In this document: piece by piece, positions 1 to 64,000 of the stretch
How positions within the stretch are numbered: the stretch's first letter is position 1
Layout of the letters: every line of letters begins with the position of its first letter
From: Streptomyces sp. TRM68416
Lineage (GTDB): Bacteria; Actinomycetota; Actinomycetes; Streptomycetales; Streptomycetaceae
DNA length: 64,000 bases
NCBI RefSeq assembly: GCF_014596915.1
Contig: NZ_JACVWU010000017.1
Span: forward strand, 1-64,000
Direction: 5' to 3'
Position numbers and translations under genes: made by a program
Notes under the pieces: model-generated
What the model was told of the DNA's origin: nothing
Databases searched by the model: none
Seen by the model: only the letters and a program-made list of their open reading frames with translations

Positions 1-171
1 GCTAGTTGCTCTGCCGGCCGCAGTGGTGCCCTGGTGTTCTGCGGCCGGTGCGGCGAAATCGGGCGCAGGAGAGTCGACTTCGCATGTCATCGGCGGCCGT
101 TCAGCCATGGCGGAGATTTGATTCGTTGGGCGGCGGAGCCTGGCGGGTGTCGAGGCGCCGGGATTGGTCAT
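1..171 (-). CDS. Start of an unassigned gene cut by the window edge (conjugation cluster)
   Basis: Reading leftwards, an open frame begins with ATG at 171 and runs to the window edge without a stop (57 codons). Its ATG overlaps the stop of the small frame at 168-290 (ATGA), as in translationally coupled operons. The visible part begins MTNPGASTPARLRRP, is rich in Pro, Ala, Arg and Thr, and shows no domain. In related actinobacterial conjugative elements the gene after the VirB4-like ATPase is often another transfer ATPase or coupling protein; here that is inference from position only. Confidence 0.4.
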   Translation of the reverse strand, partial: MTNPGASTPARLRRPTNQISAMAERPPMTCEVDSPAPDFAAPAAEHQGTTAAGRATS

Positions 172-290
172 GGGCACTGAACGGGCCTGTGGCAGGGGAT
201 ATGGCCGTGAGAGGTGTTGACTGCCGTGGCGCGGAGGTAGCTCTGGACGAGGCGATGCATCGCGCGGCGGATCTTGTACTGCTGAGACAT
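168..290 (-). CDS. Small 40-residue frame downstream of the VirB4-like gene
   Basis: A leftward ATG frame of 40 codons follows the VirB4-like gene after about 80 bases. An AGGAAG stretch lies upstream of the ATG at somewhat long spacing, and its TGA overlaps the ATG of the next frame. The peptide is basic (begins MSQQYKIRRAMHRL) with no known motif. It could be a small structural protein or a leader for the next gene; the frame may also be fortuitous. Confidence 0.3.
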   Translation of the reverse strand: MSQQYKIRRAMHRLVQSYLRATAVNTSHGHIPCHRPVQCP

Positions 291-370
291 GAAGGGGACT
301 TCCTAGGAACGCTCGGGGCGGGAAGAGGCGGGGGCCGGGACGTGGCGCCGGCCCCGAATGGTGGGATTGA

Positions 371-1888
371 TCAAGGACGAGTGATTGCGCCCATTCGTGC
401 ATCCGTGTCGAACAGCTCACGCTCCCGTGGGTGCAGAAGATGTTGAGTAATGAATGATCGGCCCGCCACCTTCCACAGGTCGCGACCCTTGGTGAGCGCG
501 GAGACGGCCTGGGTCTCGACGCCGGTGAGCCCCAACAGGGCTGCTGTGGAGGCGAGTTGGTCGGGTTCCTGGCGGTAGATGATCCGTGTGGAGCAGTCGG
601 TGAGTAGGCCCTCGGCCAGGGCCCGGCCGCGGGAGCCGGCGTCACCGGCGGCCAGCAGGTCGCTGAGGCGGTGGATGACCATGAGGTTCGCGATGCCCAG
701 GCCGCGGGAGAGCTTCCACTGGCTTTGCATTCGCTCCAGCAGCGCGACGTGCCGCATGACGCGCCAGGCCTCGTCGTAGATCACCCAGCGCCGTCCTCCG
801 GCGGGGGCGGCGAGTGCGGACTCCATCCAGGCGGAGGCGCAGGTCATGGCCAGGACGAGCGCGGTGTCGTCGCCCGCTCCGCCGGGGCGGGACAGGTCGA
901 TGGACAGCATTGGCGCGCTCGGGTCGAAGGCCACGGTGCTCGGCGCGTCGAACATGCCGGCCAGGTCGCCGTGCACGAGTCGGCGCAGGGCGTGGGCGAG
1001 GTCCTCGGCGGCATGTCCGAGGCGGCCGGACAGCTCGCCGAGCGCGGCGTCGAGCCGCGCGGGGCAGCCGAGGACGTAGGCGACCTCGCCCAGCAGCGGG
1101 GTGGTGCCGTTGGCCTCGGCGTGGGCGACGACCTGGTCGAGCGCTACGTCAAGGGCGGTGTGTTCCATGGGATGCAGTTCGCGCCCAAGGACCGTCTTCG
1201 CGAGCGAGCCGAGCAGCAGCAGGCGCCGCTTGCGGACCTCGCTCGTCCAGTCTTCCTCGCTGACGCCGTACGGGCGGGCGGGCGCGTCCAGGGGGTTCAG
1301 GCGTCCTGGCAGCCCGGGGCCGAGCGCGATGGTCTGCCCGCCCAGCTCATGGGCGACGACGGTCCACTCGCCCTTCGGGTCGCACGGTACGTAGATCCGG
1401 TAGCCGAAGGCCACGGCGCGCACCGCGAGGGACTTGGCCAGGGCGGACTTGCCCATGCCGATGATCCCGGCCAGCAGGATGTTGGGGTTGGTGAAGGCGT
1501 CGAGGCGCCCGTACAGAGCGAACGGGTCGTAAGTGAACGCCGCTTCGGCGTGGACGTCACGGCCGATGTAGATGCCCTGCGCGCCAAGACCGCCCTCCGC
1601 GAGAAAGGGGTAGGCCCCCGATGCGATGGCTGTGGTCATCCGGTGGGCGGGGAGTTTGAGACGGCCGCCGCGGGCCGAGGCCGGACCGGGTCGGCCAGCG
1701 GCCGGGTAGGTGGCCCGCAGCTCGGGGTCGAGACCGGGCGCGGTCGGGCGGGCTTCGGGACGGGCGGCGTGCCGGGCCTGGTCGCGGGCGGCGGCGAACT
1801 GATGACGGGCGGCGCGCGCCGTACGGCGGTCGCTCTTGCGCGGGACGAACAGCGGGCTGGCGCTGGCGCGGGTAGTCCGAGAGGCCAT
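371..1888 (-). CDS. VirB4/TraG-like conjugation ATPase
   Basis: 505 residues. After a basic N-terminal tail of about 80 residues comes a P-loop ATPase core: Walker A GIIGMGKSA near residues 141-149 and a Walker B-like strand WVIYDEAW near 370, followed by a QSQWKLSRGLG segment typical of the VirB4/TraG/HerA group. These ATPases drive assembly of, or DNA transport through, the mating channel at the cytoplasmic membrane. The start is set by AGGAG about 10 bases before ATG. The gene lies 20 bases after the 151-residue gene in a leftward operon of membrane transfer proteins. It is shorter than classical VirB4 (about 800 residues), as is usual for actinomycete elements; VirB4-like versus coupling-protein role is not settled. 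Confidence 0.82.
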   Translation of the reverse strand: MASRTTRASASPLFVPRKSDRRTARAARHQFAAARDQARHAARPEARPTAPGLDPELRATYPAAGRPGPASARGGRLKLPAHRMTTAIASGAYPFLAEGGLGAQGIYIGRDVHAEAAFTYDPFALYGRLDAFTNPNILLAGIIGMGKSALAKSLAVRAVAFGYRIYVPCDPKGEWTVVAHELGGQTIALGPGLPGRLNPLDAPARPYGVSEEDWTSEVRKRRLLLLGSLAKTVLGRELHPMEHTALDVALDQVVAHAEANGTTPLLGEVAYVLGCPARLDAALGELSGRLGHAAEDLAHALRRLVHGDLAGMFDAPSTVAFDPSAPMLSIDLSRPGGAGDDTALVLAMTCASAWMESALAAPAGGRRWVIYDEAWRVMRHVALLERMQSQWKLSRGLGIANLMVIHRLSDLLAAGDAGSRGRALAEGLLTDCSTRIIYRQEPDQLASTAALLGLTGVETQAVSALTKGRDLWKVAGRSFITQHLLHPRERELFDTDARMGAITRP

Positions 1889-1908
1889 GGGGATGGTGCT
1901 CCTGATGG

Positions 1909-2364
1909 TCAGTGGGGGGTGAGGCCGGTGAAGGGGTCGCGCAGATCGGCCGGGGTGTGGTCACGGCGGACGCGGGTGGCGGTGGCCAGGTGGCGCCGGC
2001 ACACGGTGAGTTCGGGCACTCTCTCGGGCCGCCGGGCCCGGCACGCCTCCCGGGTGGGGAGGCAGCCGGTGCCGGGGTGCGGGGCGGCGTGGAAGGCGGC
2101 GTGGAGGTGCTCGGCTGCCTGCCACAGCCGGATCCGGCACGCCCGCAGATGGTCTCCCTCCGCCCTGGCCACCGGGGTGGTGCGGGCGGTGTGGGCGTCG
2201 AGCAACCCGTACAGCGCGACGACATGGGCGTGCAGGGAGTCGAGTTCGGCACGGCCGGCGGCGATGGGGGCGACCGGCATGTTGATCGCCTGGTGGAAGT
2301 CGAGCGCGGCGGTGGCGAACGGGACGAAGTCCGGAGCCAGTTCGGGCAGGGGCTCGGTCGGCAT
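1909..2364 (-). CDS. Conserved hypothetical protein of the transfer operon
   Basis: 151 residues, no signal peptide or membrane segment. The sequence is rich in His, Ala and Leu, predicted helical (for example LHAHVVALYGLLDAH), with a short CRRH motif near the C terminus. It sits between the SCO6880-like gene and the VirB4-like ATPase with short gaps, so it is probably a cytoplasmic accessory of the transfer machine. GAAGGG lies a few bases before the ATG. It resembles small conserved proteins found at this place in Streptomyces elements (possibly the DUF6238 group, unverified). No function can be assigned. Confidence 0.7.
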   Translation of the reverse strand: MPTEPLPELAPDFVPFATAALDFHQAINMPVAPIAAGRAELDSLHAHVVALYGLLDAHTARTTPVARAEGDHLRACRIRLWQAAEHLHAAFHAAPHPGTGCLPTREACRARRPERVPELTVCRRHLATATRVRRDHTPADLRDPFTGLTPH

Positions 2365-2407
2365 GGGGGTGCCCTTCGGTAGAGCGCGAGAGGATGGTGC
2401 GGGTGCG

Positions 2408-3877
2408 CTACGGGCGGGCGAGGGGCAGGGCGGAGTTGGTGAAGGCCTCGGCCTGCTGCCAAGTCAGGAGGCGCAGGTCGATGAGGGCGGCGACGGCGGC
2501 GGTCTCGATCGCGGCGCAGGCGGCGTTTAGCTGCTCGTCGGTGTCGGCGCTCACGGTGAGTAGGCCGGTGAGGGCGACGTCGGCGTGTCCGGCGATCAGC
2601 TGGCGCTCGCGCTGCTTGATGTCGGCGTATTCGACCGAGTCCTCCTCGGAGTCGACCTGCCCCTTGCGCTGCCGCTCGGCGGCGTCCGCGATCACGGTGG
2701 CCTTGCGGCGCTGAACGTCCTTGAGCGCGGAGTCCAGGCCCTTGGGCTCGTAGGTGAGCGACAGCGTGCGGCGTACGCCGGAGGTGAACAGGAGCTGGTG
2801 CAGGAAGCCGGGTGAGGTTTCGATGCGGGGCCAGTTCTCGACCCAGAACGTGGCGTGGTGGGCCGAGTCGGTCTGGATCCGGTCGGCCTTCTCGACCAGG
2901 ACGACGGGGCCAGCGGCAGCGGGCTCGGCCTGCGCGCGGCCCGAGGCCGACCTCTGGTCCAAAGCGGCTGACGCCTTCGGGTCGTACGCCGTACGGATCA
3001 CGGCGGCGATCTCGGATGCGTCCAGCCAGCCGCTGGGCGCCAGCCCGGAGTTGCGGGCGGCCTGATCGAAGGTGGCCGCGAGCTGGGCCAGGACGGCGAA
3101 GCCACCGGTGAGTCCGCCGCCGGCCTGGTTGATCAGACGCCGGGCAGCCTTGAGGCCGAGGGCGAGCGCGACGTAGGCCTCATGCGGGGCCGCGGCCGGG
3201 CCGGCGTCGGCCAGCAGGTCGCGGTAGATGGGGCCAGCGAGGTGCGTCTGGGCGTTGCCGTGCTCGTGCCAGTAGCGGTTGAGCGCGTCGCCGGAGTCGG
3301 GCACCGTGCGCTCCAGGACCTGGACACGGGCGATGTGCCCGGTGCGCGCGAGAGCCGCCAGCGTGCGCCCCCAGCCCGCCACGTTGCTGGCCTGGGTGGC
3401 CGGGTCGAGCAGAGCGAAGGCACGCGAGGAGACCTTGACGACCGCGGTGAGCGTGCCGTGGTGCGGATCGTGCACGGCACCGAAGCGGCCGTGCGGGGCG
3501 GTGACCATCCGCAGGGATGCCGCCGTGCCCGGGAGATGCAGCAGGCCCTCGCGGCGCGGACGGGTGGACGGCCGGGCGAGCCAGACCAGCTGGCCCCGGA
3601 AGCGACGCAGCGCGTACCCCACGGCGACGGGCGCCCAATCGGCGAGGGACCGTCCGCGATGGCGGACGAACACCGCAGCCAGAATGACCACCCACAGCGG
3701 GATCAGCTTGAGCGCCCCGGGGACGCCGGAGGTCAGCAGTACCGCGAGCAGCAGCAGCCCGGCGAGGGTGACGACGATCAGCTGAGGAGCCGACAGGCCG
3801 AGCAGTACGCCGCGCCGCGAGCGATGCGGAAACTTCACGGTGGCCGGACCGTCGGGCTGAGAGGTGTCGGAAAGCAT
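2408..3877 (-). CDS. SCO6880-like conjugation membrane protein (PrgI-type N terminus)
   Basis: 489 residues. A short basic N terminus (FPHRSRRGVLLGLSAPQ) leads into two closely spaced hydrophobic segments at about 28-50 and 55-70, then a long soluble region with PTRPRREGLLHLPG, a layout recalled from the SCO6880/PrgI family next to VirB4-like ATPases. It probably anchors the ATPase to the membrane complex, as VirB3 does in Gram-negative systems (inference). The long C-terminal part has the mixed alpha/beta look of the VirB4 N-terminal domain but no Walker motif. AAGGA upstream supports the ATG. Part of the leftward operon, 43 bases before the 151-residue gene. Confidence 0.78.
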   Translation of the reverse strand: MLSDTSQPDGPATVKFPHRSRRGVLLGLSAPQLIVVTLAGLLLLAVLLTSGVPGALKLIPLWVVILAAVFVRHRGRSLADWAPVAVGYALRRFRGQLVWLARPSTRPRREGLLHLPGTAASLRMVTAPHGRFGAVHDPHHGTLTAVVKVSSRAFALLDPATQASNVAGWGRTLAALARTGHIARVQVLERTVPDSGDALNRYWHEHGNAQTHLAGPIYRDLLADAGPAAAPHEAYVALALGLKAARRLINQAGGGLTGGFAVLAQLAATFDQAARNSGLAPSGWLDASEIAAVIRTAYDPKASAALDQRSASGRAQAEPAAAGPVVLVEKADRIQTDSAHHATFWVENWPRIETSPGFLHQLLFTSGVRRTLSLTYEPKGLDSALKDVQRRKATVIADAAERQRKGQVDSEEDSVEYADIKQRERQLIAGHADVALTGLLTVSADTDEQLNAACAAIETAAVAALIDLRLLTWQQAEAFTNSALPLARP

Positions 3878-3981
3878 GGCGAAGCCGTCCTTGGAACGTG
3901 GAGAGCAAGAAGAAGGAGGGGGAGGAGACGGGGCGGGCGGTGCCGGAGGCGACCGGTGCCGCCCGCCCCGTCAGGCGAGGT

Positions 3982-5364
3982 CTACGACCCCGATCCACCC
4001 GGCGGCTCGGGGTAGACCCACCGCTGCGGCGTGGCACCGCCCTGCGGAGACGGTCCGCTCCCCGGCCCGGGACGCCGGGGTGCCGGCGGATCCAGGTGCG
4101 TGATGCGCGGCGGCGCCACCGCAGCGCCCTGGGGCGTCGGCCCTGTCGAGACCGGCGTCGCGTCGGCCGCCGCCCCCTCGCCGGGACGCTGGATCAACGC
4201 CTGCCCGCGGTCACCGTCGGTCGGAGGCCGCCGGATCAGAGCCCGGCCCTTGTCACCCGTCGCGTTCGGGTCCTCACCGAATCGGAAGTGGGTCTGCTTC
4301 GGCTGGTCGCCGTCGGCGGAACCGCCGGTCGGGTCGATGCCGGAGGCGACACCGCCCCAGCCCTGGCCCGGAACCTTCGCAGGACCCTGCGGAGCCCGCA
4401 TGCCCGTACCGGCCTGCATCGCCAGCTGGCCCGCGGTCTTCGCCGCACCGGCAGCCACCGCGACACCGGCGACGCCCGTACGGTGCAGGTCGTCCTGGCC
4501 GCCGCCGTCGGCCGCCCAGTGCACGAACTTGTACGTGGCGTAGGGGCACAGCATCACCAGGACCATGACGACGATACCCGCCATGGCGTCGGACAGGGCG
4601 GCGAGTCCGTCGGAGGCGTCGCTCTTGCCCATGGCCGAGACGCCCAGCAGGAACACGATCGTCATCAGCAGCTTGCTGACGATCAGAGTCGCGGTCGCCT
4701 CGATCCACCCGCGCCGCCAGCGTCGCGCGACTTCCCAGCCACCGCCCGCGCCGGCGAACACCGCCAGCGTCACCAGGACCAGAATGCCGACCTTCCGGGC
4801 GACCATCACCGCCCAGTACAGGAACGCGCCGATGGCGCACCCGAGGCCGACCATGGCTGGGATGGTCCAGCCCAACGCGTACATCGGGCCCAGGTTGTTG
4901 ACCTCGATGATGCGACGGATGGCGTCGTCGACCGAAGTGTTCGCCGCCTTGAACAGCCCGGCGGTCAGCGCGTCGACGACGGTCAGCGCGACGGTTGTGC
5001 AGGCGATCGCAGCGAACGCGAACAGGACGCCCGCCACCGTCCCAGTCACCGCCTGCGCGAGGGCGCGCTCGTCACGCCGCCAGGCGGCCCGCATCAGCTG
5101 CAGACAGAACGTGCCGACGGTCAGGACGAGACCGATGGGCAGCAGCAGCTCGTAGTTGTCGCGGAACCACTCGGCGTTGAGATCGACGGCCGTGGTCTTG
5201 TCGACCGCCGTCGAGGCCAGGTCCGCGGCGGACTGGGCCAGCTCGCCCATCGACTTGGCGATCCAGGCACCGATGCCATCGGTGATCGCCTCGCCGGTCG
5301 AACCGACGACCCCGCCGACGGTGTCGCACACCGCGCTCATCAGGGGAAGGTCACAAGCCCCCAT
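3982..5364 (-). CDS. TrbL/VirB6-like polytopic membrane protein
   Basis: 460 residues. After an amphipathic start there are about six hydrophobic segments between residues 70 and 285 (for example LLLPIGLVLTVGTFCLQL and VGILVLVTLAVFAGAG), then a Pro/Gly/Thr-rich soluble tail of about 150 residues. This is the layout of TrbL/VirB6 proteins, which form the inner-membrane channel of type IV secretion systems. A near-perfect ribosome site (GAAAGGAGGT) lies 6 bases before the ATG, the best in this operon. An internal ATG eight codons later is a weaker alternative. Neighbours: secreted or anchored 228-residue protein upstream, SCO6880-like protein about 100 bases downstream. Confidence 0.8.
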   Translation of the reverse strand: MGACDLPLMSAVCDTVGGVVGSTGEAITDGIGAWIAKSMGELAQSAADLASTAVDKTTAVDLNAEWFRDNYELLLPIGLVLTVGTFCLQLMRAAWRRDERALAQAVTGTVAGVLFAFAAIACTTVALTVVDALTAGLFKAANTSVDDAIRRIIEVNNLGPMYALGWTIPAMVGLGCAIGAFLYWAVMVARKVGILVLVTLAVFAGAGGGWEVARRWRRGWIEATATLIVSKLLMTIVFLLGVSAMGKSDASDGLAALSDAMAGIVVMVLVMLCPYATYKFVHWAADGGGQDDLHRTGVAGVAVAAGAAKTAGQLAMQAGTGMRAPQGPAKVPGQGWGGVASGIDPTGGSADGDQPKQTHFRFGEDPNATGDKGRALIRRPPTDGDRGQALIQRPGEGAAADATPVSTGPTPQGAAVAPPRITHLDPPAPRRPGPGSGPSPQGGATPQRWVYPEPPGGSGS

Positions 5365-5394
5365 GGGGGCACCTCCTTTCGGGAATCGGGGGTG

Positions 5395-6082
5395 TCAGGG
5401 CGCGACGTTCGGCAGCACGCCGACCAGGGCACAGGCCTCATCGGGGCGGCACTGGACGGCGAGCGTGGTGGAGCGGGACTCGGCCCCGGACCCGGAGCCC
5501 TTCCAAGCGATGGACTGCTTGCCGGTGACCGTGACGGCGTAGACGTACGCCTCGGTGATCGCACCGGGGTCCTCGGCCAGGGCGGTCTTGAACGCCTGCG
5601 GGAAGTGGCCCTCGCCGACCTTGGCGGTCGCGCGCTGCTGGTTGTCGTGCATCCGCGACCACAGCACCGGGCTGGGAATCTGGTCGGAGACGGAGCCCCA
5701 GTCGGCGTACTTCTTCTCGCCGGTCATCCACCGCTTAAGGCCGGCGACGTGCTCGGCACGCGAAAAGGACCGGGTGTCGTACGTCCACAGGACCTTGGTG
5801 GCCGCCTTGGCGAAGACGATCGGATCGCTCGTCCTGGGCGGCGCTGCGACAGCCTCGCCCTCATCGGCGGTCGCCTCCGGCGAAGCGGCCGGCGGCGTGG
5901 ATGTCGGGCTCGGGGAGGGCTGCGCGGAGGCGAGGCTCTCCGCACGGGTCAGATACGCGACGAGACCGGCGACGGCCAGCAGCACGACGAGCACGAGGCC
6001 GCCCATCAGGGCACGTCGCAGGACCGAGGAGGGCGCCCCCGTAGGTGCGCTCCTGGGCGGCGAGGGAATGTTTCTTCGGCAT
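5395..6082 (-). CDS. Single-pass conjugation protein, frame broken by one base
   Basis: The long frame 5395-6006 begins at an ATG with no ribosome site, inside what looks like coding sequence: its upstream in-frame codons read SAPTGAPSSVLRRAL before MGGLVLVV. A better start is the ATG at 6082, which overlaps the previous stop (TGATG) and reads MPKKHSLAAQERTYG. The two frames join if one base is removed from the run of five C at 6036-6040, giving a 228-residue protein: cytoplasmic tail, one membrane helix (about residues 33-51), Ser/Pro linker, then an extracellular domain like those of TcpC/VirB8-type transfer proteins (inference). Either a sequencing error or a real frameshift mutation. Confidence 0.65.
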
Positions 6083-6390
6083 CAGTGGACCTGCGTTCCC
6101 ATTGCCGAGAAGAACGCGACGATGCCGTTGGCCGCGCCGAGCAGCAGCGCGCACCCGGCGGCGATGACCGTGCCCTTCTTCCCGTTCGCCTCGGCCTGGT
6201 GACCGCCGCTGTGGTGACCCCACGCCCAGACCATGGCGGAGATGGCCAGGGCGCCGACCACCGCGATGATCCCGAAGAGGTTGATCGAGGAGACGACGTT
6301 CTTCAGCACGCTGAGGCCGGGGAGACCGCCCTCCTTCGGTGTGATGCCGGGGCTGTACGCCAGATACTGGGCGTGCTGCATGAGCTTCAC
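6082..6390 (-). CDS. Small two-helix membrane protein (DUF6112-like)
   Basis: 102 residues from a GTG at 6390 with GGAG 6-7 bases upstream; an ATG three codons later is possible. Two hydrophobic stretches (LFGIIAVVGALAISAMVWAW and VIAAGCALLLGAANGIVAFF) flank a short charged loop, and the N-terminal YSPGITPKEGGLPGL segment is polar. Small two-helix proteins of this kind, which I associate with DUF6112, accompany transfer genes in Streptomyces elements and resemble VirB2/TrbC-type subunits in layout (inference). Its stop overlaps the likely ATG of the next gene. About 77 bases separate it from the wall hydrolase gene. Confidence 0.72.
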   Translation of the reverse strand: MKLMQHAQYLAYSPGITPKEGGLPGLSVLKNVVSSINLFGIIAVVGALAISAMVWAWGHHSGGHQAEANGKKGTVIAAGCALLLGAANGIVAFFSAMGTQVH

Positions 6391-6467
6391 TTGGAACTCC
6401 AGTGCGATTTTGGGCGCGCGAGGGCCCGAGAGGAGATGGAGCGAGGGGAGGGGGAGAAAGGGGCCGG

Positions 6468-7610
6468 TCAGACGACCCGGCGGGCGGCGACGATGTCTGC
6501 GCGCCAGTCGGCGAGGGTCGAGATCTTGACCACGTCGCCGGTCTTGGGGGCCTGCAGAATCAAGCCCTGGCCAATGAACATCCCGACGTGTTCGGGTGCC
6601 GCGGCCGTGCCGCGGGTGAACAGGAGGTCCCCCGGCTTGAGGGCGTCGACGCTGACTGCCTTGCCCTCCTTGACCTGCGTGTACGTGGTTCGGGAGATCG
6701 AGACACCGCCGGCCTTGTACGACGCCTGCATCAGAGACGAGCAGTCCCACCGGCCCATCGGGTCCCGGCCGTGCGGATCTGAGCAGTTGCCGCCCCACTG
6801 ATACGGCGTACCGAGCTGACCAAGACCCCAACGGATCGCTGTACGCACCGACTTGGGCGCGCTGGCCGGGACCTCGTAGCCCTCGGGTATGGAGCCCGCG
6901 GGAGTCGGGCCGAAGGAGGCCCCGTCCCCGCCGGTGCCGCACGCGGCAGCCGCCGAGGAGGACGTCTGCTCGGCCACACTGCCGGTGTCGCCGCCCTTGC
7001 CGGAACCTTCGTCCTGGCCGCGCGACTTGGCGATGCCCTTCTGCAGGGCCGTGGCCAGCGGCTCCCACTTCGCGTACGCGTCGGGATAGCCGCTCTTCTG
7101 AACCGCCTGTGCGGCCTGGGCGACGGTCATCGACTGCCAGCCCGAGACCTTGAGTAGGCCCTCGTAGAACTTCGTCGAGGCGTGCACCGGATCGCGAACC
7201 TCGGCAGCCGTACCCCAACCCTGGCTGGGGCGCTGCTGGAAGAGGCCGAGCGAATCGCGATCCCCGTAATCCAGGTTCCGCAGCCCCGACTCCTGCAGCG
7301 CCGTGGCCAGGGCAACGATCTGCCCCCGGACCGGCACGTTCATCGCGATGCCAGTGGCCTGGATCGTCTCGGCGTTCGCTATCTGCTCCACGGGTTGAGA
7401 AAGCCCCGAAACAGACACGGACCCCTTGCCGTCGCCCTTGAGGATGGACTTCACCAGCTTCGCGACCTCCGCACTGTCCACAGCCCGTGTGCCGTCCGCG
7501 GAACAGGCGGCCTGAGCACTGCTGGAACCTGCGAGAGCGGCAGCGAACGGCGCTATCAACAACGTCGGGCCGAGCGCCACGGCCCCTGCTATGGCGATGG
7601 CCTTCTTCAC
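6468..7610 (-). CDS. Secreted lytic transglycosylase - NlpC/P60 peptidase for conjugation
   Basis: 380 residues from the GTG at 7610, giving a clean signal peptide (start VKKAIAIAG, cleavage after SSSAQA). An SLT-like domain carries the catalytic Glu in LQESGL (about residue 107) and DSLGLFQQRPSQGWG. After a Gly/Ser linker follows an NlpC/P60 domain with catalytic Cys in RWDCSSL (about 290) and His in PEHVGMF (about 341). Such two-domain hydrolases open peptidoglycan for the mating channel, like VirB1 or CwlT. The GTG overlaps the TGA of a 25-codon leader frame (7607-7684), so translation may be coupled; a GTG five codons upstream (7625) also exists but lacks a ribosome site. Confidence 0.88.
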   Translation of the reverse strand: MKKAIAIAGAVALGPTLLIAPFAAALAGSSSAQAACSADGTRAVDSAEVAKLVKSILKGDGKGSVSVSGLSQPVEQIANAETIQATGIAMNVPVRGQIVALATALQESGLRNLDYGDRDSLGLFQQRPSQGWGTAAEVRDPVHASTKFYEGLLKVSGWQSMTVAQAAQAVQKSGYPDAYAKWEPLATALQKGIAKSRGQDEGSGKGGDTGSVAEQTSSSAAAACGTGGDGASFGPTPAGSIPEGYEVPASAPKSVRTAIRWGLGQLGTPYQWGGNCSDPHGRDPMGRWDCSSLMQASYKAGGVSISRTTYTQVKEGKAVSVDALKPGDLLFTRGTAAAPEHVGMFIGQGLILQAPKTGDVVKISTLADWRADIVAARRVV

Positions 7611-7684
7611 GGACGCGGGCTGCACATGGAACGGCGGGACAGGGAATCTGAGCCCGGGGAGGGGCGCGCCTGGGCATGCTGCAT
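7607..7684 (-). CDS. 25-codon leader frame coupled to the wall hydrolase gene
   Basis: Leftward ATG frame with GAGG six bases upstream; its TGA overlaps the GTG start at 7610 (GTGA). The peptide (begins MQHAQARPSPG) has no motif. Its value is probably in delivering ribosomes to a start codon that has no ribosome site of its own. It could be fortuitous. Confidence 0.3.
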   Translation of the reverse strand: MQHAQARPSPGSDSLSRRSMCSPRP

Positions 7685-7825
7685 CGGCAGCCTCTTTCTC
7701 GTAGGCAGCGCGGCGCAGGCGTTCTCGTCGAAAAGGCCACCGGCACCGCGCTGGTTAATTCGCAATCCTTGAGGGGAGGCAGGGAAACCAGGGCCGGGAG
7801 CTGCTAACTTCCGGCCGCTGGCCCC

Positions 7826-7873
7826 TTACTGGAAAGCGGCAGCCAGCCGCGCTCGTAATCTCACTCGCCACAT
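7826..7873 (-). CDS. 15-codon upstream frame in the transfer operon leader
   Basis: Leftward ATG preceded by GAAGGGG at good spacing, encoding MWRVRLRARLAAAFQ and stopping at TAA. It contains a TTA codon, rare in Streptomyces and read by the bldA tRNA, so it could make the leader respond to development. Downstream of the promoter at 8004-8033 and about 210 bases before the hydrolase gene. Confidence 0.25.
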   Translation of the reverse strand: MWRVRLRARLAAAFQ

Positions 7874-8003
7874 GGGAAGTCCCCTTCGCTGATCAGGAAG
7901 GCAGTCGGTGGGGTGTCAGGCGCGCTGTCCTTTGGACGGAACGGCACGCGTCGACACAGCTCAGCAGGGCCGGAACCAGGTCCCGTCCTGCGAACACGGC
8001 GAG

Positions 8004-8033
8004 ACTGTAGGGACGGAATCCGGCCGCACCAAA
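8004..8033 (-). promoter_or_regulatory. Likely leftward promoter of the transfer operon with the shared GC box
   Basis: On the minus strand TTTGGT (8033-8028), an 18-base spacer starting GCGGCCGGATT, and TACAGT (8009-8004), close to the Streptomyces -10 TAGAGT. The stretch TTTGGTGCGGCCGG recurs before three other genes of the element. No other leftward promoter is visible for the transfer operon. Confidence 0.55.
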
Positions 8034-8082
8034 CGGCCCGTAATTCGGGCGGTTTCGGGGCGCTGAGCTGAGATCTGCCTCA

Positions 8083-8111
8083 TTGGGTGCGGCCGGAATT
8101 CGGAGTTAACC
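8083..8111 (+). promoter_or_regulatory. Likely promoter of the methyltransferase gene with the shared GC box
   Basis: TTGGGT (8083-8088), 17 bases beginning GCGGCCGGAATT, then TTAACC (8106-8111). The first 16 bases (8083-8098) are identical to those before xis at 15837. It is divergent from the promoter at 8004-8033, about 50 bases away, and leaves a leader of about 120 bases before the methyltransferase. Confidence 0.5.
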
Positions 8112-8237
8112 TCCAGCGCATTGCTCGCCACGGCGGTTGCCCTCGCAGTTCCGCGGAGCGACCCACGCCGACGTGCGCAGCCCTCCGCGAGCGGAGAAAC
8201 AGGCGCATGACCGCCCCCTGAAAGAGAGAACCGTGCA

Positions 8238-8987
8238 ATGCCGTACACCCTTCACCGAGGCGACGCGCTGACCGCCCTCGCGGGCATCCCCGACACCAGC
8301 GTCGATGCCGTCATCACCGACCCGCCCTACAACAGCGGTGGCCGAACAAGCAGCGAGCGCACAGGCCGCTCAGCGCGCGCGAAGTACACCTCGGCGGATG
8401 CCGAGCACGACCTCGCCAACTTCCCCGGCGAGAACCGAGACCAGCGCTCGTACGGCTTCTGGCTCACCCTCCTGCTCACCGAGTCCTATCGCGCGACCGT
8501 CGAGTCCGGCACCGCGCTTGTCTTCACAGACTGGCGGCAGTTGCCGACGACGACGGACGCGCTCCAGGCTGCCGACTGGACCTGGCGGGGGATCGCCTCG
8601 TGGCACAAGCCGGTCTCCCGGCCACAGAAGGGCCGACTCAAGCAGTCCTGCGAGTACATCGTGTGGGGCACCAAGGGGCCGGTGGATCCCAACCGTAACC
8701 CCGTCTATCTGCCAGGCCTTTATACGGCGAGCCAGCCCCAGAAGGGCCGCGTGCACATCACTCAAAAACCCGTGGAAGTGATGCAGGAGCTGGTGAAGAT
8801 CTGCCCGCCAGGAGGAACGGTCCTCGACCCATTCGCAGGCTCCGGTTCTACAGGAGTCGCCGCCCTGCGGGAGGGACGAGAGTTCATAGGTATTGAACTC
8901 TCCGAGCACTATGCTGGCATCGCTGAGGAGCGCCTGCGGGCTGCCCTGACGCAAGATGACTTCGAACCCGCTGGGCCCGAGGAGTGA
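8238..8987 (+). CDS. Beta-class site-specific DNA methyltransferase
   Basis: 249 residues. Motif IV DPPY is at 28-31 (VITDPPYNSGG) and motif I FAGSGST at about 199, after the motif X-like stretch HITQKPVEVMQELV; this order marks the beta class, which makes N6-methyladenine or N4-methylcytosine using S-adenosylmethionine. The length fits small orphan or phage/plasmid methyltransferases that protect mobile DNA from restriction. A GAGAGA stretch precedes the ATG. It is convergent with a PD-(D/E)xK-like gene across a shared terminator, so an R-M pair is possible but unproven. Target sequence cannot be read from the protein. Confidence 0.88.
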   Translation: MPYTLHRGDALTALAGIPDTSVDAVITDPPYNSGGRTSSERTGRSARAKYTSADAEHDLANFPGENRDQRSYGFWLTLLLTESYRATVESGTALVFTDWRQLPTTTDALQAADWTWRGIASWHKPVSRPQKGRLKQSCEYIVWGTKGPVDPNRNPVYLPGLYTASQPQKGRVHITQKPVEVMQELVKICPPGGTVLDPFAGSGSTGVAALREGREFIGIELSEHYAGIAEERLRAALTQDDFEPAGPEE

Positions 8988-9025
8988 GAGCGAGAGGCTC
9001 CGGCGCCGGGGCGGGGGCACAGAAG

Positions 9026-9066
9026 AGGGCGGTTGCATCACCGTAAACCGGCTATGCAACCGCCCT
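9026..9066. terminator. Bidirectional hairpin terminator
   Basis: Arms AGGGCGGTTGCAT (9026-9038) and ATGCAACCGCCCT (9054-9066) pair perfectly over 13 bases around a 15-base loop, between the convergent genes ending at 8987 and 9082. Confidence 0.85.
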
Positions 9067-9081
9067 TGTGCGTGAGGGGAG

Positions 9082-9999
9082 TCAGGATGCCTCGACGCTC
9101 TGTTGGATCAGGGCAACTGACCGTGCGAGGTCCGCACGCGATCCGATCCGTAGCTCCACGCCGTCCCGGATACCGAGACATCCCAGCCCCCGAATGTCTC
9201 GCGAGAAACCGTCGTGCAGTTCGACCGAGTCCGGATTCAGTCTCAGGTTCACCACAAGCACTCGGTTGCGCGGCTGAACGCGTACGGTGGCAACGTTCTT
9301 GATCCGTCGGTACGCGATGTAGTGGACCTGGGTCTCCTTCTGCACGTCGCTGTGGGACAGAAGCACTTCGTCCAGATCCCGGCAGAGGTCCCTCAGATCC
9401 TGCGGCGCCTCGTCGAGGTACTGCTGAACCGACTTGGGAGCAGGCGAGCCCGAAGATCGAGGGGCGTCGAGCATCGTCCGCCCTGAAGAAGGGGCGACGC
9501 CGGCCTTCGCGGCAACGAGCTGCAGCGTGAGGACGTCGTCGAAGATTCGGTACGTTACCAGGTCGATCCTGCGACCGATCATCTCGATCGCCACGATGTC
9601 ATGGCGCGTGAAGGCCCCGGCGACGCAGACGATCCGGGGATTGGACCAGTCGATCTCGGCAGCGGCCTCAGCGCCGATTTTGTTCTTGACCACACTCTCG
9701 AACTCATGGTGGTGGTCATGGAGCCACGACAGATAGGAGAGCCCCTGGTTGATGACGTTCTGGTCGCGGGAGCGCTTGTACTCCACGATGACCGGTGTCC
9801 CGCTCTCGTCCAAGCCGAGGGAGTCGATCCGGCCACTGTGACGACCGGTGCGGTACTCGGTCACAAGGAAGCGGATGCCGAGCATGGCCTCCATGTTGGC
9901 TTCGATCAGCGCCTGCAGTTCGCGTTCGACCCCCACGGACGCCCCGGATATCTCTGTGGCTCGCCCGCCTCGCAGCCTGAAGACCTTCAGGTTGCTCAT
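9082..9999 (-). CDS. PD-(D/E)xK-like protein with DUF5655-type C terminus
   Basis: 305 residues from ATG 9999, chosen because GGGGAG lies just upstream; an in-frame ATG at 10026 lacks such a site. The N-terminal half has the pattern RIDSLGLDESGTPVIVEYKRS, an Asp followed by ExK, as in PD-(D/E)xK nucleases of the NucS/DUF91 type, followed by NQGLSYLSWL. The C-terminal 100 residues resemble the DUF5655 domain. Proteins of this layout are widespread in actinobacteria without known role. Being convergent with the methyltransferase on a mobile element it could be a restriction or DNA-repair nuclease (inference). Confidence 0.65.
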   Translation of the reverse strand: MSNLKVFRLRGGRATEISGASVGVERELQALIEANMEAMLGIRFLVTEYRTGRHSGRIDSLGLDESGTPVIVEYKRSRDQNVINQGLSYLSWLHDHHHEFESVVKNKIGAEAAAEIDWSNPRIVCVAGAFTRHDIVAIEMIGRRIDLVTYRIFDDVLTLQLVAAKAGVAPSSGRTMLDAPRSSGSPAPKSVQQYLDEAPQDLRDLCRDLDEVLLSHSDVQKETQVHYIAYRRIKNVATVRVQPRNRVLVVNLRLNPDSVELHDGFSRDIRGLGCLGIRDGVELRIGSRADLARSVALIQQSVEAS

Positions 10000-10196
10000 G
10001 TCTCTCCCCAACTCCACCTTGATCACTGAGTACGGACAATCGCGGTGAAGAGCGGGTTATTCCCCGGACTCCGATTCAGCCGTACGGGCTGAGCCGGTCA
10101 AGGTTGAACCTTCGACGCCGTGGGATCGAGTGGCAGCAGCCGGGCCGGCTACTCCCGCTGCCGACAAGACGTGAACGGTAGGTGTGGCCGTCTTTG

Positions 10197-10379
10197 CTAT
10201 CTGTCCTTGGCGAACTCGACGAAGACGGCCCACGCTGCGGGCTGGATGGCCAGGATTCCGCGGCTGCGGGCCTTGGTGTCCCGGACCATCACCAATTCCG
10301 GTTTGTTGTCGGCCACTTCCACACAGTTCTCCGTGCCCGTGTAGGAGCTGGTACGCCAATTCGGGGTCGCAGGGGACAT
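10197..10379 (-). CDS. DUF397 protein, partner of the XRE regulator
   Basis: 60 residues with the DUF397 signature: WRTSSYTGTENCVEVA near the N terminus and VMVRDTKARSRGILAI in the middle. These small proteins almost always sit beside a DUF5753-containing XRE regulator and are thought to modulate it (Scr1/Scr2 antitoxin-like pairs). AGGAG overlapping the upstream stop gives a good ribosome site, and the gap to the regulator gene is only 9 bases, so the two are co-transcribed. Confidence 0.88.
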   Translation of the reverse strand: MSPATPNWRTSSYTGTENCVEVADNKPELVMVRDTKARSRGILAIQPAAWAVFVEFAKDR

Positions 10380-10388
10380 GGTGCTCTC

Positions 10389-11243
10389 CTAGTCGTTCGG
10401 CATCTGATCAAAATGTCGGGTAGCGGTGAGGACGAGGTCACGGAGGGCGGTGCCGTAGACCGCGGACTGCTTCAACAGGGCGAAGGCCTTGGCATACAGG
10501 TCGATCTCTCGTGGCTGGGTGACGGAGAACTCCGCCGAGTAGGTCTCCACCAGAACGAGCTTGTCGTCGAACATGGAGAAGCCGTGACCGAGCCAGATCT
10601 CGGTGGCTGCGGCACGGGGGACGATGCCGAGGCTCACGCGGGGCAGTCCCATCAGGGCCAGGAGGCGGTCGAGTTGAGCCTTCATGACCTCTGGCCCGCC
10701 TACGTTGGAGTACAGGGCCTGTTCGCCGAGGAGCACGTTGTAGATCCGGTTGCCCTCGTAGAGGTACCGCTGCCGTTCGAGACGCTTGCCGACGGCGACC
10801 TCGGTGTCGTTGGGATACTCCAGGAAACTGACGGCCTGCTGGAAGATCTCGGCGGCGTAGTCCGCCGTCTGGAAGGTCCCCCAGATCATGTTGGGGTGCC
10901 AGATGCGGAACACCTTGGTCTTGGCATAGACGGGCAGGGACTTCTTCTGCCTGGTCTCGGCGCCCGTCTGGACCTGCCGGCGCCACTCAAGCCACAGCTC
11001 GTCGATGTGGCGGACTGTGGCGATCAGGTCGTCGATGTGTTGCTCGTGCCGGGTCGCCGTGCACCAGGCCCTGATGTCCTGCTCGCTGGCGTTCTGCTTA
11101 CCGTGCTCAAGGCGAGAGACCTTGGACTCTTGCCAGTTGAGGGCGCGCGCCAGGGCCCGGCCGCTGGTGAATCCGGCATCCTTCCGGAAGCCGCGCAGCC
11201 GGGCACCCAGTGCCTCGCGCGTTTCTTGTGCTTGGTTGCTCAC
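10389..11243 (-). CDS. XRE-family regulator with DUF5753 (Scr1-like)
   Basis: 284 residues from GTG 11243 (VSNQAQETREALGARL); longer frames run into the upstream gene. The N-terminal helix-turn-helix is at about 10-65 (LGARLRGFRKDAGFTSGRALARAL, then SKVSRLEHGK). The remaining 200 residues match the DUF5753 ligand or partner domain (QTADYAAEIF, RLERQRYLYE, IVPRAAATEIWLGHGF). It probably regulates its own block and perhaps the element. It starts 7 bases after the DUF6879 gene and ends 9 bases before DUF397, forming one leftward operon. No strong ribosome site; coupled translation is likely. Confidence 0.85.
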   Translation of the reverse strand: MSNQAQETREALGARLRGFRKDAGFTSGRALARALNWQESKVSRLEHGKQNASEQDIRAWCTATRHEQHIDDLIATVRHIDELWLEWRRQVQTGAETRQKKSLPVYAKTKVFRIWHPNMIWGTFQTADYAAEIFQQAVSFLEYPNDTEVAVGKRLERQRYLYEGNRIYNVLLGEQALYSNVGGPEVMKAQLDRLLALMGLPRVSLGIVPRAAATEIWLGHGFSMFDDKLVLVETYSAEFSVTQPREIDLYAKAFALLKQSAVYGTALRDLVLTATRHFDQMPND

Positions 11244-11250
11244 GGATGGT

Positions 11251-11775
11251 TCAGGGCTTGTACTCGCGGTGCGGGATGGCCAGGTCCCACAGCAGATCTC
11301 GGACGCGGACGCACTCAGCAACGGCCTTGGCGGCCTCGACCAGCTCGGAGCCGAGCACGCGGCCGTCGGTGTCGAGGTGCCCCACGGCCAGGAGGCGACC
11401 GTCGAACAACCACCAGTCGTTGCCGCCGACGGGGAAGACCAGTTCGTCGGGAAGCCGGTGACGCGGCAGCCATCGGATCTCCTCGCCGGCCTCCTCGTTG
11501 TGGGGAGTAGCGGCGTACTCCCACTGGATGTAGGGAGAGTGGGGCTCGGTCACAACGCGCACGCGACGGACGGTCTTGCCCTCTCCGGTGACACGCTTGA
11601 TGAGCTGCGCCCACGGCTCCATGTACGAGTAGTCGACCGGCGCTCCCCGAAGCCAGCACTCAAACGGCCCGTCCTCATCCGGGACCGAGTAGTCGTCCCT
11701 CAGCTCCAGATGGAAGGCGTCCTTCGTGAAGGTCTCAAAGAGCCGGTTGCGCTTGGCGCTGGAGATCAACTCCAC
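11251..11775 (-). CDS. DUF6879 family protein
   Basis: 174 residues from GTG 11775 with GGAGGA upstream. Features typical of DUF6879: FHLELRDDYSVPDEDGPF near the N terminus, the Arg-rich RRVRVVTEPHSPYIQWEY in the middle, and DWWLFDGRLLAVGHLD followed by a VRDLLWDLAIPH tail. The family has no known activity and occurs with XRE/DUF397 genes in Streptomyces. It overlaps the upstream 139-residue gene by 41 bases and is followed after 7 bases by the XRE gene. Confidence 0.8.
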   Translation of the reverse strand: MELISSAKRNRLFETFTKDAFHLELRDDYSVPDEDGPFECWLRGAPVDYSYMEPWAQLIKRVTGEGKTVRRVRVVTEPHSPYIQWEYAATPHNEEAGEEIRWLPRHRLPDELVFPVGGNDWWLFDGRLLAVGHLDTDGRVLGSELVEAAKAVAECVRVRDLLWDLAIPHREYKP

Positions 11776-12154
11776 GCGGTTCCTCCAGTAGGGCGGTGAT
11801 CGAGGCCTTCGGGACCTCGACCACGGTCTCGTAGTCCGGAATCTCCATCTGGGACAACGCCTCGGGGTCAGTGACCTCCAGGCCCTGGACGACGTACGTG
11901 CCGCCGGGCGTGAGGACCATGACCGGGTCCTCGATCCGCCTGAACTCGCCGGCTGTCAGTCCGTCCTCCTTCAGGAACTCGAACAGCTCCGTCGGTACTT
12001 CGACTGCCGTCTGCCCCTCGCGAATGTCGAGTTGCATCAGCAGGTCGTTAGCGAAGGTCTTCCAGCCTTGGACGAGGTACGTATCCCGGTCCGTGGCGTA
12101 CAGGGTCGGGCAGTCTCCCACGGTGGAGTTCTTACCAAGGAACCGTAGCTGCAT
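11735..12154 (-). CDS. Hypothetical protein at the head of the DUF6879-XRE-DUF397 operon
   Basis: 139 residues from ATG 12154, with GGAGAG at good spacing; upstream in-frame sequence lacks a ribosome site. It has two related segments, LYATDRDTYLVQGWKTF and MVLTPGGTYVVQGLEV, suggesting an internal duplication of a beta-rich unit. It precedes the DUF6879 gene and overlaps it by 41 bases. Known members of such blocks have no assigned function. The divergent gene at 12346 shares its upstream region. Confidence 0.72.
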   Translation of the reverse strand: MQLRFLGKNSTVGDCPTLYATDRDTYLVQGWKTFANDLLMQLDIREGQTAVEVPTELFEFLKEDGLTAGEFRRIEDPVMVLTPGGTYVVQGLEVTDPEALSQMEIPDYETVVEVPKASITALLEEPRGVDLQRQAQPAL

Positions 12155-12345
12155 GGCGCTCTCCTGTCTGCTGCCTTGCGCTGATTTGCGTGACACCTCG
12201 ATGGTCGAGAGCCTGTTCGGGGTCGTCAATCGACTTGCTGCAAACTCGCGCAATCTTCTTGGGAGTTGAAAGACGGTAGTCCTACGGTCGTTCTCGAACC
12301 TGAGCAACCAAGGAAGCCGCGCCATGCGGCACCGAGGGGAGATGC

Positions 12346-12702
12346 GTGGTGGCTACCGTGACCAACGAACCCGAGGCTTCAACCGTCGACGCGGAGTCGA
12401 TCGCGGACAGCACCGACGCCGCCCTTCGGATGCAGCTCGGGACCTCGACCCGCGAGGACATCAATGCCCGAACGGCCGTCGTCATCAAGCATTTGAACCA
12501 CCTTCTCGCCCAGGATCTCGGCGCCGACGGGGATCCCGAGGTCAGGGACCTGTTCAGACAGGCCTACCGGCTACTGGAGCTGACGGGCCGCCCGACGAAG
12601 GAAACCGCGGCCTTAAACGCCTTCTTCTATATGCGCGACGTGGCCAACGTGGCCCGGCGTCTGCTGTGGATCTACACCGAGCCGAGCCACCATGCGACCT
12701 GA
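12346..12702 (+). CDS. Hypothetical protein, first gene of the rightward radical-SAM block
   Basis: 118 residues from GTG 12346 with GGGGAG upstream. The sequence is helical and acidic at the start (EPEASTVDAESIADSTDAAL) and later has VVIKHLNHLLAQDL and FRQAYRLLELTGRPTKETAAL. No family recognised. It overlaps the next small gene by 11 bases, so it is the likely first cistron of the block leading to the radical-SAM gene. Confidence 0.65.
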   Translation: MVATVTNEPEASTVDAESIADSTDAALRMQLGTSTREDINARTAVVIKHLNHLLAQDLGADGDPEVRDLFRQAYRLLELTGRPTKETAALNAFFYMRDVANVARRLLWIYTEPSHHAT

Positions 12703-12901
12703 TCACCCCATGCTGCTTCACCGTTCGTCCGGGCTCAGCAGCACTAACGGTAAGCCCCAGCCAGGCTTCTGGTGCGAGTGGCGTCACACCGACGGAGAGC
12801 GGATCCGGTCTGCATCGCAGCCAACTCCGGAGTCGGCCGTGCGATGGGCCCGCCTCACTATCCGCATCATCGCCTCGGCCGTCGGGCCGTTACCCCATTG
12901 A
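12692..12901 (+). CDS. Small hypothetical protein
   Basis: 69 residues beginning at an ATG that overlaps the previous stop. The central part GFWCEWRHTDGERIRSAS followed by PTPESAVRWARLTIR looks like a folded small domain with a two-stranded sheet and one helix, and codon use fits coding sequence. No family recognised; an accessory of the radical-SAM block by position. Confidence 0.5.
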   Translation: MRPDHPMLLHRSSGLSSTNGKPQPGFWCEWRHTDGERIRSASQPTPESAVRWARLTIRIIASAVGPLPH

Positions 12902-12941
12902 CCGTCTGGTCGACCGGAGCGATCCCTTGTGGGAAGACGCC

Positions 12942-13094
12942 GTGTCGGCCCTTCAGAAGGGCACGGACTTCACGCTGCCGCTGGTGGCGGAGCCGTTCTC
13001 CTTTGCATGGCACGCCCGCCCTGCGCTGTTCGTAGCTGTCGTCGGCGGCAAGCCGCTGCCACACCGAACAACCGGGGGCATGCCATGGGGCTGA
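12942..13094 (+). CDS. Small hypothetical protein (about 50 residues)
   Basis: In-frame sequence from GTG 12942 (GGGAAG just upstream) or TTG 12927 reads VSALQKGTDFTLPLVAEPF, then FSFAWHARPALFVAVVGG, and stops in an overlap with the next ATG. The hydrophobic pattern and tight packing with neighbours suggest a real gene, but the start is uncertain and there is no recognised family. Confidence 0.4.
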   Translation: MSALQKGTDFTLPLVAEPFSFAWHARPALFVAVVGGKPLPHRTTGGMPWG

Positions 13095-13519
13095 GACCAG
13101 AGGAATTGTGGGGGCGCTTCGACTGGCAGGACGGCAGCTGCTTCAAGTGCGAGCAGACCGGTGTCCCGGTAGCAGAAGTCGGCGACATCGCGGTGGCCGA
13201 CGTGGTCTTCCCGCTCGTCGCCTGCCAGCGGTGTGTGTTCCGGCTCGAACAGCTCCACTGGACGATGAGTGAACGAGCCGTCCGTCGCCGAGGCGCCGTC
13301 ACATCCGGGGATGAGTTGCGTCCCCCCTGGCCAGTGGTCGTCTCCAATGCCGTTCCCGAGACCGCCCGCCCATGTCGCGTAGAGGACGGCCAGGCCCTGA
13401 AGCGGCCATATGCCCCCGCCCCTGCTGCTCGAACTGGAGGTTCCCCCACCTCAGAAGGACAGGTCGCAGCAGGGGCGGGATCCAGTCTCAAGAGAAGAGG
13501 TAAAGGATGCACCGGCTGA
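13085..13519 (+). CDS. Small Cys4 zinc-ribbon-like protein
   Basis: 144 residues from ATG 13085, overlapping the previous stop. Two CxxC knuckles at C19-C22 (CFKC) and C47-C50 (CQRC) could bind one zinc ion. After about residue 65 the sequence becomes low in order, and the last part runs through the large hairpin at 13415-13479, so the C terminus may be dispensable. Its stop overlaps the start of the radical-SAM gene by 13 bases. Role unknown; nucleic-acid binding or a partner of the maturase is possible. Confidence 0.55.
   Translation: MGLRPEELWGRFDWQDGSCFKCEQTGVPVAEVGDIAVADVVFPLVACQRCVFRLEQLHWTMSERAVRRRGAVTSGDELRPPWPVVVSNAVPETARPCRVEDGQALKRPYAPAPAARTGGSPTSEGQVAAGAGSSLKRRGKGCTG
13415..13479. 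promoter_or_regulatory. Long hairpin just before the radical-SAM gene
   Basis: Perfect 14-base arms CCCGCCCCTGCTGC (13415-13428) and GCAGCAGGGGCGGG (13466-13479) enclose a 37-base loop containing a second pairing GGAGGT/ACCTC. It ends about 27 bases before the ATG at 13507. It may attenuate or stabilise the message between the zinc-ribbon and radical-SAM cistrons. Confidence 0.6.
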
Positions 13520-14631
13520 TCGTTAGCCCGTTCCTGGACGGCTACCTGGCTGTTCGTCCGGGGAGTACCGTGTGCGTGCGCCTGCCAGCCTCGCATTACG
13601 AGGACCTACGGCAATATGCCCGAGTCGACGACCGCGTGCCCGATTGGCTGGCGGCCACCGCGACCGAAGCCTGGGACCTCGACCTGGACGGCCAGAGCTG
13701 CCAGGAGGCACTCCTGGTGCGCGAACCGACCGAGCTCGCCTTCGCCCGGGCGAGTTGGGAGATCAATCTCTACTGCAACTTCGGTTGCAAGCACTGCTAC
13801 CTCGGCGAACGCCCCCTCGCCGGCCTGGGGTGGGACGACAAGGTCAAGCTGATCGACATCTTCCGCGACTCCGGGGTTCTCTGGCTCCAGATCACGGGCG
13901 GGGAACCGACAGTCGATCCCGACTTCGAGGGCGTCTACCGGTACGCGTACCGCCAGGGCATGATGCTCACGGTCTTGACGAACGCCTCGCGCCTGTGGAA
14001 ACCCGAGCTGCTGCGGCTGTTCCGGGACTGCCCGCCATACCGCGTCGTTGTCACCATGTACGGCGCCACGGAGGACTCCTTCGACGAGCTCACCCAGCGC
14101 AAGGGTGCCTGGAAGAACTTCCGAAAGGGCATGGCTGCAGCCCGCAATGCCGACCTGCCCCTGCGAGTGTCCGTCGTAGTCACAGAGGACAATGCCCACG
14201 AGGTCGACGCTATGGCGGCCCTGGTTGAGAGCTGGGGCCTCGACTACCACGTCTACACCAACATGCAGCCGACCTTCTCCGGCACGGGCGAGCCGCTGCT
14301 TGTCCAATCCACCGAGCACCTGCGTAAGCGCCCGGTCTTCCAGGGCTGCAACGCGGGCGTGACCTTCTTCCACGCTGACCCGCACGCCAGGGTCTCGATC
14401 TGGATCGGACGCGATGACCAGATCGACCTCATGGCTGAAGGCATCGATGGCCTTCGCCGACTCGGAGCGATCTCCGATCGGCTCATGCTTCGCACCGGTG
14501 GCTGTCCGGGCTGCTCGCTCTCCGGTACCTGCCGGGTGTGCCGACCGCTCGCCAAGCTCTACCAGGAGGCGAAGGCACCACTGAACACCTACTGCCAGCA
14601 CGGAGACACCAAGGAGATGGTGCCCTCATGA
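13507..14631 (+). CDS. Radical-SAM/SPASM peptide-modifying enzyme
   Basis: 374 residues. The [4Fe-4S]-SAM motif CNFGCKHC (CX3CX2C) is at C90, C94 and C97, followed by ITGGEPTVDPDF, the SAM-binding GGEP motif. The C-terminal part has C333, C336, C342, C345 and C363, a SPASM or twitch-like cluster that holds auxiliary iron-sulfur centres in maturases of ribosomally made peptides. The first 80 residues may form a peptide-recognition domain (inference). GAGGTAAAGG precedes the ATG. Its stop overlaps the start of a 55-residue Cys-containing peptide gene, its probable substrate, and a GNAT-like gene follows. Reaction type (thioether, C-C link or other) cannot be told from sequence. Confidence 0.88.
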   Translation: MHRLIVSPFLDGYLAVRPGSTVCVRLPASHYEDLRQYARVDDRVPDWLAATATEAWDLDLDGQSCQEALLVREPTELAFARASWEINLYCNFGCKHCYLGERPLAGLGWDDKVKLIDIFRDSGVLWLQITGGEPTVDPDFEGVYRYAYRQGMMLTVLTNASRLWKPELLRLFRDCPPYRVVVTMYGATEDSFDELTQRKGAWKNFRKGMAAARNADLPLRVSVVVTEDNAHEVDAMAALVESWGLDYHVYTNMQPTFSGTGEPLLVQSTEHLRKRPVFQGCNAGVTFFHADPHARVSIWIGRDDQIDLMAEGIDGLRRLGAISDRLMLRTGGCPGCSLSGTCRVCRPLAKLYQEAKAPLNTYCQHGDTKEMVPS

Positions 14632-14795
14632 GTCCTGTTCCCGTCGAGATCCTGACCCGCCGTCCGCCGGCCATTCGCCCGGTCCTTGCCACCGGCCTCG
14701 TTGCCACTACCGCCGTTGTCATCGAGGTCGACGCCGACGCCCTGATGGAGGGCAGCGCCTGCTCGTGCGCAGCCGGCGACGACAACCCGAACTGA
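14628..14795 (+). CDS. Candidate RiPP precursor peptide
   Basis: 55 residues, starting ATGA over the stop of the radical-SAM gene. The N-terminal part (MSPVPVEILTRRPPAIRP) and a hydrophobic stretch (VLATGLVATTAVVIEV) would be the leader; the C-terminal SACSCAAGDDNPN holds the only two Cys, as CSC, and would be the core. Small size, coupling to a SPASM radical-SAM gene and a Cys-containing acidic end all fit a substrate of that enzyme. No protease or transporter gene is visible nearby. The alternative is a simple accessory subunit. Confidence 0.65.
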   Translation: MSPVPVEILTRRPPAIRPVLATGLVATTAVVIEVDADALMEGSACSCAAGDDNPN

Positions 14796-14878
14796 CCCCC
14801 TTCGGTCACCTGCCCTCAGGCCCTGGCGCATCCGCGTCGGGGTCTGAGACCTGAGCACGAGATGAGTACCCTGAAGCA

Positions 14879-15748
14879 ATGCGATTCCGCTGGGACTGGC
14901 TACGTCCAGTGGTGCTGGCGCCCTACGTGCCGACGATCGGGCCGGTCCATCCGTCCGTACTGACCGAGGATCTGTTCACGGACACCCTGACCGCGGCTTC
15001 CACCGATCGGTGGTTCCTTCGCTACGACAAGGACATCCGTTGGTCCGACAGCAAGGCCGAAACCGTCCTCGTCGAGAGCATTGTCCATCGGCCCGGCGAG
15101 ACGTTGATCCCCGCGCTGTCCCGGCGAGGTGCTGGCATGATCAAGGTCCACCTTTACGGCATCGAACCAAGCAGCGTGCTCGCCGCCACCGAACTCGCAC
15201 AGAAGCTGGCCGCCGACCACGGTGCCAGCAAGTTGCGCATCGTACGGTTCCTCGGTCCCGAGTCTCCGAGCGGCCGCGGTACGCGCATCCAACTGAAGGA
15301 CTTCAGGACGACCCTCTGCATCCCTCCGGACGGCCCAGTGCGCTCCAACGATGAATGGCCAGCGGGCGTACGAGATACCTTCGCCGACTTCGCCGAACAG
15401 ATGGCATCCGACGGCTTCGTCTTCCTCTCTGGGCAGATGCGGGCCGGAACGGTCGGCCCAGTCCTGACCGCCGTCTCGGACAGCAGAGTGGCCGGCGCTA
15501 TCGGCCCAATGGAGATCCGTCGCGACGCGATTGGCACCCCGCAACTGATGCCGCAGTACTTCGGTGTCCTCCCAGAGCACCGCGGTGAAGGCCTGGGAAG
15601 GCTGATGTGGCGGGCGGCTATGCACTGGGGCCAGACCAATGGGGCGGCATATCAGCTCCTCCAAACGGAGGTCGGTGGCCCGTCGGATCGCCTCTGTCGG
15701 TCCGAAGGACTGACCTCGCTCGGTTTCATCCACTGGCAGTCCGCTTGA
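14879..15748 (+). CDS. GNAT-like acetyltransferase of the radical-SAM block
   Basis: 289 residues. The C-terminal 100 residues carry the acetyl-CoA-binding GNAT motif FGVLPEHRGEGLGRLMWRAA followed by NGAAYQLLQTEVGGPSDRL. The N-terminal 170 residues (begins MRFRWDWLRPVVLAP) are unlike common families and may bind the peptide substrate. The start at 14879 has only a weak CTGAAG upstream. About 80 bases after the peptide gene and in the same direction, so it may acetylate the modified peptide or mediate self-protection (inference). Confidence 0.7.
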   Translation: MRFRWDWLRPVVLAPYVPTIGPVHPSVLTEDLFTDTLTAASTDRWFLRYDKDIRWSDSKAETVLVESIVHRPGETLIPALSRRGAGMIKVHLYGIEPSSVLAATELAQKLAADHGASKLRIVRFLGPESPSGRGTRIQLKDFRTTLCIPPDGPVRSNDEWPAGVRDTFADFAEQMASDGFVFLSGQMRAGTVGPVLTAVSDSRVAGAIGPMEIRRDAIGTPQLMPQYFGVLPEHRGEGLGRLMWRAAMHWGQTNGAAYQLLQTEVGGPSDRLCRSEGLTSLGFIHWQSA

Positions 15749-15836
15749 ACTTACTGCTGTGCAACCGAGCCCCGGGCGTCGCCGACCGGGCCCGGTCATC
15801 GTCGGTGGAGATCCGAGCGTGACGCGGCCGCTTTCG

Positions 15837-15866
15837 TTGGGTGCGGCCGGAAAAGTTGTGTATACC
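15837..15866 (+). promoter_or_regulatory. Likely xis promoter with the shared GC box
   Basis: TTGGGT (15837-15842), 18 bases beginning GCGGCCGGAAAA, then TATACC (15861-15866). Identical over 16 bases to the box before the methyltransferase (8083). About 28 bases separate it from the xis ATG. Confidence 0.6.
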
Positions 15867-15893
15867 TCCCGTGAGTGTGACGAGGAGGAATGG

Positions 15894-16068
15894 ATGGATC
15901 GCCAGTACGTGGGGGTCGCTGATGCGGCCACATATCTCGACATGACCGAGCGTTGGATGTATCGAAGAGTCCCAACGGCATGGCATCCCCAGGTACTACT
16001 TCGGCGGTAAGTTGAAGTTCAAGATCGTAGATCTTGACCGATGGGCACAGCAGCAGAGGGTTGCGTAA
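15894..16068 (+). pseudogene. xis: Excisionase (Xis) with a one-base frame break
   Basis: The ATG at 15894, preceded by GAGGAGG, reads MDRQYVGVADAATYLDMTER, then WMYRRV, the start of a MerR/excisionase-type winged helix, but then drops out of frame and stops at 16010. The other frame continues the family pattern, RHGIPRYYFGGKLKFK then IVDLDRWAQQQRVA, to TAA at 16066-16068. Removing one base near 15973-15976 joins them into a normal 57-residue Xis. It faces int across a shared terminator. Either a sequencing error, an inactivating mutation that would lock the element in place, or a recoding site. Confidence 0.7.
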
Positions 16069-16094
16069 AGGGCCGGGCGAAAGCCCGGCCCTTT
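16067..16094. terminator. Bidirectional terminator between xis and int
   Basis: AAAGGGCCGGGC and GCCCGGCCCTTT pair perfectly over 12 bases around a GAAA tetraloop, directly between the convergent ends of xis and int. Confidence 0.92.
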
Positions 16095-16099
16095 CGTGT

Positions 16100-17245
16100 T
16101 CACAGGCCGTCGTTGAGGATCCGAGCGGCTCGGCCGATCGACGCCGGCATGAGGTGGCGGTAGATCTTGAAGGTCATGTTGATGTTCTTGTGCCCCATCC
16201 ACTCCGCCACGTCCGTGATGGGTATGCCCCTGGAGAGACAGTTGGACGCGAAGTAATGGCGCAGAGAGTAGGTCGTCAGCTTCCTCGTGATGCCGGCCCT
16301 CTTCTTCGCAATGTTCCACTGGTATTCGAGCGTGGTGTGTGCCCAATGGGCGGACCGCTGGGTCCGGAGAAGGTACCCGTCCGCAGACACGCCGTGGTCC
16401 TTCTCGTACCGCAGGAGTGACTCGCGCACCGTCCAGGGCATCGGAGTTTCGCGAAATTCTCCCGGCTTGCGATGCTTGAGGCGTGACCGCTCGCGCGTCT
16501 TTCCCTCGATCTGTTCGGTGATTCGGTAGACGTCGTCCGCGACCATCCGTTCCGTGTTGGCTGCGTAGGCTTCTCCATTGCGGAGACCACAACCGGACAT
16601 CAGGTCGATGATGACGACGAGGCCGTCGTTGGCGACCGCCTTGAGGGCATGGATCTCGTCCAGCGCCGGAATGGTGATCTTCCGAGGGATGTACTCGGGC
16701 GGTATCACTCCGTCGAAAGGGTCCTCGGTGATGCCTCCCCGGCGACGCGCGTCGAGAAGGATCTTCTTGAGCGTGTCGAAGGAGTTCTGCTGCGCGGCCA
16801 GGCCGACGGAACGTTCCTCCATCGACATGATGAAGTCTTCGACGACGGTCGACGCGAAGGTATTTATCCGGCGGGATTCCAGAACCGGAAGAATATGGCT
16901 GTTCAGGACCTGATTGACCGTGCGGACACTGCCGGAAGCGTAGTGTCGCTGTCGGGTGAGCCACGTGGAGGCGTACGGCCCGAAGCGTTGCTTTCCGATC
17001 TCGCGTTTGAGGTCCGCCTGCTGACGCGGGGTGTTGCTCTTCTCGTTGTAGACCTTGGTGAGCCTCTCGATCGCAGATTGCTGCGTCGAATACCCCGTCT
17101 CCTCGCGCTGGCGGCCTGTTGCATCGCGGTAGCGAATGGCGTAAGGGTGGGGGCATCGGGTCTGGCGGGAACAGGCGCAGACCTTGAAGCAACTGCCCAT
17201 CCCACGGGTGAGTTGGGTCGCCAACGTGCACGTCTCCTGACTCAT
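16100..17245 (-). CDS. int: Tyrosine-type site-specific integrase
   Basis: 381 residues. A Cys-rich N terminus (CFKVCACSRQTRC) leads to an arm-type domain and an SAM-like core-binding domain (about 85-170), then the catalytic domain with Arg in GCGLRNGEA (about 217), the box II stretch YSLRHYFAS, WMGHKNINMTFKIYRHL with the Tyr nucleophile near 362. The usual first His of HxxR is Tyr here, which some integrases tolerate. It would insert and, with Xis, excise the element. The ATG at 17245 lies just inside the right end. No tRNA gene is visible beside it, so the attachment site is not identified. Confidence 0.92.
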   Translation of the reverse strand: MSQETCTLATQLTRGMGSCFKVCACSRQTRCPHPYAIRYRDATGRQREETGYSTQQSAIERLTKVYNEKSNTPRQQADLKREIGKQRFGPYASTWLTRQRHYASGSVRTVNQVLNSHILPVLESRRINTFASTVVEDFIMSMEERSVGLAAQQNSFDTLKKILLDARRRGGITEDPFDGVIPPEYIPRKITIPALDEIHALKAVANDGLVVIIDLMSGCGLRNGEAYAANTERMVADDVYRITEQIEGKTRERSRLKHRKPGEFRETPMPWTVRESLLRYEKDHGVSADGYLLRTQRSAHWAHTTLEYQWNIAKKRAGITRKLTTYSLRHYFASNCLSRGIPITDVAEWMGHKNINMTFKIYRHLMPASIGRAARILNDGL

Positions 17246-17290
17246 GCTGGGAGTTTGCTGACCAACGAGCCCTCAGCATGGTCCTGACCT

Positions 17291-17304
17291 GCGGCCGCAC
17301 CAAA
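17291..17304 (-). promoter_or_regulatory. Fourth copy of the shared GC box, upstream of int
   Basis: On the minus strand TTTGGTGCGGCCGC, matching the box at 8033-8020 over 13 of 14 bases. It lies 46 bases before the int ATG. A -10 element at the expected place is poor (CATGCT), so it may be an operator rather than a -35 region. Confidence 0.45.
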
Positions 17305-17451
17305 TTACGAGACGTTGATGAGCATCCTCATGGGTACCTCCGGTGTGGCTGTCGGATCGGCGGAGCAGTCGGCGGTGGTCGACGGGAACGCTGCTGTCGG
17401 CAGTATCGACCTTGCGGCACCGAAGGTCACGTGCGGGCGCAGGAACGCTGA

Positions 17452-17937
17452 TCAGCGGGGTGGGAAGGGGACCAGTGCGAGGTCCCACTGGTCAGCCGCG
17501 TGACGCAGTGCCGCGGCGTCCGTCCTGATCTCCACGGCGAACTGGTAGACGTCGGCTCCGTCGTCCCCCCGCTGCCACGGGGGTGCCGCCTCCAGCGAGA
17601 GATGAACGCGAATCACCGCGGCCCCGCCCGCGCTTCGGTCGGCGAGGCTGAACGCCACGACCGGTTCGACGAACCACGTGTCCGGCGACAGCACGCCGTC
17701 GGCATCGGCTTCGGTCACGGCCACCGTGCCCGCGGCCACCGCGCGCAGCCACGCGGACACCCGGCGAGCCTCATGGGTGAGCAAACACGGATCGGCGAAG
17801 GACCAGCTTCCCCCGGGGGTTGTCACCCTGCCCTCGACGACCAGCCAGTTGTCGTCGTACGAGTCGCCCCGGACCGTGGCGAACTGATACCGCACAGGGC
17901 GGAGACCGACGCTGCCGTCGAGATCCTTCAGGAGCAC
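17452..17937 (-). CDS. WapI-type immunity protein
   Basis: 161 residues from GTG 17937. The N-terminal pattern [20 protein letters not shown], then [22 protein letters not shown], matches the WapI immunity family, cytoplasmic proteins that neutralise contact-dependent toxins. No matching toxin gene is in the window, so it may be an orphan defence gene. It starts close to and divergent from the TetR gene. First probable chromosomal gene right of the integrated element. No clear ribosome site; a leaderless message is possible. Confidence 0.65.
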
Positions 17938-18006
17938 CGGGCCAGGATGTCATATACCGGCTACGGCGTTGTTGTTATGGTGCGGGCCGAGGAGGTGGGA
18001 CGTTCC

Positions 18007-18699
18007 GTGGCAGCACCTGGTTCTGCGCGAGGGGGCGCGGCATCGGCTCGGCGTTCTCCGGGGCGGCCCCCGGTGCCGTTGGAGCGCATCGTCGCCACGG
18101 CGCTCCGGATCGTCGACGAGGAGGGCGCGGACGCCCTCTCGATGCGGACGCTGGCCCAGCGTCTGGGCTCGGGCACGGCGACGCTGTACCGGCACTTCGA
18201 CAACCGGGCGGCGCTGGTCGCTCATGTCGTGGACCGCATGTTCGGCGTCGTGGAGCCGAACGGCGACGAGCTCCTCGCGATGGGCTGGCAGCGGGCGCTG
18301 CGGACGGTCGCGCACACCATGTTCGACGCCCTGGCCCGGCACCGGAACGCGGCGCGGCTGATGGGCGAGGGGATTCCTCTGGGGCCGAACGCGATGGCGC
18401 TGCGGGAGCGCTGTGTCGCGGTGTTGCTCCACGGTGGTTTCCCGCCGCGGGTGGCCGCGTATGCGTACGCGACCCTGGCCCGCTACGTCCTCGGGTTCGC
18501 CGTGCAGGCCGACGGGCACGGCGGTGCGGGACAGGCCGACGACGCGCAGCCGGCGGCCGTCTTCGGGAGTCTGGACGCGGATCTCTTCCCGGCCACCGTC
18601 ACGGTGGCCGGGGCGATGCCGGTTCCGATCGAGGACGAGTTCTCCTTCGGCCTCGAACTCCTTCTCAGCGGGCTCGCCCACCTGCGCGACGAGGGCTGA
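18007..18699 (+). CDS. TetR-family regulator
   Basis: 230 residues from GTG 18007, 11 bases after GAGGAGG; an ATG at 17977 is an alternative. The helix-turn-helix is LERIVATALRIVDEEGADAL then SMRTLAQRLGSGTATLYRHF (about residues 23-62), followed by a ligand domain of the TetR_C type with RHRNAARLMGEGIPLGPNAM. It is convergent with the amidohydrolase run and probably senses its substrate or an intermediate (inference). Its promoter region is shared with the WapI-type gene. Confidence 0.85.
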   Translation: MAAPGSARGGAASARRSPGRPPVPLERIVATALRIVDEEGADALSMRTLAQRLGSGTATLYRHFDNRAALVAHVVDRMFGVVEPNGDELLAMGWQRALRTVAHTMFDALARHRNAARLMGEGIPLGPNAMALRERCVAVLLHGGFPPRVAAYAYATLARYVLGFAVQADGHGGAGQADDAQPAAVFGSLDADLFPATVTVAGAMPVPIEDEFSFGLELLLSGLAHLRDEG

Positions 18700-18714
18700 C
18701 CGGGCGATCCGGTC

Positions 18715-20041
18715 TCAGGCGGGGGAGCCGGCGGGCCGGACGCTGCGCAGCAGCCGTGCCCCGGACTCCTGGAGCTGTTCCTTCACCCTGTCGAGGCCGG
18801 TGGTGAGCAGCGCGTGATCGCGTTTGCGCCAGATGCCGGCGACCATCACGGCCTCGATGTCGGCGATGTCGGCGTGCAGGACCGTGGCGACCGGGTCGTG
18901 CGCCGGCCACAGGTTGAGTGCCCGGGCGTCGACGGCGAGCAGGTCGGCCTGCATGCCCACCTCGATCCGGCCCACCCGGTCGGCCAGTCCCAGTGCCCTC
19001 GCCCCCCCCGACCGTGGCCCAGGAAAGTGCCTGTCTGGCGGTGACCGAGGGCGAGTCGGCGTACAGGCCGGTCGTCCGCCGGTGCCGGTCGTGGTCCAGG
19101 CCGCGCTGATGGGCCAGGGCGATCCGGGCGGCGGTGAGGAGCTTGCCGGGTACGGCGGTGTCGGTGTCGGTGCCCAGGGAGGGCGCCGAGTCCAGACGCA
19201 GCAGGGACCCGGTGACGGGTGCGCCGTGTCCCTGGCCCAGTTCGTTCTCCGGGGTGGTGGTGAAGGTGGCGCCCGCTTCGACGAGCGTCGCGATCCAGTC
19301 GTCGGGCAGGCCGGAACCGTGCACGACGTTGGTCAGGGGGCCGAACAGTCCGGCGGAGCGCACGGCTTGCCAGCCGGGTGCGGGCTCCCCGCCGCTCTGG
19401 TGCATCGAGACGAGGAGACCGCGTTCTGCGCCGGCTCGGAAATCGGCCACCGCGGTGTCGGGCGAGGAGTACTGCGGTCCCTGGAGCGCCATGCCCAGGG
19501 TGAGGAGGCCATGGCCGCGGACGGGGCCGTCGAGCAGCCGGTCGATCTCGGCGAGCGGGTGCGGTGTGTCCGGAGAGCGGTAGGGCGTGCCGTGCAGGAA
19601 CACGGCGCGGATACCGGCCTCGACCAGTCCCTCGACGGCCGCGTCGGCGTGTTCGGGCGACAGGGCGTTGTGGCACCAGTCGCCGAGGGTGGTGGTGCCG
19701 CAGTTGAGCTGGTTCAGTGCGCCGGCGAGAGTGCCGATGCGCATGTCGGCCGGGGTGTAGTGGCCGACGCACTCGCCGTGGAGGTGGGTGAGGTACTCCA
19801 TCAGCGTCCAGTCGGCGCCCACCGAGCGCAGGGCGGTCTGCCAGGTGTGCAGGTGGGCGTTGACCAGGCCGGGGATGACGATACGACCGGAGAGGTCGAC
19901 GGCTTCGGCGTCGGGTGCCTCGATGTTCTCGTGGACGGCGGCGATGCGGTCGCCGTCGACGAGGATGTCGAGGCGCTCGGCGTCGGGCCGGTCCGCCGCC
20001 ATGGTGACGACCTGCGCCCCGCGCAGCAGTACGCGGCTCAT
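18715..20041 (-). pseudogene. TrzA/SsnA-like amidohydrolase, frame broken at a G8 run
   Basis: The frame from ATG 20041 (GGGGGA upstream) reads a metal-dependent amidohydrolase: GLVNAHLHTWQ with the HxH metal pair, SMHQSGGEP, NVVHGSGLPDDW and the Asp in SLGTDTDTAVPG. After ARQALSWATVG it leaves the family pattern; the second frame continues with DRVGRIEVGMQADLLAVDA to the stop at 18715. Seven instead of eight G (C at 19002-19009) restore one protein of about 441 residues. Members deaminate or dechlorinate N-heterocycles such as triazines, guanine or cytosine. Sequencing error or slippage-prone switch; the leftward neighbours suggest a catabolic role. Confidence 0.75.
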
Positions 20042-20100
20042 ACGGCGGTCCCCCGATCGGTGCGGAGGCGGTTCTGCCGGTACATGGTGCGGCTCCTTGC

Positions 20101-21630
20101 CTACGGTGTCATGGCACGCATGGCGGTGCGCGTGCTGGTGAGGAAGTCCGACGTGGCGATGTGCCCGATGTAGCCGTCGGGACGGATGAGCAGCAGCGTG
20201 TCGCCGGTCAGGCCGTAGGCACGCCGCAGTGTGCCGCGGGGGTCGGAGAAGGGGCGGCCGTCGGCGGCGGACGCTCCGACGGTGAGCCGCTTCAGCTGCG
20301 CGCCCGCCGCCGGCCAGGCGAGCTGTTCGAGGTCCCGGGCGGCATCGGGGCCGTAGGCGAGGGCGGTGAAGTGGGGTCCGCGCAGGACGTCGAAGAGCCG
20401 GGTCGCGGTTCCGTCGGCGCCGAGCAGTCGGGCGTCGGGGGCGCGGTCGCCCGCGCGCAGGGTCCCGGTGCGCGTGCCGTCGGCGGGGGCGAGCGGGCCG
20501 CCGTAGTAGGTGAGGGTGAGCTGTTGCTCGTCCCTGCCCCGCTTCATGCTCGTCGGGTCGAGCCTGGCGATGCCGCCCCACTTGTCCGTGGACAGGCCCA
20601 GGACCCCGGCGGCGATCGGCTGCCGCTCGGCCTCGTAGGTGTCCAGCAGCGCCGCGTCCGCCCCGGCGAGGACCTGGCCGAGCTTCCAGCCGAGGTTGTA
20701 CCCGTCCTGTATGCCGGTGTTCAGGCCCTGGGCGCCGGCCGGTGTGTGGACGTGCGCGGCGTCACCGGCGAGGAAGACCCGCCCTCGGCCGTAGCTTTCC
20801 GCCAGGCGGATGTTGGGCCGGAACACCGACGTCCAGCGGATGTCGTGCAGTTGAATGCGCCGGTTGTGGGTGTGGGCGTGGATCCGCCGGAGGATGTCGT
20901 CCTTCTGCGAGGGCGCTTCCTCGTCCGGCGTGAGGCGGATCATCCACTGGAACATGTCGCTGTCGGGCAGCGGACAGGCGCCGATGAACCGGCCGCCCCG
21001 GCCGGGCCACATGTGCCATCGGTCCCGTGCCAGACCGGTCACGGAGGCGTCGACGACGAGCATCCGGTCGCTCTCGTCCGTCGTCCCGACGAAACCGACG
21101 CCGAGCTGCTTGCGTACCGCACTGGAACCGCCGTCGGCGCCCACGACGTAGCGGGCGGCGATCTCCTGCGTGCCGTCCGTGCCGGACACCTTGGTGACGA
21201 CCGTGTCCTCGTGCTGCGTCAGCTCGGTCAGTTCCCTGCCGAACTCGATCTCGCAGCCGAGCTCGCCGAGCCGGGCGTGCAGGGCGCGGTCCGTGCGGAA
21301 CTGAGGGATCAGCCAGGTGTTCGGATAAGGGACGTCCGGGGTCGCCTCCTTGTGGGGGAACATTCGCCACGGCACCGCGAGGGGCCCGGCACGGAGCGCG
21401 AGCTTGGGGTAGGTGCTGCCGCCGGCCAGCACGTCGGGCAGGACGCCGAGGTCTTCCAGGACTTCGAGGCTGCGGGGCTGGACGCCCTTGGCGCGGGAGC
21501 CGCGGAAGGCGTGGGGCGACCTGTCGACGATGCGTACGTCGAGGCCGCGGCGTACGAGGTCGATGGCCAGGGCGGAGCCCGAGGGGCCCGCCCCGATGAC
21601 CAGGACGTCGATGACCGGTGGGTTGTTCAC
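20101..21630 (-). CDS. FAD-dependent aromatic hydroxylase (PheA/MhpA/TfdB-like)
   Basis: 509 residues from GTG 21630, which overlaps the upstream stop (GTGA). FAD motifs: GAGPSGSALAIDLVRRG at about 13-29, the DG motif GADGGSSAVRKQLG near 170, and GDAAHVHTPAGAQGLNTGIQ near 300. The last 120 residues resemble the thioredoxin-like C-terminal domain of phenol hydroxylase-type monooxygenases. These enzymes use NAD(P)H and O2 to hydroxylate phenolic or similar rings. Coupled to an alpha/beta hydrolase gene upstream and followed by the amidohydrolase, it suggests ring hydroxylation and opening of an unknown aromatic compound, or a tailoring step in metabolite synthesis. Confidence 0.88.
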   Translation of the reverse strand: MNNPPVIDVLVIGAGPSGSALAIDLVRRGLDVRIVDRSPHAFRGSRAKGVQPRSLEVLEDLGVLPDVLAGGSTYPKLALRAGPLAVPWRMFPHKEATPDVPYPNTWLIPQFRTDRALHARLGELGCEIEFGRELTELTQHEDTVVTKVSGTDGTQEIAARYVVGADGGSSAVRKQLGVGFVGTTDESDRMLVVDASVTGLARDRWHMWPGRGGRFIGACPLPDSDMFQWMIRLTPDEEAPSQKDDILRRIHAHTHNRRIQLHDIRWTSVFRPNIRLAESYGRGRVFLAGDAAHVHTPAGAQGLNTGIQDGYNLGWKLGQVLAGADAALLDTYEAERQPIAAGVLGLSTDKWGGIARLDPTSMKRGRDEQQLTLTYYGGPLAPADGTRTGTLRAGDRAPDARLLGADGTATRLFDVLRGPHFTALAYGPDAARDLEQLAWPAAGAQLKRLTVGASAADGRPFSDPRGTLRRAYGLTGDTLLLIRPDGYIGHIATSDFLTSTRTAMRAMTP

Positions 21631-22532
21631 GAGTCGGGCCTTTCGCTGCGTGCGGCCACGAACGGGACGAGCTGGTCGGCGACGCCGCGGGGCCGTTCGA
21701 ACGGGGCCATGTGGCCGCATTCGGGGATGACGTGATGGTGCCGGGGCTTCAGCAGGGCGCGTGCCGGGGCGAAGTGGGCCAGGGGCATGACGCTGTCCTC
21801 CTCGCCCCACAGGAGCAGGGTCGGAATGCCCAGCGTCCCCGTCGGCCGGAAGAGGTCGTCCCGGCCGGAGACGGGCAGGTGCTGCAGCGTGTCGAAGACC
21901 GCGTGCAGCGAGCCCTCGAAGCGGAAGGCGTCGAGGACCATCTCGGTCAGTTCCGCACCGCGTTCGGGGTCGCGGACGTTGTGCCCGAGGTGCCGCTGGA
22001 GTATCCGTCGGCCGCGCCGCCGGGCCACGAGGCCGGCCAGCAGATCGCTGCGCAGCAGCCGGTGCGGGGAGGTCGGCCGCGGTTTCGCCAGACCGGCGGG
22101 TCCGGCGACGGTGAGCGTGGACATCGACGAGCGGTGCCGGGCTGCGCAGGCCATGGCGACGAGCGCCCCCATGGAGGTGCCGACGAGATGCAGTGGGCGT
22201 GCCGTCAGACCGAGCCGGTCCGTCAGCTCGGCCAGCTGCCGTACGAACAGGTTCTCGTCGTATCGCGCCCGCACGCGGTCCGAATAGCCGCGGCCGTACG
22301 CGCTGAAGGCCGGCGTCCGCAGTCCGCGGGCGTTCAGCTCGGCGACGAGGCCGTCCCAGTAGAACAGCGGGATGGTCAGCCCGCCGGCCATCACGACCGT
22401 ATCCCCGTCTTCCGGGCCCTTCAGTTCGTAGTGTGTGACGCCGTCGGACAGCTCGACGAAACTGCCGCGCAGGGCTTGCCGCGAGCCGGGGGTGAGCCGG
22501 CGGTCCTCGCCCGGGGCGACGAAGTACTTCAT
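21627..22532 (-). CDS. Alpha/beta hydrolase
   Basis: 301 residues from ATG 22532 with GAGGAGG upstream. The nucleophile elbow is LVGTSMGAL (Ser near 117), and the catalytic His lies in IPECGHMAPFERP near the end; the acid is probably in WGEEDSVMP. The pattern fits MhpC/haloperoxidase-like hydrolases. It lies between a second hydrolase gene and the flavin hydroxylase (4-base overlap), so it may cleave a ring-fission product or an ester. Confidence 0.83.
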   Translation of the reverse strand: MKYFVAPGEDRRLTPGSRQALRGSFVELSDGVTHYELKGPEDGDTVVMAGGLTIPLFYWDGLVAELNARGLRTPAFSAYGRGYSDRVRARYDENLFVRQLAELTDRLGLTARPLHLVGTSMGALVAMACAARHRSSMSTLTVAGPAGLAKPRPTSPHRLLRSDLLAGLVARRRGRRILQRHLGHNVRDPERGAELTEMVLDAFRFEGSLHAVFDTLQHLPVSGRDDLFRPTGTLGIPTLLLWGEEDSVMPLAHFAPARALLKPRHHHVIPECGHMAPFERPRGVADQLVPFVAARSERPDS

Positions 22533-22551
22533 GGAACGGGCCTCCTCGGCC

Positions 22552-23385
22552 TCAGTGCGTGGGGGTGTCGGCGCGGGAGCCGAGGAAGTCCGCGATCGCC
22601 TTCGCGACCCACTCGGGCTCTTCTTCGGGCAGCAGGTGACCGCCGTGCGGATGCACCAGCTCCGCGGCACCGGGGATGTCGCGGGCAAAGTGCTGGCCGT
22701 CCAGACGCGCGCTGCGCAGGACGAGCGTGGGCACCGTGATACGGGGGATCTGCGCGCTTCGGTCGGGCTGGTCGGTGTTGCAGAAGTCGACGAAGGCCGA
22801 GCGGTTCCCGGGCCGGTTCATGAGCTGATGGGCCCGGTCGACCAGGGCGTCGTCCACGATCGTGGAGCGCGGGTCGACGGCCGAGCGCAGACTGCGCTCG
22901 ATGGCGCCGCGCGGCATCACCCGCCGCAACACAGGGCGCAGCAGCGGATTGCGGGTCAGGCGCATGCTCGCGGGCACCGCCTTCTCCGGGTATCCGGTGG
23001 CGTTGACCAGCAGCAGGCCGGTCAGCCGGTCCGGCTGGTCCAGTGCGAGGTTGCAGGCGATGTTGCCGCCCAGGGAACTGCCCGCCATCGCGTAACGCGG
23101 CACCTTCAGCGCCTCCACGAAGCGCGCCACGGTCACGGCGTAGGCCGGGATGCGGTAGTCGCGGTCCGTGCGCGGGCCGGGCAGGCCGAACCCCGGCAGG
23201 TCGGGGCGGATCACGTCGTACGACCGCGACAGCAGGTCCGCCGCACCGTCGAAGTGCTGAAGCGACGAGGCGCTGCCGTGGAGCAGAAGGAGTGCCGGGC
23301 CGTGACCGGCGCGTTTGTAGTGGATGCGCAGCCCCTCCACCGCGACGAACCGGGAATCGGGTTGCGGCTGAGACCAGATGCCCAT
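22552..23385 (-). CDS. Alpha/beta hydrolase (MhpC-like), first gene of the catabolic run
   Basis: 277 residues from ATG 23385. An oxyanion LLLLHGSASS segment (about 33-42), elbow MAGSSLGGN (Ser near 103), and catalytic His in HPHGGHLLPEEEPEW. Strong similarity in layout to C-C bond hydrolases of aromatic meta-cleavage pathways, though lipase or esterase activity is possible. A promoter whose -10 ends about 8 bases before the ATG suggests a leaderless message. It is divergent from the DASS transporter gene. Confidence 0.84.
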   Translation of the reverse strand: MGIWSQPQPDSRFVAVEGLRIHYKRAGHGPALLLLHGSASSLQHFDGAADLLSRSYDVIRPDLPGFGLPGPRTDRDYRIPAYAVTVARFVEALKVPRYAMAGSSLGGNIACNLALDQPDRLTGLLLVNATGYPEKAVPASMRLTRNPLLRPVLRRVMPRGAIERSLRSAVDPRSTIVDDALVDRAHQLMNRPGNRSAFVDFCNTDQPDRSAQIPRITVPTLVLRSARLDGQHFARDIPGAAELVHPHGGHLLPEEEPEWVAKAIADFLGSRADTPTH

Positions 23386-23392
23386 AATGGCT

Positions 23393-23422
23393 ACACTGTT
23401 GCCGATAAGGTGGCCGTGTCAA
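23393..23422 (-). promoter_or_regulatory. Leftward promoter of the hydrolase-hydroxylase run, probably leaderless
   Basis: On the minus strand a perfect TTGACA (23422-23417), 18-base spacer, and CAGTGT (23398-23393). Initiation 7 bases further would fall at the ATG of 23385. Confidence 0.5.
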
Positions 23423-23435
23423 GTGCAAGCCTTCG

Positions 23436-23465
23436 AAGGGCAAGGGCAAGGGCAAGGGCAAGGGC
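23436..23465 (+). repeat. Five tandem AAGGGC hexamers
   Basis: Five exact copies of AAGGGC followed by degenerate GACGGC, GACCGC and GACCGT units, in the intergenic region between the leftward hydrolase run and the transporter. One frame would read Lys-Gly repeats but has no start codon. Confidence 0.8.
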
Positions 23466-23579
23466 GACGGCGACCGCGACCGTTAAGAACAAAACAGGGA
23501 CAGCCGGAGTGACCCGTGCCACATTCCCCAGCACGCCGGTTACAGCCGAGTGGCCGGAGTGTTTCCGAAAGGGACGGTC

Positions 23580-25268
23580 ATGAACACGGACACCCAGCAG
23601 GTCGAGGCCCGCGCTCGGGTCTCGGCCGGTCCCCGGCCGGGTGCGGACGAATCGCATCTGCCCAACCGACGGATCTGGCTCGGCCGGGTCCTCGGCCCGG
23701 TACTCGCGTTCGCGACGTACTTCCTCCTCCCTCAGGACGCAGCACTGTCCACCCCGGCCAGAACCACGGCCTCCGTGGTTGTGCTGGTCGCCGTGTGGTG
23801 GATGACCGAGGCGATGCCGCTCGCGGTGACCTCACTCGTGCCGATCGTGGCGTTCCCCCTGCTCGGCGTCCTGGAGATCGGGGACGCGACCGCTCCCTAC
23901 GCGCACCCCACGGTCTTCCTCTTCCTGGGCGGCTTCGTCATCGCGCTGGCCATGCAGAAGTGGAACCTGCACAAGCGGATAGCCCTGCTGACCATGCGGG
24001 CCATCGGCACCAAGCCCCGGCAACTGGTGCTGGGGGTCATGGTGGCCACGGCGTTCCTCAGCATGTGGGTGTCCAACACCGCCACCACCTTGATGATGCT
24101 GCCCATCGGCACCAGCGTGCTGGCCCTGGTGATCGCCAAGCGCACCGGCGCCGGCAACACCGACAACGACGAGAACGCCGAGAACACCGACGACGCGGTC
24201 GGCGCCGGGGAAGGCGGGGGCGCCTCCGGGGCGGACGCCGGTATCGGCGGCCCCGTCTCCGAGCTGGCCGCCGACAAGGACACGCAGAACTTCGCCACCG
24301 GGCTGATGCTGGCCATCGCCTTCGCCGCCACCATCGGCGGTCTCGCCACCCTCATCGGCAGCCCGCCCAACCTGATCCTGTCCGGGTTCGTCGAGCAGAA
24401 CTACGACATCACCATCGCGTTCGCGGACTGGATGAAGGTCGGCGTGCCCCTCTCCGCGGTCTTCCTGGTCATCGCCTGGCTGCTGCTGACCCGGGTGATC
24501 TACCCGACGCGGCTCACCGACGTCGTCGGCGGCAAGGAGGTCATCCAGGAGGAGATCGACAAGCTGGGGCGGATGTCGCGGGGCGAGTGGAACGTGCTGG
24601 CCGTCTTCACCACGGCCGCCCTGCTGTGGGTCTTCAAGGAGCCGCTCACCGACTGGTCCGGGCTGACCTCGGTCCTCCCCTTCATGGGCAGGCTGACGGA
24701 CGAGGCCGTCGCCATCGCCGCCGTCATCGCGCTGTTCCTCATCCCCGCGGCGCGCAGCACGCGAGAGCGGGGCATGACGATGACCATGGACTGGCGTACC
24801 GCGCAGTCCGGCATCCCGTGGGGCGTGCTGCTGCTCTTCGGCGGTGGCCTGAGCCTGGCCAAGGCCGTGCAGGAGACCAAGCTGAGCGACTGGATCGGCA
24901 CGAAGATGAGCGGTCTGGGCAGTCTGCCGACCGTTCTGCTGATCGGCACCGTCTGCCTGATCATCCTGATGCTCACCGAACTCACCAGCAACACCGCCAC
25001 CGCGTCGACGTTCCTGCCGGTCCTCGGCGGCGTCGCCGTCGGTATCGGTCTCGACCCGCTGCTGCTGCTCGCGCCCGCCGCGCTGGCCGCCACCTGCAGC
25101 TTCATGCTGCCGGTCGGGACGCCGCCGAACGCCATCGTCTTCGGGTCGGGCCATGTGACCATGCCGCAGATGATCCGGGCCGGACTGTGGCTGAACCTCG
25201 TCGGCGTCGTGCTGATCACCGCCATGGTGATGCTGCTCGGCGGCTGGGCCCTGGGCATCAGCTTCTGA
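23580..25268 (+). CDS. DASS/SLC13-family anion (dicarboxylate or sulfate) transporter
   Basis: 562 residues from ATG 23580 with GAAAGGGA upstream; a GTG at 23550 is in frame but lacks a site. About 11-12 membrane segments. Both SNT hairpins of the family are present, VSNTATTLMMLP and TSNTATASTFLP, with IGSPPNL and GTPPNAIVFG loops that form the anion and sodium sites. An acidic Asn/Asp/Gly insert of about 50 residues after the first SNT repeat is unusual in length. It imports small dicarboxylates or sulfate with sodium. Divergent from the catabolic run, so it may take up the substrate or a product. Confidence 0.88.
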   Translation: MNTDTQQVEARARVSAGPRPGADESHLPNRRIWLGRVLGPVLAFATYFLLPQDAALSTPARTTASVVVLVAVWWMTEAMPLAVTSLVPIVAFPLLGVLEIGDATAPYAHPTVFLFLGGFVIALAMQKWNLHKRIALLTMRAIGTKPRQLVLGVMVATAFLSMWVSNTATTLMMLPIGTSVLALVIAKRTGAGNTDNDENAENTDDAVGAGEGGGASGADAGIGGPVSELAADKDTQNFATGLMLAIAFAATIGGLATLIGSPPNLILSGFVEQNYDITIAFADWMKVGVPLSAVFLVIAWLLLTRVIYPTRLTDVVGGKEVIQEEIDKLGRMSRGEWNVLAVFTTAALLWVFKEPLTDWSGLTSVLPFMGRLTDEAVAIAAVIALFLIPAARSTRERGMTMTMDWRTAQSGIPWGVLLLFGGGLSLAKAVQETKLSDWIGTKMSGLGSLPTVLLIGTVCLIILMLTELTSNTATASTFLPVLGGVAVGIGLDPLLLLAPAALAATCSFMLPVGTPPNAIVFGSGHVTMPQMIRAGLWLNLVGVVLITAMVMLLGGWALGISF

Positions 25269-25544
25269 ACCACCCGGGCGGCGCGTTGCCGGCGCCGGGC
25301 CATCCGGCGCCGGCAGGGCCGTGACCTGGAACCACCGGTGACGTGCTGCTGCCCTTCGACGGCCTGACCGAGACCGAGGGAGCCTCGCTGCGCACCGCCC
25401 GCCGCGCGAGCGCACCGCCCGCCCCGCGGGCGCACCGGTCCGGGCCGCACCCTCGTCTTCCGGCCCCGCGAACAATTCCGGCTCCCGGCTCACGGCGGAT
25501 TCCCTGCTCGCCACCCGCCCCTGTAATCAACTCCTTCTGCTCCA
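25269..25544. other. Intergenic region after the transporter gene
   Basis: About 275 bases with no supported gene. The start (25275-25320) holds complementary GCCGGCGC-type segments that could form a terminator for the transporter gene. Overlapping long frames here are low-complexity GC artefacts. Confidence 0.4.
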
Positions 25545-25572
25545 TTGACATCTCACACAGAAGGCCTAACTT
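25545..25572 (+). promoter_or_regulatory. Promoter of the LPMO gene
   Basis: Consensus TTGACA (25545-25550), 16-base spacer, TAACTT (25567-25572). The CebR-type operator follows at once, covering the expected start of transcription. Confidence 0.75.
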
Positions 25573-25586
25573 TGGGAGCGCTCCCA
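25573..25586. promoter_or_regulatory. CebR-type operator (TGGGAGCGCTCCCA)
   Basis: A perfect 14-base palindrome TGGGAGCGCTCCCA, the known binding site of CebR, the LacI-type repressor released by cellobiose in Streptomyces. Placed over the transcription start it should block the LPMO gene until cello-oligosaccharides appear. Confidence 0.88.
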
Positions 25587-25619
25587 TCACAGCCTTGCAA
25601 CTGGAAGGAGTCCCCCCAC

Positions 25620-26294
25620 ATGCGCACAGAAAGTCCGTTAACCGGGCGTTCGCGGGCGTCCCTCCGCCGGCCTCTCCAGGCGCTCGTCATGGTGTTCGCC
25701 GTGGTCGTCGGCGCCCTCGCCTGGTCGACCCCCGCCCAGGCTCACGGCACCGTCGTCGGCCCCGCCACTCGCGCGTACCAGTGCTGGAAGACGTGGGGCA
25801 ACAACCACACGAACCCGGCCATGCAAACCCAAGATCCCATGTGTTGGCAGGCCTTCCAGGCCAACTCCGACACCATGTGGAACTGGATGAGCGCGCTCCG
25901 CGACGGCCTCGGAGGCCAGTTCCAGGCACGGACCCCCGACGGCACGCTCTGCAGCAACAACCTCTCGAGGAACGCCAGCCTGGACAGGCCCGGACCGTGG
26001 AAGACCACCACCATCGGCAACAACTTCTCGATCCACCTGTACGACCAGGCGTCCCACGGGGCCGACTACTTCAGGGTCTACGTGAGCAAGCAGGGCTTCA
26101 ACCCCAAGACCCAGACCCTGGGCTGGGGCAACCTCGACTTCATCACGCAGACCGGCCGCTTCGCCCCGGCACAGAACATCACGTTCCCCGTCCAGACCTC
26201 CGGCTACACCGGACACCACATCGTGTTCGTGATCTGGCAGGCCTCGCACCTCGACCAGACCTACATGTGGTGCAGCGACGTGGACTTCGGCTGA
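25620..26294 (+). CDS. Secreted AA10 lytic polysaccharide monooxygenase
   Basis: 224 residues from ATG 25620 with GGAAGGAG upstream. The signal peptide ends at TPAQA, leaving His42 as the mature N terminus, one arm of the copper histidine brace; the second His is probably H146 (YDQASHGADYF) and the axial Phe is in the terminal WCSDVDFG. There is no carbohydrate-binding module. AA10 enzymes oxidatively cut cellulose or chitin using copper and peroxide or O2. The CebR operator in the promoter argues for cellulose. Monocistronic, with a strong terminator downstream. Confidence 0.93.
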   Translation: MRTESPLTGRSRASLRRPLQALVMVFAVVVGALAWSTPAQAHGTVVGPATRAYQCWKTWGNNHTNPAMQTQDPMCWQAFQANSDTMWNWMSALRDGLGGQFQARTPDGTLCSNNLSRNASLDRPGPWKTTTIGNNFSIHLYDQASHGADYFRVYVSKQGFNPKTQTLGWGNLDFITQTGRFAPAQNITFPVQTSGYTGHHIVFVIWQASHLDQTYMWCSDVDFG

Positions 26295-26361
26295 GCCGCA
26301 AAGCACCGCACACGGCACCGGCCTCGGCCGGGCGCCGGTAACCCGCCGCCCGGCCGACCGC

Positions 26362-26409
26362 GCCCCGTCGGGGCAGGGACCCCATGTGGTCACCCTGCCC
26401 CGGCGGGGC
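26362..26409. terminator. Strong hairpin terminator after the LPMO gene
   Basis: Arms 26362-26378 (GCCCCGTCGGGGCAGGG) and 26393-26409 (CCCTGCCCCGGCGGGGC) pair over 17 bases with one mismatch around a 14-base loop. It separates the LPMO gene from the convergent sigma-CAP gene. Confidence 0.85.
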
Positions 26410-26489
26410 CTCCTGCGTTCCTCACCTGACTCTGCCGAAGATCTTGGAGGTCGGTCATCGCGCGACCGAGACAGGACCGAACGCTCGAT

Positions 26490-28196
26490 TCAGTAGCCGA
26501 ACACCTGGGTCCAGGTCCAGTCGTCGTCGACAACGCCGAGGCCCATGGTGGTGAGGGAGCAGTTGAGGATGTTCTGCCGGTGGCCCGGGGAGTTCATCCA
26601 CGACTCCATGACGGCCTCGGGGGTGGGCTGCCCCTGAGCGATGTTCTCGGCCCCGGGCGACGGGTGTCCCTGGGCGGTGGCCCGGTCGGCGAAGGTGCTG
26701 CCGTTCAGGCCGGTGTGGTCGAAGTAGTCGTTCTGCGACATGTCCTCGCTGTGCAGTTGGGCGGCACGCGCGAGACGGTCGTCGGATGTCACGGGCCCGC
26801 ATCCGGCCTTCTCCCGCTCCGCGTTGACGAGGGCCAGCACCTGCGCGGCCGGGGCGGCCGCGGGGGCGGCGGCCGGGGACGCGGACAGCTGGGGCCTGGA
26901 CGGCGTCGGCTCCGCGCTCGTGCGCGACGGTGTCGGCGTGGGTTTCGGGGACGTAGCACTGGGCTTGGGGGAGGAGGACGCGCTGGGTGACGGCGACGGG
27001 GACGGTGAGGCGGAGGGGGTGGGGGACGCGGAGGAGGATGCCGGGGCCGGTGCCTCGGGCTGTGTGCCGGCGGCGGACCGGACCGTGTCGCCCTCCCCGT
27101 CCGGCTGCAGGCTCAAGGTCGCGACGGTGCCTCCTGCGATCAGTGCGGCGACCGCGGCGGCGACGCCGGCGGCGCGGCGGCGCTGCCGTATTCGCCTCCG
27201 CGCGCGGTGGCCGTGTCGCCCGCGGGAGCGTGCGGCGCGCGCCGGTGCGAGTACGGCAGTGGGGTCATCCGAGCCGGACTCCGGGTGGGCGAGGGCGTCG
27301 TCGTGCTCCGCGGTGGCGGTGGCGGTGGAGTGGCCGTGGTCCGGGTGCGCCGACATGCCGAAGGCGACGGTCGCCTCGGCCGCGGTCTCGGAGCCCTGGA
27401 AGGCCGTCAGTCCGGCGAGGCCGGTCAGCGCGGCGGCCACGGGCACCAGCCCCAGGCCCACCAGCAGTCCCTCGGCCGGGACGAGGTCGGCCCGGTGGCC
27501 GGAGCACCGTACGCACTCCCGGGCGTGGCGGGCGATGCGCTTGCGCCACAGCGGCGACGGGCGACCGTCCCAGTTCCCGATCACCTGGCCGAGGTCGGCG
27601 CACAGCGGAGTCGCGGACAGCGCACGTACCACCAGACGGGCGGTCTCCAACTGGGCCTTCATCCGCTGCACCCGTACGGCCGTGTGCTCCGGCGGCAGCT
27701 CCAGCGCCGCGGCCACCTCCGTCCGGCTCAGCTCGCCGACGGCCTCCAGCCACCACAGCGACAGCAGCATCCGGTCGTCGCCGTCCAGCCAGCGTGTGGC
27801 CTGCGCCACCTCGCGCCGCTGGCCCTCCAGCCCGAGGCGCACGATCGTCAGATCCACGAAGTCCGCACCGGGGTCGGCCACGTCGTAGGCGTCCTGGAGG
27901 TCCCCTCCCGCCGGCGCCACCTGCTGTTTGTAGTGGTGGGTGCGGATCTGGTTCATCGTGATGGCCACCAGCCAGGACCGGAAGCTGCCCGGGTGATGCA
28001 GCGAGCCGAGTCCGCGCAGCGCGCGCAGCATGGTCTCCTGTACGACGTCGTCGACGTCGGCGTGCCCGTTCAGCGCCCGCCCCACGATGTTGTACACCAG
28101 CGGCAGGTACGCGCCCACCAACTCGTCCTGCGCCCACAGAGCGCCGCGCTGGGCCGCCTCGACCACCGCGTACTCGTGTTCTCCCATTGCTGCCAT
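26490..28196 (-). CDS. ECF-like sigma factor fused through a membrane helix to an extracellular CAP domain
   Basis: 568 residues. Region 2 is at about 25-95 (VDDVVQETMLRALRGL), region 4 at about 150-190 (LSRTEVAAALELPPEHTAVR). A zinc-finger-like HARECVRCSGH lies near 228-238. After a linker comes one membrane helix (VAAAVAALIAGGTVATLSL, about 347-365), a Pro/Ser-rich wall-spanning stretch (about 390-440), and a CAP/SCP domain at 450-568 (LVNAEREKAGCGPV, HSEDMSQNDYFDHTG, ENIAQG). One chain thus joins promoter recognition to an external sensor domain, without a separate anti-sigma gene. Start uncertain between ATG 28196 and 28187. An OsdR-type box lies about 110 bases upstream. Confidence 0.85.
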   Translation of the reverse strand: MAAMGEHEYAVVEAAQRGALWAQDELVGAYLPLVYNIVGRALNGHADVDDVVQETMLRALRGLGSLHHPGSFRSWLVAITMNQIRTHHYKQQVAPAGGDLQDAYDVADPGADFVDLTIVRLGLEGQRREVAQATRWLDGDDRMLLSLWWLEAVGELSRTEVAAALELPPEHTAVRVQRMKAQLETARLVVRALSATPLCADLGQVIGNWDGRPSPLWRKRIARHARECVRCSGHRADLVPAEGLLVGLGLVPVAAALTGLAGLTAFQGSETAAEATVAFGMSAHPDHGHSTATATAEHDDALAHPESGSDDPTAVLAPARAARSRGRHGHRARRRIRQRRRAAGVAAAVAALIAGGTVATLSLQPDGEGDTVRSAAGTQPEAPAPASSSASPTPSASPSPSPSPSASSSPKPSATSPKPTPTPSRTSAEPTPSRPQLSASPAAAPAAAPAAQVLALVNAEREKAGCGPVTSDDRLARAAQLHSEDMSQNDYFDHTGLNGSTFADRATAQGHPSPGAENIAQGQPTPEAVMESWMNSPGHRQNILNCSLTTMGLGVVDDDWTWTQVFGY

Positions 28197-28304
28197 GCCT
28201 GACCACGTCCCCTTCCGGTCCGCGCATTCTTTCGCCCGGTACTAGGGGAGACCGCAGGCCGGGGGTGCCATAACAGAAATCGGCCCGGCGGGACGAGACG
28301 CGGC

Positions 28305-28318
28305 GGGCCGAACGGCCC
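28305..28318. promoter_or_regulatory. OsdR/DevR-type box before the DUF1876 gene
   Basis: GGGCCG-AA-CGGCCC, exact match to the palindrome that recurs through the dormancy island. 92 bases before the DUF1876 start and 109 bases before the divergent sigma-CAP gene. Confidence 0.7.
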
Positions 28319-28409
28319 TTCGGGCGGGGCCCTGGGGGACCTGGTGCCGTCCGTGCCGCCGAATGACCATGGAAGGGGGAGAGGGGGCCGACGGCAGGAG
28401 GAGGACGCG

Positions 28410-28700
28410 ATGAACCACACCGCGGAATGGAAGGTGCGCCTCTACCTCTTCGAGGAGGAGGGAACGACGAAGGCGCGCGTGGTGCTGGACACCGGGAACG
28501 CGTCGCTGACCGGTCAGGGGACGGCGCACCGCAACCCCGCCGACCGGGACGTGCCGGAGATCGGCGACGAACTGGCGGCGGGCAGGGCCCTGCACGACCT
28601 CGCCGGGCAACTGGTGGAGGCCGCCACGCAGGACATCGAGGGCATGGAGGCCCCCGTGCGCGAGCAGGCGCCCCGGCAGGCGGTCGGCTGGGCCGTCTGA
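28410..28700 (+). CDS. DUF1876 family protein
   Basis: 96 residues from ATG 28410 with GGAGGAGG six bases upstream. DUF1876 signature: EWKVRLYLFEEEGTTKARV, LTGQGTAHRNPADRDVPEIG and DELAAGRALHDLAGQL. The family has a dsRNA-binding-like fold; members are common in Streptomyces and Mycobacterium and often belong to DosR-type regulons. The exact OsdR-type box upstream fits that. Followed by the DUF1918 gene. Confidence 0.88.
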   Translation: MNHTAEWKVRLYLFEEEGTTKARVVLDTGNASLTGQGTAHRNPADRDVPEIGDELAAGRALHDLAGQLVEAATQDIEGMEAPVREQAPRQAVGWAV

Positions 28701-28755
28701 CACATCCGACGGCCGCCGCGGCGGCCGCAGCAGTGCGAGGAAGCGGGTGGTGATC

Positions 28756-28971
28756 ATGCGGGCCCGACTCGGTGATCGGCTCGTTGTCGAAAGCCCGACC
28801 ACGGGTGCCACCAGGCGGGACGGCGAGATCGTCGGACTGCGCCACGAGGACGGCACCCCTCCCTACGACGTGCGCTGGTCCGACACGCACGAGGTGACGC
28901 TCGTGTTCCCCGGCCCCGACGCGCACATCCGTCATCCGGCGCACCGGAAGGGAGTCCCGCAGGCCGGCTGA
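28756..28971 (+). CDS. DUF1918 family protein
   Basis: 71 residues from ATG 28756, the usual family start (MRARLGDRLVVES); GTG codons at 28747 and 28750 nearer to GAGGAAG are alternatives. The small beta-barrel pattern GEIVGLRHEDGTPPYDVRW, then SDTHEVTLVFPGPDAHI, defines DUF1918, of unknown role. It follows DUF1876 in the same direction and ends before a strong terminator, so the two are probably one transcript. Confidence 0.87.
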   Translation: MRARLGDRLVVESPTTGATRRDGEIVGLRHEDGTPPYDVRWSDTHEVTLVFPGPDAHIRHPAHRKGVPQAG

Positions 28972-29007
28972 GCCGTGCGGCTCGGTGGCCGGCGGACCGG
29001 AGCGCAG

Positions 29008-29043
29008 CGCCGCGGCCCCTCGATCGAACGAGGGGCCGCGGCG
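29008..29043. terminator. Perfect 15-base hairpin terminator after DUF1918
   Basis: CGCCGCGGCCCCTCG (29008-29022) pairs with CGAGGGGCCGCGGCG (29029-29043) around a 6-base loop. Confidence 0.9.
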
Positions 29044-29140
29044 GTGTCATGTCCGGTGCCCTCGTTTCTTCTCCCTCCGCTGCCCAAATCGCCCTGTGAC
29101 AAGCGGACTTGCTTCGTCCGGACGGGAGCGGGACACTGTT

Positions 29141-29160
29141 AACGCAAGTATGACTGCGTT
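29141..29160. promoter_or_regulatory. Candidate TetR operator
   Basis: AACGCA (29141-29146) and TGCGTT (29155-29160) form an inverted repeat with an 8-base spacer just before the small membrane protein gene. A TGCGTTA half-site recurs at about 29438, at the start of the TetR gene 29454. Confidence 0.45.
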
Positions 29161-29178
29161 AGTGAGAGGGTGAGGTAC

Positions 29179-29403
29179 ATGCTCCTCCCCGAGGGTTTCT
29201 GGATGTCGTTCACGCTCGTCGTACTGGTCGGCATGGCCGCCACGGCGGTCGCGGCGGTACAGGTCTCGGTCCTCGCGTCCGGTCGCACCCCGGCCCACCG
29301 GCCCGGGCCCGCCCGGCAGGCGAGCGCGCCGCCCGTCCCCGTGGTGCCCCTGCGCGCGGAGTACCGTGCGCCCGCGCCCGCCCCGCAGCGGCGAGCGAGC
29401 TGA
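29179..29403 (+). CDS. Small single-pass membrane protein
   Basis: 74 residues from ATG 29179 (GAGG just upstream); GTG 29170 is possible. One hydrophobic helix, FTLVVLVGMAATAVAAVQVS, then a Pro/Arg/Ala-rich tail. No family. It lies between the inverted repeat at 29141 and the TetR gene in the same direction, so it may be the target and partner of that regulator. Confidence 0.5.
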   Translation: MLLPEGFWMSFTLVVLVGMAATAVAAVQVSVLASGRTPAHRPGPARQASAPPVPVVPLRAEYRAPAPAPQRRAS

Positions 29404-29453
29404 TCCGCCTCCCCAGGAGGTCGAACGGCCGGGGCCTGCGTTACGTTGGCACG

Positions 29454-30053
29454 ATGCCGGCCCGAACCCAGCCCCACGCGCGCAGACCCGGCGGCCGCAG
29501 TGCCCGGGTGCGCGCCGCGGTGCTGGCCGCGACGGTGGAGGTGCTGCTCGACGGCGGCCTCGACGCGCTGTCGATCGGTGAGGTGGCCCGGCGCGCGGGC
29601 GTGCACGAGACGTCGATCTACCGGCGCTGGGGGACCAGGGCCAACCTGGCCCTCGACGCCGTACTGGACCGCACGGAGACGGAACTGCCGGTCCCGGACA
29701 CCGGCGCCCTGCCCACGGACCTGGGCGCGCTGCTGCGCCACACCGCCGCGTTCGCCCGCACGCCGCTCGGCGAACTGCTGCTGCGGATGGCCGTGCGCGA
29801 GGACATGGCCGAGTACGAAGGAGCCCGCGAGCGGTTCTGGGACCACCGCTTCGCCGCCGGGGCCGCCGTCCTCGACCGCGCCGAACAGCGGGGCGAACTA
29901 CGCCCCGGCATCGACCGCCGACTCGCCCTCGAAGCCCTGCTGGGGCCCGTCCACATGCGCCTCCTGCTCACCCGCGAACCCCTCGACGACGCCTTTCTCG
30001 ACGGGGTCGTGGACCTGGTGGTCTCGGGGGTCGGCGCGGGCGGGCGTCCGTAA
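29454..30053 (+). CDS. TetR-family regulator
   Basis: 199 residues. Helix-turn-helix at about 18-62: VRAAVLAATVEVLLDGGLDA, then SIGEVARRAGVHETSIYRRW. The C-terminal part resembles the TetR_C_16/11-type ligand domain (LLLRMAVREDMAEYEGAR). TACGTT six bases before the ATG could be a -10 element of a leaderless message. Regulated target is probably the small membrane protein gene upstream or an unlinked gene. Confidence 0.85.
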   Translation: MPARTQPHARRPGGRSARVRAAVLAATVEVLLDGGLDALSIGEVARRAGVHETSIYRRWGTRANLALDAVLDRTETELPVPDTGALPTDLGALLRHTAAFARTPLGELLLRMAVREDMAEYEGARERFWDHRFAAGAAVLDRAEQRGELRPGIDRRLALEALLGPVHMRLLLTREPLDDAFLDGVVDLVVSGVGAGGRP

Positions 30054-30119
30054 CGGGCGCCCGTGCCCTGAGAGACGCCGTGCCGCGTGGCTGTGCCGCC
30101 GCCGGGCCCGCTTGCGGCA

Positions 30120-31013
30120 TCATGCGCGCGAGGTCGCGATGCTGAGCGCGTTCGCCGCGACGACGGCCCCGATGGCGGCCCACTCCGCCCCGCCGAGGCC
30201 CTGGCCGAGGACGACGAGGCCGACGAGTGCGGCGAGGACGGGGTTGACGCTCATGAACAGGCCGAAGACCCGGGCCGGCACATGGCGCAGGGTGAACAGG
30301 TCCGCAAGGTAGGGGACGGCCGAGGAGAGGACCCCGGCGGCGACGGCGCAGCCGACGGCCGCGAGCGTGGGCGGCTGCCGTACGACGAGGACGACACCGA
30401 CCGGCAGGAACAGCAGCGCGGACAGCGCCGCCGCGGCCCCCGCACCCTGCGCGCCGGGGATGCGCCGCCCGACGGTCCGGTTCAGCAGGATGTACGACGC
30501 CCAGCAGGCGGCGGCCACCAGTCCCAGGGCCATGCCGAGGTAGTCGGCGGAGGGCCGCGGCCGCATCAGTACGACGACACCGGCCGTGGCGAGCAGCGCG
30601 CACAGGGCGTCCACCCGCCGCCGCGAGCCGGCCAGGGCGATGGCCAGCGGGCCCAGGAACTCCAGGGTCACCGCCAGCCCCAGGCCGACCCGGTCGACGG
30701 CGGTGTACAGCGACAGGTTCATCGTGCCGAAGACCACGGCCAGCAGCACCACCGGCCACCACTGGTGCCGGGTGAAGCTCCTCAGCCGCGGCCGGCCGAC
30801 GGCGAGCAGGACGGCGGCGGCGACGTACTGGCGTACCGCCACGACACCGATCGGGCCGAGCACGGGGAAGGCGAGCGAGCCCACCGCGGCACCGGTCTGG
30901 TTGGCCAGGCCGCTGCCGACCATGGTGGCCACGCCCGCGAGGCCGGCACGGGCCGACTCCGGTCGGGGGAGGGGGACTTGAGGGGCGGAGGCAGGTGCGG
31001 TTCGGACGCGCAT
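30120..31013 (-). CDS. EamA/RhtA-type exporter
   Basis: 297 residues with about ten hydrophobic segments arranged as two EamA repeats (FPVLGPIGVVAVRQYVAAAV in the first, WASYILLNRTVGRRI in the second, with SVNPVLAALVGLVVLGQ). RhtA-like members export amino acids such as threonine and homoserine. Divergent from a LysR gene 68 bases away, the usual arrangement for a regulator-exporter pair. Confidence 0.87.
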   Translation of the reverse strand: MRVRTAPASAPQVPLPRPESARAGLAGVATMVGSGLANQTGAAVGSLAFPVLGPIGVVAVRQYVAAAVLLAVGRPRLRSFTRHQWWPVVLLAVVFGTMNLSLYTAVDRVGLGLAVTLEFLGPLAIALAGSRRRVDALCALLATAGVVVLMRPRPSADYLGMALGLVAAACWASYILLNRTVGRRIPGAQGAGAAAALSALLFLPVGVVLVVRQPPTLAAVGCAVAAGVLSSAVPYLADLFTLRHVPARVFGLFMSVNPVLAALVGLVVLGQGLGGAEWAAIGAVVAANALSIATSRA

Positions 31014-31081
31014 GCAGGCATCGTGCTGCCGCCGAACGCATGCGCAAAATGCGTGCGCCGATCGATCTATACGCTTGAGTC

Positions 31082-31936
31082 ATGGATGTGGAGCTCCGCC
31101 AGTTGCGCTGCCTCGTCGCGATCGTCGACGAGGGCAGCTTCACCGACGCCGCCCTCGCGCTCGGCGTCTCGCAGGCCGCCGTGTCGCGCACCCTCGCCTC
31201 GCTCGAACGGGCCCTGGGAGTAAGGCTGTTGCGGCGCACCTCCCGCGAGGTGACCCCGACGGGCACCGGACTGCGGGTGCTGGCGCATGCCCGGCGGGTG
31301 CTCGGCGAGGTCGACGACCTGGTCCGCGAGGCCACCTCCGGACACGGGCACCTGCGGATCGGCTACGCCTGGGCCGCCCTCGGCCGGCGCACCTCGGCCC
31401 TGCAGCGCCGCTGGGCCGCCGCCCAGCCCGGGACGGACCTCCAGCTCGTGCGCGTCAACTCGCCGACGGCGGGGCTCGCGGAGGGCGCCTGCGACCTGTC
31501 CGTGGTCCGCCGGCCGCTGGACGACCGCCGGTTCGACTCGGCCATCGTCGGCCTGGAACGCCGCCTGTGCGCGGTGGCCGCCGACGACCCGCTGGCCCGG
31601 CGGCGCTCGGTCCGCCTCGCCGACCTCACCGGACGCACCCTGCTCGTCGACCGCCGCACCGGCACCACCACGGCGGAACTGTGGCCGCCGGACGCCCGCC
31701 CCGCGACCGAGGAGATCCACGACGTCGACGACTGGCTCACCGTGATCGCCACCGGCCGCTGCGTCGGCATGACCGCCGAGGCGACCGCCCACCAGTACCC
31801 GCGCCCCGGAGTGGTGTACCGGCCGGTGCGCGACGCCGAACCCGTCGCCGTACGCCTCGGCTGGTGGCGCGACGACCCGCACCCGGCGACGCAGACGGCC
31901 GTCGAACTGCTCACGACGCTGTACCGCAACGGCTGA
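31082..31936 (+). CDS. LysR-family regulator
   Basis: 284 residues. N-terminal winged helix MDVELRQLRCLVAIVDEGSF, ALALGVSQAAVSRTLASLER, then a substrate domain (residues about 90-280). TACGCT six bases before the ATG suggests a leaderless message. It probably controls the divergent exporter; the palindromic GCATGCGCAAAATGCGTGCG in the shared 68-base region is a candidate site. Its last codons and stop are part of a seven-copy 30-base tandem repeat. Confidence 0.88.
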   Translation: MDVELRQLRCLVAIVDEGSFTDAALALGVSQAAVSRTLASLERALGVRLLRRTSREVTPTGTGLRVLAHARRVLGEVDDLVREATSGHGHLRIGYAWAALGRRTSALQRRWAAAQPGTDLQLVRVNSPTAGLAEGACDLSVVRRPLDDRRFDSAIVGLERRLCAVAADDPLARRRSVRLADLTGRTLLVDRRTGTTTAELWPPDARPATEEIHDVDDWLTVIATGRCVGMTAEATAHQYPRPGVVYRPVRDAEPVAVRLGWWRDDPHPATQTAVELLTTLYRNG

Positions 31937-32130
31937 CGGAGCGGCCCGGCGTACCGCAACGGCTGTCCGACCGGCCTGGCGTGCCGCAACGGCTGACGGA
32001 TCGGCCTGGCGTGCCGCAACGGCTGACGGATCGGCCTGGCGTGCCGCAACGGCTGACGGATCGGCCTGGCGTGCCGCAACAGCTGTCCGACCGGCCTGGC
32101 GTATCGCAACGGCTGTCCGACCGGCCCGGC
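31921..32130 (+). repeat. Seven tandem 30-base repeats over the end of the LysR gene
   Basis: Units start at 31921, 31951, 31981, 32011, 32041, 32071 and 32101, each beginning GTRYCGCAAC and alternating GGCTGACGGA or GGCTGTCCGA in the middle. The first unit contains the LysR stop codon, so the repeat arose by copying the gene end outward. It fills the gap to the convergent Rv1733c-like gene. Confidence 0.9.
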
Positions 32131-32134
32131 CGGA

Positions 32135-32716
32135 TCAGCTGTTCTGCCGCCCCCACTCGGGCCCCACGAGCTCCCACTCGCGCCCCCACTGCGCCACGCA
32201 GCGCCGCTTCAGCTGCCAGCGGGCCACCGCGCCGACACCGAAGGCCGTGCCCGCGAGGGCGAGTGCGGCGGCCGCGCCCAGGACGGCGGCCTCGACGGCG
32301 GCCTCCGTGCGGCTGGGGGGCTCGGTGACGAGGCCGTCCCGGCGGTCGAGCCAGACGTCGACCTCGGCGCCGGCCTTCAGACCCCGGGTGACCAGCGTGC
32401 GGTCCGTGCGTGTGGTGCCGTCGGCGGCCGTCCAGCGGACCTCGGCCAGCCCCTGCTGGCGTGCCGCGCCGACCGCGGACGTTGCGGGCGGGACGTCCGC
32501 GAGCAGAACGGCCTGGGCGCGGTGGCGTTCGACGCGCTGCCGCGCGAACACCTCGTCGGCCGCGTGTGCCGTCACCAGGCCCGCGACGCTGCCGCCCACG
32601 GCGACGACCGCCCAGACGAGCAGCACGATCCAGGCCTCGATGATGTCGTCGCGGCGGCGCAGCGGATTGCTCCGCCACCGCCACATCCGCTTCTTCGTGC
32701 ACACGGTGCCGTCCAT
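32135..32716 (-). CDS. Rv1733c-like two-helix membrane protein
   Basis: 193 residues from ATG 32716 with GAGGAG upstream. Basic N terminus (RMWRWRSNPLRRRDD), helix IIEAWIVLLVWAVVAVGG, external domain with EVRWTAADGTTRTDRTLV and VDVWLDRRDGLVTEPPS, second helix AAVLGAAAALALAGTAFGVG, short cytoplasmic tail. This is the layout of Rv1733c, a DosR-regulon antigen of M. tuberculosis of unknown function. OsdR-type boxes at 32838 and 32916 are shared with the divergent nitroreductase gene. Confidence 0.82.
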   Translation of the reverse strand: MDGTVCTKKRMWRWRSNPLRRRDDIIEAWIVLLVWAVVAVGGSVAGLVTAHAADEVFARQRVERHRAQAVLLADVPPATSAVGAARQQGLAEVRWTAADGTTRTDRTLVTRGLKAGAEVDVWLDRRDGLVTEPPSRTEAAVEAAVLGAAAALALAGTAFGVGAVARWQLKRRCVAQWGREWELVGPEWGRQNS

Positions 32717-32837
32717 CGGTCCGTATCTCCTCGTCGTCGTCCTCGCTCACCCGACGGTGACAGCCGCCGACCGCTCGCCATATGGGCCGGTCAGGCGGGA
32801 TCGGGGGTCCTGTCGGGACCAACCCGACGCTCCAAAG

Positions 32838-32851
32838 GGGCCGTTCAGCCC
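32838..32851. promoter_or_regulatory. OsdR/DevR-type box (one mismatch)
   Basis: GGGCCG-TT-CAGCCC in the divergent region between the Rv1733c-like and nitroreductase genes, 122 bases from the first. Confidence 0.55.
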
Positions 32852-32915
32852 TCCCGTCGGCACGGTTCGGCCGCCGGGTCCCGCCCGGACGCCGCGGACC
32901 CTCGGGCCCTGGCCG

Positions 32916-32929
32916 GGGACCATCGGCCC
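32916..32929. promoter_or_regulatory. OsdR/DevR-type box (one mismatch)
   Basis: GGGACC-AT-CGGCCC, 67 bases before the nitroreductase gene; a weaker GGACCCTCGGGCCC lies just upstream at about 32897. Confidence 0.6.
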
Positions 32930-32995
32930 CTCACCGTGGCGGGGACGGGTGCCCACGCTCGAAGGACAGAACCCATTCGGCGAGAGGAGGGCATC

Positions 32996-33979
32996 ATGCG
33001 CAGCACATCCCTTGACGCCGTGGCCCTGGAGACCTGCGTTGCGGCGGCCGTCGCCGCTCCCTCGCTCTACAACTCCCAGCCCTGGCGCTTCCGCCTCGAC
33101 CCCGAGACGGTCACCTTCCACGTCCGTGCCGCCCCGGCCCACGGTCTGCGGTTCACGGACCCGGAGGGCCGCGCCCTGCACATCTCGGTCGGCGCATGTG
33201 TCCTCAACCTCCGGGTCGCCCTGGAGCACTTCGGCTGGGCACCCGTCATCCGGCTGCTGCCCTCCCCGCGGGACCCCACGCTCCTGGCCACGGTGAACCC
33301 GACCGAGAGCGGGGCGTGGGAGACGGAGACGGCCGACGGCGAGCTGTACGCGGCCCTCTGGCGCAGGCGGAGCAGCCGCCTGCCCTTCTCGGACGATCCG
33401 CTGCCCCTGTGGCTGCGCGCCGAACTGGCGGCGGCGGCCGAGGCGGAGGGCGCGTCCCTGGTCTTCCCCCAGGCGGCGGAGACGGCCCGGCTGCTCGAAC
33501 TCACCGCCCTGGGCGAGCGGCGCAACCACGCCGACCCCGACCGCGCGGCGGAGAGCCGCCGATGGGTGCGCGAGGACCCGTACTCGGCCTCCGACACGGG
33601 CGTGCCCCTGGAGGCGCTCGGCCCGCAGGACGCCAGGGAGAGGCTGCCCATGCGCGACTTCACCGCGCAACGCCATCCGGAGCGGCTGCCCGCCCGCTCC
33701 TTCGAGAAGGCCCCGGTCATCGCCCTGCTGACCACCGAGCACGACCGCCGCGCCGACTGGCTGCGTGCCGGGCAGGCCCTGGAACGCGTCCTGCTGGTCG
33801 CGACGGCCCGTGGACTGCGCACGTCCCTGCTGCACCAGGCCCTGGAATGGCCCGACCTGCGCGCATCCCTCAGCCCCACGCCCGACCACACCGGCCACGC
33901 CCAGATCCTCGTCCGCCTCGGCCACGGCCCCCAGGGCCCGGCGACACCGCGCCGCCCCGCCCCACGCCTGCTCGACTGA
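32996..33979 (+). CDS. Acg-like nitroreductase-fold protein
   Basis: 327 residues from ATG 32996 with GAGGAGGG upstream. The N-terminal AAVAAPSLYNSQPWRFRL is the FMN-binding start shared by nitroreductases and Acg (Rv2032); WRRRSSRLPFSDDPLP and a C-terminal ERVLLVATARGLRTSLLHQA complete the pattern. Acg-type proteins bind flavin but often lack reductase activity and are among the strongest DosR-induced genes, perhaps sequestering FMN. The two upstream boxes fit such control. Confidence 0.85.
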   Translation: MRSTSLDAVALETCVAAAVAAPSLYNSQPWRFRLDPETVTFHVRAAPAHGLRFTDPEGRALHISVGACVLNLRVALEHFGWAPVIRLLPSPRDPTLLATVNPTESGAWETETADGELYAALWRRRSSRLPFSDDPLPLWLRAELAAAAEAEGASLVFPQAAETARLLELTALGERRNHADPDRAAESRRWVREDPYSASDTGVPLEALGPQDARERLPMRDFTAQRHPERLPARSFEKAPVIALLTTEHDRRADWLRAGQALERVLLVATARGLRTSLLHQALEWPDLRASLSPTPDHTGHAQILVRLGHGPQGPATPRRPAPRLLD

Positions 33980-34159
33980 GGCAGCCGGCCCGCAGGGCTG
34001 CCGCCCCGTGGGTCGGCAGCTCCAACGAACGCGGTCGCCGGAAACGATGGCGGCGGCTGCCTGCCCGATGCCGCGGGCGGCTCCGCCGGTCTCGGGCGGC
34101 GCCTCCACGTTGCCCGGATCGGGCAGGCGCGGCGGTTGCCTACCTCCGCAGGGCCGGCC

Positions 34160-34512
34160 CCTCCACGCTGCTCGGCCGGCGTGTTGCCCGGGTAGGTTGG
34201 GTGGGGGCGGGTGGTTGCCCGCCGGGGGGTGGTGGTCTGGAGGGGTGGGGGTCCGGTGTAGGGCTGTCGGCGTGTTGCTCGGGTCGGTCGGGTACGGCCG
34301 GTGGCTGACGGACCGGGATTGGTGGTCCGCAGGGGTGGGGGCCGGCGTAGGGCCGTCGGCGTGTTGCCCGCGTCGGTCGGGTGGGGGCGGGTGGTTGTCC
34401 GCCCGGGGTTGGTGGTCCGCAGGGGTGGGCGTCCGGCGTAGGGCCGTCGGCGTGCTGCCCGGGTCGGTCGGGTACGGCCGGTGGCTGTCCGACCGGTACC
34501 GCCCTGCCGTGC
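34160..34512 (+). repeat. Tandem repeat of about 90 bases, three full copies
   Basis: Units start at 34231, 34321 and 34411, each beginning GGTGGTCYGCAGGGGTGG, with a partial copy before. Units contain GGCTGACGGACCGG or GGCTGTCCGACCGG, the same alternation seen in the 30-base repeats at 31921. No gene is supported between 33980 and 34611. Confidence 0.8.
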
Positions 34513-34525
34513 GCGGCCGGTGATT

Positions 34526-34613
34526 CGTAGGGGCAGGCACCGCGTCGCGTGATCCCTAGGGGCAGGCACTGCGTCGCGTGATCCCTAGGGGCAGGCCCCG
34601 CGTCGCGTGGATC
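34526..34613 (+). repeat. Three tandem 29-30-base repeats
   Basis: Units at 34526, 34556 and 34585, each containing TAGGGGCAGGC and CGCGTCGCGTG, abutting the end of the STAS gene. Confidence 0.85.
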
Positions 34614-35004
34614 AGCCCGCTGTCACGGACGCGGTGGCCCGGGCCGACGTCGTGGACAGGGAGTTCGGCAGACTGGCGTACAGCTCGAAGACGCCCGCGA
34701 GACCGGTCAGGCGGAGCAGGCGCAGGAAGTGCGGGCTCGCCGTGACCACGCGCACCCGGCCGTGCCGGGCGAGGGCGCGGGTCCGGACCCGGCACAGGAC
34801 GGCCAGGCCGCTGCAGTCGACGAAGGACACGTCACGCAGGTCGAGCACCAGATCGGGGCAGGGGCCCGCGGTCAGTGCGTCGAGCCGAGCGGTCAGCAGG
34901 GATGCCGCCCACAGATCGAGCTCGCCGTGCAGTTCCACGACGGTGGTCTCCGCCACGACGCGTTCCGTGAGGGGCGGCGTCGCCGGGGTGAGGTTTTCGC
35001 GCAT
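34612..35004 (-). CDS. STAS-domain anti-sigma factor antagonist
   Basis: 130 residues from ATG 35004. STAS signature VVELHGELDLWAASLL and DLRDVSFVDCSGLAVLCRVR, with the phosphorylatable Ser in DCSGL. Such proteins bind anti-sigma kinases and release stress sigma factors when unphosphorylated. No anti-sigma gene is adjacent, so the partner is elsewhere. An exact OsdR-type box lies 37 bases before the ATG, linking it to the dormancy set. No clear ribosome site. Confidence 0.85.
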   Translation of the reverse strand: MRENLTPATPPLTERVVAETTVVELHGELDLWAASLLTARLDALTAGPCPDLVLDLRDVSFVDCSGLAVLCRVRTRALARHGRVRVVTASPHFLRLLRLTGLAGVFELYASLPNSLSTTSARATASVTAG

Positions 35005-35040
35005 GGTCCGAGCCAAGTGGGTGCGCCCGGCGCGGCGGAA

Positions 35041-35054
35041 GGGCCGGTCGGCCC
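35041..35054. promoter_or_regulatory. OsdR/DevR-type box before the STAS gene
   Basis: GGGCCG-GT-CGGCCC, 37 bases upstream of the STAS start. A second, weaker site GGGTCCTTGGGCCC follows at about 35073, as in paired DevR sites. Confidence 0.7.
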
Positions 35055-35121
35055 CGCCCGGGGATCCGGTCGGGTCCTTGGGCCCGCCCCGGCGAATCGA
35101 CCCCGACCGGCGCCCACGGGG

Positions 35122-35135
35122 GGACCGACCGGCCC
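35122..35135. promoter_or_regulatory. OsdR/DevR-type box before the XRE-PPOX gene
   Basis: GGACCG-AC-CGGCCC, one mismatch, 89 bases before the ATG at 35224. Confidence 0.6.
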
Positions 35136-35223
35136 AAGCGGCGCCTCCCGCACCCGAACACCCTTGAGGGGCGGGGGACCACCCGCATCCGTCGGGGGGA
35201 CCGACCGGAGGAGGCGACGGGCC

Positions 35224-35898
35224 ATGACCGAACAGGTCTCGTCGACGGCGGCCGAGAGCATGCCCATGAGCGACCTCGGACGCCGTCTCGCGCTGCGGCG
35301 CGCACGACTCGGCCTCACTCGGCGCGAGGTCGCCGCGCGGGCCGGCATGGCCTCCAGCTATCTGCGCTACCTGGAGGAGCAGACGGTCGCCGCCCCGGGC
35401 ATCGGGGCGCTGATCCGGCTGGCCGAGGCCCTGCAGACCACCGTCACGGAACTGACCGGGGGAGAGGCCGAACGACCGCCCGGACCGGGCCGGGCCGCTC
35501 CGCACCCCGAGTTCAGCGAACTCTCCCCGGCCGAGTGCCGTGCGCTGCTTGCCACGCACGGCGTGGGGCGCCTCGCCGTCCCCACCGAGACCGGACCCGT
35601 CGTCGTCCCCGTCAACTACACCGTCCTCGACGACACGATCGTCTTCCGCACCCGCCTCGGCACGACACCGGCGCAGGCCTCCGGCTGCCAGGTCGCCTTC
35701 GAGGTCGACCGCATCGACGACGCCTTCAGCAGCGGCTGGAGCGTCCTCGTCCGCGGCTACGCCCGGACCGTCACCGACCCCGACGAGGCGCGCCGGCTCG
35801 ACGAGCGGGCGTACAGCGCCCCCTGGGCGGGCGGTCGCCGCGCCCTGTGGGTGCGGATCGAGCCCCGGACCGTCAGTGGACGCCGCATCGCCGTCTGA
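35224..35898 (+). CDS. XRE helix-turn-helix fused to a PPOX flavin-binding domain
   Basis: 224 residues from ATG 35224 with GGAGGAGG upstream. Residues about 18-75 form an XRE DNA-binding domain (RRLALRRARLGLTRREVAAR, YLRYLEEQTVAAPG). Residues about 95-220 form a pyridoxamine 5-phosphate oxidase-like split barrel (LLATHGVGRLAVPTETGPVV, PVNYTVLDDTIVFRT, SGWSVLVRGYARTV). The fusion suggests a regulator sensing flavin, F420 or redox state. It heads a rightward series with a second PPOX gene and a universal stress protein gene. Confidence 0.88.
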   Translation: MTEQVSSTAAESMPMSDLGRRLALRRARLGLTRREVAARAGMASSYLRYLEEQTVAAPGIGALIRLAEALQTTVTELTGGEAERPPGPGRAAPHPEFSELSPAECRALLATHGVGRLAVPTETGPVVVPVNYTVLDDTIVFRTRLGTTPAQASGCQVAFEVDRIDDAFSSGWSVLVRGYARTVTDPDEARRLDERAYSAPWAGGRRALWVRIEPRTVSGRRIAV

Positions 35899-35922
35899 CA
35901 AGGGCTGTCTGCGGGCGAGCCC

Positions 35923-35936
35923 GGGACTGATGGCCC
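35923..35936. promoter_or_regulatory. OsdR/DevR-type box before the second PPOX gene
   Basis: GGGACT-GA-TGGCCC, close to the mycobacterial DosR form GGGACT, 75 bases before the ATG at 36011. Confidence 0.55.
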
Positions 35937-36010
35937 TTCGAACGGCACCGGCGATCACGAACGATAGAGAAAGAGCACATACGGCTCCTATCGGGAAAGA
36001 CGGACTGGCC

Positions 36011-36451
36011 ATGTACCGCAACGACGGATTCCGCGAACTCCATCGGCAGGAGTGCCTGCGGCTGCTGGCCAAGGCGCCGGTCGGCCGCATCGTCCACACC
36101 CGGCACGCGCTGCCGGCCGTTCTGCCGGTCAACTTCCGCCTGGAGGACGACGGAGCCGTGCTGCTGCGCACCGCGGCCGACTCGGAGATGGTGCGCGCCG
36201 TCGACGGCGCCGTGGTGGCCTTCGAGGCCGACGAGGTCGACTCCGTCGCGCACTCCGGGTGGAGCGTCGTCGTCACCGGCCCCGCCACGGTCGTCACCGA
36301 CCCCGCCGAGAACGCCCGCCTGGAACGCACCGGGCCGCGCTCCTGGGTGCCCTCGCCGAACGAGGTCTTCATCCGCATAGAGCCGGCCCTGGTGACCGGC
36401 CGCGAGCTGGTCGGCGGACGCACGCTGTACGGCGTCGACCTGACCTCCTGA
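36011..36451 (+). CDS. PPOX-fold flavin/F420-binding protein
   Basis: 146 residues from ATG 36011. Split-barrel pattern LLAKAPVGRIVHTRHALPAV, PVNFRLEDDGAVLLRTAADS, HSGWSVVVTGPATVV and FIRIEPALVTGREL. These single-domain PPOX proteins resemble Rv2004c/Rv3131-neighbour and Rv1155-type flavin or F420 proteins seen in dormancy regulons; the reaction is unknown. It shares about half its pattern with the domains at 35224 and 37426, so three paralogues lie within 2.7 kb. Confidence 0.87.
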   Translation: MYRNDGFRELHRQECLRLLAKAPVGRIVHTRHALPAVLPVNFRLEDDGAVLLRTAADSEMVRAVDGAVVAFEADEVDSVAHSGWSVVVTGPATVVTDPAENARLERTGPRSWVPSPNEVFIRIEPALVTGRELVGGRTLYGVDLTS

Positions 36452-36466
36452 ACAGCAGGCCGCCTG

Positions 36467-36480
36467 GGGCCGTATGGCCC
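36467..36480. promoter_or_regulatory. OsdR/DevR-type box before the first usp gene
   Basis: GGGCCG-TA-TGGCCC, one mismatch, 82 bases before the ATG at 36562. Confidence 0.6.
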
Positions 36481-36561
36481 GCCCAAGGGTTCGCCCGGCC
36501 CCTGTCGCAGGCTCCCGCACGCGACGAGTATCGGGAGCACAGAGAGGAAGGGAGAGCAGCC

Positions 36562-37395
36562 ATGACTGCCCAGCACGTGGTCGTCGGAGTGGACGGCACC
36601 CTGATAGCCGTACGCGCCCTCGACTGGGCGTCGGACGAGGCCGCGCGGCGCGACGCGGTCCTGCGTGTCGTGTACGCCGTACCCGACCGGGACGAGGCCG
36701 GACCGGTCCTCGCCTCCGCCGTCGCCCGCGTCCACGCGCGCCACCCCGGCCTGCGGGTGACGTCGAAGCCCGTGACCGGCGGTGCCGCCTCCGGCATCGC
36801 GCGGGAGAGCGAGGGCGCCGCCCTCACCGTCGTGGGCACCCGCGGCTTCGGACCGGTCACCGGTCTGCTGGCCCGCTCGGTGAGCCTCGGGCTGGCCGCG
36901 CACGTGTCGAGCCCGCTGCTCGTCGTCCGCGGCGACCACCCGTGCGACGGCGCGCGCCCGGTCCTGCTCGGCCTGGAGAGCGACGCCGACGCCGACGCGG
37001 CCGCCTACGCCTTCGAGGAAGCCGAACGCCGGGGCGTCGGACTGCGCGTCGTGCACTCCTGGACCCACCGGTTCGTCACCCCCGAACTGCCCTCGCTGAT
37101 CCCCGCCACCAGCCCCGGACAGCGGGCGCAGGCCCGGCACGGCCGGGCCGAGGACGCGGTGCCCCGGTTCAGCCTGGCCGACCTCCAAGAACGCCACCCC
37201 GCGGTCGACGTCGAGGCCCGCACGGTCCGCACCGGCCCGGCCCGCGCCCTGCTGGAGGCCACGCGCGAGGCGGCCGTCGTCGTGATCGGCACGCACCGCC
37301 GCCCGGGCCGGTTCGGGCCGCAGCTCGGCCCCGTCGGACACACGCTGGTGCACCGCGGGCACTGCCCCGTGGTGCTGGTGCCGACGCCCCGGTGA
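36562..37395 (+). CDS. Tandem universal stress protein
   Basis: 277 residues, two Usp domains. Domain 1: VVVGVDGTLIAVRALDWASD, then VVGTRGFGPVTGLLARSVS. Domain 2: PVLLGLESDADADAAAYAF and VVIGTHRRPGRFGPQLGPVG near the end. The Gly-rich motifs are those that bind ATP in Rv2623-type proteins, which regulate entry into dormancy. GGAAGGGAGAG precedes the ATG. OsdR-type box upstream. Confidence 0.9.
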   Translation: MTAQHVVVGVDGTLIAVRALDWASDEAARRDAVLRVVYAVPDRDEAGPVLASAVARVHARHPGLRVTSKPVTGGAASGIARESEGAALTVVGTRGFGPVTGLLARSVSLGLAAHVSSPLLVVRGDHPCDGARPVLLGLESDADADAAAYAFEEAERRGVGLRVVHSWTHRFVTPELPSLIPATSPGQRAQARHGRAEDAVPRFSLADLQERHPAVDVEARTVRTGPARALLEATREAAVVVIGTHRRPGRFGPQLGPVGHTLVHRGHCPVVLVPTPR

Positions 37396-37425
37396 GACCG
37401 GGGGCCGGCGCCACCGGGGCCGCGG

Positions 37426-37872
37426 TCAGGCGGCGGTGAGCCGGACCCCGGTGACCAGGTCCGGACGGATACGGATCGCGTAGTCCATCGTCCGCTCCAC
37501 CCACGGGTGCAGCAGCCTCGTGTAGCGGGCCAGTTCGGCCGCGTCGGTCACCAGATGGGCGTATCCCGTCACGACCACGCTCCACCCGAGGTGGGTGTGC
37601 GGATCGATGACGTCGGCCTCGTAGGCCACGACGACCCCCGGCCCGTCGGCGTGCCGGGTGCGCGAGGTCAGCGCCGCCCCCTCATGGGTACGGATGACGA
37701 TGTCGCCGCCGTCCAGGACATGGTTGACCGGGCGGATCGTCGGCAGCGCATGCTGGGTGAAGACGATCCGCCCGAAGGACACACTGCCCAGCAGCCGCAG
37801 GGCCTCCGCGCTGTCGAGCTCGATGCTCCGGCGCGGACCTGGAGCGGTCGGTGGGCCGTTGTCGTAGGGCAT
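37426..37872 (-). CDS. PPOX-fold flavin/F420-binding protein
   Basis: 148 residues from ATG 37872. SAEALRLLGSVSFGRIVF, TQHALPTIRPVNHVLDGGD, HLGWSVVVTGYAHLVTD and YAIRIRPDLVTGVRL define the split barrel. It is convergent with the first usp gene and has an exact OsdR-type box 91 bases upstream. The role is probably redox cofactor binding; no catalytic assignment is possible. Confidence 0.88.
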   Translation of the reverse strand: MPYDNGPPTAPGPRRSIELDSAEALRLLGSVSFGRIVFTQHALPTIRPVNHVLDGGDIVIRTHEGAALTSRTRHADGPGVVVAYEADVIDPHTHLGWSVVVTGYAHLVTDAAELARYTRLLHPWVERTMDYAIRIRPDLVTGVRLTAA

Positions 37873-37962
37873 GGCGGGCTTCCGTACGGGTCGTGGCGGG
37901 TGAACCTTCGTCGCCTCTGCGTTCGACAGATCATTCGAACCGGACAGCGGTCGGCCGGGCTA

Positions 37963-37976
37963 GGGCCGAACGGCCC
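37963..37976. promoter_or_regulatory. OsdR/DevR-type box before the third PPOX gene
   Basis: GGGCCG-AA-CGGCCC, exact, flanked by A and T to give a 16-base palindrome, 91 bases upstream of the start at 37872. Confidence 0.72.
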
Positions 37977-38008
37977 TGGCCCGAGTCCGACCGACCCGTT
38001 TCGCCCGC

Positions 38009-38374
38009 TCAGGAAGCGGCCGGCCCTCCGCGCCACGGGGGAGGCGTGGCCGCCCTGCGCGCCGTGTCACCTCGGTGCACCGCGCGATCGGCCTGGCCGC
38101 GCAGCCGGTCCTGCAGCCGGTCCGCGAGCTCGTGCGCGCTCGCCTCCCGGGCGTGTACGACCACCAGCTCGCCGCCCACCCGGACCTCGGCCGCGGCCGA
38201 CCACGGCAGCTCTACGTGGAGCGCCGCGGCCCGGGTGACACGCACCTCGCCGCCTTCCACCTGAATCCCGGGACGGTCGAGGGCCGCCTCGACCTTCGCC
38301 CGGACGTACGCGAGAGCTTCCTCGTCCACATCGCCCGCCGCACGTACGCGGATCCCGGTGTCTCTGGCCGTCAT
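38009..38374 (-). CDS. HPF/RaiA-like ribosome-associated protein
   Basis: 121 residues from ATG 38374 with GGAG about 9 bases upstream; ATG 38383 is an in-frame alternative. The [20 protein letters not shown] then VEAALDRPG segment and the later [30 protein letters not shown] pattern fit the N-terminal domain of sigma54-modulation/S30EA proteins, which silence ribosomes in stasis. The C-terminal dimerisation domain of long HPF is missing. An exact box lies at 38497. In a dormancy island this would store ribosomes. Confidence 0.68.
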
Positions 38375-38393
38375 GTGCCCCACTCCCTCTGTC

Positions 38394-38448
38394 GGTCCGG
38401 TTCAGGTCCGGTTCAGGTCCGGTTCCGGTCTGGTTCCGGTCCGGTTCT
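38394..38448. repeat. Five tandem 11-base repeats upstream of the HPF-like gene
   Basis: GGTCCGGTTCA, repeated five times with small changes in the last base and one internal T. The 11-base period matches one helical turn. It starts about 20 bases before the HPF-like ATG. Confidence 0.85.
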
Positions 38449-38496
38449 CTTGGTCCGGCGGATCTCCACCTTCCTGCGGTTCACGACCGCGCCCCA

Positions 38497-38510
38497 GGGC
38501 CGGCCGGCCC
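38497..38510. promoter_or_regulatory. OsdR/DevR-type box before the HPF-like gene
   Basis: GGGCCG-GC-CGGCCC, a perfect 14-base palindrome, 123 bases upstream of the HPF-like start and 64 bases from the next box. Confidence 0.6.
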
Positions 38511-38573
38511 CGGTGCACCGGGCCGAGCGCCCCCTCGCGCCTGCGGGGTACCCGTCGGCCGAGGACGGAATCA

Positions 38574-38587
38574 GGGCCGACCGGCCC
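38574..38587. promoter_or_regulatory. OsdR/DevR-type box before the response regulator gene
   Basis: GGGCCG-AC-CGGCCC, exact, 95 bases before the ATG at 38682, followed by a weaker GGTCCTTGGGCCC at about 38590. Autoregulation is likely. Confidence 0.7.
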
Positions 38588-38681
38588 TGGTCCTTGGGCC
38601 CTCGACCGGACGAAGATCGCAGCAAGGACAGCACACCGTGGACGGCACACCCGGCGCGGCGAACAGGACGAGGAGCATCCG

Positions 38682-39377
38682 ATGGCGGACGGCGCACTGC
38701 CGGGCCCCGAGAACCCGATCCGGGTCTTCCTGCTGGACGACCACGAGGTGGTCCGGCGGGGAGTGCACGACATGCTGAACGACGAACCGGACATCTCGGT
38801 GGTGGGCGAGGCCGCCACCGTGGAGCAGGCCCTGGTCCGCGTGCCCGCCCTGCGCCCGCAGGTCGCGGTGCTCGACGTCCGCCTGCCCGACGGCGACGGC
38901 GTCAGCGTCTGCCGGGAGCTGCGGTCGCGGATGCCGGAACTGGCCTGTCTGATGCTGACCTCGTTCGACGACGAGGAGGCACTGCTGGACTCGATCATGG
39001 CCGGGGCCTCCGGGTACGTACTGAAGCAGATCCAGGGCTCGGACCTGGTGTCGGCCGTGCGCACGGTCGCCGCCGGGCAGTCCCTGCTCGACCCGAGCGC
39101 CACCACCAAGCTGATGGCGCGGCTGCGCCACGAGCAGCAGCAGGAGGAGGAACCGGAGCCGCTGCCGGGCCTGACCGGCCGCGAGCGGGAGATCCTCACC
39201 CTGATCGGGGAGGGCCTGACCAACCGGCAGATCGGACAGCGGCTCTTCCTCGCAGAGAAGACCGTGAAGAACCACATCTCCCGGCTGCTGGCCAAGCTCG
39301 GCGTGGAGCGGCGCATCCAGGCCGCCGTCATCGCCACCCAGGCCCAGGACCGACTGCGGCAACAGGAGGGGCGTTAG
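38682..39377 (+). CDS. NarL/DevR-type response regulator (OsdR-like)
   Basis: 231 residues from ATG 38682 with GAGGAG upstream. Receiver domain: acid pair DD at 19-20, phosphoacceptor D65 ([13 protein letters not shown]), Thr in [10 protein letters not shown] and Lys in [10 protein letters not shown]-terminal LuxR helix-turn-helix [20 protein letters not shown] then [20 protein letters not shown]. This matches DevR/DosR and the Streptomyces OsdR. The DosS-like kinase lies 1.3 kb downstream, with GAPDH between. It is the probable reader of the palindromic boxes across the island. Confidence 0.9.
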
Positions 39378-39471
39378 TCCCGGCCGCCGCCCCCGTACGG
39401 CCCCTGCCGGGGCCGCGCCGCCGCCAGCAGGCTGGAACCGAGACAGAACACCCCAGGGGAGGACGACGGAC

Positions 39472-40500
39472 ATGAGCGTGCGCGTGGGCATCAACGGCTT
39501 CGGCCGGATCGGACGCAACTACCTGCGCTGCGTGCTGGAGCGCGCGGAGACCGCCGCCGGCACACCGGTCGAGGTGGTGGCGGTCAATGACGTCACCTCG
39601 CCGGCGGCGCTGGCCCATCTGCTGGCACACGACTCGACCTACGGCCGCCTCGGCCGGCCCGTGGAGCACGACGAGACCTCGATCACCGTGGACGGCCACC
39701 GCGTCGTCGTCACCGCCGAACGCGACCCGGCCGCCCTGGCCTGGGGCGACCTCGGCGTCGACATCGTCATCGAGTCCACCGGCCGCTTCCGCACCCGGGA
39801 GCAGGCCGGAGCACACCTGAAGGCCGGCGCCCGCAAGGTGCTGCTGTCCGTGCCCGGCAAGGGCGTGGACGCCACCGTCGTGATGGGCGTCAACGAGGGC
39901 ACCTACGACCCGGAGAACGACCACGTCGTCTCCAACGCCTCCTGCACCACCAACTGCGTGGCCCCCATGGTCAAGGTCCTCGACGAGCACTTCGGCATCG
40001 TCAAGGGGCTGATGACCACCATCCACGGCTACACCAACGACCAGGTGGTCCTCGACGGCCCGCACAAGGACCTGCGCCGCGGCCGCAGCGCCGCCGTCAA
40101 CATCATCCCCACGTCCACCGGCGCCGCCCGCGCCGTCGGCCTGGTGCTGCCGGAGCTGGCCGGCACCCTGGACGGGATCGCCGTACGCGTGCCCGTGGAG
40201 GACGGCTCGCTGACCGACCTGAGCGTGGTCCTGGACCGGTCCGTGACGGCCGACGAGGTCAACGCGGCCTACCGGGAGGCGGCCGACGGCCCGCTCAAGG
40301 GCATCCTGCGGGTCTCCGACGCCCCGATCGTCTCCCGCGACATCGTGGGCGACCCGGCCTCCTGCGTCCTGGACGCCCCGCTGACCCAGGCCCACGGCGA
40401 CCTGGTGAAGGTCTTCGGCTGGTACGACAACGAGTGGGGCTACACCCACCGGCTGCTCGATCTCACCGAGTACGTGGCCGCCCGCCTGCCGCGCCGCTGA
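39472..40500 (+). CDS. gap: Glyceraldehyde-3-phosphate dehydrogenase, type I
   Basis: 342 residues. NAD-binding INGFGRIGRNYLR at the N terminus, catalytic Cys in VSNASCTTNCVAP and substrate loop TIHGYTNDQ, then NIIPTSTGAARAVG and WYDNEWGYTHRL. Catalyses oxidation and phosphorylation of glyceraldehyde 3-phosphate in glycolysis. GGGGAGGACGAC precedes the ATG. It sits between the response regulator and its kinase, so it is probably a second, dormancy-specific copy for fermentative or low-oxygen metabolism; a housekeeping copy is expected elsewhere. Confidence 0.95.
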   Translation: MSVRVGINGFGRIGRNYLRCVLERAETAAGTPVEVVAVNDVTSPAALAHLLAHDSTYGRLGRPVEHDETSITVDGHRVVVTAERDPAALAWGDLGVDIVIESTGRFRTREQAGAHLKAGARKVLLSVPGKGVDATVVMGVNEGTYDPENDHVVSNASCTTNCVAPMVKVLDEHFGIVKGLMTTIHGYTNDQVVLDGPHKDLRRGRSAAVNIIPTSTGAARAVGLVLPELAGTLDGIAVRVPVEDGSLTDLSVVLDRSVTADEVNAAYREAADGPLKGILRVSDAPIVSRDIVGDPASCVLDAPLTQAHGDLVKVFGWYDNEWGYTHRLLDLTEYVAARLPRR

Positions 40501-40659
40501 CCGGCGGAACCGCCGCCCGCCCGGCCGCCGAGCCGCCGCCCCGCGGGGCCCCGGTCGGTTGCCGGGCCGGGCGCCATGTCGTCCCGCGCCCCGGACCGTT
40601 ACCGTGGCACATGACCGCCCAGTGCGGCGACAGGTCGAGGGGACGTGGAGGAAACACCG

Positions 40660-42390
40660 GTGGAGAGCCAGGAGCAGGCGGGGCAGGCCCGCGTGCGGCT
40701 GCCGCAGCTGAAGCTGGACGAGCTGCTGGAGGAGCTGCAGGCCCGCCTTGACGCGGCCCGGGGCACACGCGACCGGGTGCACAGCCTGTTGGAGGCGGTG
40801 CTCTCGGTCGGCCGGGAACTCGACCTCGAACAGGTGCTGCACAGCATCGTCGAGGCCGCGGCCGTACTCGTCGACGCGCAGTACGCCGCACTCGGCGTGA
40901 TCGGACCGGACGGCAAGCGGCTGTCCGCGTTCCACACGGTCGGCGTCAGCGAGGAGCAGATCGCCAGGATCGGACCCTTCCCGGAGGGCCACGGCATCCT
41001 GGGCGAGCTCATCCGACACCCCGAGCCGCTGCGCCTCGCGAAACTGTCGGAGCACCCCGCGTCCTACGGCTTCCCGGCCCACCACCCGCCGATGAACACC
41101 TTCCTCGGCGTCCCGATCCGGGTGCGCGACCAGGTCTTCGGCAACCTGTACCTGACCGAGAAGGGCGGCGGGGCACAGTTCGACGAGGAGGACGAGTCGG
41201 TCCTGTCGACGCTGGCCGTGGCGGCCGGTGTCGCCATCGACAACGCCCGCCTGTACGAGGAGTCCCGGCTGCGCGAGCGCTGGCTGCGGGCCAACGCCGA
41301 GATCACCCACAGCCTGATGTCCGGTGCCGAGCGCGGAGAGGCGCTCGGGCTGATCGCCCGGCGCGCCAAGGAGATCGCCGGCGCGGTGCTCGCCGTGGTC
41401 GCCATGCCGGTGGAGGACACCGACTCGCTGCGGGTGGAGCTGGCCGTCGGGCAGCGTGCGGAGGAGCACCGCGGGCTCGTCCTGCCGGTCGGGGAGAGCC
41501 TGATCGGGCAGGCGTTCACCGCCGGCGAGCCCGTCACCAGCGCCGATGTCGTCAAGGACGAGCGTGTGGCGAACCCCGAACCCCGGTTCAGCGGGCTCGG
41601 GCCGGCCGTCGCGGTGCCCATCGGGACCGGAGACGTGGTCCGCGGTGTCGTCCTGCTGGCTCGTGAGACCGGCAGGCCGGTGTTCTCCGAGAAGGAGACC
41701 GAGCCGCTGCAGGGCTTCGCCGCGCAGGCCGCCATCGCGATGGAGCTCGCCGAGCGGCGCCGGGACGCCGAGGAGATCGCGGTGCTCCAGGACCGCGACC
41801 GGATCGCCCGCGACCTGCACGACCTGGCGATCCAGCGGCTGTTCGCGACCGGCATGACGCTGCAGAGCGCGGGCCGCTTCATCGAGCACCCCCAGGCCGG
41901 GGACCGGGTGGCGCGGGCCGTGGACGACCTCGACGAGACCATCAAGATCATCCGGTCGACGATCTTCGGGCTGCGGGCCCGTGAGGGCGCCACCGGTTCG
42001 GGGCTGCGGGCCCGTGTCGTACGCGTGGCCGGGGAGGCCGCCCCGGTGCTCGGATTCGCCCCCAGCGTGAAGATGGAGGGCCTGGTCGACACGGAGGTCC
42101 CCCGGGACATCGCCGACCACGTGGTCGCCGTGCTCTCCGAAGCCCTCACCAACATCGCCCGACACGCCCGGGCCGGCCGCGCCGACATCGTCCTGGAGAC
42201 CGACGGCCGTGAGGTGCGCCTGACGGTCAGCGACGACGGCGTGGGCATCCCGGCGGAGGGCCGCCGCAGCGGCCTGCGCAACATGGCCGAACGAGCCCAG
42301 CAACTGGGCGGCGACCTGACCCTGAGCACCCCGGAAGCGGGCGGCACCCGGCTGTTGTGGCGGGTACCGGTGCCGGGGGGCGCGGGCTGA
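40660..42390 (+). CDS. GAF-GAF sensor histidine kinase (DosS/DevS/OsdK-like)
   Basis: 576 residues from GTG 40660, with GGAGGAAACACCG upstream; GTG 40645 is possible. GAF 1 (about 55-200) includes YGFPAHHPPMNTFLGVPIRV, whose His near 142 matches the region of the heme ligand of DosS; GAF 2 is at about 220-365. The HisKA_3 phosphoacceptor is H387 (RIARDLHDLAIQRLF), and the ATPase domain has N498 (LSEALTNIARHA) and SDDGVGIP. It probably senses O2, NO or redox state and phosphorylates the regulator encoded at 38682. No membrane segment. Its last codons are tandemly repeated past the stop. Confidence 0.9.
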   Translation: MESQEQAGQARVRLPQLKLDELLEELQARLDAARGTRDRVHSLLEAVLSVGRELDLEQVLHSIVEAAAVLVDAQYAALGVIGPDGKRLSAFHTVGVSEEQIARIGPFPEGHGILGELIRHPEPLRLAKLSEHPASYGFPAHHPPMNTFLGVPIRVRDQVFGNLYLTEKGGGAQFDEEDESVLSTLAVAAGVAIDNARLYEESRLRERWLRANAEITHSLMSGAERGEALGLIARRAKEIAGAVLAVVAMPVEDTDSLRVELAVGQRAEEHRGLVLPVGESLIGQAFTAGEPVTSADVVKDERVANPEPRFSGLGPAVAVPIGTGDVVRGVVLLARETGRPVFSEKETEPLQGFAAQAAIAMELAERRRDAEEIAVLQDRDRIARDLHDLAIQRLFATGMTLQSAGRFIEHPQAGDRVARAVDDLDETIKIIRSTIFGLRAREGATGSGLRARVVRVAGEAAPVLGFAPSVKMEGLVDTEVPRDIADHVVAVLSEALTNIARHARAGRADIVLETDGREVRLTVSDDGVGIPAEGRRSGLRNMAERAQQLGGDLTLSTPEAGGTRLLWRVPVPGGAG

Positions 42391-42418
42391 CGGGGGGCGC
42401 GGGCTGACGGGGGGCGCT
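42374..42418 (+). repeat. 17-base tandem repeat over the kinase stop codon
   Basis: CGGGGGGCGCGGGCTGA at 42374-42390 and 42391-42407, followed by a partial copy. The first copy contains the real stop TGA, the second repeats it. Confidence 0.8.
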
Positions 42419-42419
42419 G

Positions 42420-43123
42420 CCTTGGGGCGGCCGTCTGGCGTGCGGGCGGATTCCGGGTGGCAGTGGGGCTTGGGTGTTGTGGCGGGCGCCGGTGTCGACG
42501 AGCGCTGAGCGGCCGGCCGGCAGTGCCGTGCTGTGTCGTAGTTCGCCTGCGGGCCCGTCGTGGCGGGTCGCGCAGTTCCCCGCGCCCCTTTGGGGCGCTG
42601 CCGAACCGCAGTCGAACTCGCCAGGTCCGCTTGGCTCACGGTCTGGGCTGGGCGGTCTTGCGTGGTGGTCGGATCTGGTTGTTGGGGCGGGTGCCGGTGT
42701 CGGCGGGCGCAAGCCGGCGGGAGGGTATCGCTTGGGGCCGGTTGGTCCCTTGTACGGGCCCTTCGGATCTGTCCAGCCGGGGCGGGCGCGTGCCAGGCTG
42801 GCGTCGAGCCCACGAGCGGTAACGGCGGTTGGGGATCGCCAGGTGAGGCTCCTCGGGAGGCAGGGACGGCCCTCCTTGCCCACGCCGGGCCCGCACCGCC
42901 ACCGCCGCGCTGGGGACGCGTGGTGGGTAGGCGGACAGCGGGCCCGGCACTCTCCGGCGTACGACGCGCCCGGCGCCCAGCGCATGACCGCCCCGGCGCC
43001 CCGGCGTACGGCCGGCTCGGCATCCTTCGGCTCGCGCCGGCCCGGGGGACAGGCCACCCCAGCGCACGGTCGGCTCCGCACCGCCTGTCGCACGACGGAC
43101 TCACGGGCAGCAGCCCGCCGCCG
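42420..43123. other. Gene-free 700-base region
   Basis: No frame here has a convincing start, ribosome site or domain. Two related segments (about 42473-42520 and 42673-42720, both with GCCGGTGTCGRCG) suggest a decayed duplication. The stretch CGCAGTTCCCCGCGCCCC followed by TTTGGGGCGC (about 42571-42600) resembles a common Streptomyces intergenic hairpin. Confidence 0.5.
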
Positions 43124-43618
43124 TCACCGCCTGTAGCCGCGGATGCGGTAGCGCAGGCCGGAGGTCGAGGTCTGCCAGTCGTGGTCCTCGGTGAGCTGCC
43201 ACTCCGGGCCCGGAGTCGGGGCGTAGGTGTCGCCCTCGACCTTCGAGTCGACCTCGGTCACCGACAGCAGCGTGGCGTGGGCCATGGCGGCACGGTAGAT
43301 CTCCCCGCCGCCGATCACCCACACGGCGGTCGGCGCCGACGGGCGGGCCGCGAGGTCGAGGGCCTCGGTGACGGACCCGGCGCGTTCCGCGCCCTCCGCC
43401 GCCCACTGCGGATCGCGTGTCAGGACGATGTTGCGCCGGCCGGACAGCGGGCGGAAGCGGGCGGGCAGGGAGTCCCAGGTGCGGCGTCCCATCACCACGG
43501 GATGCCCCCACGTGGTCGCCTTGAAGTGGGCCATGTCCTCGGGCAGCCGCCACGGAATCGCGTTGTCCGCGCCGATCACACCGTCGAGGCTCTGCGCCCA
43601 GATCAGCCCGACGTTCAC
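43124..43618 (-). CDS. folA: Dihydrofolate reductase
   Basis: 164 residues from GTG 43618, overlapping the thyA stop (GTGTGA). [35 protein letters not shown] with the catalytic acid, [19 protein letters not shown] and [13 protein letters not shown] are the DHFR motifs for NADPH and folate. It regenerates tetrahydrofolate consumed by ThyA, so the two form a dTMP cycle. Confidence 0.93.
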
Positions 43619-44412
43619 ACCGCCACCGGGGCCTTGATCGCCGGGTGGTGACGGTAGCCGACCACTTCCACGTCGGAGTAGGCGTAGTCGAACAGCGAGT
43701 CGGCCCGGCGCAGCCGCAGCTCGGGGAAGTCGTACGGGGTGCGCGAGAGCTGCTCGGTCACCTGCTCCACATGGTTGTCGTAGATGTGGCAGTCGCCGCC
43801 GGTCCAGATGAAGTCACCCGGCTCCAGGCCGACCTGCTGCGCCACCATGTGCGTGAGCAGGGCGTAGCTGGCGATGTTGAACGGGACGCCGAGGAACAGG
43901 TCAGCGCTGCGCTGGTACAGCTGGCAGGAGAGCCGGCCGTCGGCGACGTAGAACTGGAAGAAGGCGTGGCACGGTGCGAGGGCCATCTTGTCCAGCTCGG
44001 CGACGTTCCAGGCGGAGACGATCATCCGGCGGGAGTCCGGGTCGCGGCGCAGCGTGTCGAGGACCTGGGTGATCTGGTCGATGTGGCCGCCGTCGGGTGT
44101 GGGCCAGGAGCGCCACTGGGTGCCGTAGACCGGGCCAAGCTCGCCGTACGGGTCGGCCCACTCGTCCCAGATGGTGACGCCGTGCTTATGGAGCCAATTG
44201 ACGTTTGAATCGCCGCGCAGGAACCACAGCAGCTCGTACACGATGGACTTCAGGTGCACCTTCTTGGTGGTGACCAGCGGGAATCCCTGCGCGAGGTCGT
44301 AGCGCAGTTGGTGCCCGAAGACACTTCGGGTGCCGGTGCCCGTCCGGTCGGCCTTGGCCGTCCCGGAGGTGAGCACACGTCGCAACAGGTCTTCGTACTG
44401 GGTGTCCGCCAC
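43615..44412 (-). CDS. thyA: Thymidylate synthase ThyA
   Basis: 265 residues from GTG 44412; no good ribosome site is visible. Folate and dUMP motifs: [35 protein letters not shown], catalytic Cys in [42 protein letters not shown]. Makes dTMP from dUMP using methylene-tetrahydrofolate. Most Streptomyces also carry the flavin enzyme ThyX; this ThyA with coupled DHFR inside a dormancy island is unexpected. No OsdR-type box is seen before it. Confidence 0.94.
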
Positions 44413-44457
44413 GGTCGACGAGTCTACTGCGCACCTGCGCGGCGAAGATCCGCGGGC

Positions 44458-45351
44458 TCACCCGTGCGGCACGACCGCGACCGGGCAGTGCACGTGATGC
44501 ATCACCGCGTGGGCCACCGGCCCGGTGTGCGTGCCGAGCTTCGCGGGGCGGATCCTGCGGCCGACGGCGAGCAGTCCGGCGTCCTGGGCGGCGTCGAGCA
44601 GCTGCTGTGCCGGACGCCCCTCCTCCACCACCGTCGTGACCTGCACCGTGGGGTACTTCTCCCGCCACGGCGCGAGCACCGCGTCGAGCGCCCGCTCGGC
44701 GGCCCGCTGTACGTCCCGGCGCGCCTTGGCCTCCAGCGCGGTCGGCATGTACGGCAGCCGCCACGCGTGCACCACCTTCAGCGGTGCGGCCCGCAGCCGC
44801 GCGCTCTCGAAGGCGAACGCGAACAGGTCCTCGCACCTGTGCGCCGGGTCCACCCCCACCACGACCGGCCGGTACGGCGAACGGGTCGACGGCCGTCCGT
44901 TCTCGTCCGGCAGATGCTCGTCCTCCGACGCCTGCCCGGCCCGGACGAGGACGACGGGCCGCGCCACATGGGCCACCGTCGCCAGCGCCACGGAACCGGC
45001 CATGAACCCGCCGATCCCGCTGAACGCCCGGCTGCCCAGGACCAGCAGCTCGGATTCCTCGCCCGCCGCGACCAGGGCGTCGGGCGCGGACCGGGGGACC
45101 TGGTCGGCGCTCAGATACACCTGCGGGTACCGCTCATTGAGCCGGTCCATCGCGCCGCGCAGGATCCGCCGCGCCCAGTAGCGCGGCGCCTCCAGCTCGG
45201 GCAGCTCCGACTCGGCGGGCGACACACCGCCCTCCCAGGCGTGCACCAACCGCAGTGGCAGGTCGCGCCGGAGCGCCTCACGGGCCGCCCAGTCGGCGGC
45301 AGCGAGGCTCTCACGCGAACCGTCCAGCCCCACGACGACGGGATGACGCAT
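44458..45351 (-). CDS. Tandem universal stress protein
   Basis: 297 residues from ATG 45351 with GGGGAGG upstream; GTG 45360 is in frame. Domain 1: PVVVGLDGSRESLAAADWAA and LLVLGSRAFSGIGGFMAGSV. Domain 2: PVVVGVDPAHRCEDLFAFAF and LLAVGRRIRPAKLGTHTGPV. ATP-binding Gly motifs are clear in domain 1. Divergent from narG, with an OsdR-type box about 110 bases upstream. Likely induced with the nitrate reductase under low oxygen. Confidence 0.9.
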   Translation of the reverse strand: MRHPVVVGLDGSRESLAAADWAAREALRRDLPLRLVHAWEGGVSPAESELPELEAPRYWARRILRGAMDRLNERYPQVYLSADQVPRSAPDALVAAGEESELLVLGSRAFSGIGGFMAGSVALATVAHVARPVVLVRAGQASEDEHLPDENGRPSTRSPYRPVVVGVDPAHRCEDLFAFAFESARLRAAPLKVVHAWRLPYMPTALEAKARRDVQRAAERALDAVLAPWREKYPTVQVTTVVEEGRPAQQLLDAAQDAGLLAVGRRIRPAKLGTHTGPVAHAVMHHVHCPVAVVPHG

Positions 45352-45452
45352 GGTCGACACCTCCCCGGGCCGGTTCCCGCACTCCGCTGTGCGGGCTCCT
45401 CCCCTTCAGCGTCCCCGCCCGAGCGGTGCCCGGGCAGAGGCCACAGCGGCCC

Positions 45453-45629
45453 TCACTCCGGGCCGAACGACCCTTTCCGGCTGCCGGGTACGGGGTGCGG
45501 GGCCGGCTGGTGCGCGGTGGCCGTCCGGCGTACCGCGGTGCAGGTGAAGATCGGCGCGGGGGCCGCGACCGCGGCGAGCAGCGGCACGCCGATGGCGGAG
45601 GAGTCGTAGGCGCCGTACAGGGAGCACAT
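45453..45629 (-). CDS. Possible small membrane protein
   Basis: 58 codons from ATG 45629 to TGA at 45453. It begins MCSLYGAYDSSAIGV with a hydrophobic PLLAAVAAPAPIF stretch. No ribosome site is seen, and its end overlaps the OsdR-type box at 45460, which weakens the case. Confidence 0.25.
   Translation of the reverse strand: MCSLYGAYDSSAIGVPLLAAVAAPAPIFTCTAVRRTATAHQPAPHPVPGSRKGSFGPE
45460..45473. promoter_or_regulatory. OsdR/DevR-type box before the second usp gene
   Basis: GGGCCG-AA-CGACCC, one mismatch, 109 bases upstream of the start at 45351. Confidence 0.6.
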
Positions 45630-45880
45630 CACCAGGGGGTGCGAGTCACCAGAGGCGGTACGAAGCGCCCGGACCGCCCGCCGCCCCGACGGCGCCGGTC
45701 CGCTGCGGTGGCGTCAACGGGGCCATGACTGCGAGCGTCGCCCCGCTGGCCGCTGGCCGCTGCCCGCTGCCCGCTGTCCGCTGTCCGCCGTCCACTGCCG
45801 CCTGTCTGCCAGTCCGCCGTCCGTGCCGAGCGCGGCTGCCATGGCCAGGTAGGCGAGGGTGCCCAGTGGGCGGCAGCCCG

Positions 45881-45894
45881 GGACCGACCGGTCC
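45881..45894. promoter_or_regulatory. Second OsdR/DevR-type box before narG
   Basis: GGACCG-AC-CGGTCC, two mismatches at symmetric positions, 7 bases before the exact box at 45902, as in paired DevR sites. Confidence 0.5.
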
Positions 45895-45901
45895 GCAAGG
45901 C

Positions 45902-45915
45902 GGGCCGTTCGGCCC
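45902..45915. promoter_or_regulatory. OsdR/DevR-type box before narG
   Basis: GGGCCG-TT-CGGCCC, exact, 40 bases before the ATG of narG; TAGCGT at 45941 could be the -10 element of a nearly leaderless message. Confidence 0.7.
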
Positions 45916-45954
45916 AGGGGGCGCGGCCGGGTGCGCCGCCTAGCGTTCCGAGGC

Positions 45955-48900
45955 ATGGAGAACGAGGACAAGGCGCGTCCGCCGCAGCGGCGCGCCGCAG
46001 AGGGCTGGCCCCTGGCCGCGCGCAGGTTGCTGACCCGCCGCGAGGTCTCGGCCGACGGCCGCGCCGTGTTCGGCGAGGGCGACGGCAAGTGGGAGGGCTT
46101 CTACCGGGACCGCTGGGCGCACGACAAGGTGGTGCGCTCCACGCACGGGGTCAACTGCACCGGTTCGTGCTCCTGGATGGTCTACGTCAAGGACGGCATC
46201 ATCACCTGGGAGCACCAGGCGACCGACTACCCGTCGATCGGCACCGACTGCCCCGAGTACGAGCCCCGCGGCTGCCCGCGCGGCGCCTCCTTCTCCTGGT
46301 ACACCTACTCGCCCAGCCGGGTGCGCTACCCGTACGTGCGGGGCGAGCTGCTGAAGCTGTGGCGCGAGGCGCGCCGCCGCCTGGGCGACCCCGTGGCGGC
46401 CTGGGCCGAGATCACCGGCGACCCGGCCAAGGCCCGCGCCTACAAGCGGGCCCGCGGCAAGGGCGGTCTGGTCCGCGCCGACTGGGACGAGGTGGCCGAG
46501 CTGGTCGCCGCCGCCCATGTGCACACCATCAAGGCCTACGGTCCCGACCGCGTCGCCGGCTTCTCGCCGATCCCGGCGATGTCCATGGCCTCCTTCGCCG
46601 CCGGCGCCCGCTTCATGTCGCTGATCGGCGGCACACTGCTGTCCTTCTACGACTGGTACGCCGACCTGCCCATCGCCTCGCCGCAGGTCTTCGGCGACCA
46701 GACGGACGTACCCGAGGCTGCCGACTGGTGGAACGCCGGCTACCTGGTGATGTGGGGCTCCAACATCCCCGTCACCCGCACCCCGGACGCGCACTTCCTC
46801 ACCGAGACCCGCTACAACGGCACCAAGGTCGTCGCGGTCAGCCCCGACTACGCCGACAACGTCAAGTTCGCCGACGAGTGGCTCGCTCCGCACCCCGGCA
46901 CGGACGGGGCGCTGGCCATGGCCATGGGCCACGTGATCCTGCGCGAGTTCCTCGTCGACCGCGAAGTGCCCTACTTCCAGAAGTACTTGAGGACGTTCAC
47001 GGACGCGCCGTTCCTCGTGGCACTGCGCGAGCACGACCACGGTCTCGTTCCCGACGGGTTCCTCACGGCCGCCGACCTCGGCCGCGACGAGGAGACCGAA
47101 GAGAACGCAGCCTTCAAGACCGTGCTGCTGGACCGGGCGACCGGCGAACCGGTCGTCCCCGGCGGCTCGCTCGGCTTCCGCTGGGGGGAGGCCGGGCGGG
47201 GCCGCTGGAACCTCGACCTGGGCGACGTGGTACCCGAGTTGAGCCTGATCGACCGCGCCGAGGACACTGTCGAGATCGCCCTGCCCCGCTTCGACGAGGG
47301 CGCCACCGAGGGCGGCTCGACCATGGTCCGGGGCGTGCCCGTGCGCAGGATCGGCGGACGGCTCGTCACCACCGTCTTCGACCTGATGCTCGCCCAGTAC
47401 GGCATCCAGCGGCCCGGCCTGCCGGGCGTCTGGCCCACCTCGTACGAGGACGCCGCCCAGCCGTACACCCCGGCCTGGCAGGAGACGATCACCTCCGTCC
47501 CCGCCGAGCAGGCCGCCCGCATCGCCCGCGAGTTCGCCCGCAACGCCGAGCGCACCGAGGGCCGTTCGATGATCGCGATGGGCGCGGGCACGAACCACTG
47601 GTTCCACTCCGACACCATCTACCGAGCGTTCCTGGCCTTGACCACCATGACCGGCTGCCAGGGCGTCAACGGCGGTGGCTGGGCCCACTACGTCGGCCAG
47701 GAGAAGATCCGACCGATCACCGGACTGCAGCACCTGGCCTTCGCCTTCGACTGGCAGCGGCCCACCCGGCACATGGCCGGCACCTCGTACTGGTACCTGA
47801 ACACCGACCAGTGGCGCTACGAGGCCTTCGGCCCCGACGAGTTGGCCTCCCCGCTGGGGCAGGGCCGGTTCGCGGGCAAGGGCTTCGCCGACTGCCTCGC
47901 CCAGGCCGTCCGGCTGGGCTGGACGCCGGGCCACCCCGGCTTCAACCGCAACCCGCTGGACCTGACGGACGAGGCGAGGTCTCAAGGGCGTGAGGTCCCC
48001 GAGCACATCGTGGACGAACTCAAGGCCGGACGGCTGAAGTTCGCCGCCGAGGACCCCGACGACCCCGCCAACTTCCCGCGCGTGCTCACCGTCTGGCGGG
48101 CCAACCTGCTCGGCTCCTCCGGCAAGGGCAACGAATACTTCCTGCGCCACCTGCTCGGCACCGACAGCGCCGTGCGCAGCGAGGAGGCCCCGCCCGACGC
48201 CCGCCCGAAGGACGTGGTGTGGCGGGAGGAGGCCCCCGAGGGCAAGCTCGACCTGCTGGTCACCATGGACTTCCGGATGACCTCCACCGGCCTGCTCGCC
48301 GACGTGGTCCTGCCGGCCGCGACCTGGTACGAGAAGGACGACCTGTCCAGCACCGACATGCACCCCTTCGTGCACGCCTTCACCCCGGCCATCGCCCCGC
48401 CCTGGCAGGCACGCAGCGACTACGACACCTTTCTGACGATCGCCGACACATTCAGCGCCCTGGCCGCCGACCACCTCGGCACCCGCACCGACGTCCTCGC
48501 CGTGCCCCTGCTGCACGACACCCTCGACGAACTCGCCCAGCCCGGCGGCGTCGTGAAGGACTGGAAGACGGGGGAGTGCGAGCCGGTCCCCGGCAGGACC
48601 ATGCCGAAGCTCGTCGTCATCGAGCGCGACTACGCCGCCGTAGCCGACAAGATCCGTGCCGTCGGCCCGCTCCTGGACACCCTCGGCACCACCACCAAGG
48701 GCATCACCGTCCACCCCGACCGCGAGATCGACGAACTGCGCCGCCGCTGCGGCACGGTCCGCGACGGAGTCGCCGCCGGCCGGCCCTCGCTGGCCACCGC
48801 CACCGAGATGTGCGAGGCGATCCTCGCCCTGTCCGGCACCACCAACGGCCGCCTCGCCACCGAGGGGTTCCGCGAACTGCAGGCGCAGACCGGCAGCGAA

Positions 48901-49659
48901 GGACTGGTCGAACTCGCCGCCGAGCGCGAGGCCGAGCGGATCACCTTCGCCGACACCCGCACCCAGCCCCGCGCGGTCATGACGTCGTACGAGTGGTCGG
49001 GCAGTGAGACCGGCGGCCGCCGCTACTCGCCGTTCGTCATCAACACCGAGCACAAGAAGCCCTGGCACACCCTCACCGGCCGCCAGCACTTCTTCGTCAG
49101 CCACGACTGGATCGCCGAACTCGGCGAGCAACTCCCCGTCTACCGGCCGCCGCTGGACGCCCGCCGCCACTACGGCGACGAGCATCTCAACGACGGACAG
49201 GCCGAGGTGACGGTCCGTTACCTCACCCCGCACTCCAAGTGGTCCATCCACTCCGAGTACCAGGACAACGCCTACATGCTCGCCCTCTCCCGTGGCGGCC
49301 CCGTGATCTGGATGTCCGCCCCCGACGCCGAGAAGATCGGCGTCAAGGACAACGAGTGGATCGAGGCGTACAACCGCAACGGCGTGGTGGCGGCCCGGGC
49401 CGTCGTCACCCACCGCATGCCCGAGGGAACCGTGTACATGTACCACGCCAAGGACCGCACGGTGAACGTCCCCAAGACCGAGGTCAGCGGCAGGCGCGGC
49501 GGCATCCACAACTCCCTGACCCGGCTGCTGCTCAAGCCCACCCATCTCGCGGGCGGCTACGCCCAGTTCACCTACGCCTTCAACTACTACGGCCCCACCG
49601 GCAACCAGCGCGACGAGGTCACCGTCATCCGCCGTCGCTCGCAGGACGTGGAGTACTGA
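45955..49659 (+). CDS. narG: Respiratory nitrate reductase alpha subunit
   Basis: 1234 residues from ATG 45955. The N terminus binds the FS0 iron-sulfur cluster: H64, C68, C72 (HGVNCTGSC) and C107 (RGCPRG). The rest is a molybdopterin-dependent catalytic subunit (YLVMWGSNIPVTRTPDAHF; IAMGAGTNHWFHSDT; TMTGCQGVNGGGWAHYVGQE). It reduces nitrate to nitrite on the cytoplasmic side with electrons from NarI through NarH. Full length. First gene of narGHJI with one-base or overlapping spacing. Paired OsdR-type boxes upstream indicate induction at low oxygen, as for nar2 of S. coelicolor. Confidence 0.97.
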   Translation: MENEDKARPPQRRAAEGWPLAARRLLTRREVSADGRAVFGEGDGKWEGFYRDRWAHDKVVRSTHGVNCTGSCSWMVYVKDGIITWEHQATDYPSIGTDCPEYEPRGCPRGASFSWYTYSPSRVRYPYVRGELLKLWREARRRLGDPVAAWAEITGDPAKARAYKRARGKGGLVRADWDEVAELVAAAHVHTIKAYGPDRVAGFSPIPAMSMASFAAGARFMSLIGGTLLSFYDWYADLPIASPQVFGDQTDVPEAADWWNAGYLVMWGSNIPVTRTPDAHFLTETRYNGTKVVAVSPDYADNVKFADEWLAPHPGTDGALAMAMGHVILREFLVDREVPYFQKYLRTFTDAPFLVALREHDHGLVPDGFLTAADLGRDEETEENAAFKTVLLDRATGEPVVPGGSLGFRWGEAGRGRWNLDLGDVVPELSLIDRAEDTVEIALPRFDEGATEGGSTMVRGVPVRRIGGRLVTTVFDLMLAQYGIQRPGLPGVWPTSYEDAAQPYTPAWQETITSVPAEQAARIAREFARNAERTEGRSMIAMGAGTNHWFHSDTIYRAFLALTTMTGCQGVNGGGWAHYVGQEKIRPITGLQHLAFAFDWQRPTRHMAGTSYWYLNTDQWRYEAFGPDELASPLGQGRFAGKGFADCLAQAVRLGWTPGHPGFNRNPLDLTDEARSQGREVPEHIVDELKAGRLKFAAEDPDDPANFPRVLTVWRANLLGSSGKGNEYFLRHLLGTDSAVRSEEAPPDARPKDVVWREEAPEGKLDLLVTMDFRMTSTGLLADVVLPAATWYEKDDLSSTDMHPFVHAFTPAIAPPWQARSDYDTFLTIADTFSALAADHLGTRTDVLAVPLLHDTLDELAQPGGVVKDWKTGECEPVPGRTMPKLVVIERDYAAVADKIRAVGPLLDTLGTTTKGITVHPDREIDELRRRCGTVRDGVAAGRPSLATATEMCEAILALSGTTNGRLATEGFRELQAQTGSEGLVELAAEREAERITFADTRTQPRAVMTSYEWSGSETGGRRYSPFVINTEHKKPWHTLTGRQHFFVSHDWIAELGEQLPVYRPPLDARRHYGDEHLNDGQAEVTVRYLTPHSKWSIHSEYQDNAYMLALSRGGPVIWMSAPDAEKIGVKDNEWIEAYNRNGVVAARAVVTHRMPEGTVYMYHAKDRTVNVPKTEVSGRRGGIHNSLTRLLLKPTHLAGGYAQFTYAFNYYGPTGNQRDEVTVIRRRSQDVEY

Positions 49660-49660
49660 C

Positions 49661-51174
<1,514 letters not shown>

Positions 51175-51178
<4 letters not shown>

Positions 51179-51888
51179 GCCCCCTGCCTACCACCGTCCC
51201 GGCGATCGTGCGCACCCGCGTCCGGGCCGCCGTCCGCCGCCGCGTGGTGGCGGACCCGGTCGAGGCCGAACGTCGCAGCCTGCTGCTGCGCCTGATGTCC
51301 CTGACGCTCCAGTACCCCGACCCGGAACTCGTCGCCGCGCGCCCGGCCGTGGCCGCCGCCGTAGCAGCCCTCCCGGAGTCACCGGCCGCCACTGAACTCA
51401 CCACCTTCACCGACTGGTTCACCCACGAGGACCCCGACGTGCTCGCCCGCCACTACGTCGAGATGTTCGACCTGCGCCGCAAGAGCAGCCTCTACCTCAC
51501 CTACTACCTGCACGGCGACACCCGCCGCCGCGGCATGGCCCTGCTCGCGCTGGCCCAGCGCTACCGGGCCGCGGGCTGGGAGACCGACGGCGGCGAACTC
51601 CCCGACCACCTCCCGGTCGCCCTGGAGTTCGCGGCCCTGTCCGGGCCGGGCGGCGGCGAGGCACCCCTGCGCCAGCACCGACGCGGCCTGCAGCTGATCC
51701 ACCGCGCGCTGACCGACGCGGACTCGCCCTACCGGCACGTCCTGGCCGCGCTGCTCACCCTGCTGCCGCCGCCGACCGAGGACGACCTGAAGGCGGTCGC
51801 CGAACTGGCCGCGCAGGGCCCGCCCAACGAGGACGTCGGCCTCGACCCGTACACGACCCCCACGCCCCTTGAGGACAGTCACCGATGA
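51175..51888 (+). CDS. narJ: Nitrate reductase assembly chaperone
   Basis: 237 residues from ATG 51175 (ATGA overlap). The all-helical core has LRLMSLTLQYPDPELV, HYVEMFDLRRKSSLYLTYYL and DTRRRGMALLALAQRYRAAG, the NarJ signature. It holds apo-NarG until the molybdenum cofactor and FS0 are inserted. The Pro/Thr tail (DPYTTPTPLEDS) is variable in the family. Confidence 0.95.
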
Positions 51889-52655
51889 ACGCATCCGGCA
51901 CCGACCTCCTCCTGTGGGTCGCCATCCCCTACATCTGCCTCGCCGTGTTCGCCATCGGCCACGTCTGGCGCTACCGGCACGACCAGTTCGGCTGGACCAC
52001 CCACACCAGCCAACTCCTCGAACACCGCTGGCTGCGCTGGGGCAGCCCGCTGTTCCACCTCGGCGCCTTCATGGTGATCGCCGGGCACGTGGTCGGCCTG
52101 GCCATCCCCGCCTCCTGGACCGAGGCCGCAGGCATCGACGAGCACACCTACCACACCACCGCCGTCTGGGCCGGCTCCGTCGCGGGCATCGCCATGGTCA
52201 CCGGCCTCGGCATGCTCTGCGCCCGCCGCCTGCTCACCCGCCGGATCCGGCTCGGCACCGACCGCAGCGACAAGCTCCTCTTCCCGCTCCTGTCGGCCAC
52301 CGTCGTCCTCGGCATCGCCGCGACGGCCGCCCACAACGTCTTCGGCGACGGCTACGACTACCGCGACACCGTCTCCGTCTGGTTCCGCGGCCTGTTCACC
52401 CTCCAGCCCGAACCCGAGGCGATCAGCGGCGCACCCCTGCTCTTCCAACTCCACGCCCTCACCGCCTGCCTGCTCTTCGCGGCCTGGCCGTTCACCCGCC
52501 TCGTCCACGTCTGGAGCGCGCCGATCGGCTACCTGGTCCGGCCCTACGTCGTCTACCGGCGTCGCAGCACCGTCCCCACGGCCCCCGGCCAGAGGACCGT
52601 TCGGCCCTACCGGGGCGAGGGAGCCGACCGCTTCACTGCCTCCGACAGGTCATGA
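51885..52655 (+). CDS. narI: Nitrate reductase gamma subunit (cytochrome b)
   Basis: 256 residues from ATG 51885 (ATGA overlap). Five membrane segments; His residues in the second and last helices (LFHLGAFMVIAGHVVGL; QLHALTACLLFAAW then PFTRLVHVW) are the expected heme b ligands. It oxidises menaquinol and feeds NarH. An OsdR-type box lies in its last codons and probably serves the next gene. Confidence 0.95.
   Translation: MNASGTDLLLWVAIPYICLAVFAIGHVWRYRHDQFGWTTHTSQLLEHRWLRWGSPLFHLGAFMVIAGHVVGLAIPASWTEAAGIDEHTYHTTAVWAGSVAGIAMVTGLGMLCARRLLTRRIRLGTDRSDKLLFPLLSATVVLGIAATAAHNVFGDGYDYRDTVSVWFRGLFTLQPEPEAISGAPLLFQLHALTACLLFAAWPFTRLVHVWSAPIGYLVRPYVVYRRRSTVPTAPGQRTVRPYRGEGADRFTASDRS
52594..52607. 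promoter_or_regulatory. OsdR/DevR-type box at the end of narI
   Basis: GGACCG-TT-CGGCCC, one mismatch, inside the last 60 bases of narI and about 125 bases before the gene at 52732. Confidence 0.5.
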
Positions 52656-52678
52656 CGAGGACAGGAAGAGGACCAGGC

Positions 52679-52735
52679 ATGTCAGCCGTGTACGGCGCAT
52701 ACGGCCTATATGGCAGGACGGAGCGACACCGGTGA
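52679..52735 (+). CDS. 18-codon leader frame coupled to the next gene
   Basis: ATG with GGAAGAGG upstream, reading MSAVYGAYGLYGRTERHR, and a TGA that overlaps the GTG start at 52732. Good ribosome site plus exact overlap suggest it serves to deliver ribosomes to the following gene. Confidence 0.35.
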   Translation: MSAVYGAYGLYGRTERHR

Positions 52736-53220
52736 TCGTGGTGGTGGGGCACGGTGATCTGACCGTGCCCACGCTGGAGTTGGTGCAGGCCGAGCTCAAG
52801 GACCGCCTGGGACGCCTCACCGAGGACGTCGGCGGCCTGGTGCGCGCCGGGGCGGGACTGCCCCTGACATTCGGGCGCGCGGCACGTGCGGCGGGCCGCC
52901 GACTGGTGGTCCTTCTACCCACCGTACGCTCGGTCCCCGCCGTCCTCCCGGAACCCGACCGCTCGGCCACCGCCGAACTCCTCATGCTCGCCGAGCACGT
53001 ACGCCTGCTCGGCTTCGACCCCACCGACCGCGACGCCTGCATCACCGCCGACGAACGCCTCGTCGCCACCGGCCGCAAGATCCTCGCCGTCTGGGACGGC
53101 TCCCCAACAGACGGCAGAGACGCCACAGCCCACCTGGTCGCCTACGCCCGGGCCCGGGGCATCCCGGTCGAGGTGGTGTGGCCGTACGGTGCCGAGCGCA
53201 CATGGCGGCAGCCTGGGTGA
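52732..53220 (+). CDS. Hypothetical Rossmann-like (SLOG-like) protein
   Basis: 162 residues from GTG 52732. IVVVGHGDLTVPTLELVQAE starts a nucleotide-binding-like beta-alpha unit; RRLVVLLPTVRSVPAVLP and KILAVWDGSPTDGRDATAHL then VAYARARGIPVEVVWP follow. The ordering recalls SLOG/LOG or nucleoside deoxyribosyltransferase-like folds that bind nucleotides or NAD-related molecules, some of which act in defence signalling. That link is inference. It follows narI in the same direction, with an OsdR-type box before it, and lies next to the end of the CRISPR array. Confidence 0.65.
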   Translation: MIVVVGHGDLTVPTLELVQAELKDRLGRLTEDVGGLVRAGAGLPLTFGRAARAAGRRLVVLLPTVRSVPAVLPEPDRSATAELLMLAEHVRLLGFDPTDRDACITADERLVATGRKILAVWDGSPTDGRDATAHLVAYARARGIPVEVVWPYGAERTWRQPG

Positions 53221-53315
53221 GGCTGGCTGCGGCTTCGGGTACCGCGCGCCCGCCCACGAGGGCGCCGACTCTGCCGCCGTGCTGACCCAACTCGCCGCCG
53301 ACTCGAAGGACGATC

Positions 53316-53344
53316 CGGATAATCCGCGCGGATGCGGGGAGCAC
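53316..53344 (-). repeat. Degenerate CRISPR-like repeat outside the array
   Basis: 22 of 29 bases match the array repeat, including the whole terminal GCGGGGAGCAC. It lies 50 bases, not 32, from the first array repeat, so it may be a decayed older unit at the trailer end. Confidence 0.4.
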
Positions 53345-53394
53345 CACCACGCGGCCAAGCCGCAGCTCGCAATCGTGTTCGCCGCTTCCTCGCT

Positions 53395-54704
53395 GGGACC
53401 AACCCCGCGGGCGCGGGCAGCACTGACCGGGACGGCGCGGACATGGTCGCTGTACGGGACCAACCCCGCGGGCGCGGGGAGCACGACGGCCCCTTCAACG
53501 TCCTCCAGACCGTGCAGGGACCAACCCCGCGGGCGCGGGGAGCACCGCGCCGGGCCGAAGAAGCCCGCGCAGTGCAAGGGACCAACCCCGCGGGCGCGGG
53601 GAGCACGACTTGGGGTCGCCGTTGGCGGGCCAGATGTAGGGACCAACCCCGCGGGCGCGGGGAGCACACCGGGTTCATGTTCTCCCGTTCGCGGACGTCG
53701 GGACCAACCCCGCGGGCGCGGGGAGCACATGAGCGCGGCCGCCCGTCCGGGCATGACGATGGGACCAACCCCGCGGGCGCGGGGAGCACGCCTCCAGGCC
53801 CCGCCCCGTCATCTCCCGCTCGGGACCAACCCCGCGGGCGCGGGGAGCACAAGATCGCAGATGGGCGTGCGGCGAGCAAGCCGGGACCAACCCCGCGGGC
53901 GCGGGGAGCACACCGGGGAGCGCGCGGAACTCTTCCAGGCCGCGGGACCAACCCCGCGGGCGCGGGGAGCACGACTGCACGACGGCCTTCGCAGTGGGGG
54001 TGCGGGGACCAACCCCGCGGGCGCGGGGAGCACAGTTGAAGCGGCGCAAGGAGCAGGGCGAGCCGGGGACCAACCCCGCGGGCGCGGGGAGCACCGCACC
54101 ACCGTCCAGAACATCGAGGCAGGCAAGGGACCAACCCCGCGGGCGCGGGGAGCACTCAAGGATCTCCCCCCGGGTGATCTTGGTCCGGGGACCAACCCCG
54201 CGGGCGCGGGGAGCACCTCACTCGGGACAACGGCGTCTATCCCGAGCCGGGACCAACCCCGCGGGCGCGGGGAGCACATCGTCAAACTGCCGTCCTGCCC
54301 CCGCGTCGGGGGACCAACCCCGCGGGCGCGGGGAGCACTCCCGCACCGCGAACACGGCTTGGTGCTCGTCGGGACCAACCCCGCGGGCGCGGGGAGCACA
54401 ACACCCGCGATAACGGCGTCTACCCGGAGCCGGGACCAACCCCGCGGGCGCGGGGAGCACCCGCCCGCACGCGCGGCGTAAGCGTCCGCGATGGGACCAA
54501 CCCCGCGGGCGCGGGGAGCACTGGAGACGCGGATGGGGCATGAGCTGGCCGGCGGGACCAACCCCGCGGGCGCGGGGAGCACTGGCCGAACCCGCAGCAG
54601 GCGGCGTCGTGGCGGGGACCAACCCCGCGGGCGCGGGGAGCACATCGCACCGTCGCGGCGGCTGGTGTACCGGTCGGGACCAACCCCGCGGGCGCGGGGA
54701 GCAC
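53395..54704 (-). CRISPR. Type I-E CRISPR array, 22 repeats and 21 spacers
   Basis: The 29-base repeat begins GGGACCAACCCCGCGG and ends GCGCGGGGAGCAC on the plus strand; read leftwards it starts GTGCTCCCCGCG and has the CCCCGCG/CGCGGGG hairpin of I-E repeats, so the array is probably transcribed on the minus strand. Repeats start at 53395 and every 61 bases to 54676, so all 21 spacers are 32 bases. Only the leftmost repeat differs (one G to C, GGGCAGCAC), as expected for the oldest, leader-distal end. The newest spacers are at the right, next to the leader and cas3. Spacers 54217-54248 and 54400-54431 are near-homologues. Confidence 0.97.
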
Positions 54705-54800
54705 ACTCGGTGGCTTGCGCGTTTACGACTGGCAGGTGCCGTTCGGAAGTACTTTCACTGAGTCGGTCATTTCACTCATAGGGTGTGAATTGTTGATCGT
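54705..54800 (-). promoter_or_regulatory. CRISPR leader
   Basis: A relatively AT-rich stretch directly after the last repeat (for example AAGTACTTTCACTGAG and CATTTCACTCATAG) in otherwise GC-rich DNA. Its side is set by repeat direction and by the degenerate repeat being at the other end. It should hold the leftward array promoter and the adaptation site; exact elements are not resolved. The following 140 bases to cas3 hold no other gene. Confidence 0.65.
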
Positions 54801-54943
54801 TGGTCGTCGGCTTGGGGCTGGCCGGGGGGCATCGTACGCGGCTAGGCCCGTTGTTGCGTGGGGCTGGGCGGATTCCGGGTTCGGGGTGTTCGGTTTTCTT
54901 GAAGGGGGAGTTGTCGGGCGGTATCTGCCTGTATGTATCAGGG

Positions 54944-57856
54944 ATGGTGCGTGGGGGAGAGTGCGCGTCGGGGCTGGGGGATCGGCTCAAGGGGCCGGTG
55001 CGGACGGTGTGGGCGAAGCACGACCGGGACAGCGACGGTTGGTTGCCGTTGTGGCGGCACATGGAGGACAGCGCCGCGGTGGCGGGGCTGTTGTGGGATC
55101 GGTGGCTGCCGGCGAACGTACGGTCTTTGATATCCGAAGCGTTGCCCGGCGGTGAGGGGGATGCCCGGCGGTTGGCGGTGTGGCTGGCGGGTGTGCACGA
55201 CATAGGGAAGGCAACGCCGGCGTTCGCGTGTCAGGTCGACCGACTCGCCGATGTCATGCGTGCACACGGTCTGGAGATGAAGACGCGCCGTCAGTTCGGC
55301 CCCGACCGGCGGCTGGCTCCGCATGGCCTGGCCGGGCAGGTGCTGCTGGCGCAGTGGCTGGAGGAGCAACACGGCTGGACGGGACGGCAGTCGGCCCAGT
55401 TCGCGGTGGTGGTGGGCGGGCATCACGGTGTGCCGCCGGATCACGGGCAGCTCAAGAGCCTGGACGACCGCCCGCAGTTGTTGCGCACTGCCGGGGCGAG
55501 TCGGGGGCTGTGGCGGCAGGTGCAGGCGGAGCTGTTGGAGGCGTGCGCCGCCGAGTTCGGCGTACGGGATCGACTCGCCGTGTGGCGGGCGGTGAAGCTG
55601 CCGCAGTCGGTGCAGGTGCTGCTGTCGGCGCTGGTGATTGTCTCCGACTGGATTGCCAGCAACCCCGACCTGTTTCCGTATTTCCCGCAGGCGGCGCATC
55701 GCACGGGTGCCGAACGAGTGGCAGCCGCGTGGCAAGGGCTTCGTCTGCCCGAGCCTTGGAGGGCACAGGAGCCGTCCGAGGATGTGCAGGAGTTGTTCGG
55801 TGCGCGGTTCGACCTGCCGCCGGGGGCCGTCGTACGGCCGGTGCAGGAGGCTGCGGTGCGATTGGGGCGCACGATGTCCGCCCCGGGGCTGGTGGTGATC
55901 GAGGCGCCGATGGGCGAGGGGAAGACGGAGGCCGCGCTGGCGGTGGCCGAGGTCCTGGCCGCGCGGTCGGGCGCCGGCGGGGTGTTCTTCGCGCTGCCGA
56001 CCATGGCCACGGGCAATGCGATGTTTCCGCGGCTGCTGCACTGGCTGAAGCGACTTCCTGCCGAGGAGGGCACGCGGCTGTCGGCGCTGCTGGCGCATTC
56101 CAAAGCAGCGCTCAACGACGAATACGCGGATCTGATGCGCCACAGCGCGCAGCGGATTGCCGCCGTCGAGGTGGATGAGGAAGAACGCCCTTGGCGGCCT
56201 GCGGATGACCAGCGCATCGCACCGGCCGAACTCGTGGCACATGCGTGGCTGCGGGGGCGTAAGAAGGCGATGCTGTCGTCGTTCGTCGCGGGCACGGTCG
56301 ACCAGTTGCTGTTCGCCGGGCTGAAGAGCCGGCATCTTGCGCTGAGGCACCTGGCGGTCGCGGGCAAGGTCGTGGTGATCGACGAAGCGCACGCCTACGA
56401 CACCTACATGAGTGCCTATCTGGACCGGGTGCTGTCGTGGCTGGGGGCGTACCGGGTGCCGGTGGTGGTGCTGTCGGCGACGCTGCCCGCCGGGCGGAGG
56501 AAGCAGCTGGCCGAGGCCTACGCGGGAGCCCGAGGCGGCGACGGCGCCGGGGAGTTCGAGGTGGTGGCCCGGGCCGATGCCTATCCGCTGCTGACCGCTG
56601 TGCCACCGGGCGGTACGCCCGTCATCGAGTGCCCGCAGGCGTCGGCGCGCGGAACGTCGGTTCATCTCGAGCGCCTCGATGACGACTTCGGTGTCCTGGC
56701 GGACCGGCTGGTCACCGAGCTGGAGGGCGGGGGGTGCGCGCTGGTGGTGCGGAACACCGTCAACCGGGTTCTGGAGACGGCGCGGGTCCTGCGCGAGCGG
56801 TTCGGCGACGCTGCCGTGACGGTCGCGCATTCCCGCTTCATCGACGTGGACCGGGCGGCGAAGGACGCCGGGCTGCTCGCCCGGTTCGGACCGCCGGGCA
56901 AGAGCGCGGAGGAGCGTCCGCGCGGGCCCCATGTCGTGGTGGCCAGCCAGGTGGCGGAGCAGTCCTTGGACGTCGACTTCGATCTGCTGGTGAGCGATCT
57001 GTGTCCGGTCGACTTGTTGCTGCAGCGTATGGGGCGTCTGCACCGGCATCGGCGGGGCGAGGGGCAGTCGGATCGTCCGCGGCGGCTGCGGACGGCGCGT
57101 TGCCTGGTGACCGGTGTCGACTGGGCGGGCCGGGTGCCAGTGCCGGTGCGGGGTTCGGTCGCCGTGTACGGCGCCTATGGGCTGCTGCGCTCGGCCGCCG
57201 TCCTGATGGAGCACCTCGACGGTCCTCGTCGGCCGGTGCGGCTGCCGCAGGACATCAGCCCGCTGGTGCAGGGCGCGTACGCGGAGGGGCCGGCCGGTCC
57301 CGCCGACTGGGCCGAGGCGATGGAGGCGGCTCTGCAGCGGCATGAGGAGCACCGCAAGGACCAGGCCGAACGGGCCGGTGCGTTCCGCCTGGACGAGGTG
57401 GGCCGGCCGGGGCGCCCGCTCATCGGCTGGGTGGCGGCCGGCGTGGGGGACGCGGACGACACCCGCACGGGCCGGGCCCAGGTCCGCGACAGCGAAGAGA
57501 GCTTGGAGGTCGTGGTCGTGCAGCGGCGGGCCGACGGTTCGCTGGCCACCGTGGACTGGATCGCGCCGGACAAGGCGGGCTTGGACCTGCCCCAGGAACG
57601 GCCTCCCGCCCCCGCGGCGGCCAGAGCTGCCGCCGCCTGCGGGCTGCGGCTGCCGAGCCAGTTCTCCTACGCGGACGTGATGGACCGCGCCATCGCCGAG
57701 CTGGAGGAACTCTACGTTCCGGCCTGGCAGGTGAAGGACAGTCATTGGCTGGCCGGGCAGCTGATTCTCGCACTGGACGCCGATTGTCAGACCCGTCTGG
57801 CAGGGTTCTCACTCCGGTACAGCCCCTCCGACGGACTGGAGGTGTCGCGTGTCTGA
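54944..57856 (+). CDS. cas3: CRISPR helicase-nuclease Cas3 (type I-E)
   Basis: 970 residues from ATG 54944; the start is uncertain because no clear ribosome site is visible. HD nuclease domain at the N terminus: H in WRHMEDSAAV and HD in GVHDIGKATPAF, later GGHHGVPPDH. Superfamily-2 helicase follows: motif I APMGEGKTEAALAV, motif II DEAHAYD, motif III LSATLP, motif VI LLQRMGRLHRHRRG. It is recruited by Cascade to unwind and degrade target DNA. First gene of the rightward cas operon, divergent from the array; overlaps cse1 by 8 bases. Confidence 0.95.
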   Translation: MVRGGECASGLGDRLKGPVRTVWAKHDRDSDGWLPLWRHMEDSAAVAGLLWDRWLPANVRSLISEALPGGEGDARRLAVWLAGVHDIGKATPAFACQVDRLADVMRAHGLEMKTRRQFGPDRRLAPHGLAGQVLLAQWLEEQHGWTGRQSAQFAVVVGGHHGVPPDHGQLKSLDDRPQLLRTAGASRGLWRQVQAELLEACAAEFGVRDRLAVWRAVKLPQSVQVLLSALVIVSDWIASNPDLFPYFPQAAHRTGAERVAAAWQGLRLPEPWRAQEPSEDVQELFGARFDLPPGAVVRPVQEAAVRLGRTMSAPGLVVIEAPMGEGKTEAALAVAEVLAARSGAGGVFFALPTMATGNAMFPRLLHWLKRLPAEEGTRLSALLAHSKAALNDEYADLMRHSAQRIAAVEVDEEERPWRPADDQRIAPAELVAHAWLRGRKKAMLSSFVAGTVDQLLFAGLKSRHLALRHLAVAGKVVVIDEAHAYDTYMSAYLDRVLSWLGAYRVPVVVLSATLPAGRRKQLAEAYAGARGGDGAGEFEVVARADAYPLLTAVPPGGTPVIECPQASARGTSVHLERLDDDFGVLADRLVTELEGGGCALVVRNTVNRVLETARVLRERFGDAAVTVAHSRFIDVDRAAKDAGLLARFGPPGKSAEERPRGPHVVVASQVAEQSLDVDFDLLVSDLCPVDLLLQRMGRLHRHRRGEGQSDRPRRLRTARCLVTGVDWAGRVPVPVRGSVAVYGAYGLLRSAAVLMEHLDGPRRPVRLPQDISPLVQGAYAEGPAGPADWAEAMEAALQRHEEHRKDQAERAGAFRLDEVGRPGRPLIGWVAAGVGDADDTRTGRAQVRDSEESLEVVVVQRRADGSLATVDWIAPDKAGLDLPQERPPAPAAARAAAACGLRLPSQFSYADVMDRAIAELEELYVPAWQVKDSHWLAGQLILALDADCQTRLAGFSLRYSPSDGLEVSRV

Positions 57857-59573
57857 CGCCGGTGAAAGCCCTGCGACAAGCTCCTTATCGTTCGACCTGA
57901 CGGCGCAGCCGTGGATCCCGGTCCTGCGGCAGGACGGCACGCCGGACGAGCTGTCCCTGCGGGACGTGTTCGCCCGGGCCGACAGCCTGCGCCGCATCGT
58001 CGGCGACGTGCCCACCCAGGAGTTCGCCCTGCTGCGGCTGCTGCTGGCAGTGGCGCACGATGCCCTGGACGGGCCGCGCAACACTGAGGACTGGGCGGAA
58101 CTGTGGGCGGACGACGACTGCTTCGCGCCGGTGCCGGTGTACCTCGATACGCACAGTGAGCGATTCGACCTGCTGCACCCGCGTACACCGTTCTTCCAGG
58201 TGGCGGACCTGCACACTGCGCGCGACGAGGTGTTCTCCCTGAACCGGATCGTCGCCGACGTCCCCAACGGGGAGCCGTTCTTCACCTCCCGGATGCCTGC
58301 CGTCGACCGGCTCGGCTTCGCCGAGGCCGCCCGCTGGGTGGTGCATGCCCACGCCTATGACACCTCCGGCATCAAAACCGGTGCCGTCGGCGACGGCCGA
58401 GCCAAGAACAACAAGGTGTACCCACTCGGAGTGGGCTGGGCGGGCACCCTGGGCGGGGTCTTCGTCGAGGGCGACACCCTGCGCGAGACGTTGCTGCTCA
58501 ATCTTGTCGCCGCGGACACCACTGGGCTGCGCATCGACGGCGACGACCGGCCCGCCTGGCGCCGCGAGCCGTGCGGGCCCACAGCCACCGCGAACAGGCA
58601 CCCCTCGGGCGTACGAGACCTCTACACCTGGCAGACCCGGCGGCTGCGTCTCCACTGCGACGCGGCAGGGGCGCACGGTGTCGTTCTCGGCTACGGCGAT
58701 CCGCTCGCCGCGCACAACCTGCACACACGTGAGCCCATGACCGCGTGGCGGCGCAGCAAGGCACAGGAGAAGAAGCGCGGCGAGGCCCTGGTCTACCTGC
58801 CCCGGGAGCACGACCCCTCGCGTGCCGTGTGGCGAGGGCTGTCCTCGCTGATCGCCGAACGGGAGGCGGGCGGCCAGGGCGCCGAGGCCGCGCCTGTGCT
58901 GCGCCCCGGGATCCTGGAGTGGGTGGCCCGGCTGGTCACCGAGGGCTGGCTGCCCCGCGGGTTCCTGATCCGTACGCGGGTGGTCGGCGCGGTGTACGGC
59001 ACCCAGCAGTCCGTGATCGACGAGATCGTTGACGACCACCTCGCCATGGCCGTCCTGCTGCTGCACCGTCAGGACCGTGAGTGCGCGCAGCAGGCGATGG
59101 ACGCGGTGGGGGACGCGGAGCACGCCGTCACTGCTCTGGGAGACCTGGCCACCGACCTGGCGCGGGCGGCCGGCATGCCGACGGAAGGGCCCCGTGCCCG
59201 GGCCCGAGAACGCGGCTTCGCCGCACTGGACGACCCGTACCGCATCTGGCTGTGCACGCTGACCGACGCCGCGGACCCCGACGAGCAGCGCACGCTCTGG
59301 CGACGCCAGACCTACCGCATCATCGACCGGCTCGGTGACGCATTGCTGGCCGAGGCCGGGGAGGCTGCGTGGGAGGGCCGGGTCGTGGACACGGCCAAGG
59401 GCAAGGTGTGGTTCAACTCCGCCTACGCCGAAGGATGGTTCCGGCGTCGACTCGGCGACGCGCTCGCTCTCCCGGACTCTTCCGGCACCGAGTCCGACGC
59501 GAAGCCGGCTCTTGCCGCCGACTCCTGCGTCGTAGCCACCGCAGACGTACCCGCAGAAAGGGCACACGCGTGA
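57849..59573 (+). CDS. casA: Cascade large subunit Cse1/CasA
   Basis: 574 residues from GTG 57849 with GGAGGTG upstream. SFDLTAQPWIPVLRQDGTP at the N terminus and TPFFQVADLH followed by the loop region are typical of Cse1 (Cas8e); a C-terminal four-helix bundle ends near residue 540. It recognises the PAM and recruits Cas3. Overlaps cas3 by 8 bases and cse2 by 4 (GTGA). Confidence 0.94.
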   Translation: MSDAGESPATSSLSFDLTAQPWIPVLRQDGTPDELSLRDVFARADSLRRIVGDVPTQEFALLRLLLAVAHDALDGPRNTEDWAELWADDDCFAPVPVYLDTHSERFDLLHPRTPFFQVADLHTARDEVFSLNRIVADVPNGEPFFTSRMPAVDRLGFAEAARWVVHAHAYDTSGIKTGAVGDGRAKNNKVYPLGVGWAGTLGGVFVEGDTLRETLLLNLVAADTTGLRIDGDDRPAWRREPCGPTATANRHPSGVRDLYTWQTRRLRLHCDAAGAHGVVLGYGDPLAAHNLHTREPMTAWRRSKAQEKKRGEALVYLPREHDPSRAVWRGLSSLIAEREAGGQGAEAAPVLRPGILEWVARLVTEGWLPRGFLIRTRVVGAVYGTQQSVIDEIVDDHLAMAVLLLHRQDRECAQQAMDAVGDAEHAVTALGDLATDLARAAGMPTEGPRARARERGFAALDDPYRIWLCTLTDAADPDEQRTLWRRQTYRIIDRLGDALLAEAGEAAWEGRVVDTAKGKVWFNSAYAEGWFRRRLGDALALPDSSGTESDAKPALAADSCVVATADVPAERAHA

Positions 59574-60274
59574 CCACCTTCACCGCCGTCTCTCTCTCCG
59601 AACGCGTCCGGGAGATCACCGCGGAGAACATCAACGACCTGCAGCGGGGCTACCTGGCCGACCAGCCGCGCGCGGTGGCGGCACTGGCCCGGCTGCGCCG
59701 CGGCGCTGGCAAGGAGATCCAGCAGCTCCCCGACCTGTGGGGCCTGATCGACACCGGCCCGCTGCACAACCCGTCGCACGACGGCGGCCGACCTCCGCGC
59801 GAAGAGGACCTGACGCGTGCCGAGGATGCCGTACACGTCGCTCTGACCTTGTGGGCCCTGCACCAGCAGTCGCGCGGAACCGAGATGCACCGCCCCGACC
59901 ACATGGACGCACCCGCCGGTCTCGGTGCCGCCGTCCGTCGGCTCATGCCCAGGGGCGACATCGACGAGACGATCCTCAAACGGCTCGTCCGGGCGGGCCA
60001 TGCGCCGGATCTTCCCGCACTCGCTCAGCGGCTGCGGGAGATCGTGCTGCTGCTGCGCCGCGAGGACATCGCCCTCGACTACGGCCTGCTCGCCCGGCAG
60101 TTGTGCCACTGGCAGCAGCCCGGCGGCCGCGATGACGTACGCCGAGCGTGGGGTCGCTCATTCCACGCCTACCGCCCGCCCAAGGACCCCGTCCCCGATG
60201 CCGGTGACCGGGCCGGATCCGCCCCCGACGCCGACCTGTCCTCCGACTCCGACACGACCAAGGACGCCTCGTGA
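59570..60274 (+). CDS. casB: Cascade small subunit Cse2/CasB
   Basis: 234 residues from GTG 59570. Helical protein with LADQPRAVAALARLRRGAGK and LPDLWGLIDTGPLH near the N terminus and LVRAGHAPDLPALAQRLREI later, the Cse2 pattern. Dimers hold the non-target strand of the R-loop. The acidic Ser/Asp tail after about 205 (DADLSSDSDTTKD) is a lineage-specific extension. Confidence 0.93.
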   Translation: MTTFTAVSLSERVREITAENINDLQRGYLADQPRAVAALARLRRGAGKEIQQLPDLWGLIDTGPLHNPSHDGGRPPREEDLTRAEDAVHVALTLWALHQQSRGTEMHRPDHMDAPAGLGAAVRRLMPRGDIDETILKRLVRAGHAPDLPALAQRLREIVLLLRREDIALDYGLLARQLCHWQQPGGRDDVRRAWGRSFHAYRPPKDPVPDAGDRAGSAPDADLSSDSDTTKDAS

Positions 60275-61482
60275 ACCGCATCTTCCTCGACGTGCACGCC
60301 CTGCAGACGGTGCCGCCCAGCAACCTCAACCGCGATGACACCGGCGCCCCGAAGTCGGCCGTCTACGGCGGGGTTCCCCGGGCCCGGGTCTCCAGCCAGG
60401 CATGGAAGCGCGTCACCCGTGAGTACTTCGGCAAAGAGAAGTTGCTCGACCCGAGCGAACTGGGCGTCAGGACCAAGAAGGTTGCCGAACTCCTCGCTGC
60501 CCGCATCACGGATCTCGATACGTCGGTGGGGAAGGCCGAGGCGCTGCGGCTTGCGGCCGAGGTGATCGAGACGGCGACCGGCTCGAGGATAGAGGTTCCG
60601 GAGCGTAAGACGCGTAAGGCGAAGGCCGATGCGGGTGAGACGGAGGAGGAGGCGGCGCCCCAGTCCAAGTACCTGATGTTCCTGAGCGCCCGGCAGCTCG
60701 ACGGCCTCGCCGCGCTCGCCGTCGAAGGGGCCGCCGACATCACGGCGTACTTGAAGGACAAGGACGTCAAGGCGCGCGCCAAGCAGATCGCAGACACCCG
60801 CCACTCCGTCGACATCGCCTTGTTCGGGCGCATGGTTGCCGACTCCACCGACTTCAACGTCGATGCCGCTGCCCAGGTCGCCCACGCCATCAGCGTGCAC
60901 CGGGTGGACAACGAGTCCGACTACTACACGGCCGTCGACGACGAGAACACCGACGCGGAGAGCGGCGCGGGAATGATCGGAACGGTCGACTTCAACTCCG
61001 CGACCCTCTACCGCTACGCCGCCGTCAGCGTGCACCAGCTCGCCGCCAATCTCGGCGAAGGACTGCGTGAGGACGAGGCCGTCAACACCCCCGTGCGCCG
61101 CGCCGTCGAGGCATTCGTGCATGCCTTCGTCGCGTCACTGCCCAAGGGAAAGATCAACACGTTTGGGCACCACACTCTGCCGGAGGTCGTCGTCGTCAAG
61201 CTCCGCACCACTCGCCCCATCAGCTTTGTCGCGGCGTTCGAGGAGCCGGTGAGCGCCGAGTCGGGCGGTGGCCATCTGCGCGCGGCCTCCGCCCGCCTGG
61301 CCGAGTACATCCCGGAAGTCGAACGCGCCTACGGCGATGAACAGTCCACCCTGACCTGGGTACTGCGTGTGGGAGCCGCCACCGACAAGCTCGCCGGCGT
61401 CGGCCAGGAGGCGCTCAGCCTGTCCGCGCTTGTCAAGACGGTCGGCCAGGCCGTGGCCGAGCGCATGGACAAGCCCGCATGA
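60271..61482 (+). CDS. cas7e: Cascade backbone subunit Cas7e/CasC
   Basis: 403 residues from GTG 60271. IFLDVHALQTVPPSNLNRDD, GAPKSAVYGGVPRARVSSQAW and KRVTREYF are the family start; TFGHHTLPEVVVVKLR and FVAAFEEPVSAE mark the C-terminal part. Six copies wrap the crRNA spacer. An acidic/basic insert (RKTRKAKADAGETEEEAAPQ, about 110-130) lies in the thumb/finger region. Overlaps both neighbours by 4 bases. Confidence 0.95.
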   Translation: MNRIFLDVHALQTVPPSNLNRDDTGAPKSAVYGGVPRARVSSQAWKRVTREYFGKEKLLDPSELGVRTKKVAELLAARITDLDTSVGKAEALRLAAEVIETATGSRIEVPERKTRKAKADAGETEEEAAPQSKYLMFLSARQLDGLAALAVEGAADITAYLKDKDVKARAKQIADTRHSVDIALFGRMVADSTDFNVDAAAQVAHAISVHRVDNESDYYTAVDDENTDAESGAGMIGTVDFNSATLYRYAAVSVHQLAANLGEGLREDEAVNTPVRRAVEAFVHAFVASLPKGKINTFGHHTLPEVVVVKLRTTRPISFVAAFEEPVSAESGGGHLRAASARLAEYIPEVERAYGDEQSTLTWVLRVGAATDKLAGVGQEALSLSALVKTVGQAVAERMDKPA

Positions 61483-62216
61483 GCGTGCTGACCCTGCGGC
61501 TGGCGGGCCCCTTGCAAGCGTGGGGGGCCTCGGCCCGGTTCGCCCGTCGCACCACCGAGTCCGCTCCGACCAAGAGCGGCGTGATCGGCATGCTCGCCGC
61601 GGCCCGGGGCATGGACCGCGGCGACGATGACGCACTGGCCCGCCTTGCCGTGCTCCGTTTCGGGGTCCGCATCGACCAACCCGGCACCCGGGTACGCGAT
61701 TTCCAGACCGCCCACCACGCCGAAACCGGCAAGTCGATGCCCTTGTCCGAGCGCTACTACCTCGCCGACGCGGTCTTCGTCGCCGCGGTCGAGGGCGAGG
61801 ACGCTCTCCTCGACGAACTCGACGCAGCCCTGCGCAACCCCGTCCATGCGCCCTATCTCGGCCGACGATCCTGCCCGCCGGCCCACCCCATCCGGCTCGG
61901 CCTGCACCGCGGGGCCGGTCTCGCCGAGGTGCTCCAGGCGGAGCCCTGGCAGGCCGGCGCCTGGTACCGCAGGCAGGGCCGCGGCGACACGACCGTGTCC
62001 TTGACCGTGCTGCGCGAGGCCCGTCCCGACGAACCCGTTGCCAACCTGCAGCGTGACCAGCCCCTCAGCTTCGCCGCCGCACACCGCCGCCACGCCCTGC
62101 GCACCGTCGTCACCACCACCGTAGGAGTGCCGAACCCCAGTGCCAGGACCGCCTCGACGCCCAAGCCCGTGCCCACGCACGATCCGTTCGCAGCCTTGGA
62201 GGAGGAGAGCGTCTGA
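61479..62216 (+). CDS. cas5e: Cascade subunit Cas5e/CasD
   Basis: 245 residues from ATG 61479 (ATGA overlap). SVLTLRLAGPLQAWGASARF is the Cas5 RAMP start, with RTTESAPTKSGVIGMLAAAR after it. It caps the 5-prime handle of the crRNA. Its stop overlaps the start of cas6e by one base. Confidence 0.95.
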   Translation: MSVLTLRLAGPLQAWGASARFARRTTESAPTKSGVIGMLAAARGMDRGDDDALARLAVLRFGVRIDQPGTRVRDFQTAHHAETGKSMPLSERYYLADAVFVAAVEGEDALLDELDAALRNPVHAPYLGRRSCPPAHPIRLGLHRGAGLAEVLQAEPWQAGAWYRRQGRGDTTVSLTVLREARPDEPVANLQRDQPLSFAAAHRRHALRTVVTTTVGVPNPSARTASTPKPVPTHDPFAALEEESV

Positions 62217-63019
62217 TGTACCTGTCCCGCTTCCGTATCAACACCGCGCGCCCCGGCGCCCGGCGTCTGCTCTCCTCCCCTCAGTCCCTGCATGCGGCCG
62301 TCATGGTGTCCTTTCCCCGCCTGCTCCCCACAGCCACCGCCGGTCCCGGCACACCGGCCGAGGGCCCACGGGTGTTGTGGCGCCTGGATCACAACGCGTC
62401 CGCCGAGGTCTTCCTGTACGTGGTCAGCCCCGACCGTCCCGACCTGACCCACCTCGTCGAGCAAGCCGGCTGGCCGGCTGCCGCGGCGGCCGACCCGGAC
62501 AACCCCGGCTGGCAGACCCGGCCCTACGCCCCCTTCCTCGACCGGCTCGAGCAAGGCAGCACCTGGGCGTTCCGGCTCACCGCCAACCCGGTGCACCACA
62601 TCCGCCGCAAGGACGACGAACCGATCAAACGGACCGCGCACCTCACCCCGGTGCACCAGATGGCGTGGCTCCTCGAACGGCAGGAACGCTGCGGATTCCG
62701 CGTCTGCGAAAAGCCCGACAGCAAGCGACTCCTGCCCAGCGGCACCACGCACAAGAAGTCCGCCCACCACGGCGACCGCTACGAACTCATCGTCCGCGAT
62801 CAGCGCAACCTGTCCTTCGCCAAGCCCCGCCAGGACAACGCGCCAGGACGGCGGCGACCGGTCACCCTGGTCGCCGTCACCTTTGACGGCCGCCTCCAGA
62901 TCACCGACCCCGACCTGCTGCGCCGCACGCTCGTCCAGGGTCTGGGCAAGGCGAAGGCCTACGGCTGCGGGCTGATGACTCTCGCCCCGCTCCCCAGCGG
63001 CAGTGAGCGCACCCCGTGA
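62216..63019 (+). CDS. cas6e: crRNA endonuclease Cas6e/CasE
   Basis: 267 residues from ATG 62216. RAMP start MYLSRFRINTARPGARRLLS with His26 in SPQSLHAAVM at the place of the catalytic His of Thermus Cas6e. C-terminal Gly-rich loop GLGKAKAYGCGLMTLAPL. It cuts at the base of the repeat hairpin and stays bound to the 3-prime end. Confidence 0.95.
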   Translation: MYLSRFRINTARPGARRLLSSPQSLHAAVMVSFPRLLPTATAGPGTPAEGPRVLWRLDHNASAEVFLYVVSPDRPDLTHLVEQAGWPAAAAADPDNPGWQTRPYAPFLDRLEQGSTWAFRLTANPVHHIRRKDDEPIKRTAHLTPVHQMAWLLERQERCGFRVCEKPDSKRLLPSGTTHKKSAHHGDRYELIVRDQRNLSFAKPRQDNAPGRRRPVTLVAVTFDGRLQITDPDLLRRTLVQGLGKAKAYGCGLMTLAPLPSGSERTP

Positions 63020-63987
63020 CGACCCTCGGCCGACGCGCCGCGCTCACGCCACGCCAGCTCACCCGCACCGGCGAGCGCCTCTCCTTCGTCTACCTCGAAC
63101 GCTGCACCGTCCACCGGGACGCCAACGCCATCACCGCCGAGGACGCGGACGGCACCACCCATATCCCCTCCGCCACCATCGGCACCCTCCTTCTGGGCCC
63201 CGGCACGCGCATCACCCACCAGGCGATGAGCGTCCTTGGCGAGAGCGGGGCAGCTGTCGCCTGGGTCGGGGAACACGGAGTGCGCTATTACGCTGCCGGC
63301 CGCGCCCTGAGCCGTTCCTCTGCCCTCGCCGAGGCCCAAGCCCTGAAATGGGCCAACCCCCGCACTCGCCTCGCCGTCGCACGCGCCATGTACCGCCTGC
63401 GCTTTCCCGACGAGGACCCCGCCGGACTCACCCGGCAAGAACTCCTCGGCCGCGAAGGCCGCCGTGTCAAGGACTGCTACCGCGAACACGCAGCCCGCAC
63501 CGGCATCACCTGGCGGGGCCGCAAATACACCCCAGGCGACTTCGCCAGTGGCGATCCTGTCAACCAGGCCGTCACCGCCGCAGCACAGTGCATGTACGGC
63601 ATCGCCCACGCGGTCGTAGCCTCCCTCGGCTGCAGCCCCGCACTCGGCTTCGTCCACTCGGGCCACGAGCTCTCCTTCGTTCTGGACATCGCCGACCTCT
63701 ACAAGACCGAGGTCGGAATCCCCCTGGCCTTCGACATCGCCGCGGAAGACGAAGAGGACGTCGGCGCCCGCACCCGCCGCGCCCTGCGCGACCACATCAA
63801 CGCAACATCCTTGCTGGACCGCTGCGTCGACGACATCAAGAACCTCCTCACCCCCGGCGCTACGGACACGGCCACCTCCCCAGTCGACGAAGTCGACCGA
63901 GTAACGCTCCACACCGACCGCGGCCAGCAGGTTGCCTCCGGACACAACTACGCGGATGCGGACGACGAGGAAGCGGTGCCCTGGTGA
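63016..63987 (+). CDS. cas1e: CRISPR integrase Cas1e
   Basis: 323 residues from GTG 63016 (overlap with cas6e). RLSFVYLERCTVHRDANAIT starts the beta domain; the metal-binding acidic and His residues are in GESGAAVAWVGEHG, AAQCMYGIAHAVVASLGCSP and LGFVHSGHELSFVLDIADLY. With Cas2 it inserts new spacers next to the leader. Its presence fits an array that can still grow at its right end. Confidence 0.95.
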   Translation: MTTLGRRAALTPRQLTRTGERLSFVYLERCTVHRDANAITAEDADGTTHIPSATIGTLLLGPGTRITHQAMSVLGESGAAVAWVGEHGVRYYAAGRALSRSSALAEAQALKWANPRTRLAVARAMYRLRFPDEDPAGLTRQELLGREGRRVKDCYREHAARTGITWRGRKYTPGDFASGDPVNQAVTAAAQCMYGIAHAVVASLGCSPALGFVHSGHELSFVLDIADLYKTEVGIPLAFDIAAEDEEDVGARTRRALRDHINATSLLDRCVDDIKNLLTPGATDTATSPVDEVDRVTLHTDRGQQVASGHNYADADDEEAVPW

Positions 63988-64000
63988 CCGTGATCGTCCT
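63984..64000 (+). CDS. cas2e: Start of cas2e, cut by the window edge
   Basis: GTG at 63984 overlaps the cas1e stop (GTGA) and reads VTVIVL, the usual N terminus of Cas2e (MTVIVL). Only five complete codons are in the window, so the call rests on these codons and the fixed gene order. Confidence 0.75.

Follow-up and report, generated by a model that had tools for sequence, protein, structure and literature searches.

The streptide maturase SuiB is a C-C cross-linking enzyme, and MftC of the mycofactocin system acts on C-terminal Val-Tyr. SkfB has been described as a sactionine maturase and CteB as carrying an RRE (excerpts of PMC8172795). PapB has been described as a leader-dependent radical SAM (rSAM) maturase acting on the Cys-X3-Asp/Glu motif of PapA (excerpts of PMC9413430). 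Here we describe a locus in a window of 64,000 nt, by which we mean the whole stretch of DNA that was analysed (Streptomyces sp. TRM68416, GCF_014596915.1, contig NZ_JACVWU010000017.1, positions 1-64,000, forward strand). With a probability of about 0.8 we read it as a RiPP cassette consisting of an rSAM enzyme with an RRE-like N terminus, a leader-core peptide, a third, tailoring enzyme and XRE control. Judging from their sequences the peptides apparently form a conserved RiPP family that has not been described; a literature search, with subscription journals and preprints outside its scope, yielded no paper that we recognised as describing the cassette family.

The rSAM enzyme (374 aa, with a SPASM-type C terminus) is encoded at 13507..14631 on the + strand (PF04055, E 6.6e-16). 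As the first-pass annotation had reported, its stop overlaps the start of a small gene: the ATG of the 55-aa precursor peptide gene (14628..14795, +) is found at 14628, within the rSAM TGA (ATGA overlap). The GNAT-like enzyme that was expected downstream is a tandem-GNAT-fold acetyltransferase at 14879..15748 (+), with Pfam Acetyltransf_1 above cut-off (E 1.2e-4, 22.8 bits vs 20.7). The tandem GNAT fold is supported by alignment A2, by an AF2 model with a pLDDT of 92.3 and by likeness to VipF, MshD and other tandem GNATs. Both genes of the XRE/DUF397 block were also recovered, on the minus strand: an XRE regulator with DUF5753 (10389..11243; PF19054 E 1e-29, HTH_31 E 1.4e-9) and a DUF397 protein (10197..10379; PF04149 E 8e-16). 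A tyrosine recombinase (integrase) is encoded on the minus strand at 16100..17245 (PF00589, E 2.5e-18). The window genome was searched for orphan peptides of the family, which returned this single copy only.

Upstream of the enzyme are a 118-aa gene with GTG start and without family (12346..12702, +), a 69-aa frame that overlaps it (12692..12901), a 64-codon frame whose start is not clear (about 12900..13094) and a CxxC...CxxC frame of 144 codons that overlaps the rSAM start (13085..13519, +). Apart from the window, 7 distinct loci (8 rows, L072 and L092 being the same contig) have a relative of the 118-aa gene; the relative that was scanned gave no Pfam match at E <= 0.01. The 69- and 64-codon frames each recur in one locus, L093. 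The CxxC frame resembles L059 weakly and matches L093, where the second CxxC is missing and 48 aligned residues are followed by a stop; only its first part was found elsewhere. The overlapping small genes reported earlier are present, but the case for them is weaker than described, and they lie outside the conserved core of the cassette.

In an alignment of 36 family enzymes (A1) the three Cys of the CxxxCxxC rSAM cluster motif (CNFGCKHC, residues 90-97; 13774..13797, +) are invariant (36/36). Seven C-terminal SPASM-type Cys are kept in 35/36 members, the last pair being CX2C where the SPASM motif has CX3C, and the Pfam SPASM model matched no A1 member at E <= 0.01. The earlier identification of a SPASM radical-SAM enzyme needs a correction for the window copy, which has six of the seven Cys. 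At the second SPASM Cys, Trp299 (14401..14403, +) replaces the Cys-Lys of relatives (TGG vs TGCAAG), a 3-base in-frame difference according to comparison with the DNA of six close relatives. Position 299 is Cys in 35/36 A1 enzymes and Cys-Lys is found in 22/22 viral loci.

Lacking SPASM Cys299, the window copy may be impaired. By order, and by our reasoning, Cys299 corresponds to PqqE Cys268, which a model assigns to Aux I (excerpts of PMC5715301). Thioether formation is lost in AlbA auxiliary-cluster Cys mutants and in SkfB without its auxiliary cluster (excerpts of PMC8172795). That the window copy is a decaying or misassembled version without a product, irrespective of what holds for the family, is on these grounds a real prospect, though rated below even; against it, the enzyme, peptide and GNAT frames are open and the peptide gene shows dS > dN versus each of the six close relatives (6/6).

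The AF2 model of the rSAM enzyme has a mean pLDDT of 81.1, with stretches of the C-terminal third below 50. Its top whole-length structural match is SkfB (Z 21.8, 290 aligned, rmsd 5.5), and SuiB (5v1s) scored Z 20.6 with 325 aligned and rmsd 4.8, the SuiB alignments starting at residues 1-3. The structure prediction of the N terminus proposed by the first-pass annotation gave a domain of about residues 1-60 (13507..13686, +), with strands at 4-9, 12-16 and 23-26 and then helices at 28-39 and 46-56, that appears RRE-like in fold, a match that is lightly tested in that it rests on few rows and the tool flags residues before 75 as barely tested. In the VIA alignments SkfB and SuiB start within this region, CteB only from 76-77.

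No listed NCBIfam model reached its curated cut-off for the peptide or, among the best 25 of 45 families, for the enzyme, in agreement with the earlier remark that no known RiPP class was recognised. For the proteins of the cassette, NCBIfam, Pfam and PADLOC gave only generic matches to rSAM and GNAT families and APH matches below threshold. In the family scan of 36 enzymes the window member was compared with cut-offs (25 of its 34 families) and the other A1 enzymes were judged by best E-values (to 4.9e-25; 25 of 53 families). A viperin identity was considered as well: NF038283 scored 35.7 of 180 bits, below cut-off, and PADLOC pVip (E 3e-12) matched residues 83-232. This reading was dropped because the match spans the rSAM core only. 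Among the families listed, the best match by E was the mycofactocin maturase (TIGR03962, E 2.9e-20). Such a match, together with a conserved peptide tail and a GNAT and kinase that interchange at one site, could indicate an enzyme whose product is a small molecule or cofactor derived from C-terminal residues, as for mycofactocin and PQQ, with the GNAT or kinase used for tailoring or self-protection. We consider this improbable, since the score of 72.7 bits is far under the cut-off of 265 and the Cys-Asp spacing of the peptides is strict, whereas they end variously in His, Asn, Phe, Tyr, or Tyr plus one.

Loci were made distinct by means of an exact 400-base key, after 1 of 279 records, without rSAM match, had been dropped. 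That homologous rSAM genes would lack the small frame had been set beforehand as the refuting outcome, and it was not observed: of 167 distinct loci, 163 have a peptide behind the enzyme, and in 104/163 the peptide start and the rSAM stop share 4 bases. A chance small frame is excluded because of this conservation and because dS is above dN. In the four remaining loci no peptide could be read: L117 has CSCDAGDDTP and then runs on, L159 has a shifted tail, L228 lacks the enzyme end and the peptide, and the contig of L235 stops 209 bases further on.

The peptides fall into two classes. All 113 distinct two-Cys (CxC) peptides, window included, have Cys-X3-Asp/Glu, and all 43 distinct one-Cys peptides have Cys-X2-Asp; since the search demanded Cys and Pro near the end, the presence of these two residues is by construction, the Asp/Glu spacing not having been demanded. 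The Cys of the window peptide are confined to its C terminus, as noticed before: both are within the last 11 residues, the core CSCAAGDDNPN (14760..14792, +), whose Cys47-X3-Asp51 pattern is invariant in the two-Cys class. Ahead of the core are two leader blocks. VPVEI (14637..14651, +) follows VxVx[ILFM], found in 124/156 distinct peptides against a shuffled mean of 9.5, and DADALMEG (14730..14753, +) contains [DNQ]-hydrophobic-[DE], found in 151/160 distinct peptides against a shuffled mean of 15. These blocks would be bound by the RRE-like N terminus of the enzyme. The CxC motif and the tight coupling to the rSAM gene would also suit an accessory subunit (metal or Fe-S binding) or a regulatory leader ORF, but the one-Cys class (n = 43 distinct peptides), the conserved acidic-Pro tail, the leader blocks and the RRE-like fold of the enzyme argue for a substrate and make this very improbable.

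The enzyme would modify the C-terminal core, the likeliest product being a thioether joining Cys47 to Asp51. We put such a Cys-Asp link, as made by PapB, at a little less than even odds; that the first core Cys is left unaccounted for counts against it. The bond could instead be that of a sactionine, from Cys S to C-alpha, or a C-C cross-link; this would agree with SkfB and SuiB being the best whole-length structural matches and with the weak matches to the NCBIfam models of StsB (55.2 of 625 bits) and AlbA (54.2 of 850 bits), both below cut-off. It is nevertheless unlikely, given an acidic residue at fixed Cys spacing in every distinct peptide of either class (113/113 and 43/43).

The next gene encodes a GNAT or an APH-like kinase in 164/167 loci, and the two swap at the same position between loci; the kinase family scored just below the Pfam APH cut-off. 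This second enzyme, the tandem GNAT in the window and the kinase elsewhere, would tailor or neutralise the product. The residue after the core Pro is Tyr in 88/88 kinase loci and mostly His, Asn or Phe in GNAT loci. On a quick tree of 129 enzymes, taken from 143 loci with complete enzyme and peptide and suited to a rough rate comparison, this residue shows 0 changes on kinase branches over a length of 20.67 and at least 6 on GNAT branches over 9.08. The link between kinase and Tyr is supported by few switches, two trees showing 2 and 3 enzyme changes, and an independent-pairs test gave 1-2 pairs (sign test p 1). Phosphorylation of this Tyr in kinase-type loci appears a nearly balanced proposition, leaning slightly to the doubtful side. 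Of 44 CxC cores of the kinase type, 9 have Ser, Asn or Ala in place of the second Asp. No conserved Lys was found in the core as a GNAT target.

Relatives were found in 58/295 and 71/392 genomes of genus draws, in 27/101 genomes of a family draw and 6/35 of another family, in 17/394 genomes (5/137 genera) of a class draw and in 6/296 genomes (1/198 genera) of a phylum draw, the thresholds being unequal across these draws. One relative search gave 272 sequences at E <= 1e-3, of which the best 80 were read; at this threshold other rSAM families may be included. The suggestion of a mobile peptide system is supported. Family members occur in plasmid records, and complete cassettes are present in 21 IMG/VR contigs and in Streptomyces phage Success, recorded from Streptomyces lividans, in which XRE/DUF5753 and DUF397 genes adjoin the rSAM-peptide-kinase genes. 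The three genes for rSAM, peptide and third enzyme are retained in 22/22 viral loci, with Tyr in 14/14 of the kinase ones. The enzyme of L301 is interrupted by an internal stop within its aligned part.

An XRE regulator is found upstream in 49/56 loci and downstream in 0/56. It is of the DUF5753 type in the window and of an NsdA-like TPR type in others, the representative of the commonest type being NsdA-family TPR-like (NF053720, E 8.7e-99). Among recurrent neighbours, judged mostly by their first residues and called by a home-made GC3 heuristic that misses genes, no peptidase or exporter was recognised; HATPase-like neighbours were below the Pfam cut-off. The upstream regulator would control the operon, and tentatively it may also sense the product. 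Instead of being secreted as a bacteriocin-like product, the modified peptide could then stay in the cell as ligand of the XRE regulator, in a peptide circuit that governs the state of host or prophage. The upstream position, the NsdA-like type, the lack of a recognised recurrent exporter and the gene neighbourhood in phage Success point this way. However, XRE/DUF397 genes are common in Streptomyces, the regulator type is not constant between loci and secretion could proceed via unlinked systems, which leaves an intracellular ligand conceivable and rather doubtful. More speculative, and in our view of low probability, is a portable circuit on chromosomes, plasmids and temperate phages, in which a cross-linked, Tyr-phosphorylated or acetylated peptide would be read intracellularly by the XRE regulator and set host or lysogen behaviour.

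As a RiPP cassette the locus represents an apparently unnamed family with >150 distinct natural precursors and two interchangeable third enzymes, and it offers a natural experiment linking the kinase to one tyrosine. Since a complete copy is present in phage Success, recorded from S. lividans, a laboratory phage-host pair is available for tests of function. Should the peptide prove to be a ligand within the cell, rSAM chemistry would be tied to actinomycete XRE/DUF5753/DUF397 and NsdA-type regulators, whose signals are to our knowledge poorly known.

Compared with known systems, SuiB has only 12-15% identity to the window rSAM, and its peptide motif is unrelated to that of the window family. 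Mycofactocin MftA/MftC resembles the cassette in that TIGR03962 fits the enzyme best among the families listed. The sactipeptide maturases SkfB, AlbA and StsB share an rSAM core and an auxiliary-cluster Cys region, whereas the window family has a strict Asp/Glu at conserved spacing. The FxSxx-COOH peptide-processing systems of actinobacteria also pair an rSAM/SPASM enzyme with an adjacent small protein whose C-terminal motif is conserved, and have TPR-bearing partners; the zincin-like peptidase and VMAP/AP-ATPase partners described for them (excerpts of PMC7159879) were not recognised at window-family loci, and no listed family peptide ends in FxSxx. The GNAT/kinase alternation is not mentioned for PapA/PapB in the excerpts of PMC9413430, and PapA has six motifs where each peptide of the window family has one. 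The likeness to this ranthipeptide pair is in the core, which has the Cys-X3-Asp/Glu motif, while the one-Cys class has CX2D instead of CX3[DE].

The radical-SAM (rSAM) gene at 13507-14631 ends in a stop that overlaps, as ATGA, the start of a gene of 55 codons (14628-14795; product MSPVPVEILTRRPPAIRPVLATGLVATTAVVIEVDADALMEGSACSCAAGDDNPN), and a GNAT gene follows downstream at 14879-15748. The window covers the initial 64 kb of contig 31; the whole genome measures 8.86 Mb. The layout proposed by the first-pass annotation was correct.

With an E cut-off of 1e-30, relatives of the enzyme were found in 58 of 295 genomes drawn from the genus, and pooling over all bacterial sources gave 167 distinct loci, window included. 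Whether a small gene recurs behind homologous enzymes was a check suggested at first pass, and it does so in 163 of the 167, as a small peptide with Cys and a Pro one or two residues before its end; both residues were search criteria and are thus present by construction. The peptide start overlaps the enzyme stop by four bases in 104 of these 163 loci and lies at most 25 bases from it in 157. Compared with six close relatives, the window's peptide gene shows dS (0.41-0.61) above dN (0.09-0.24), with 0-1 changes at codon position 1, and likewise at position 2, over the final 13 codons. The small gene, annotated by RefSeq as hypothetical on two plasmids, is real and coupled to the enzyme.

Distinct peptides fall into two classes according to the C-terminal, Cys-bearing core. 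The CxC class (n = 113) has Asp or Glu at X3 after the second Cys throughout, and the one-Cys class (n = 43) has Asp-Asn-Pro at X2 after its Cys throughout; the spacing from Cys to acidic residue was no search criterion. The preceding leader holds a VxVx[ILFM] block in 124 of 156 distinct peptides (shuffled mean 9.5, maximum 17), absent for instance from the peptide of Streptomyces phage Success, and a [DNQ]-hydrophobic-[DE] block in 151 of 160 (shuffled mean 15, maximum 29), which starts 10 (102 peptides) or 12 (36) residues upstream of the first core Cys. By eye, a VAVEITPR-like leader block is apparently repeated two to three times ahead of a single core in loci L298 and L296. According to PMC9413430, PapB links Cys to Asp/Glu within CX3D/E motifs and tolerates Cys-Xn-Asp with n = 0 to 6. 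Since the CX3[DE] and CX2D patterns are strict, a Cys-Asp thioether is our leading guess for the predicted core bond, at slightly less than even odds; a sactionine or a C-C link may be formed instead.

The 36-member enzyme alignment shows CxxxCxxC plus seven more Cys at 281, 299, 333, 336, 342, 345 and 363, ordered as in the SPASM seven-Cys motif. PMC5715301 gives CX2CX5CX3C within that motif, with the last spacing being CX2C here; the Pfam SPASM model matched no member of the alignment. The AF2 model (mean pLDDT 81.1; below 50 at 253-268, 271-280 and 329-345) starts with three strands followed by two helices. VIA-align matched it to SkfB (Z 21.8, 290 residues, rmsd 5.5, model 4..329) and SuiB 5v1s (Z 20.6, 325 residues, rmsd 4.8, model 1..365). 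Just 6 of 50 rows start before residue 50 (SkfB, three SuiB and two NifB entries), the remainder, CteB included, starting at 74-80. SkfB and CteB each have an N-terminal leader-recognition domain (RRE) according to PMC8172795. Judged from the model, the N terminus is likely an RRE, and only likely because residues before 75 were flagged as barely tested by VIA-align.

The window copy has Trp at 299, against Cys in 35 of 36 members, and lacks the next Lys, with TGG standing where six close relatives have TGCAAG. Cys-Lys is missing in 6 of 141 loci examined, and since five of these are incomplete or misread there, the window holds the sole full-length enzyme without it; all 22 viral loci keep it. 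Reasoning from Cys order, position 299 would correspond to PqqE Cys268, which a model in PMC5715301 assigns to the Aux I site. Thioether formation was lost in AlbA with a mutated auxiliary-cluster Cys and in SkfB without the auxiliary cluster, as stated in PMC8172795. The window enzyme may be impaired, or the difference is possibly a sequencing error.

A third gene was found in 164 of the 167 loci, encoding a tandem GNAT in 76 and an APH-like kinase in 88; three loci have neither, one being ended by a contig boundary. The GNAT model (pLDDT 92.3) resembles tandem GNATs, VipF and MshD among them (15 best rows: Z 12.0-13.6, 217-246 residues, rmsd 3.9-7.1), and the alignment keeps RGxGxG, which we take to be the acetyl-CoA loop. 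The kinase family scores 22.0 bits against Pfam APH, slightly below the cut-off of 23.2, and has Lys54, Glu69, His161-Thr162, Asn168 and Asp179-Trp180 in 32 of 32 sequences and Asp163 in at least 90% of them, presumably as an active APH-type kinase would.

Every one of the 88 kinase loci has Tyr directly after the Pro, a position filled by His (56), Asn (7), Phe (7) or Tyr (3) where a peptide accompanies GNAT (73 loci). Two loci have a peptide and neither third gene: L046, with Phe, against kinase and Tyr in its tree neighbours L048 and L070, and L141, with Tyr, where an APH-like frame was seen by eye on the opposite strand. A tree of 129 enzymes shows no change of this residue along the branch length of 20.67 joining the 74 kinase tips, and six or more along 9.08 for the 53 GNAT tips. 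By our own arithmetic, some 14 changes should have occurred among the kinase tips at the GNAT rate. On the opposing side, the third gene itself switched just two or three times on each of two trees, and independent pairs gave no significance for the kinase-Tyr link. The pattern argues well, though not decisively, for a kinase that acts on, or requires, the Tyr.

Neighbourhoods were counted in the 56 of 61 long loci with both flanks. An XRE-type regulator of one of four families stands in the 5 kb upstream at 49 loci, and none has one in the 5 kb past the cassette; a HATPase-like family, below the Pfam cut-off, occurs upstream in 19 versus one beyond. For the regulator type met most often, one member was examined and proved NsdA-family TPR-like (NF053720, E 8.7e-99); a DUF5753-type regulator with DUF397 is present in the window and in phage Success. 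Gene families recurring in at least 4 of the 61 loci, judged mostly by first residues, included no recognisable peptidase or exporter. A DUF6879 gene (E 6.6e-58; window 11254-11775) separates the XRE/DUF397 genes from the cassette, and directly 5' of a plasmid rSAM gene stands a DUF6415 gene (L190, 6005-6910) whose annotation is natural product biosynthesis. Elsewhere in the window we saw by eye a DNA-methyltransferase-like frame next to a NucS-C-like gene (8238-10026; NucS_C E 2e-4, under cut-off), a DHFR-like gene adjoining a thymidylate synthase-like gene (43124-44412), a large ORF pair like nitrate reductase alpha/beta subunits (45859-51178), and repetitive ORFs like translated CRISPR repeats followed by type I-E cas-operon-like genes (53675-63987).

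Enzyme relatives occur in Streptomyces, Kitasatospora, Actinacidiphila, Nocardiopsis, Catellatospora, Glycomyces and other actinomycetes. The mobility suggested at first pass is supported by plasmid records, phage Success and 21 further IMG/VR contigs. At least 80% of the enzyme is covered in eight plasmid records; two of them represent the megaplasmid of one Streptantibioticus strain, and another is a Nonomuraea record of 11.85 Mb. Among 50,697 phage records, one phage was positive: Success, entered under two accessions and recorded with S. lividans JI 1326 as host. Its left end carries XRE, DUF397, rSAM (annotated as oxidoreductase), a peptide of 38 residues that ends in GCGDDNPYN, and kinase, with an integrase gene not far off. 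Several IMG/VR contigs are near-identical, and some may be prophages from isolates already sequenced. The peptide is present at each of the 22 viral loci; 14 pair it with a kinase (Tyr in each) and 8 with GNAT (5 His, 2 Tyr, 1 Phe); the enzyme of one, L301, has an internal stop. Some RiPPs are matured by TldD-type proteases; gp10 of Success (L280, 1593-1925), annotated as metalloprotease, is a 110-aa frame with only a partial TldD/PmbA C-terminal domain match.

The family is conserved, mobile, very probably of RiPP type and apparently undescribed; we put its RiPP nature at about 0.9, and the wider mechanism, inferred steps included, is quite probable. None of the curated family cut-offs tested for classification was reached and the bond is only putative, so the family is filed in no named class. 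It works most like ranthipeptide or sactipeptide systems, to which the alternative of kinase or GNAT is an addition here.
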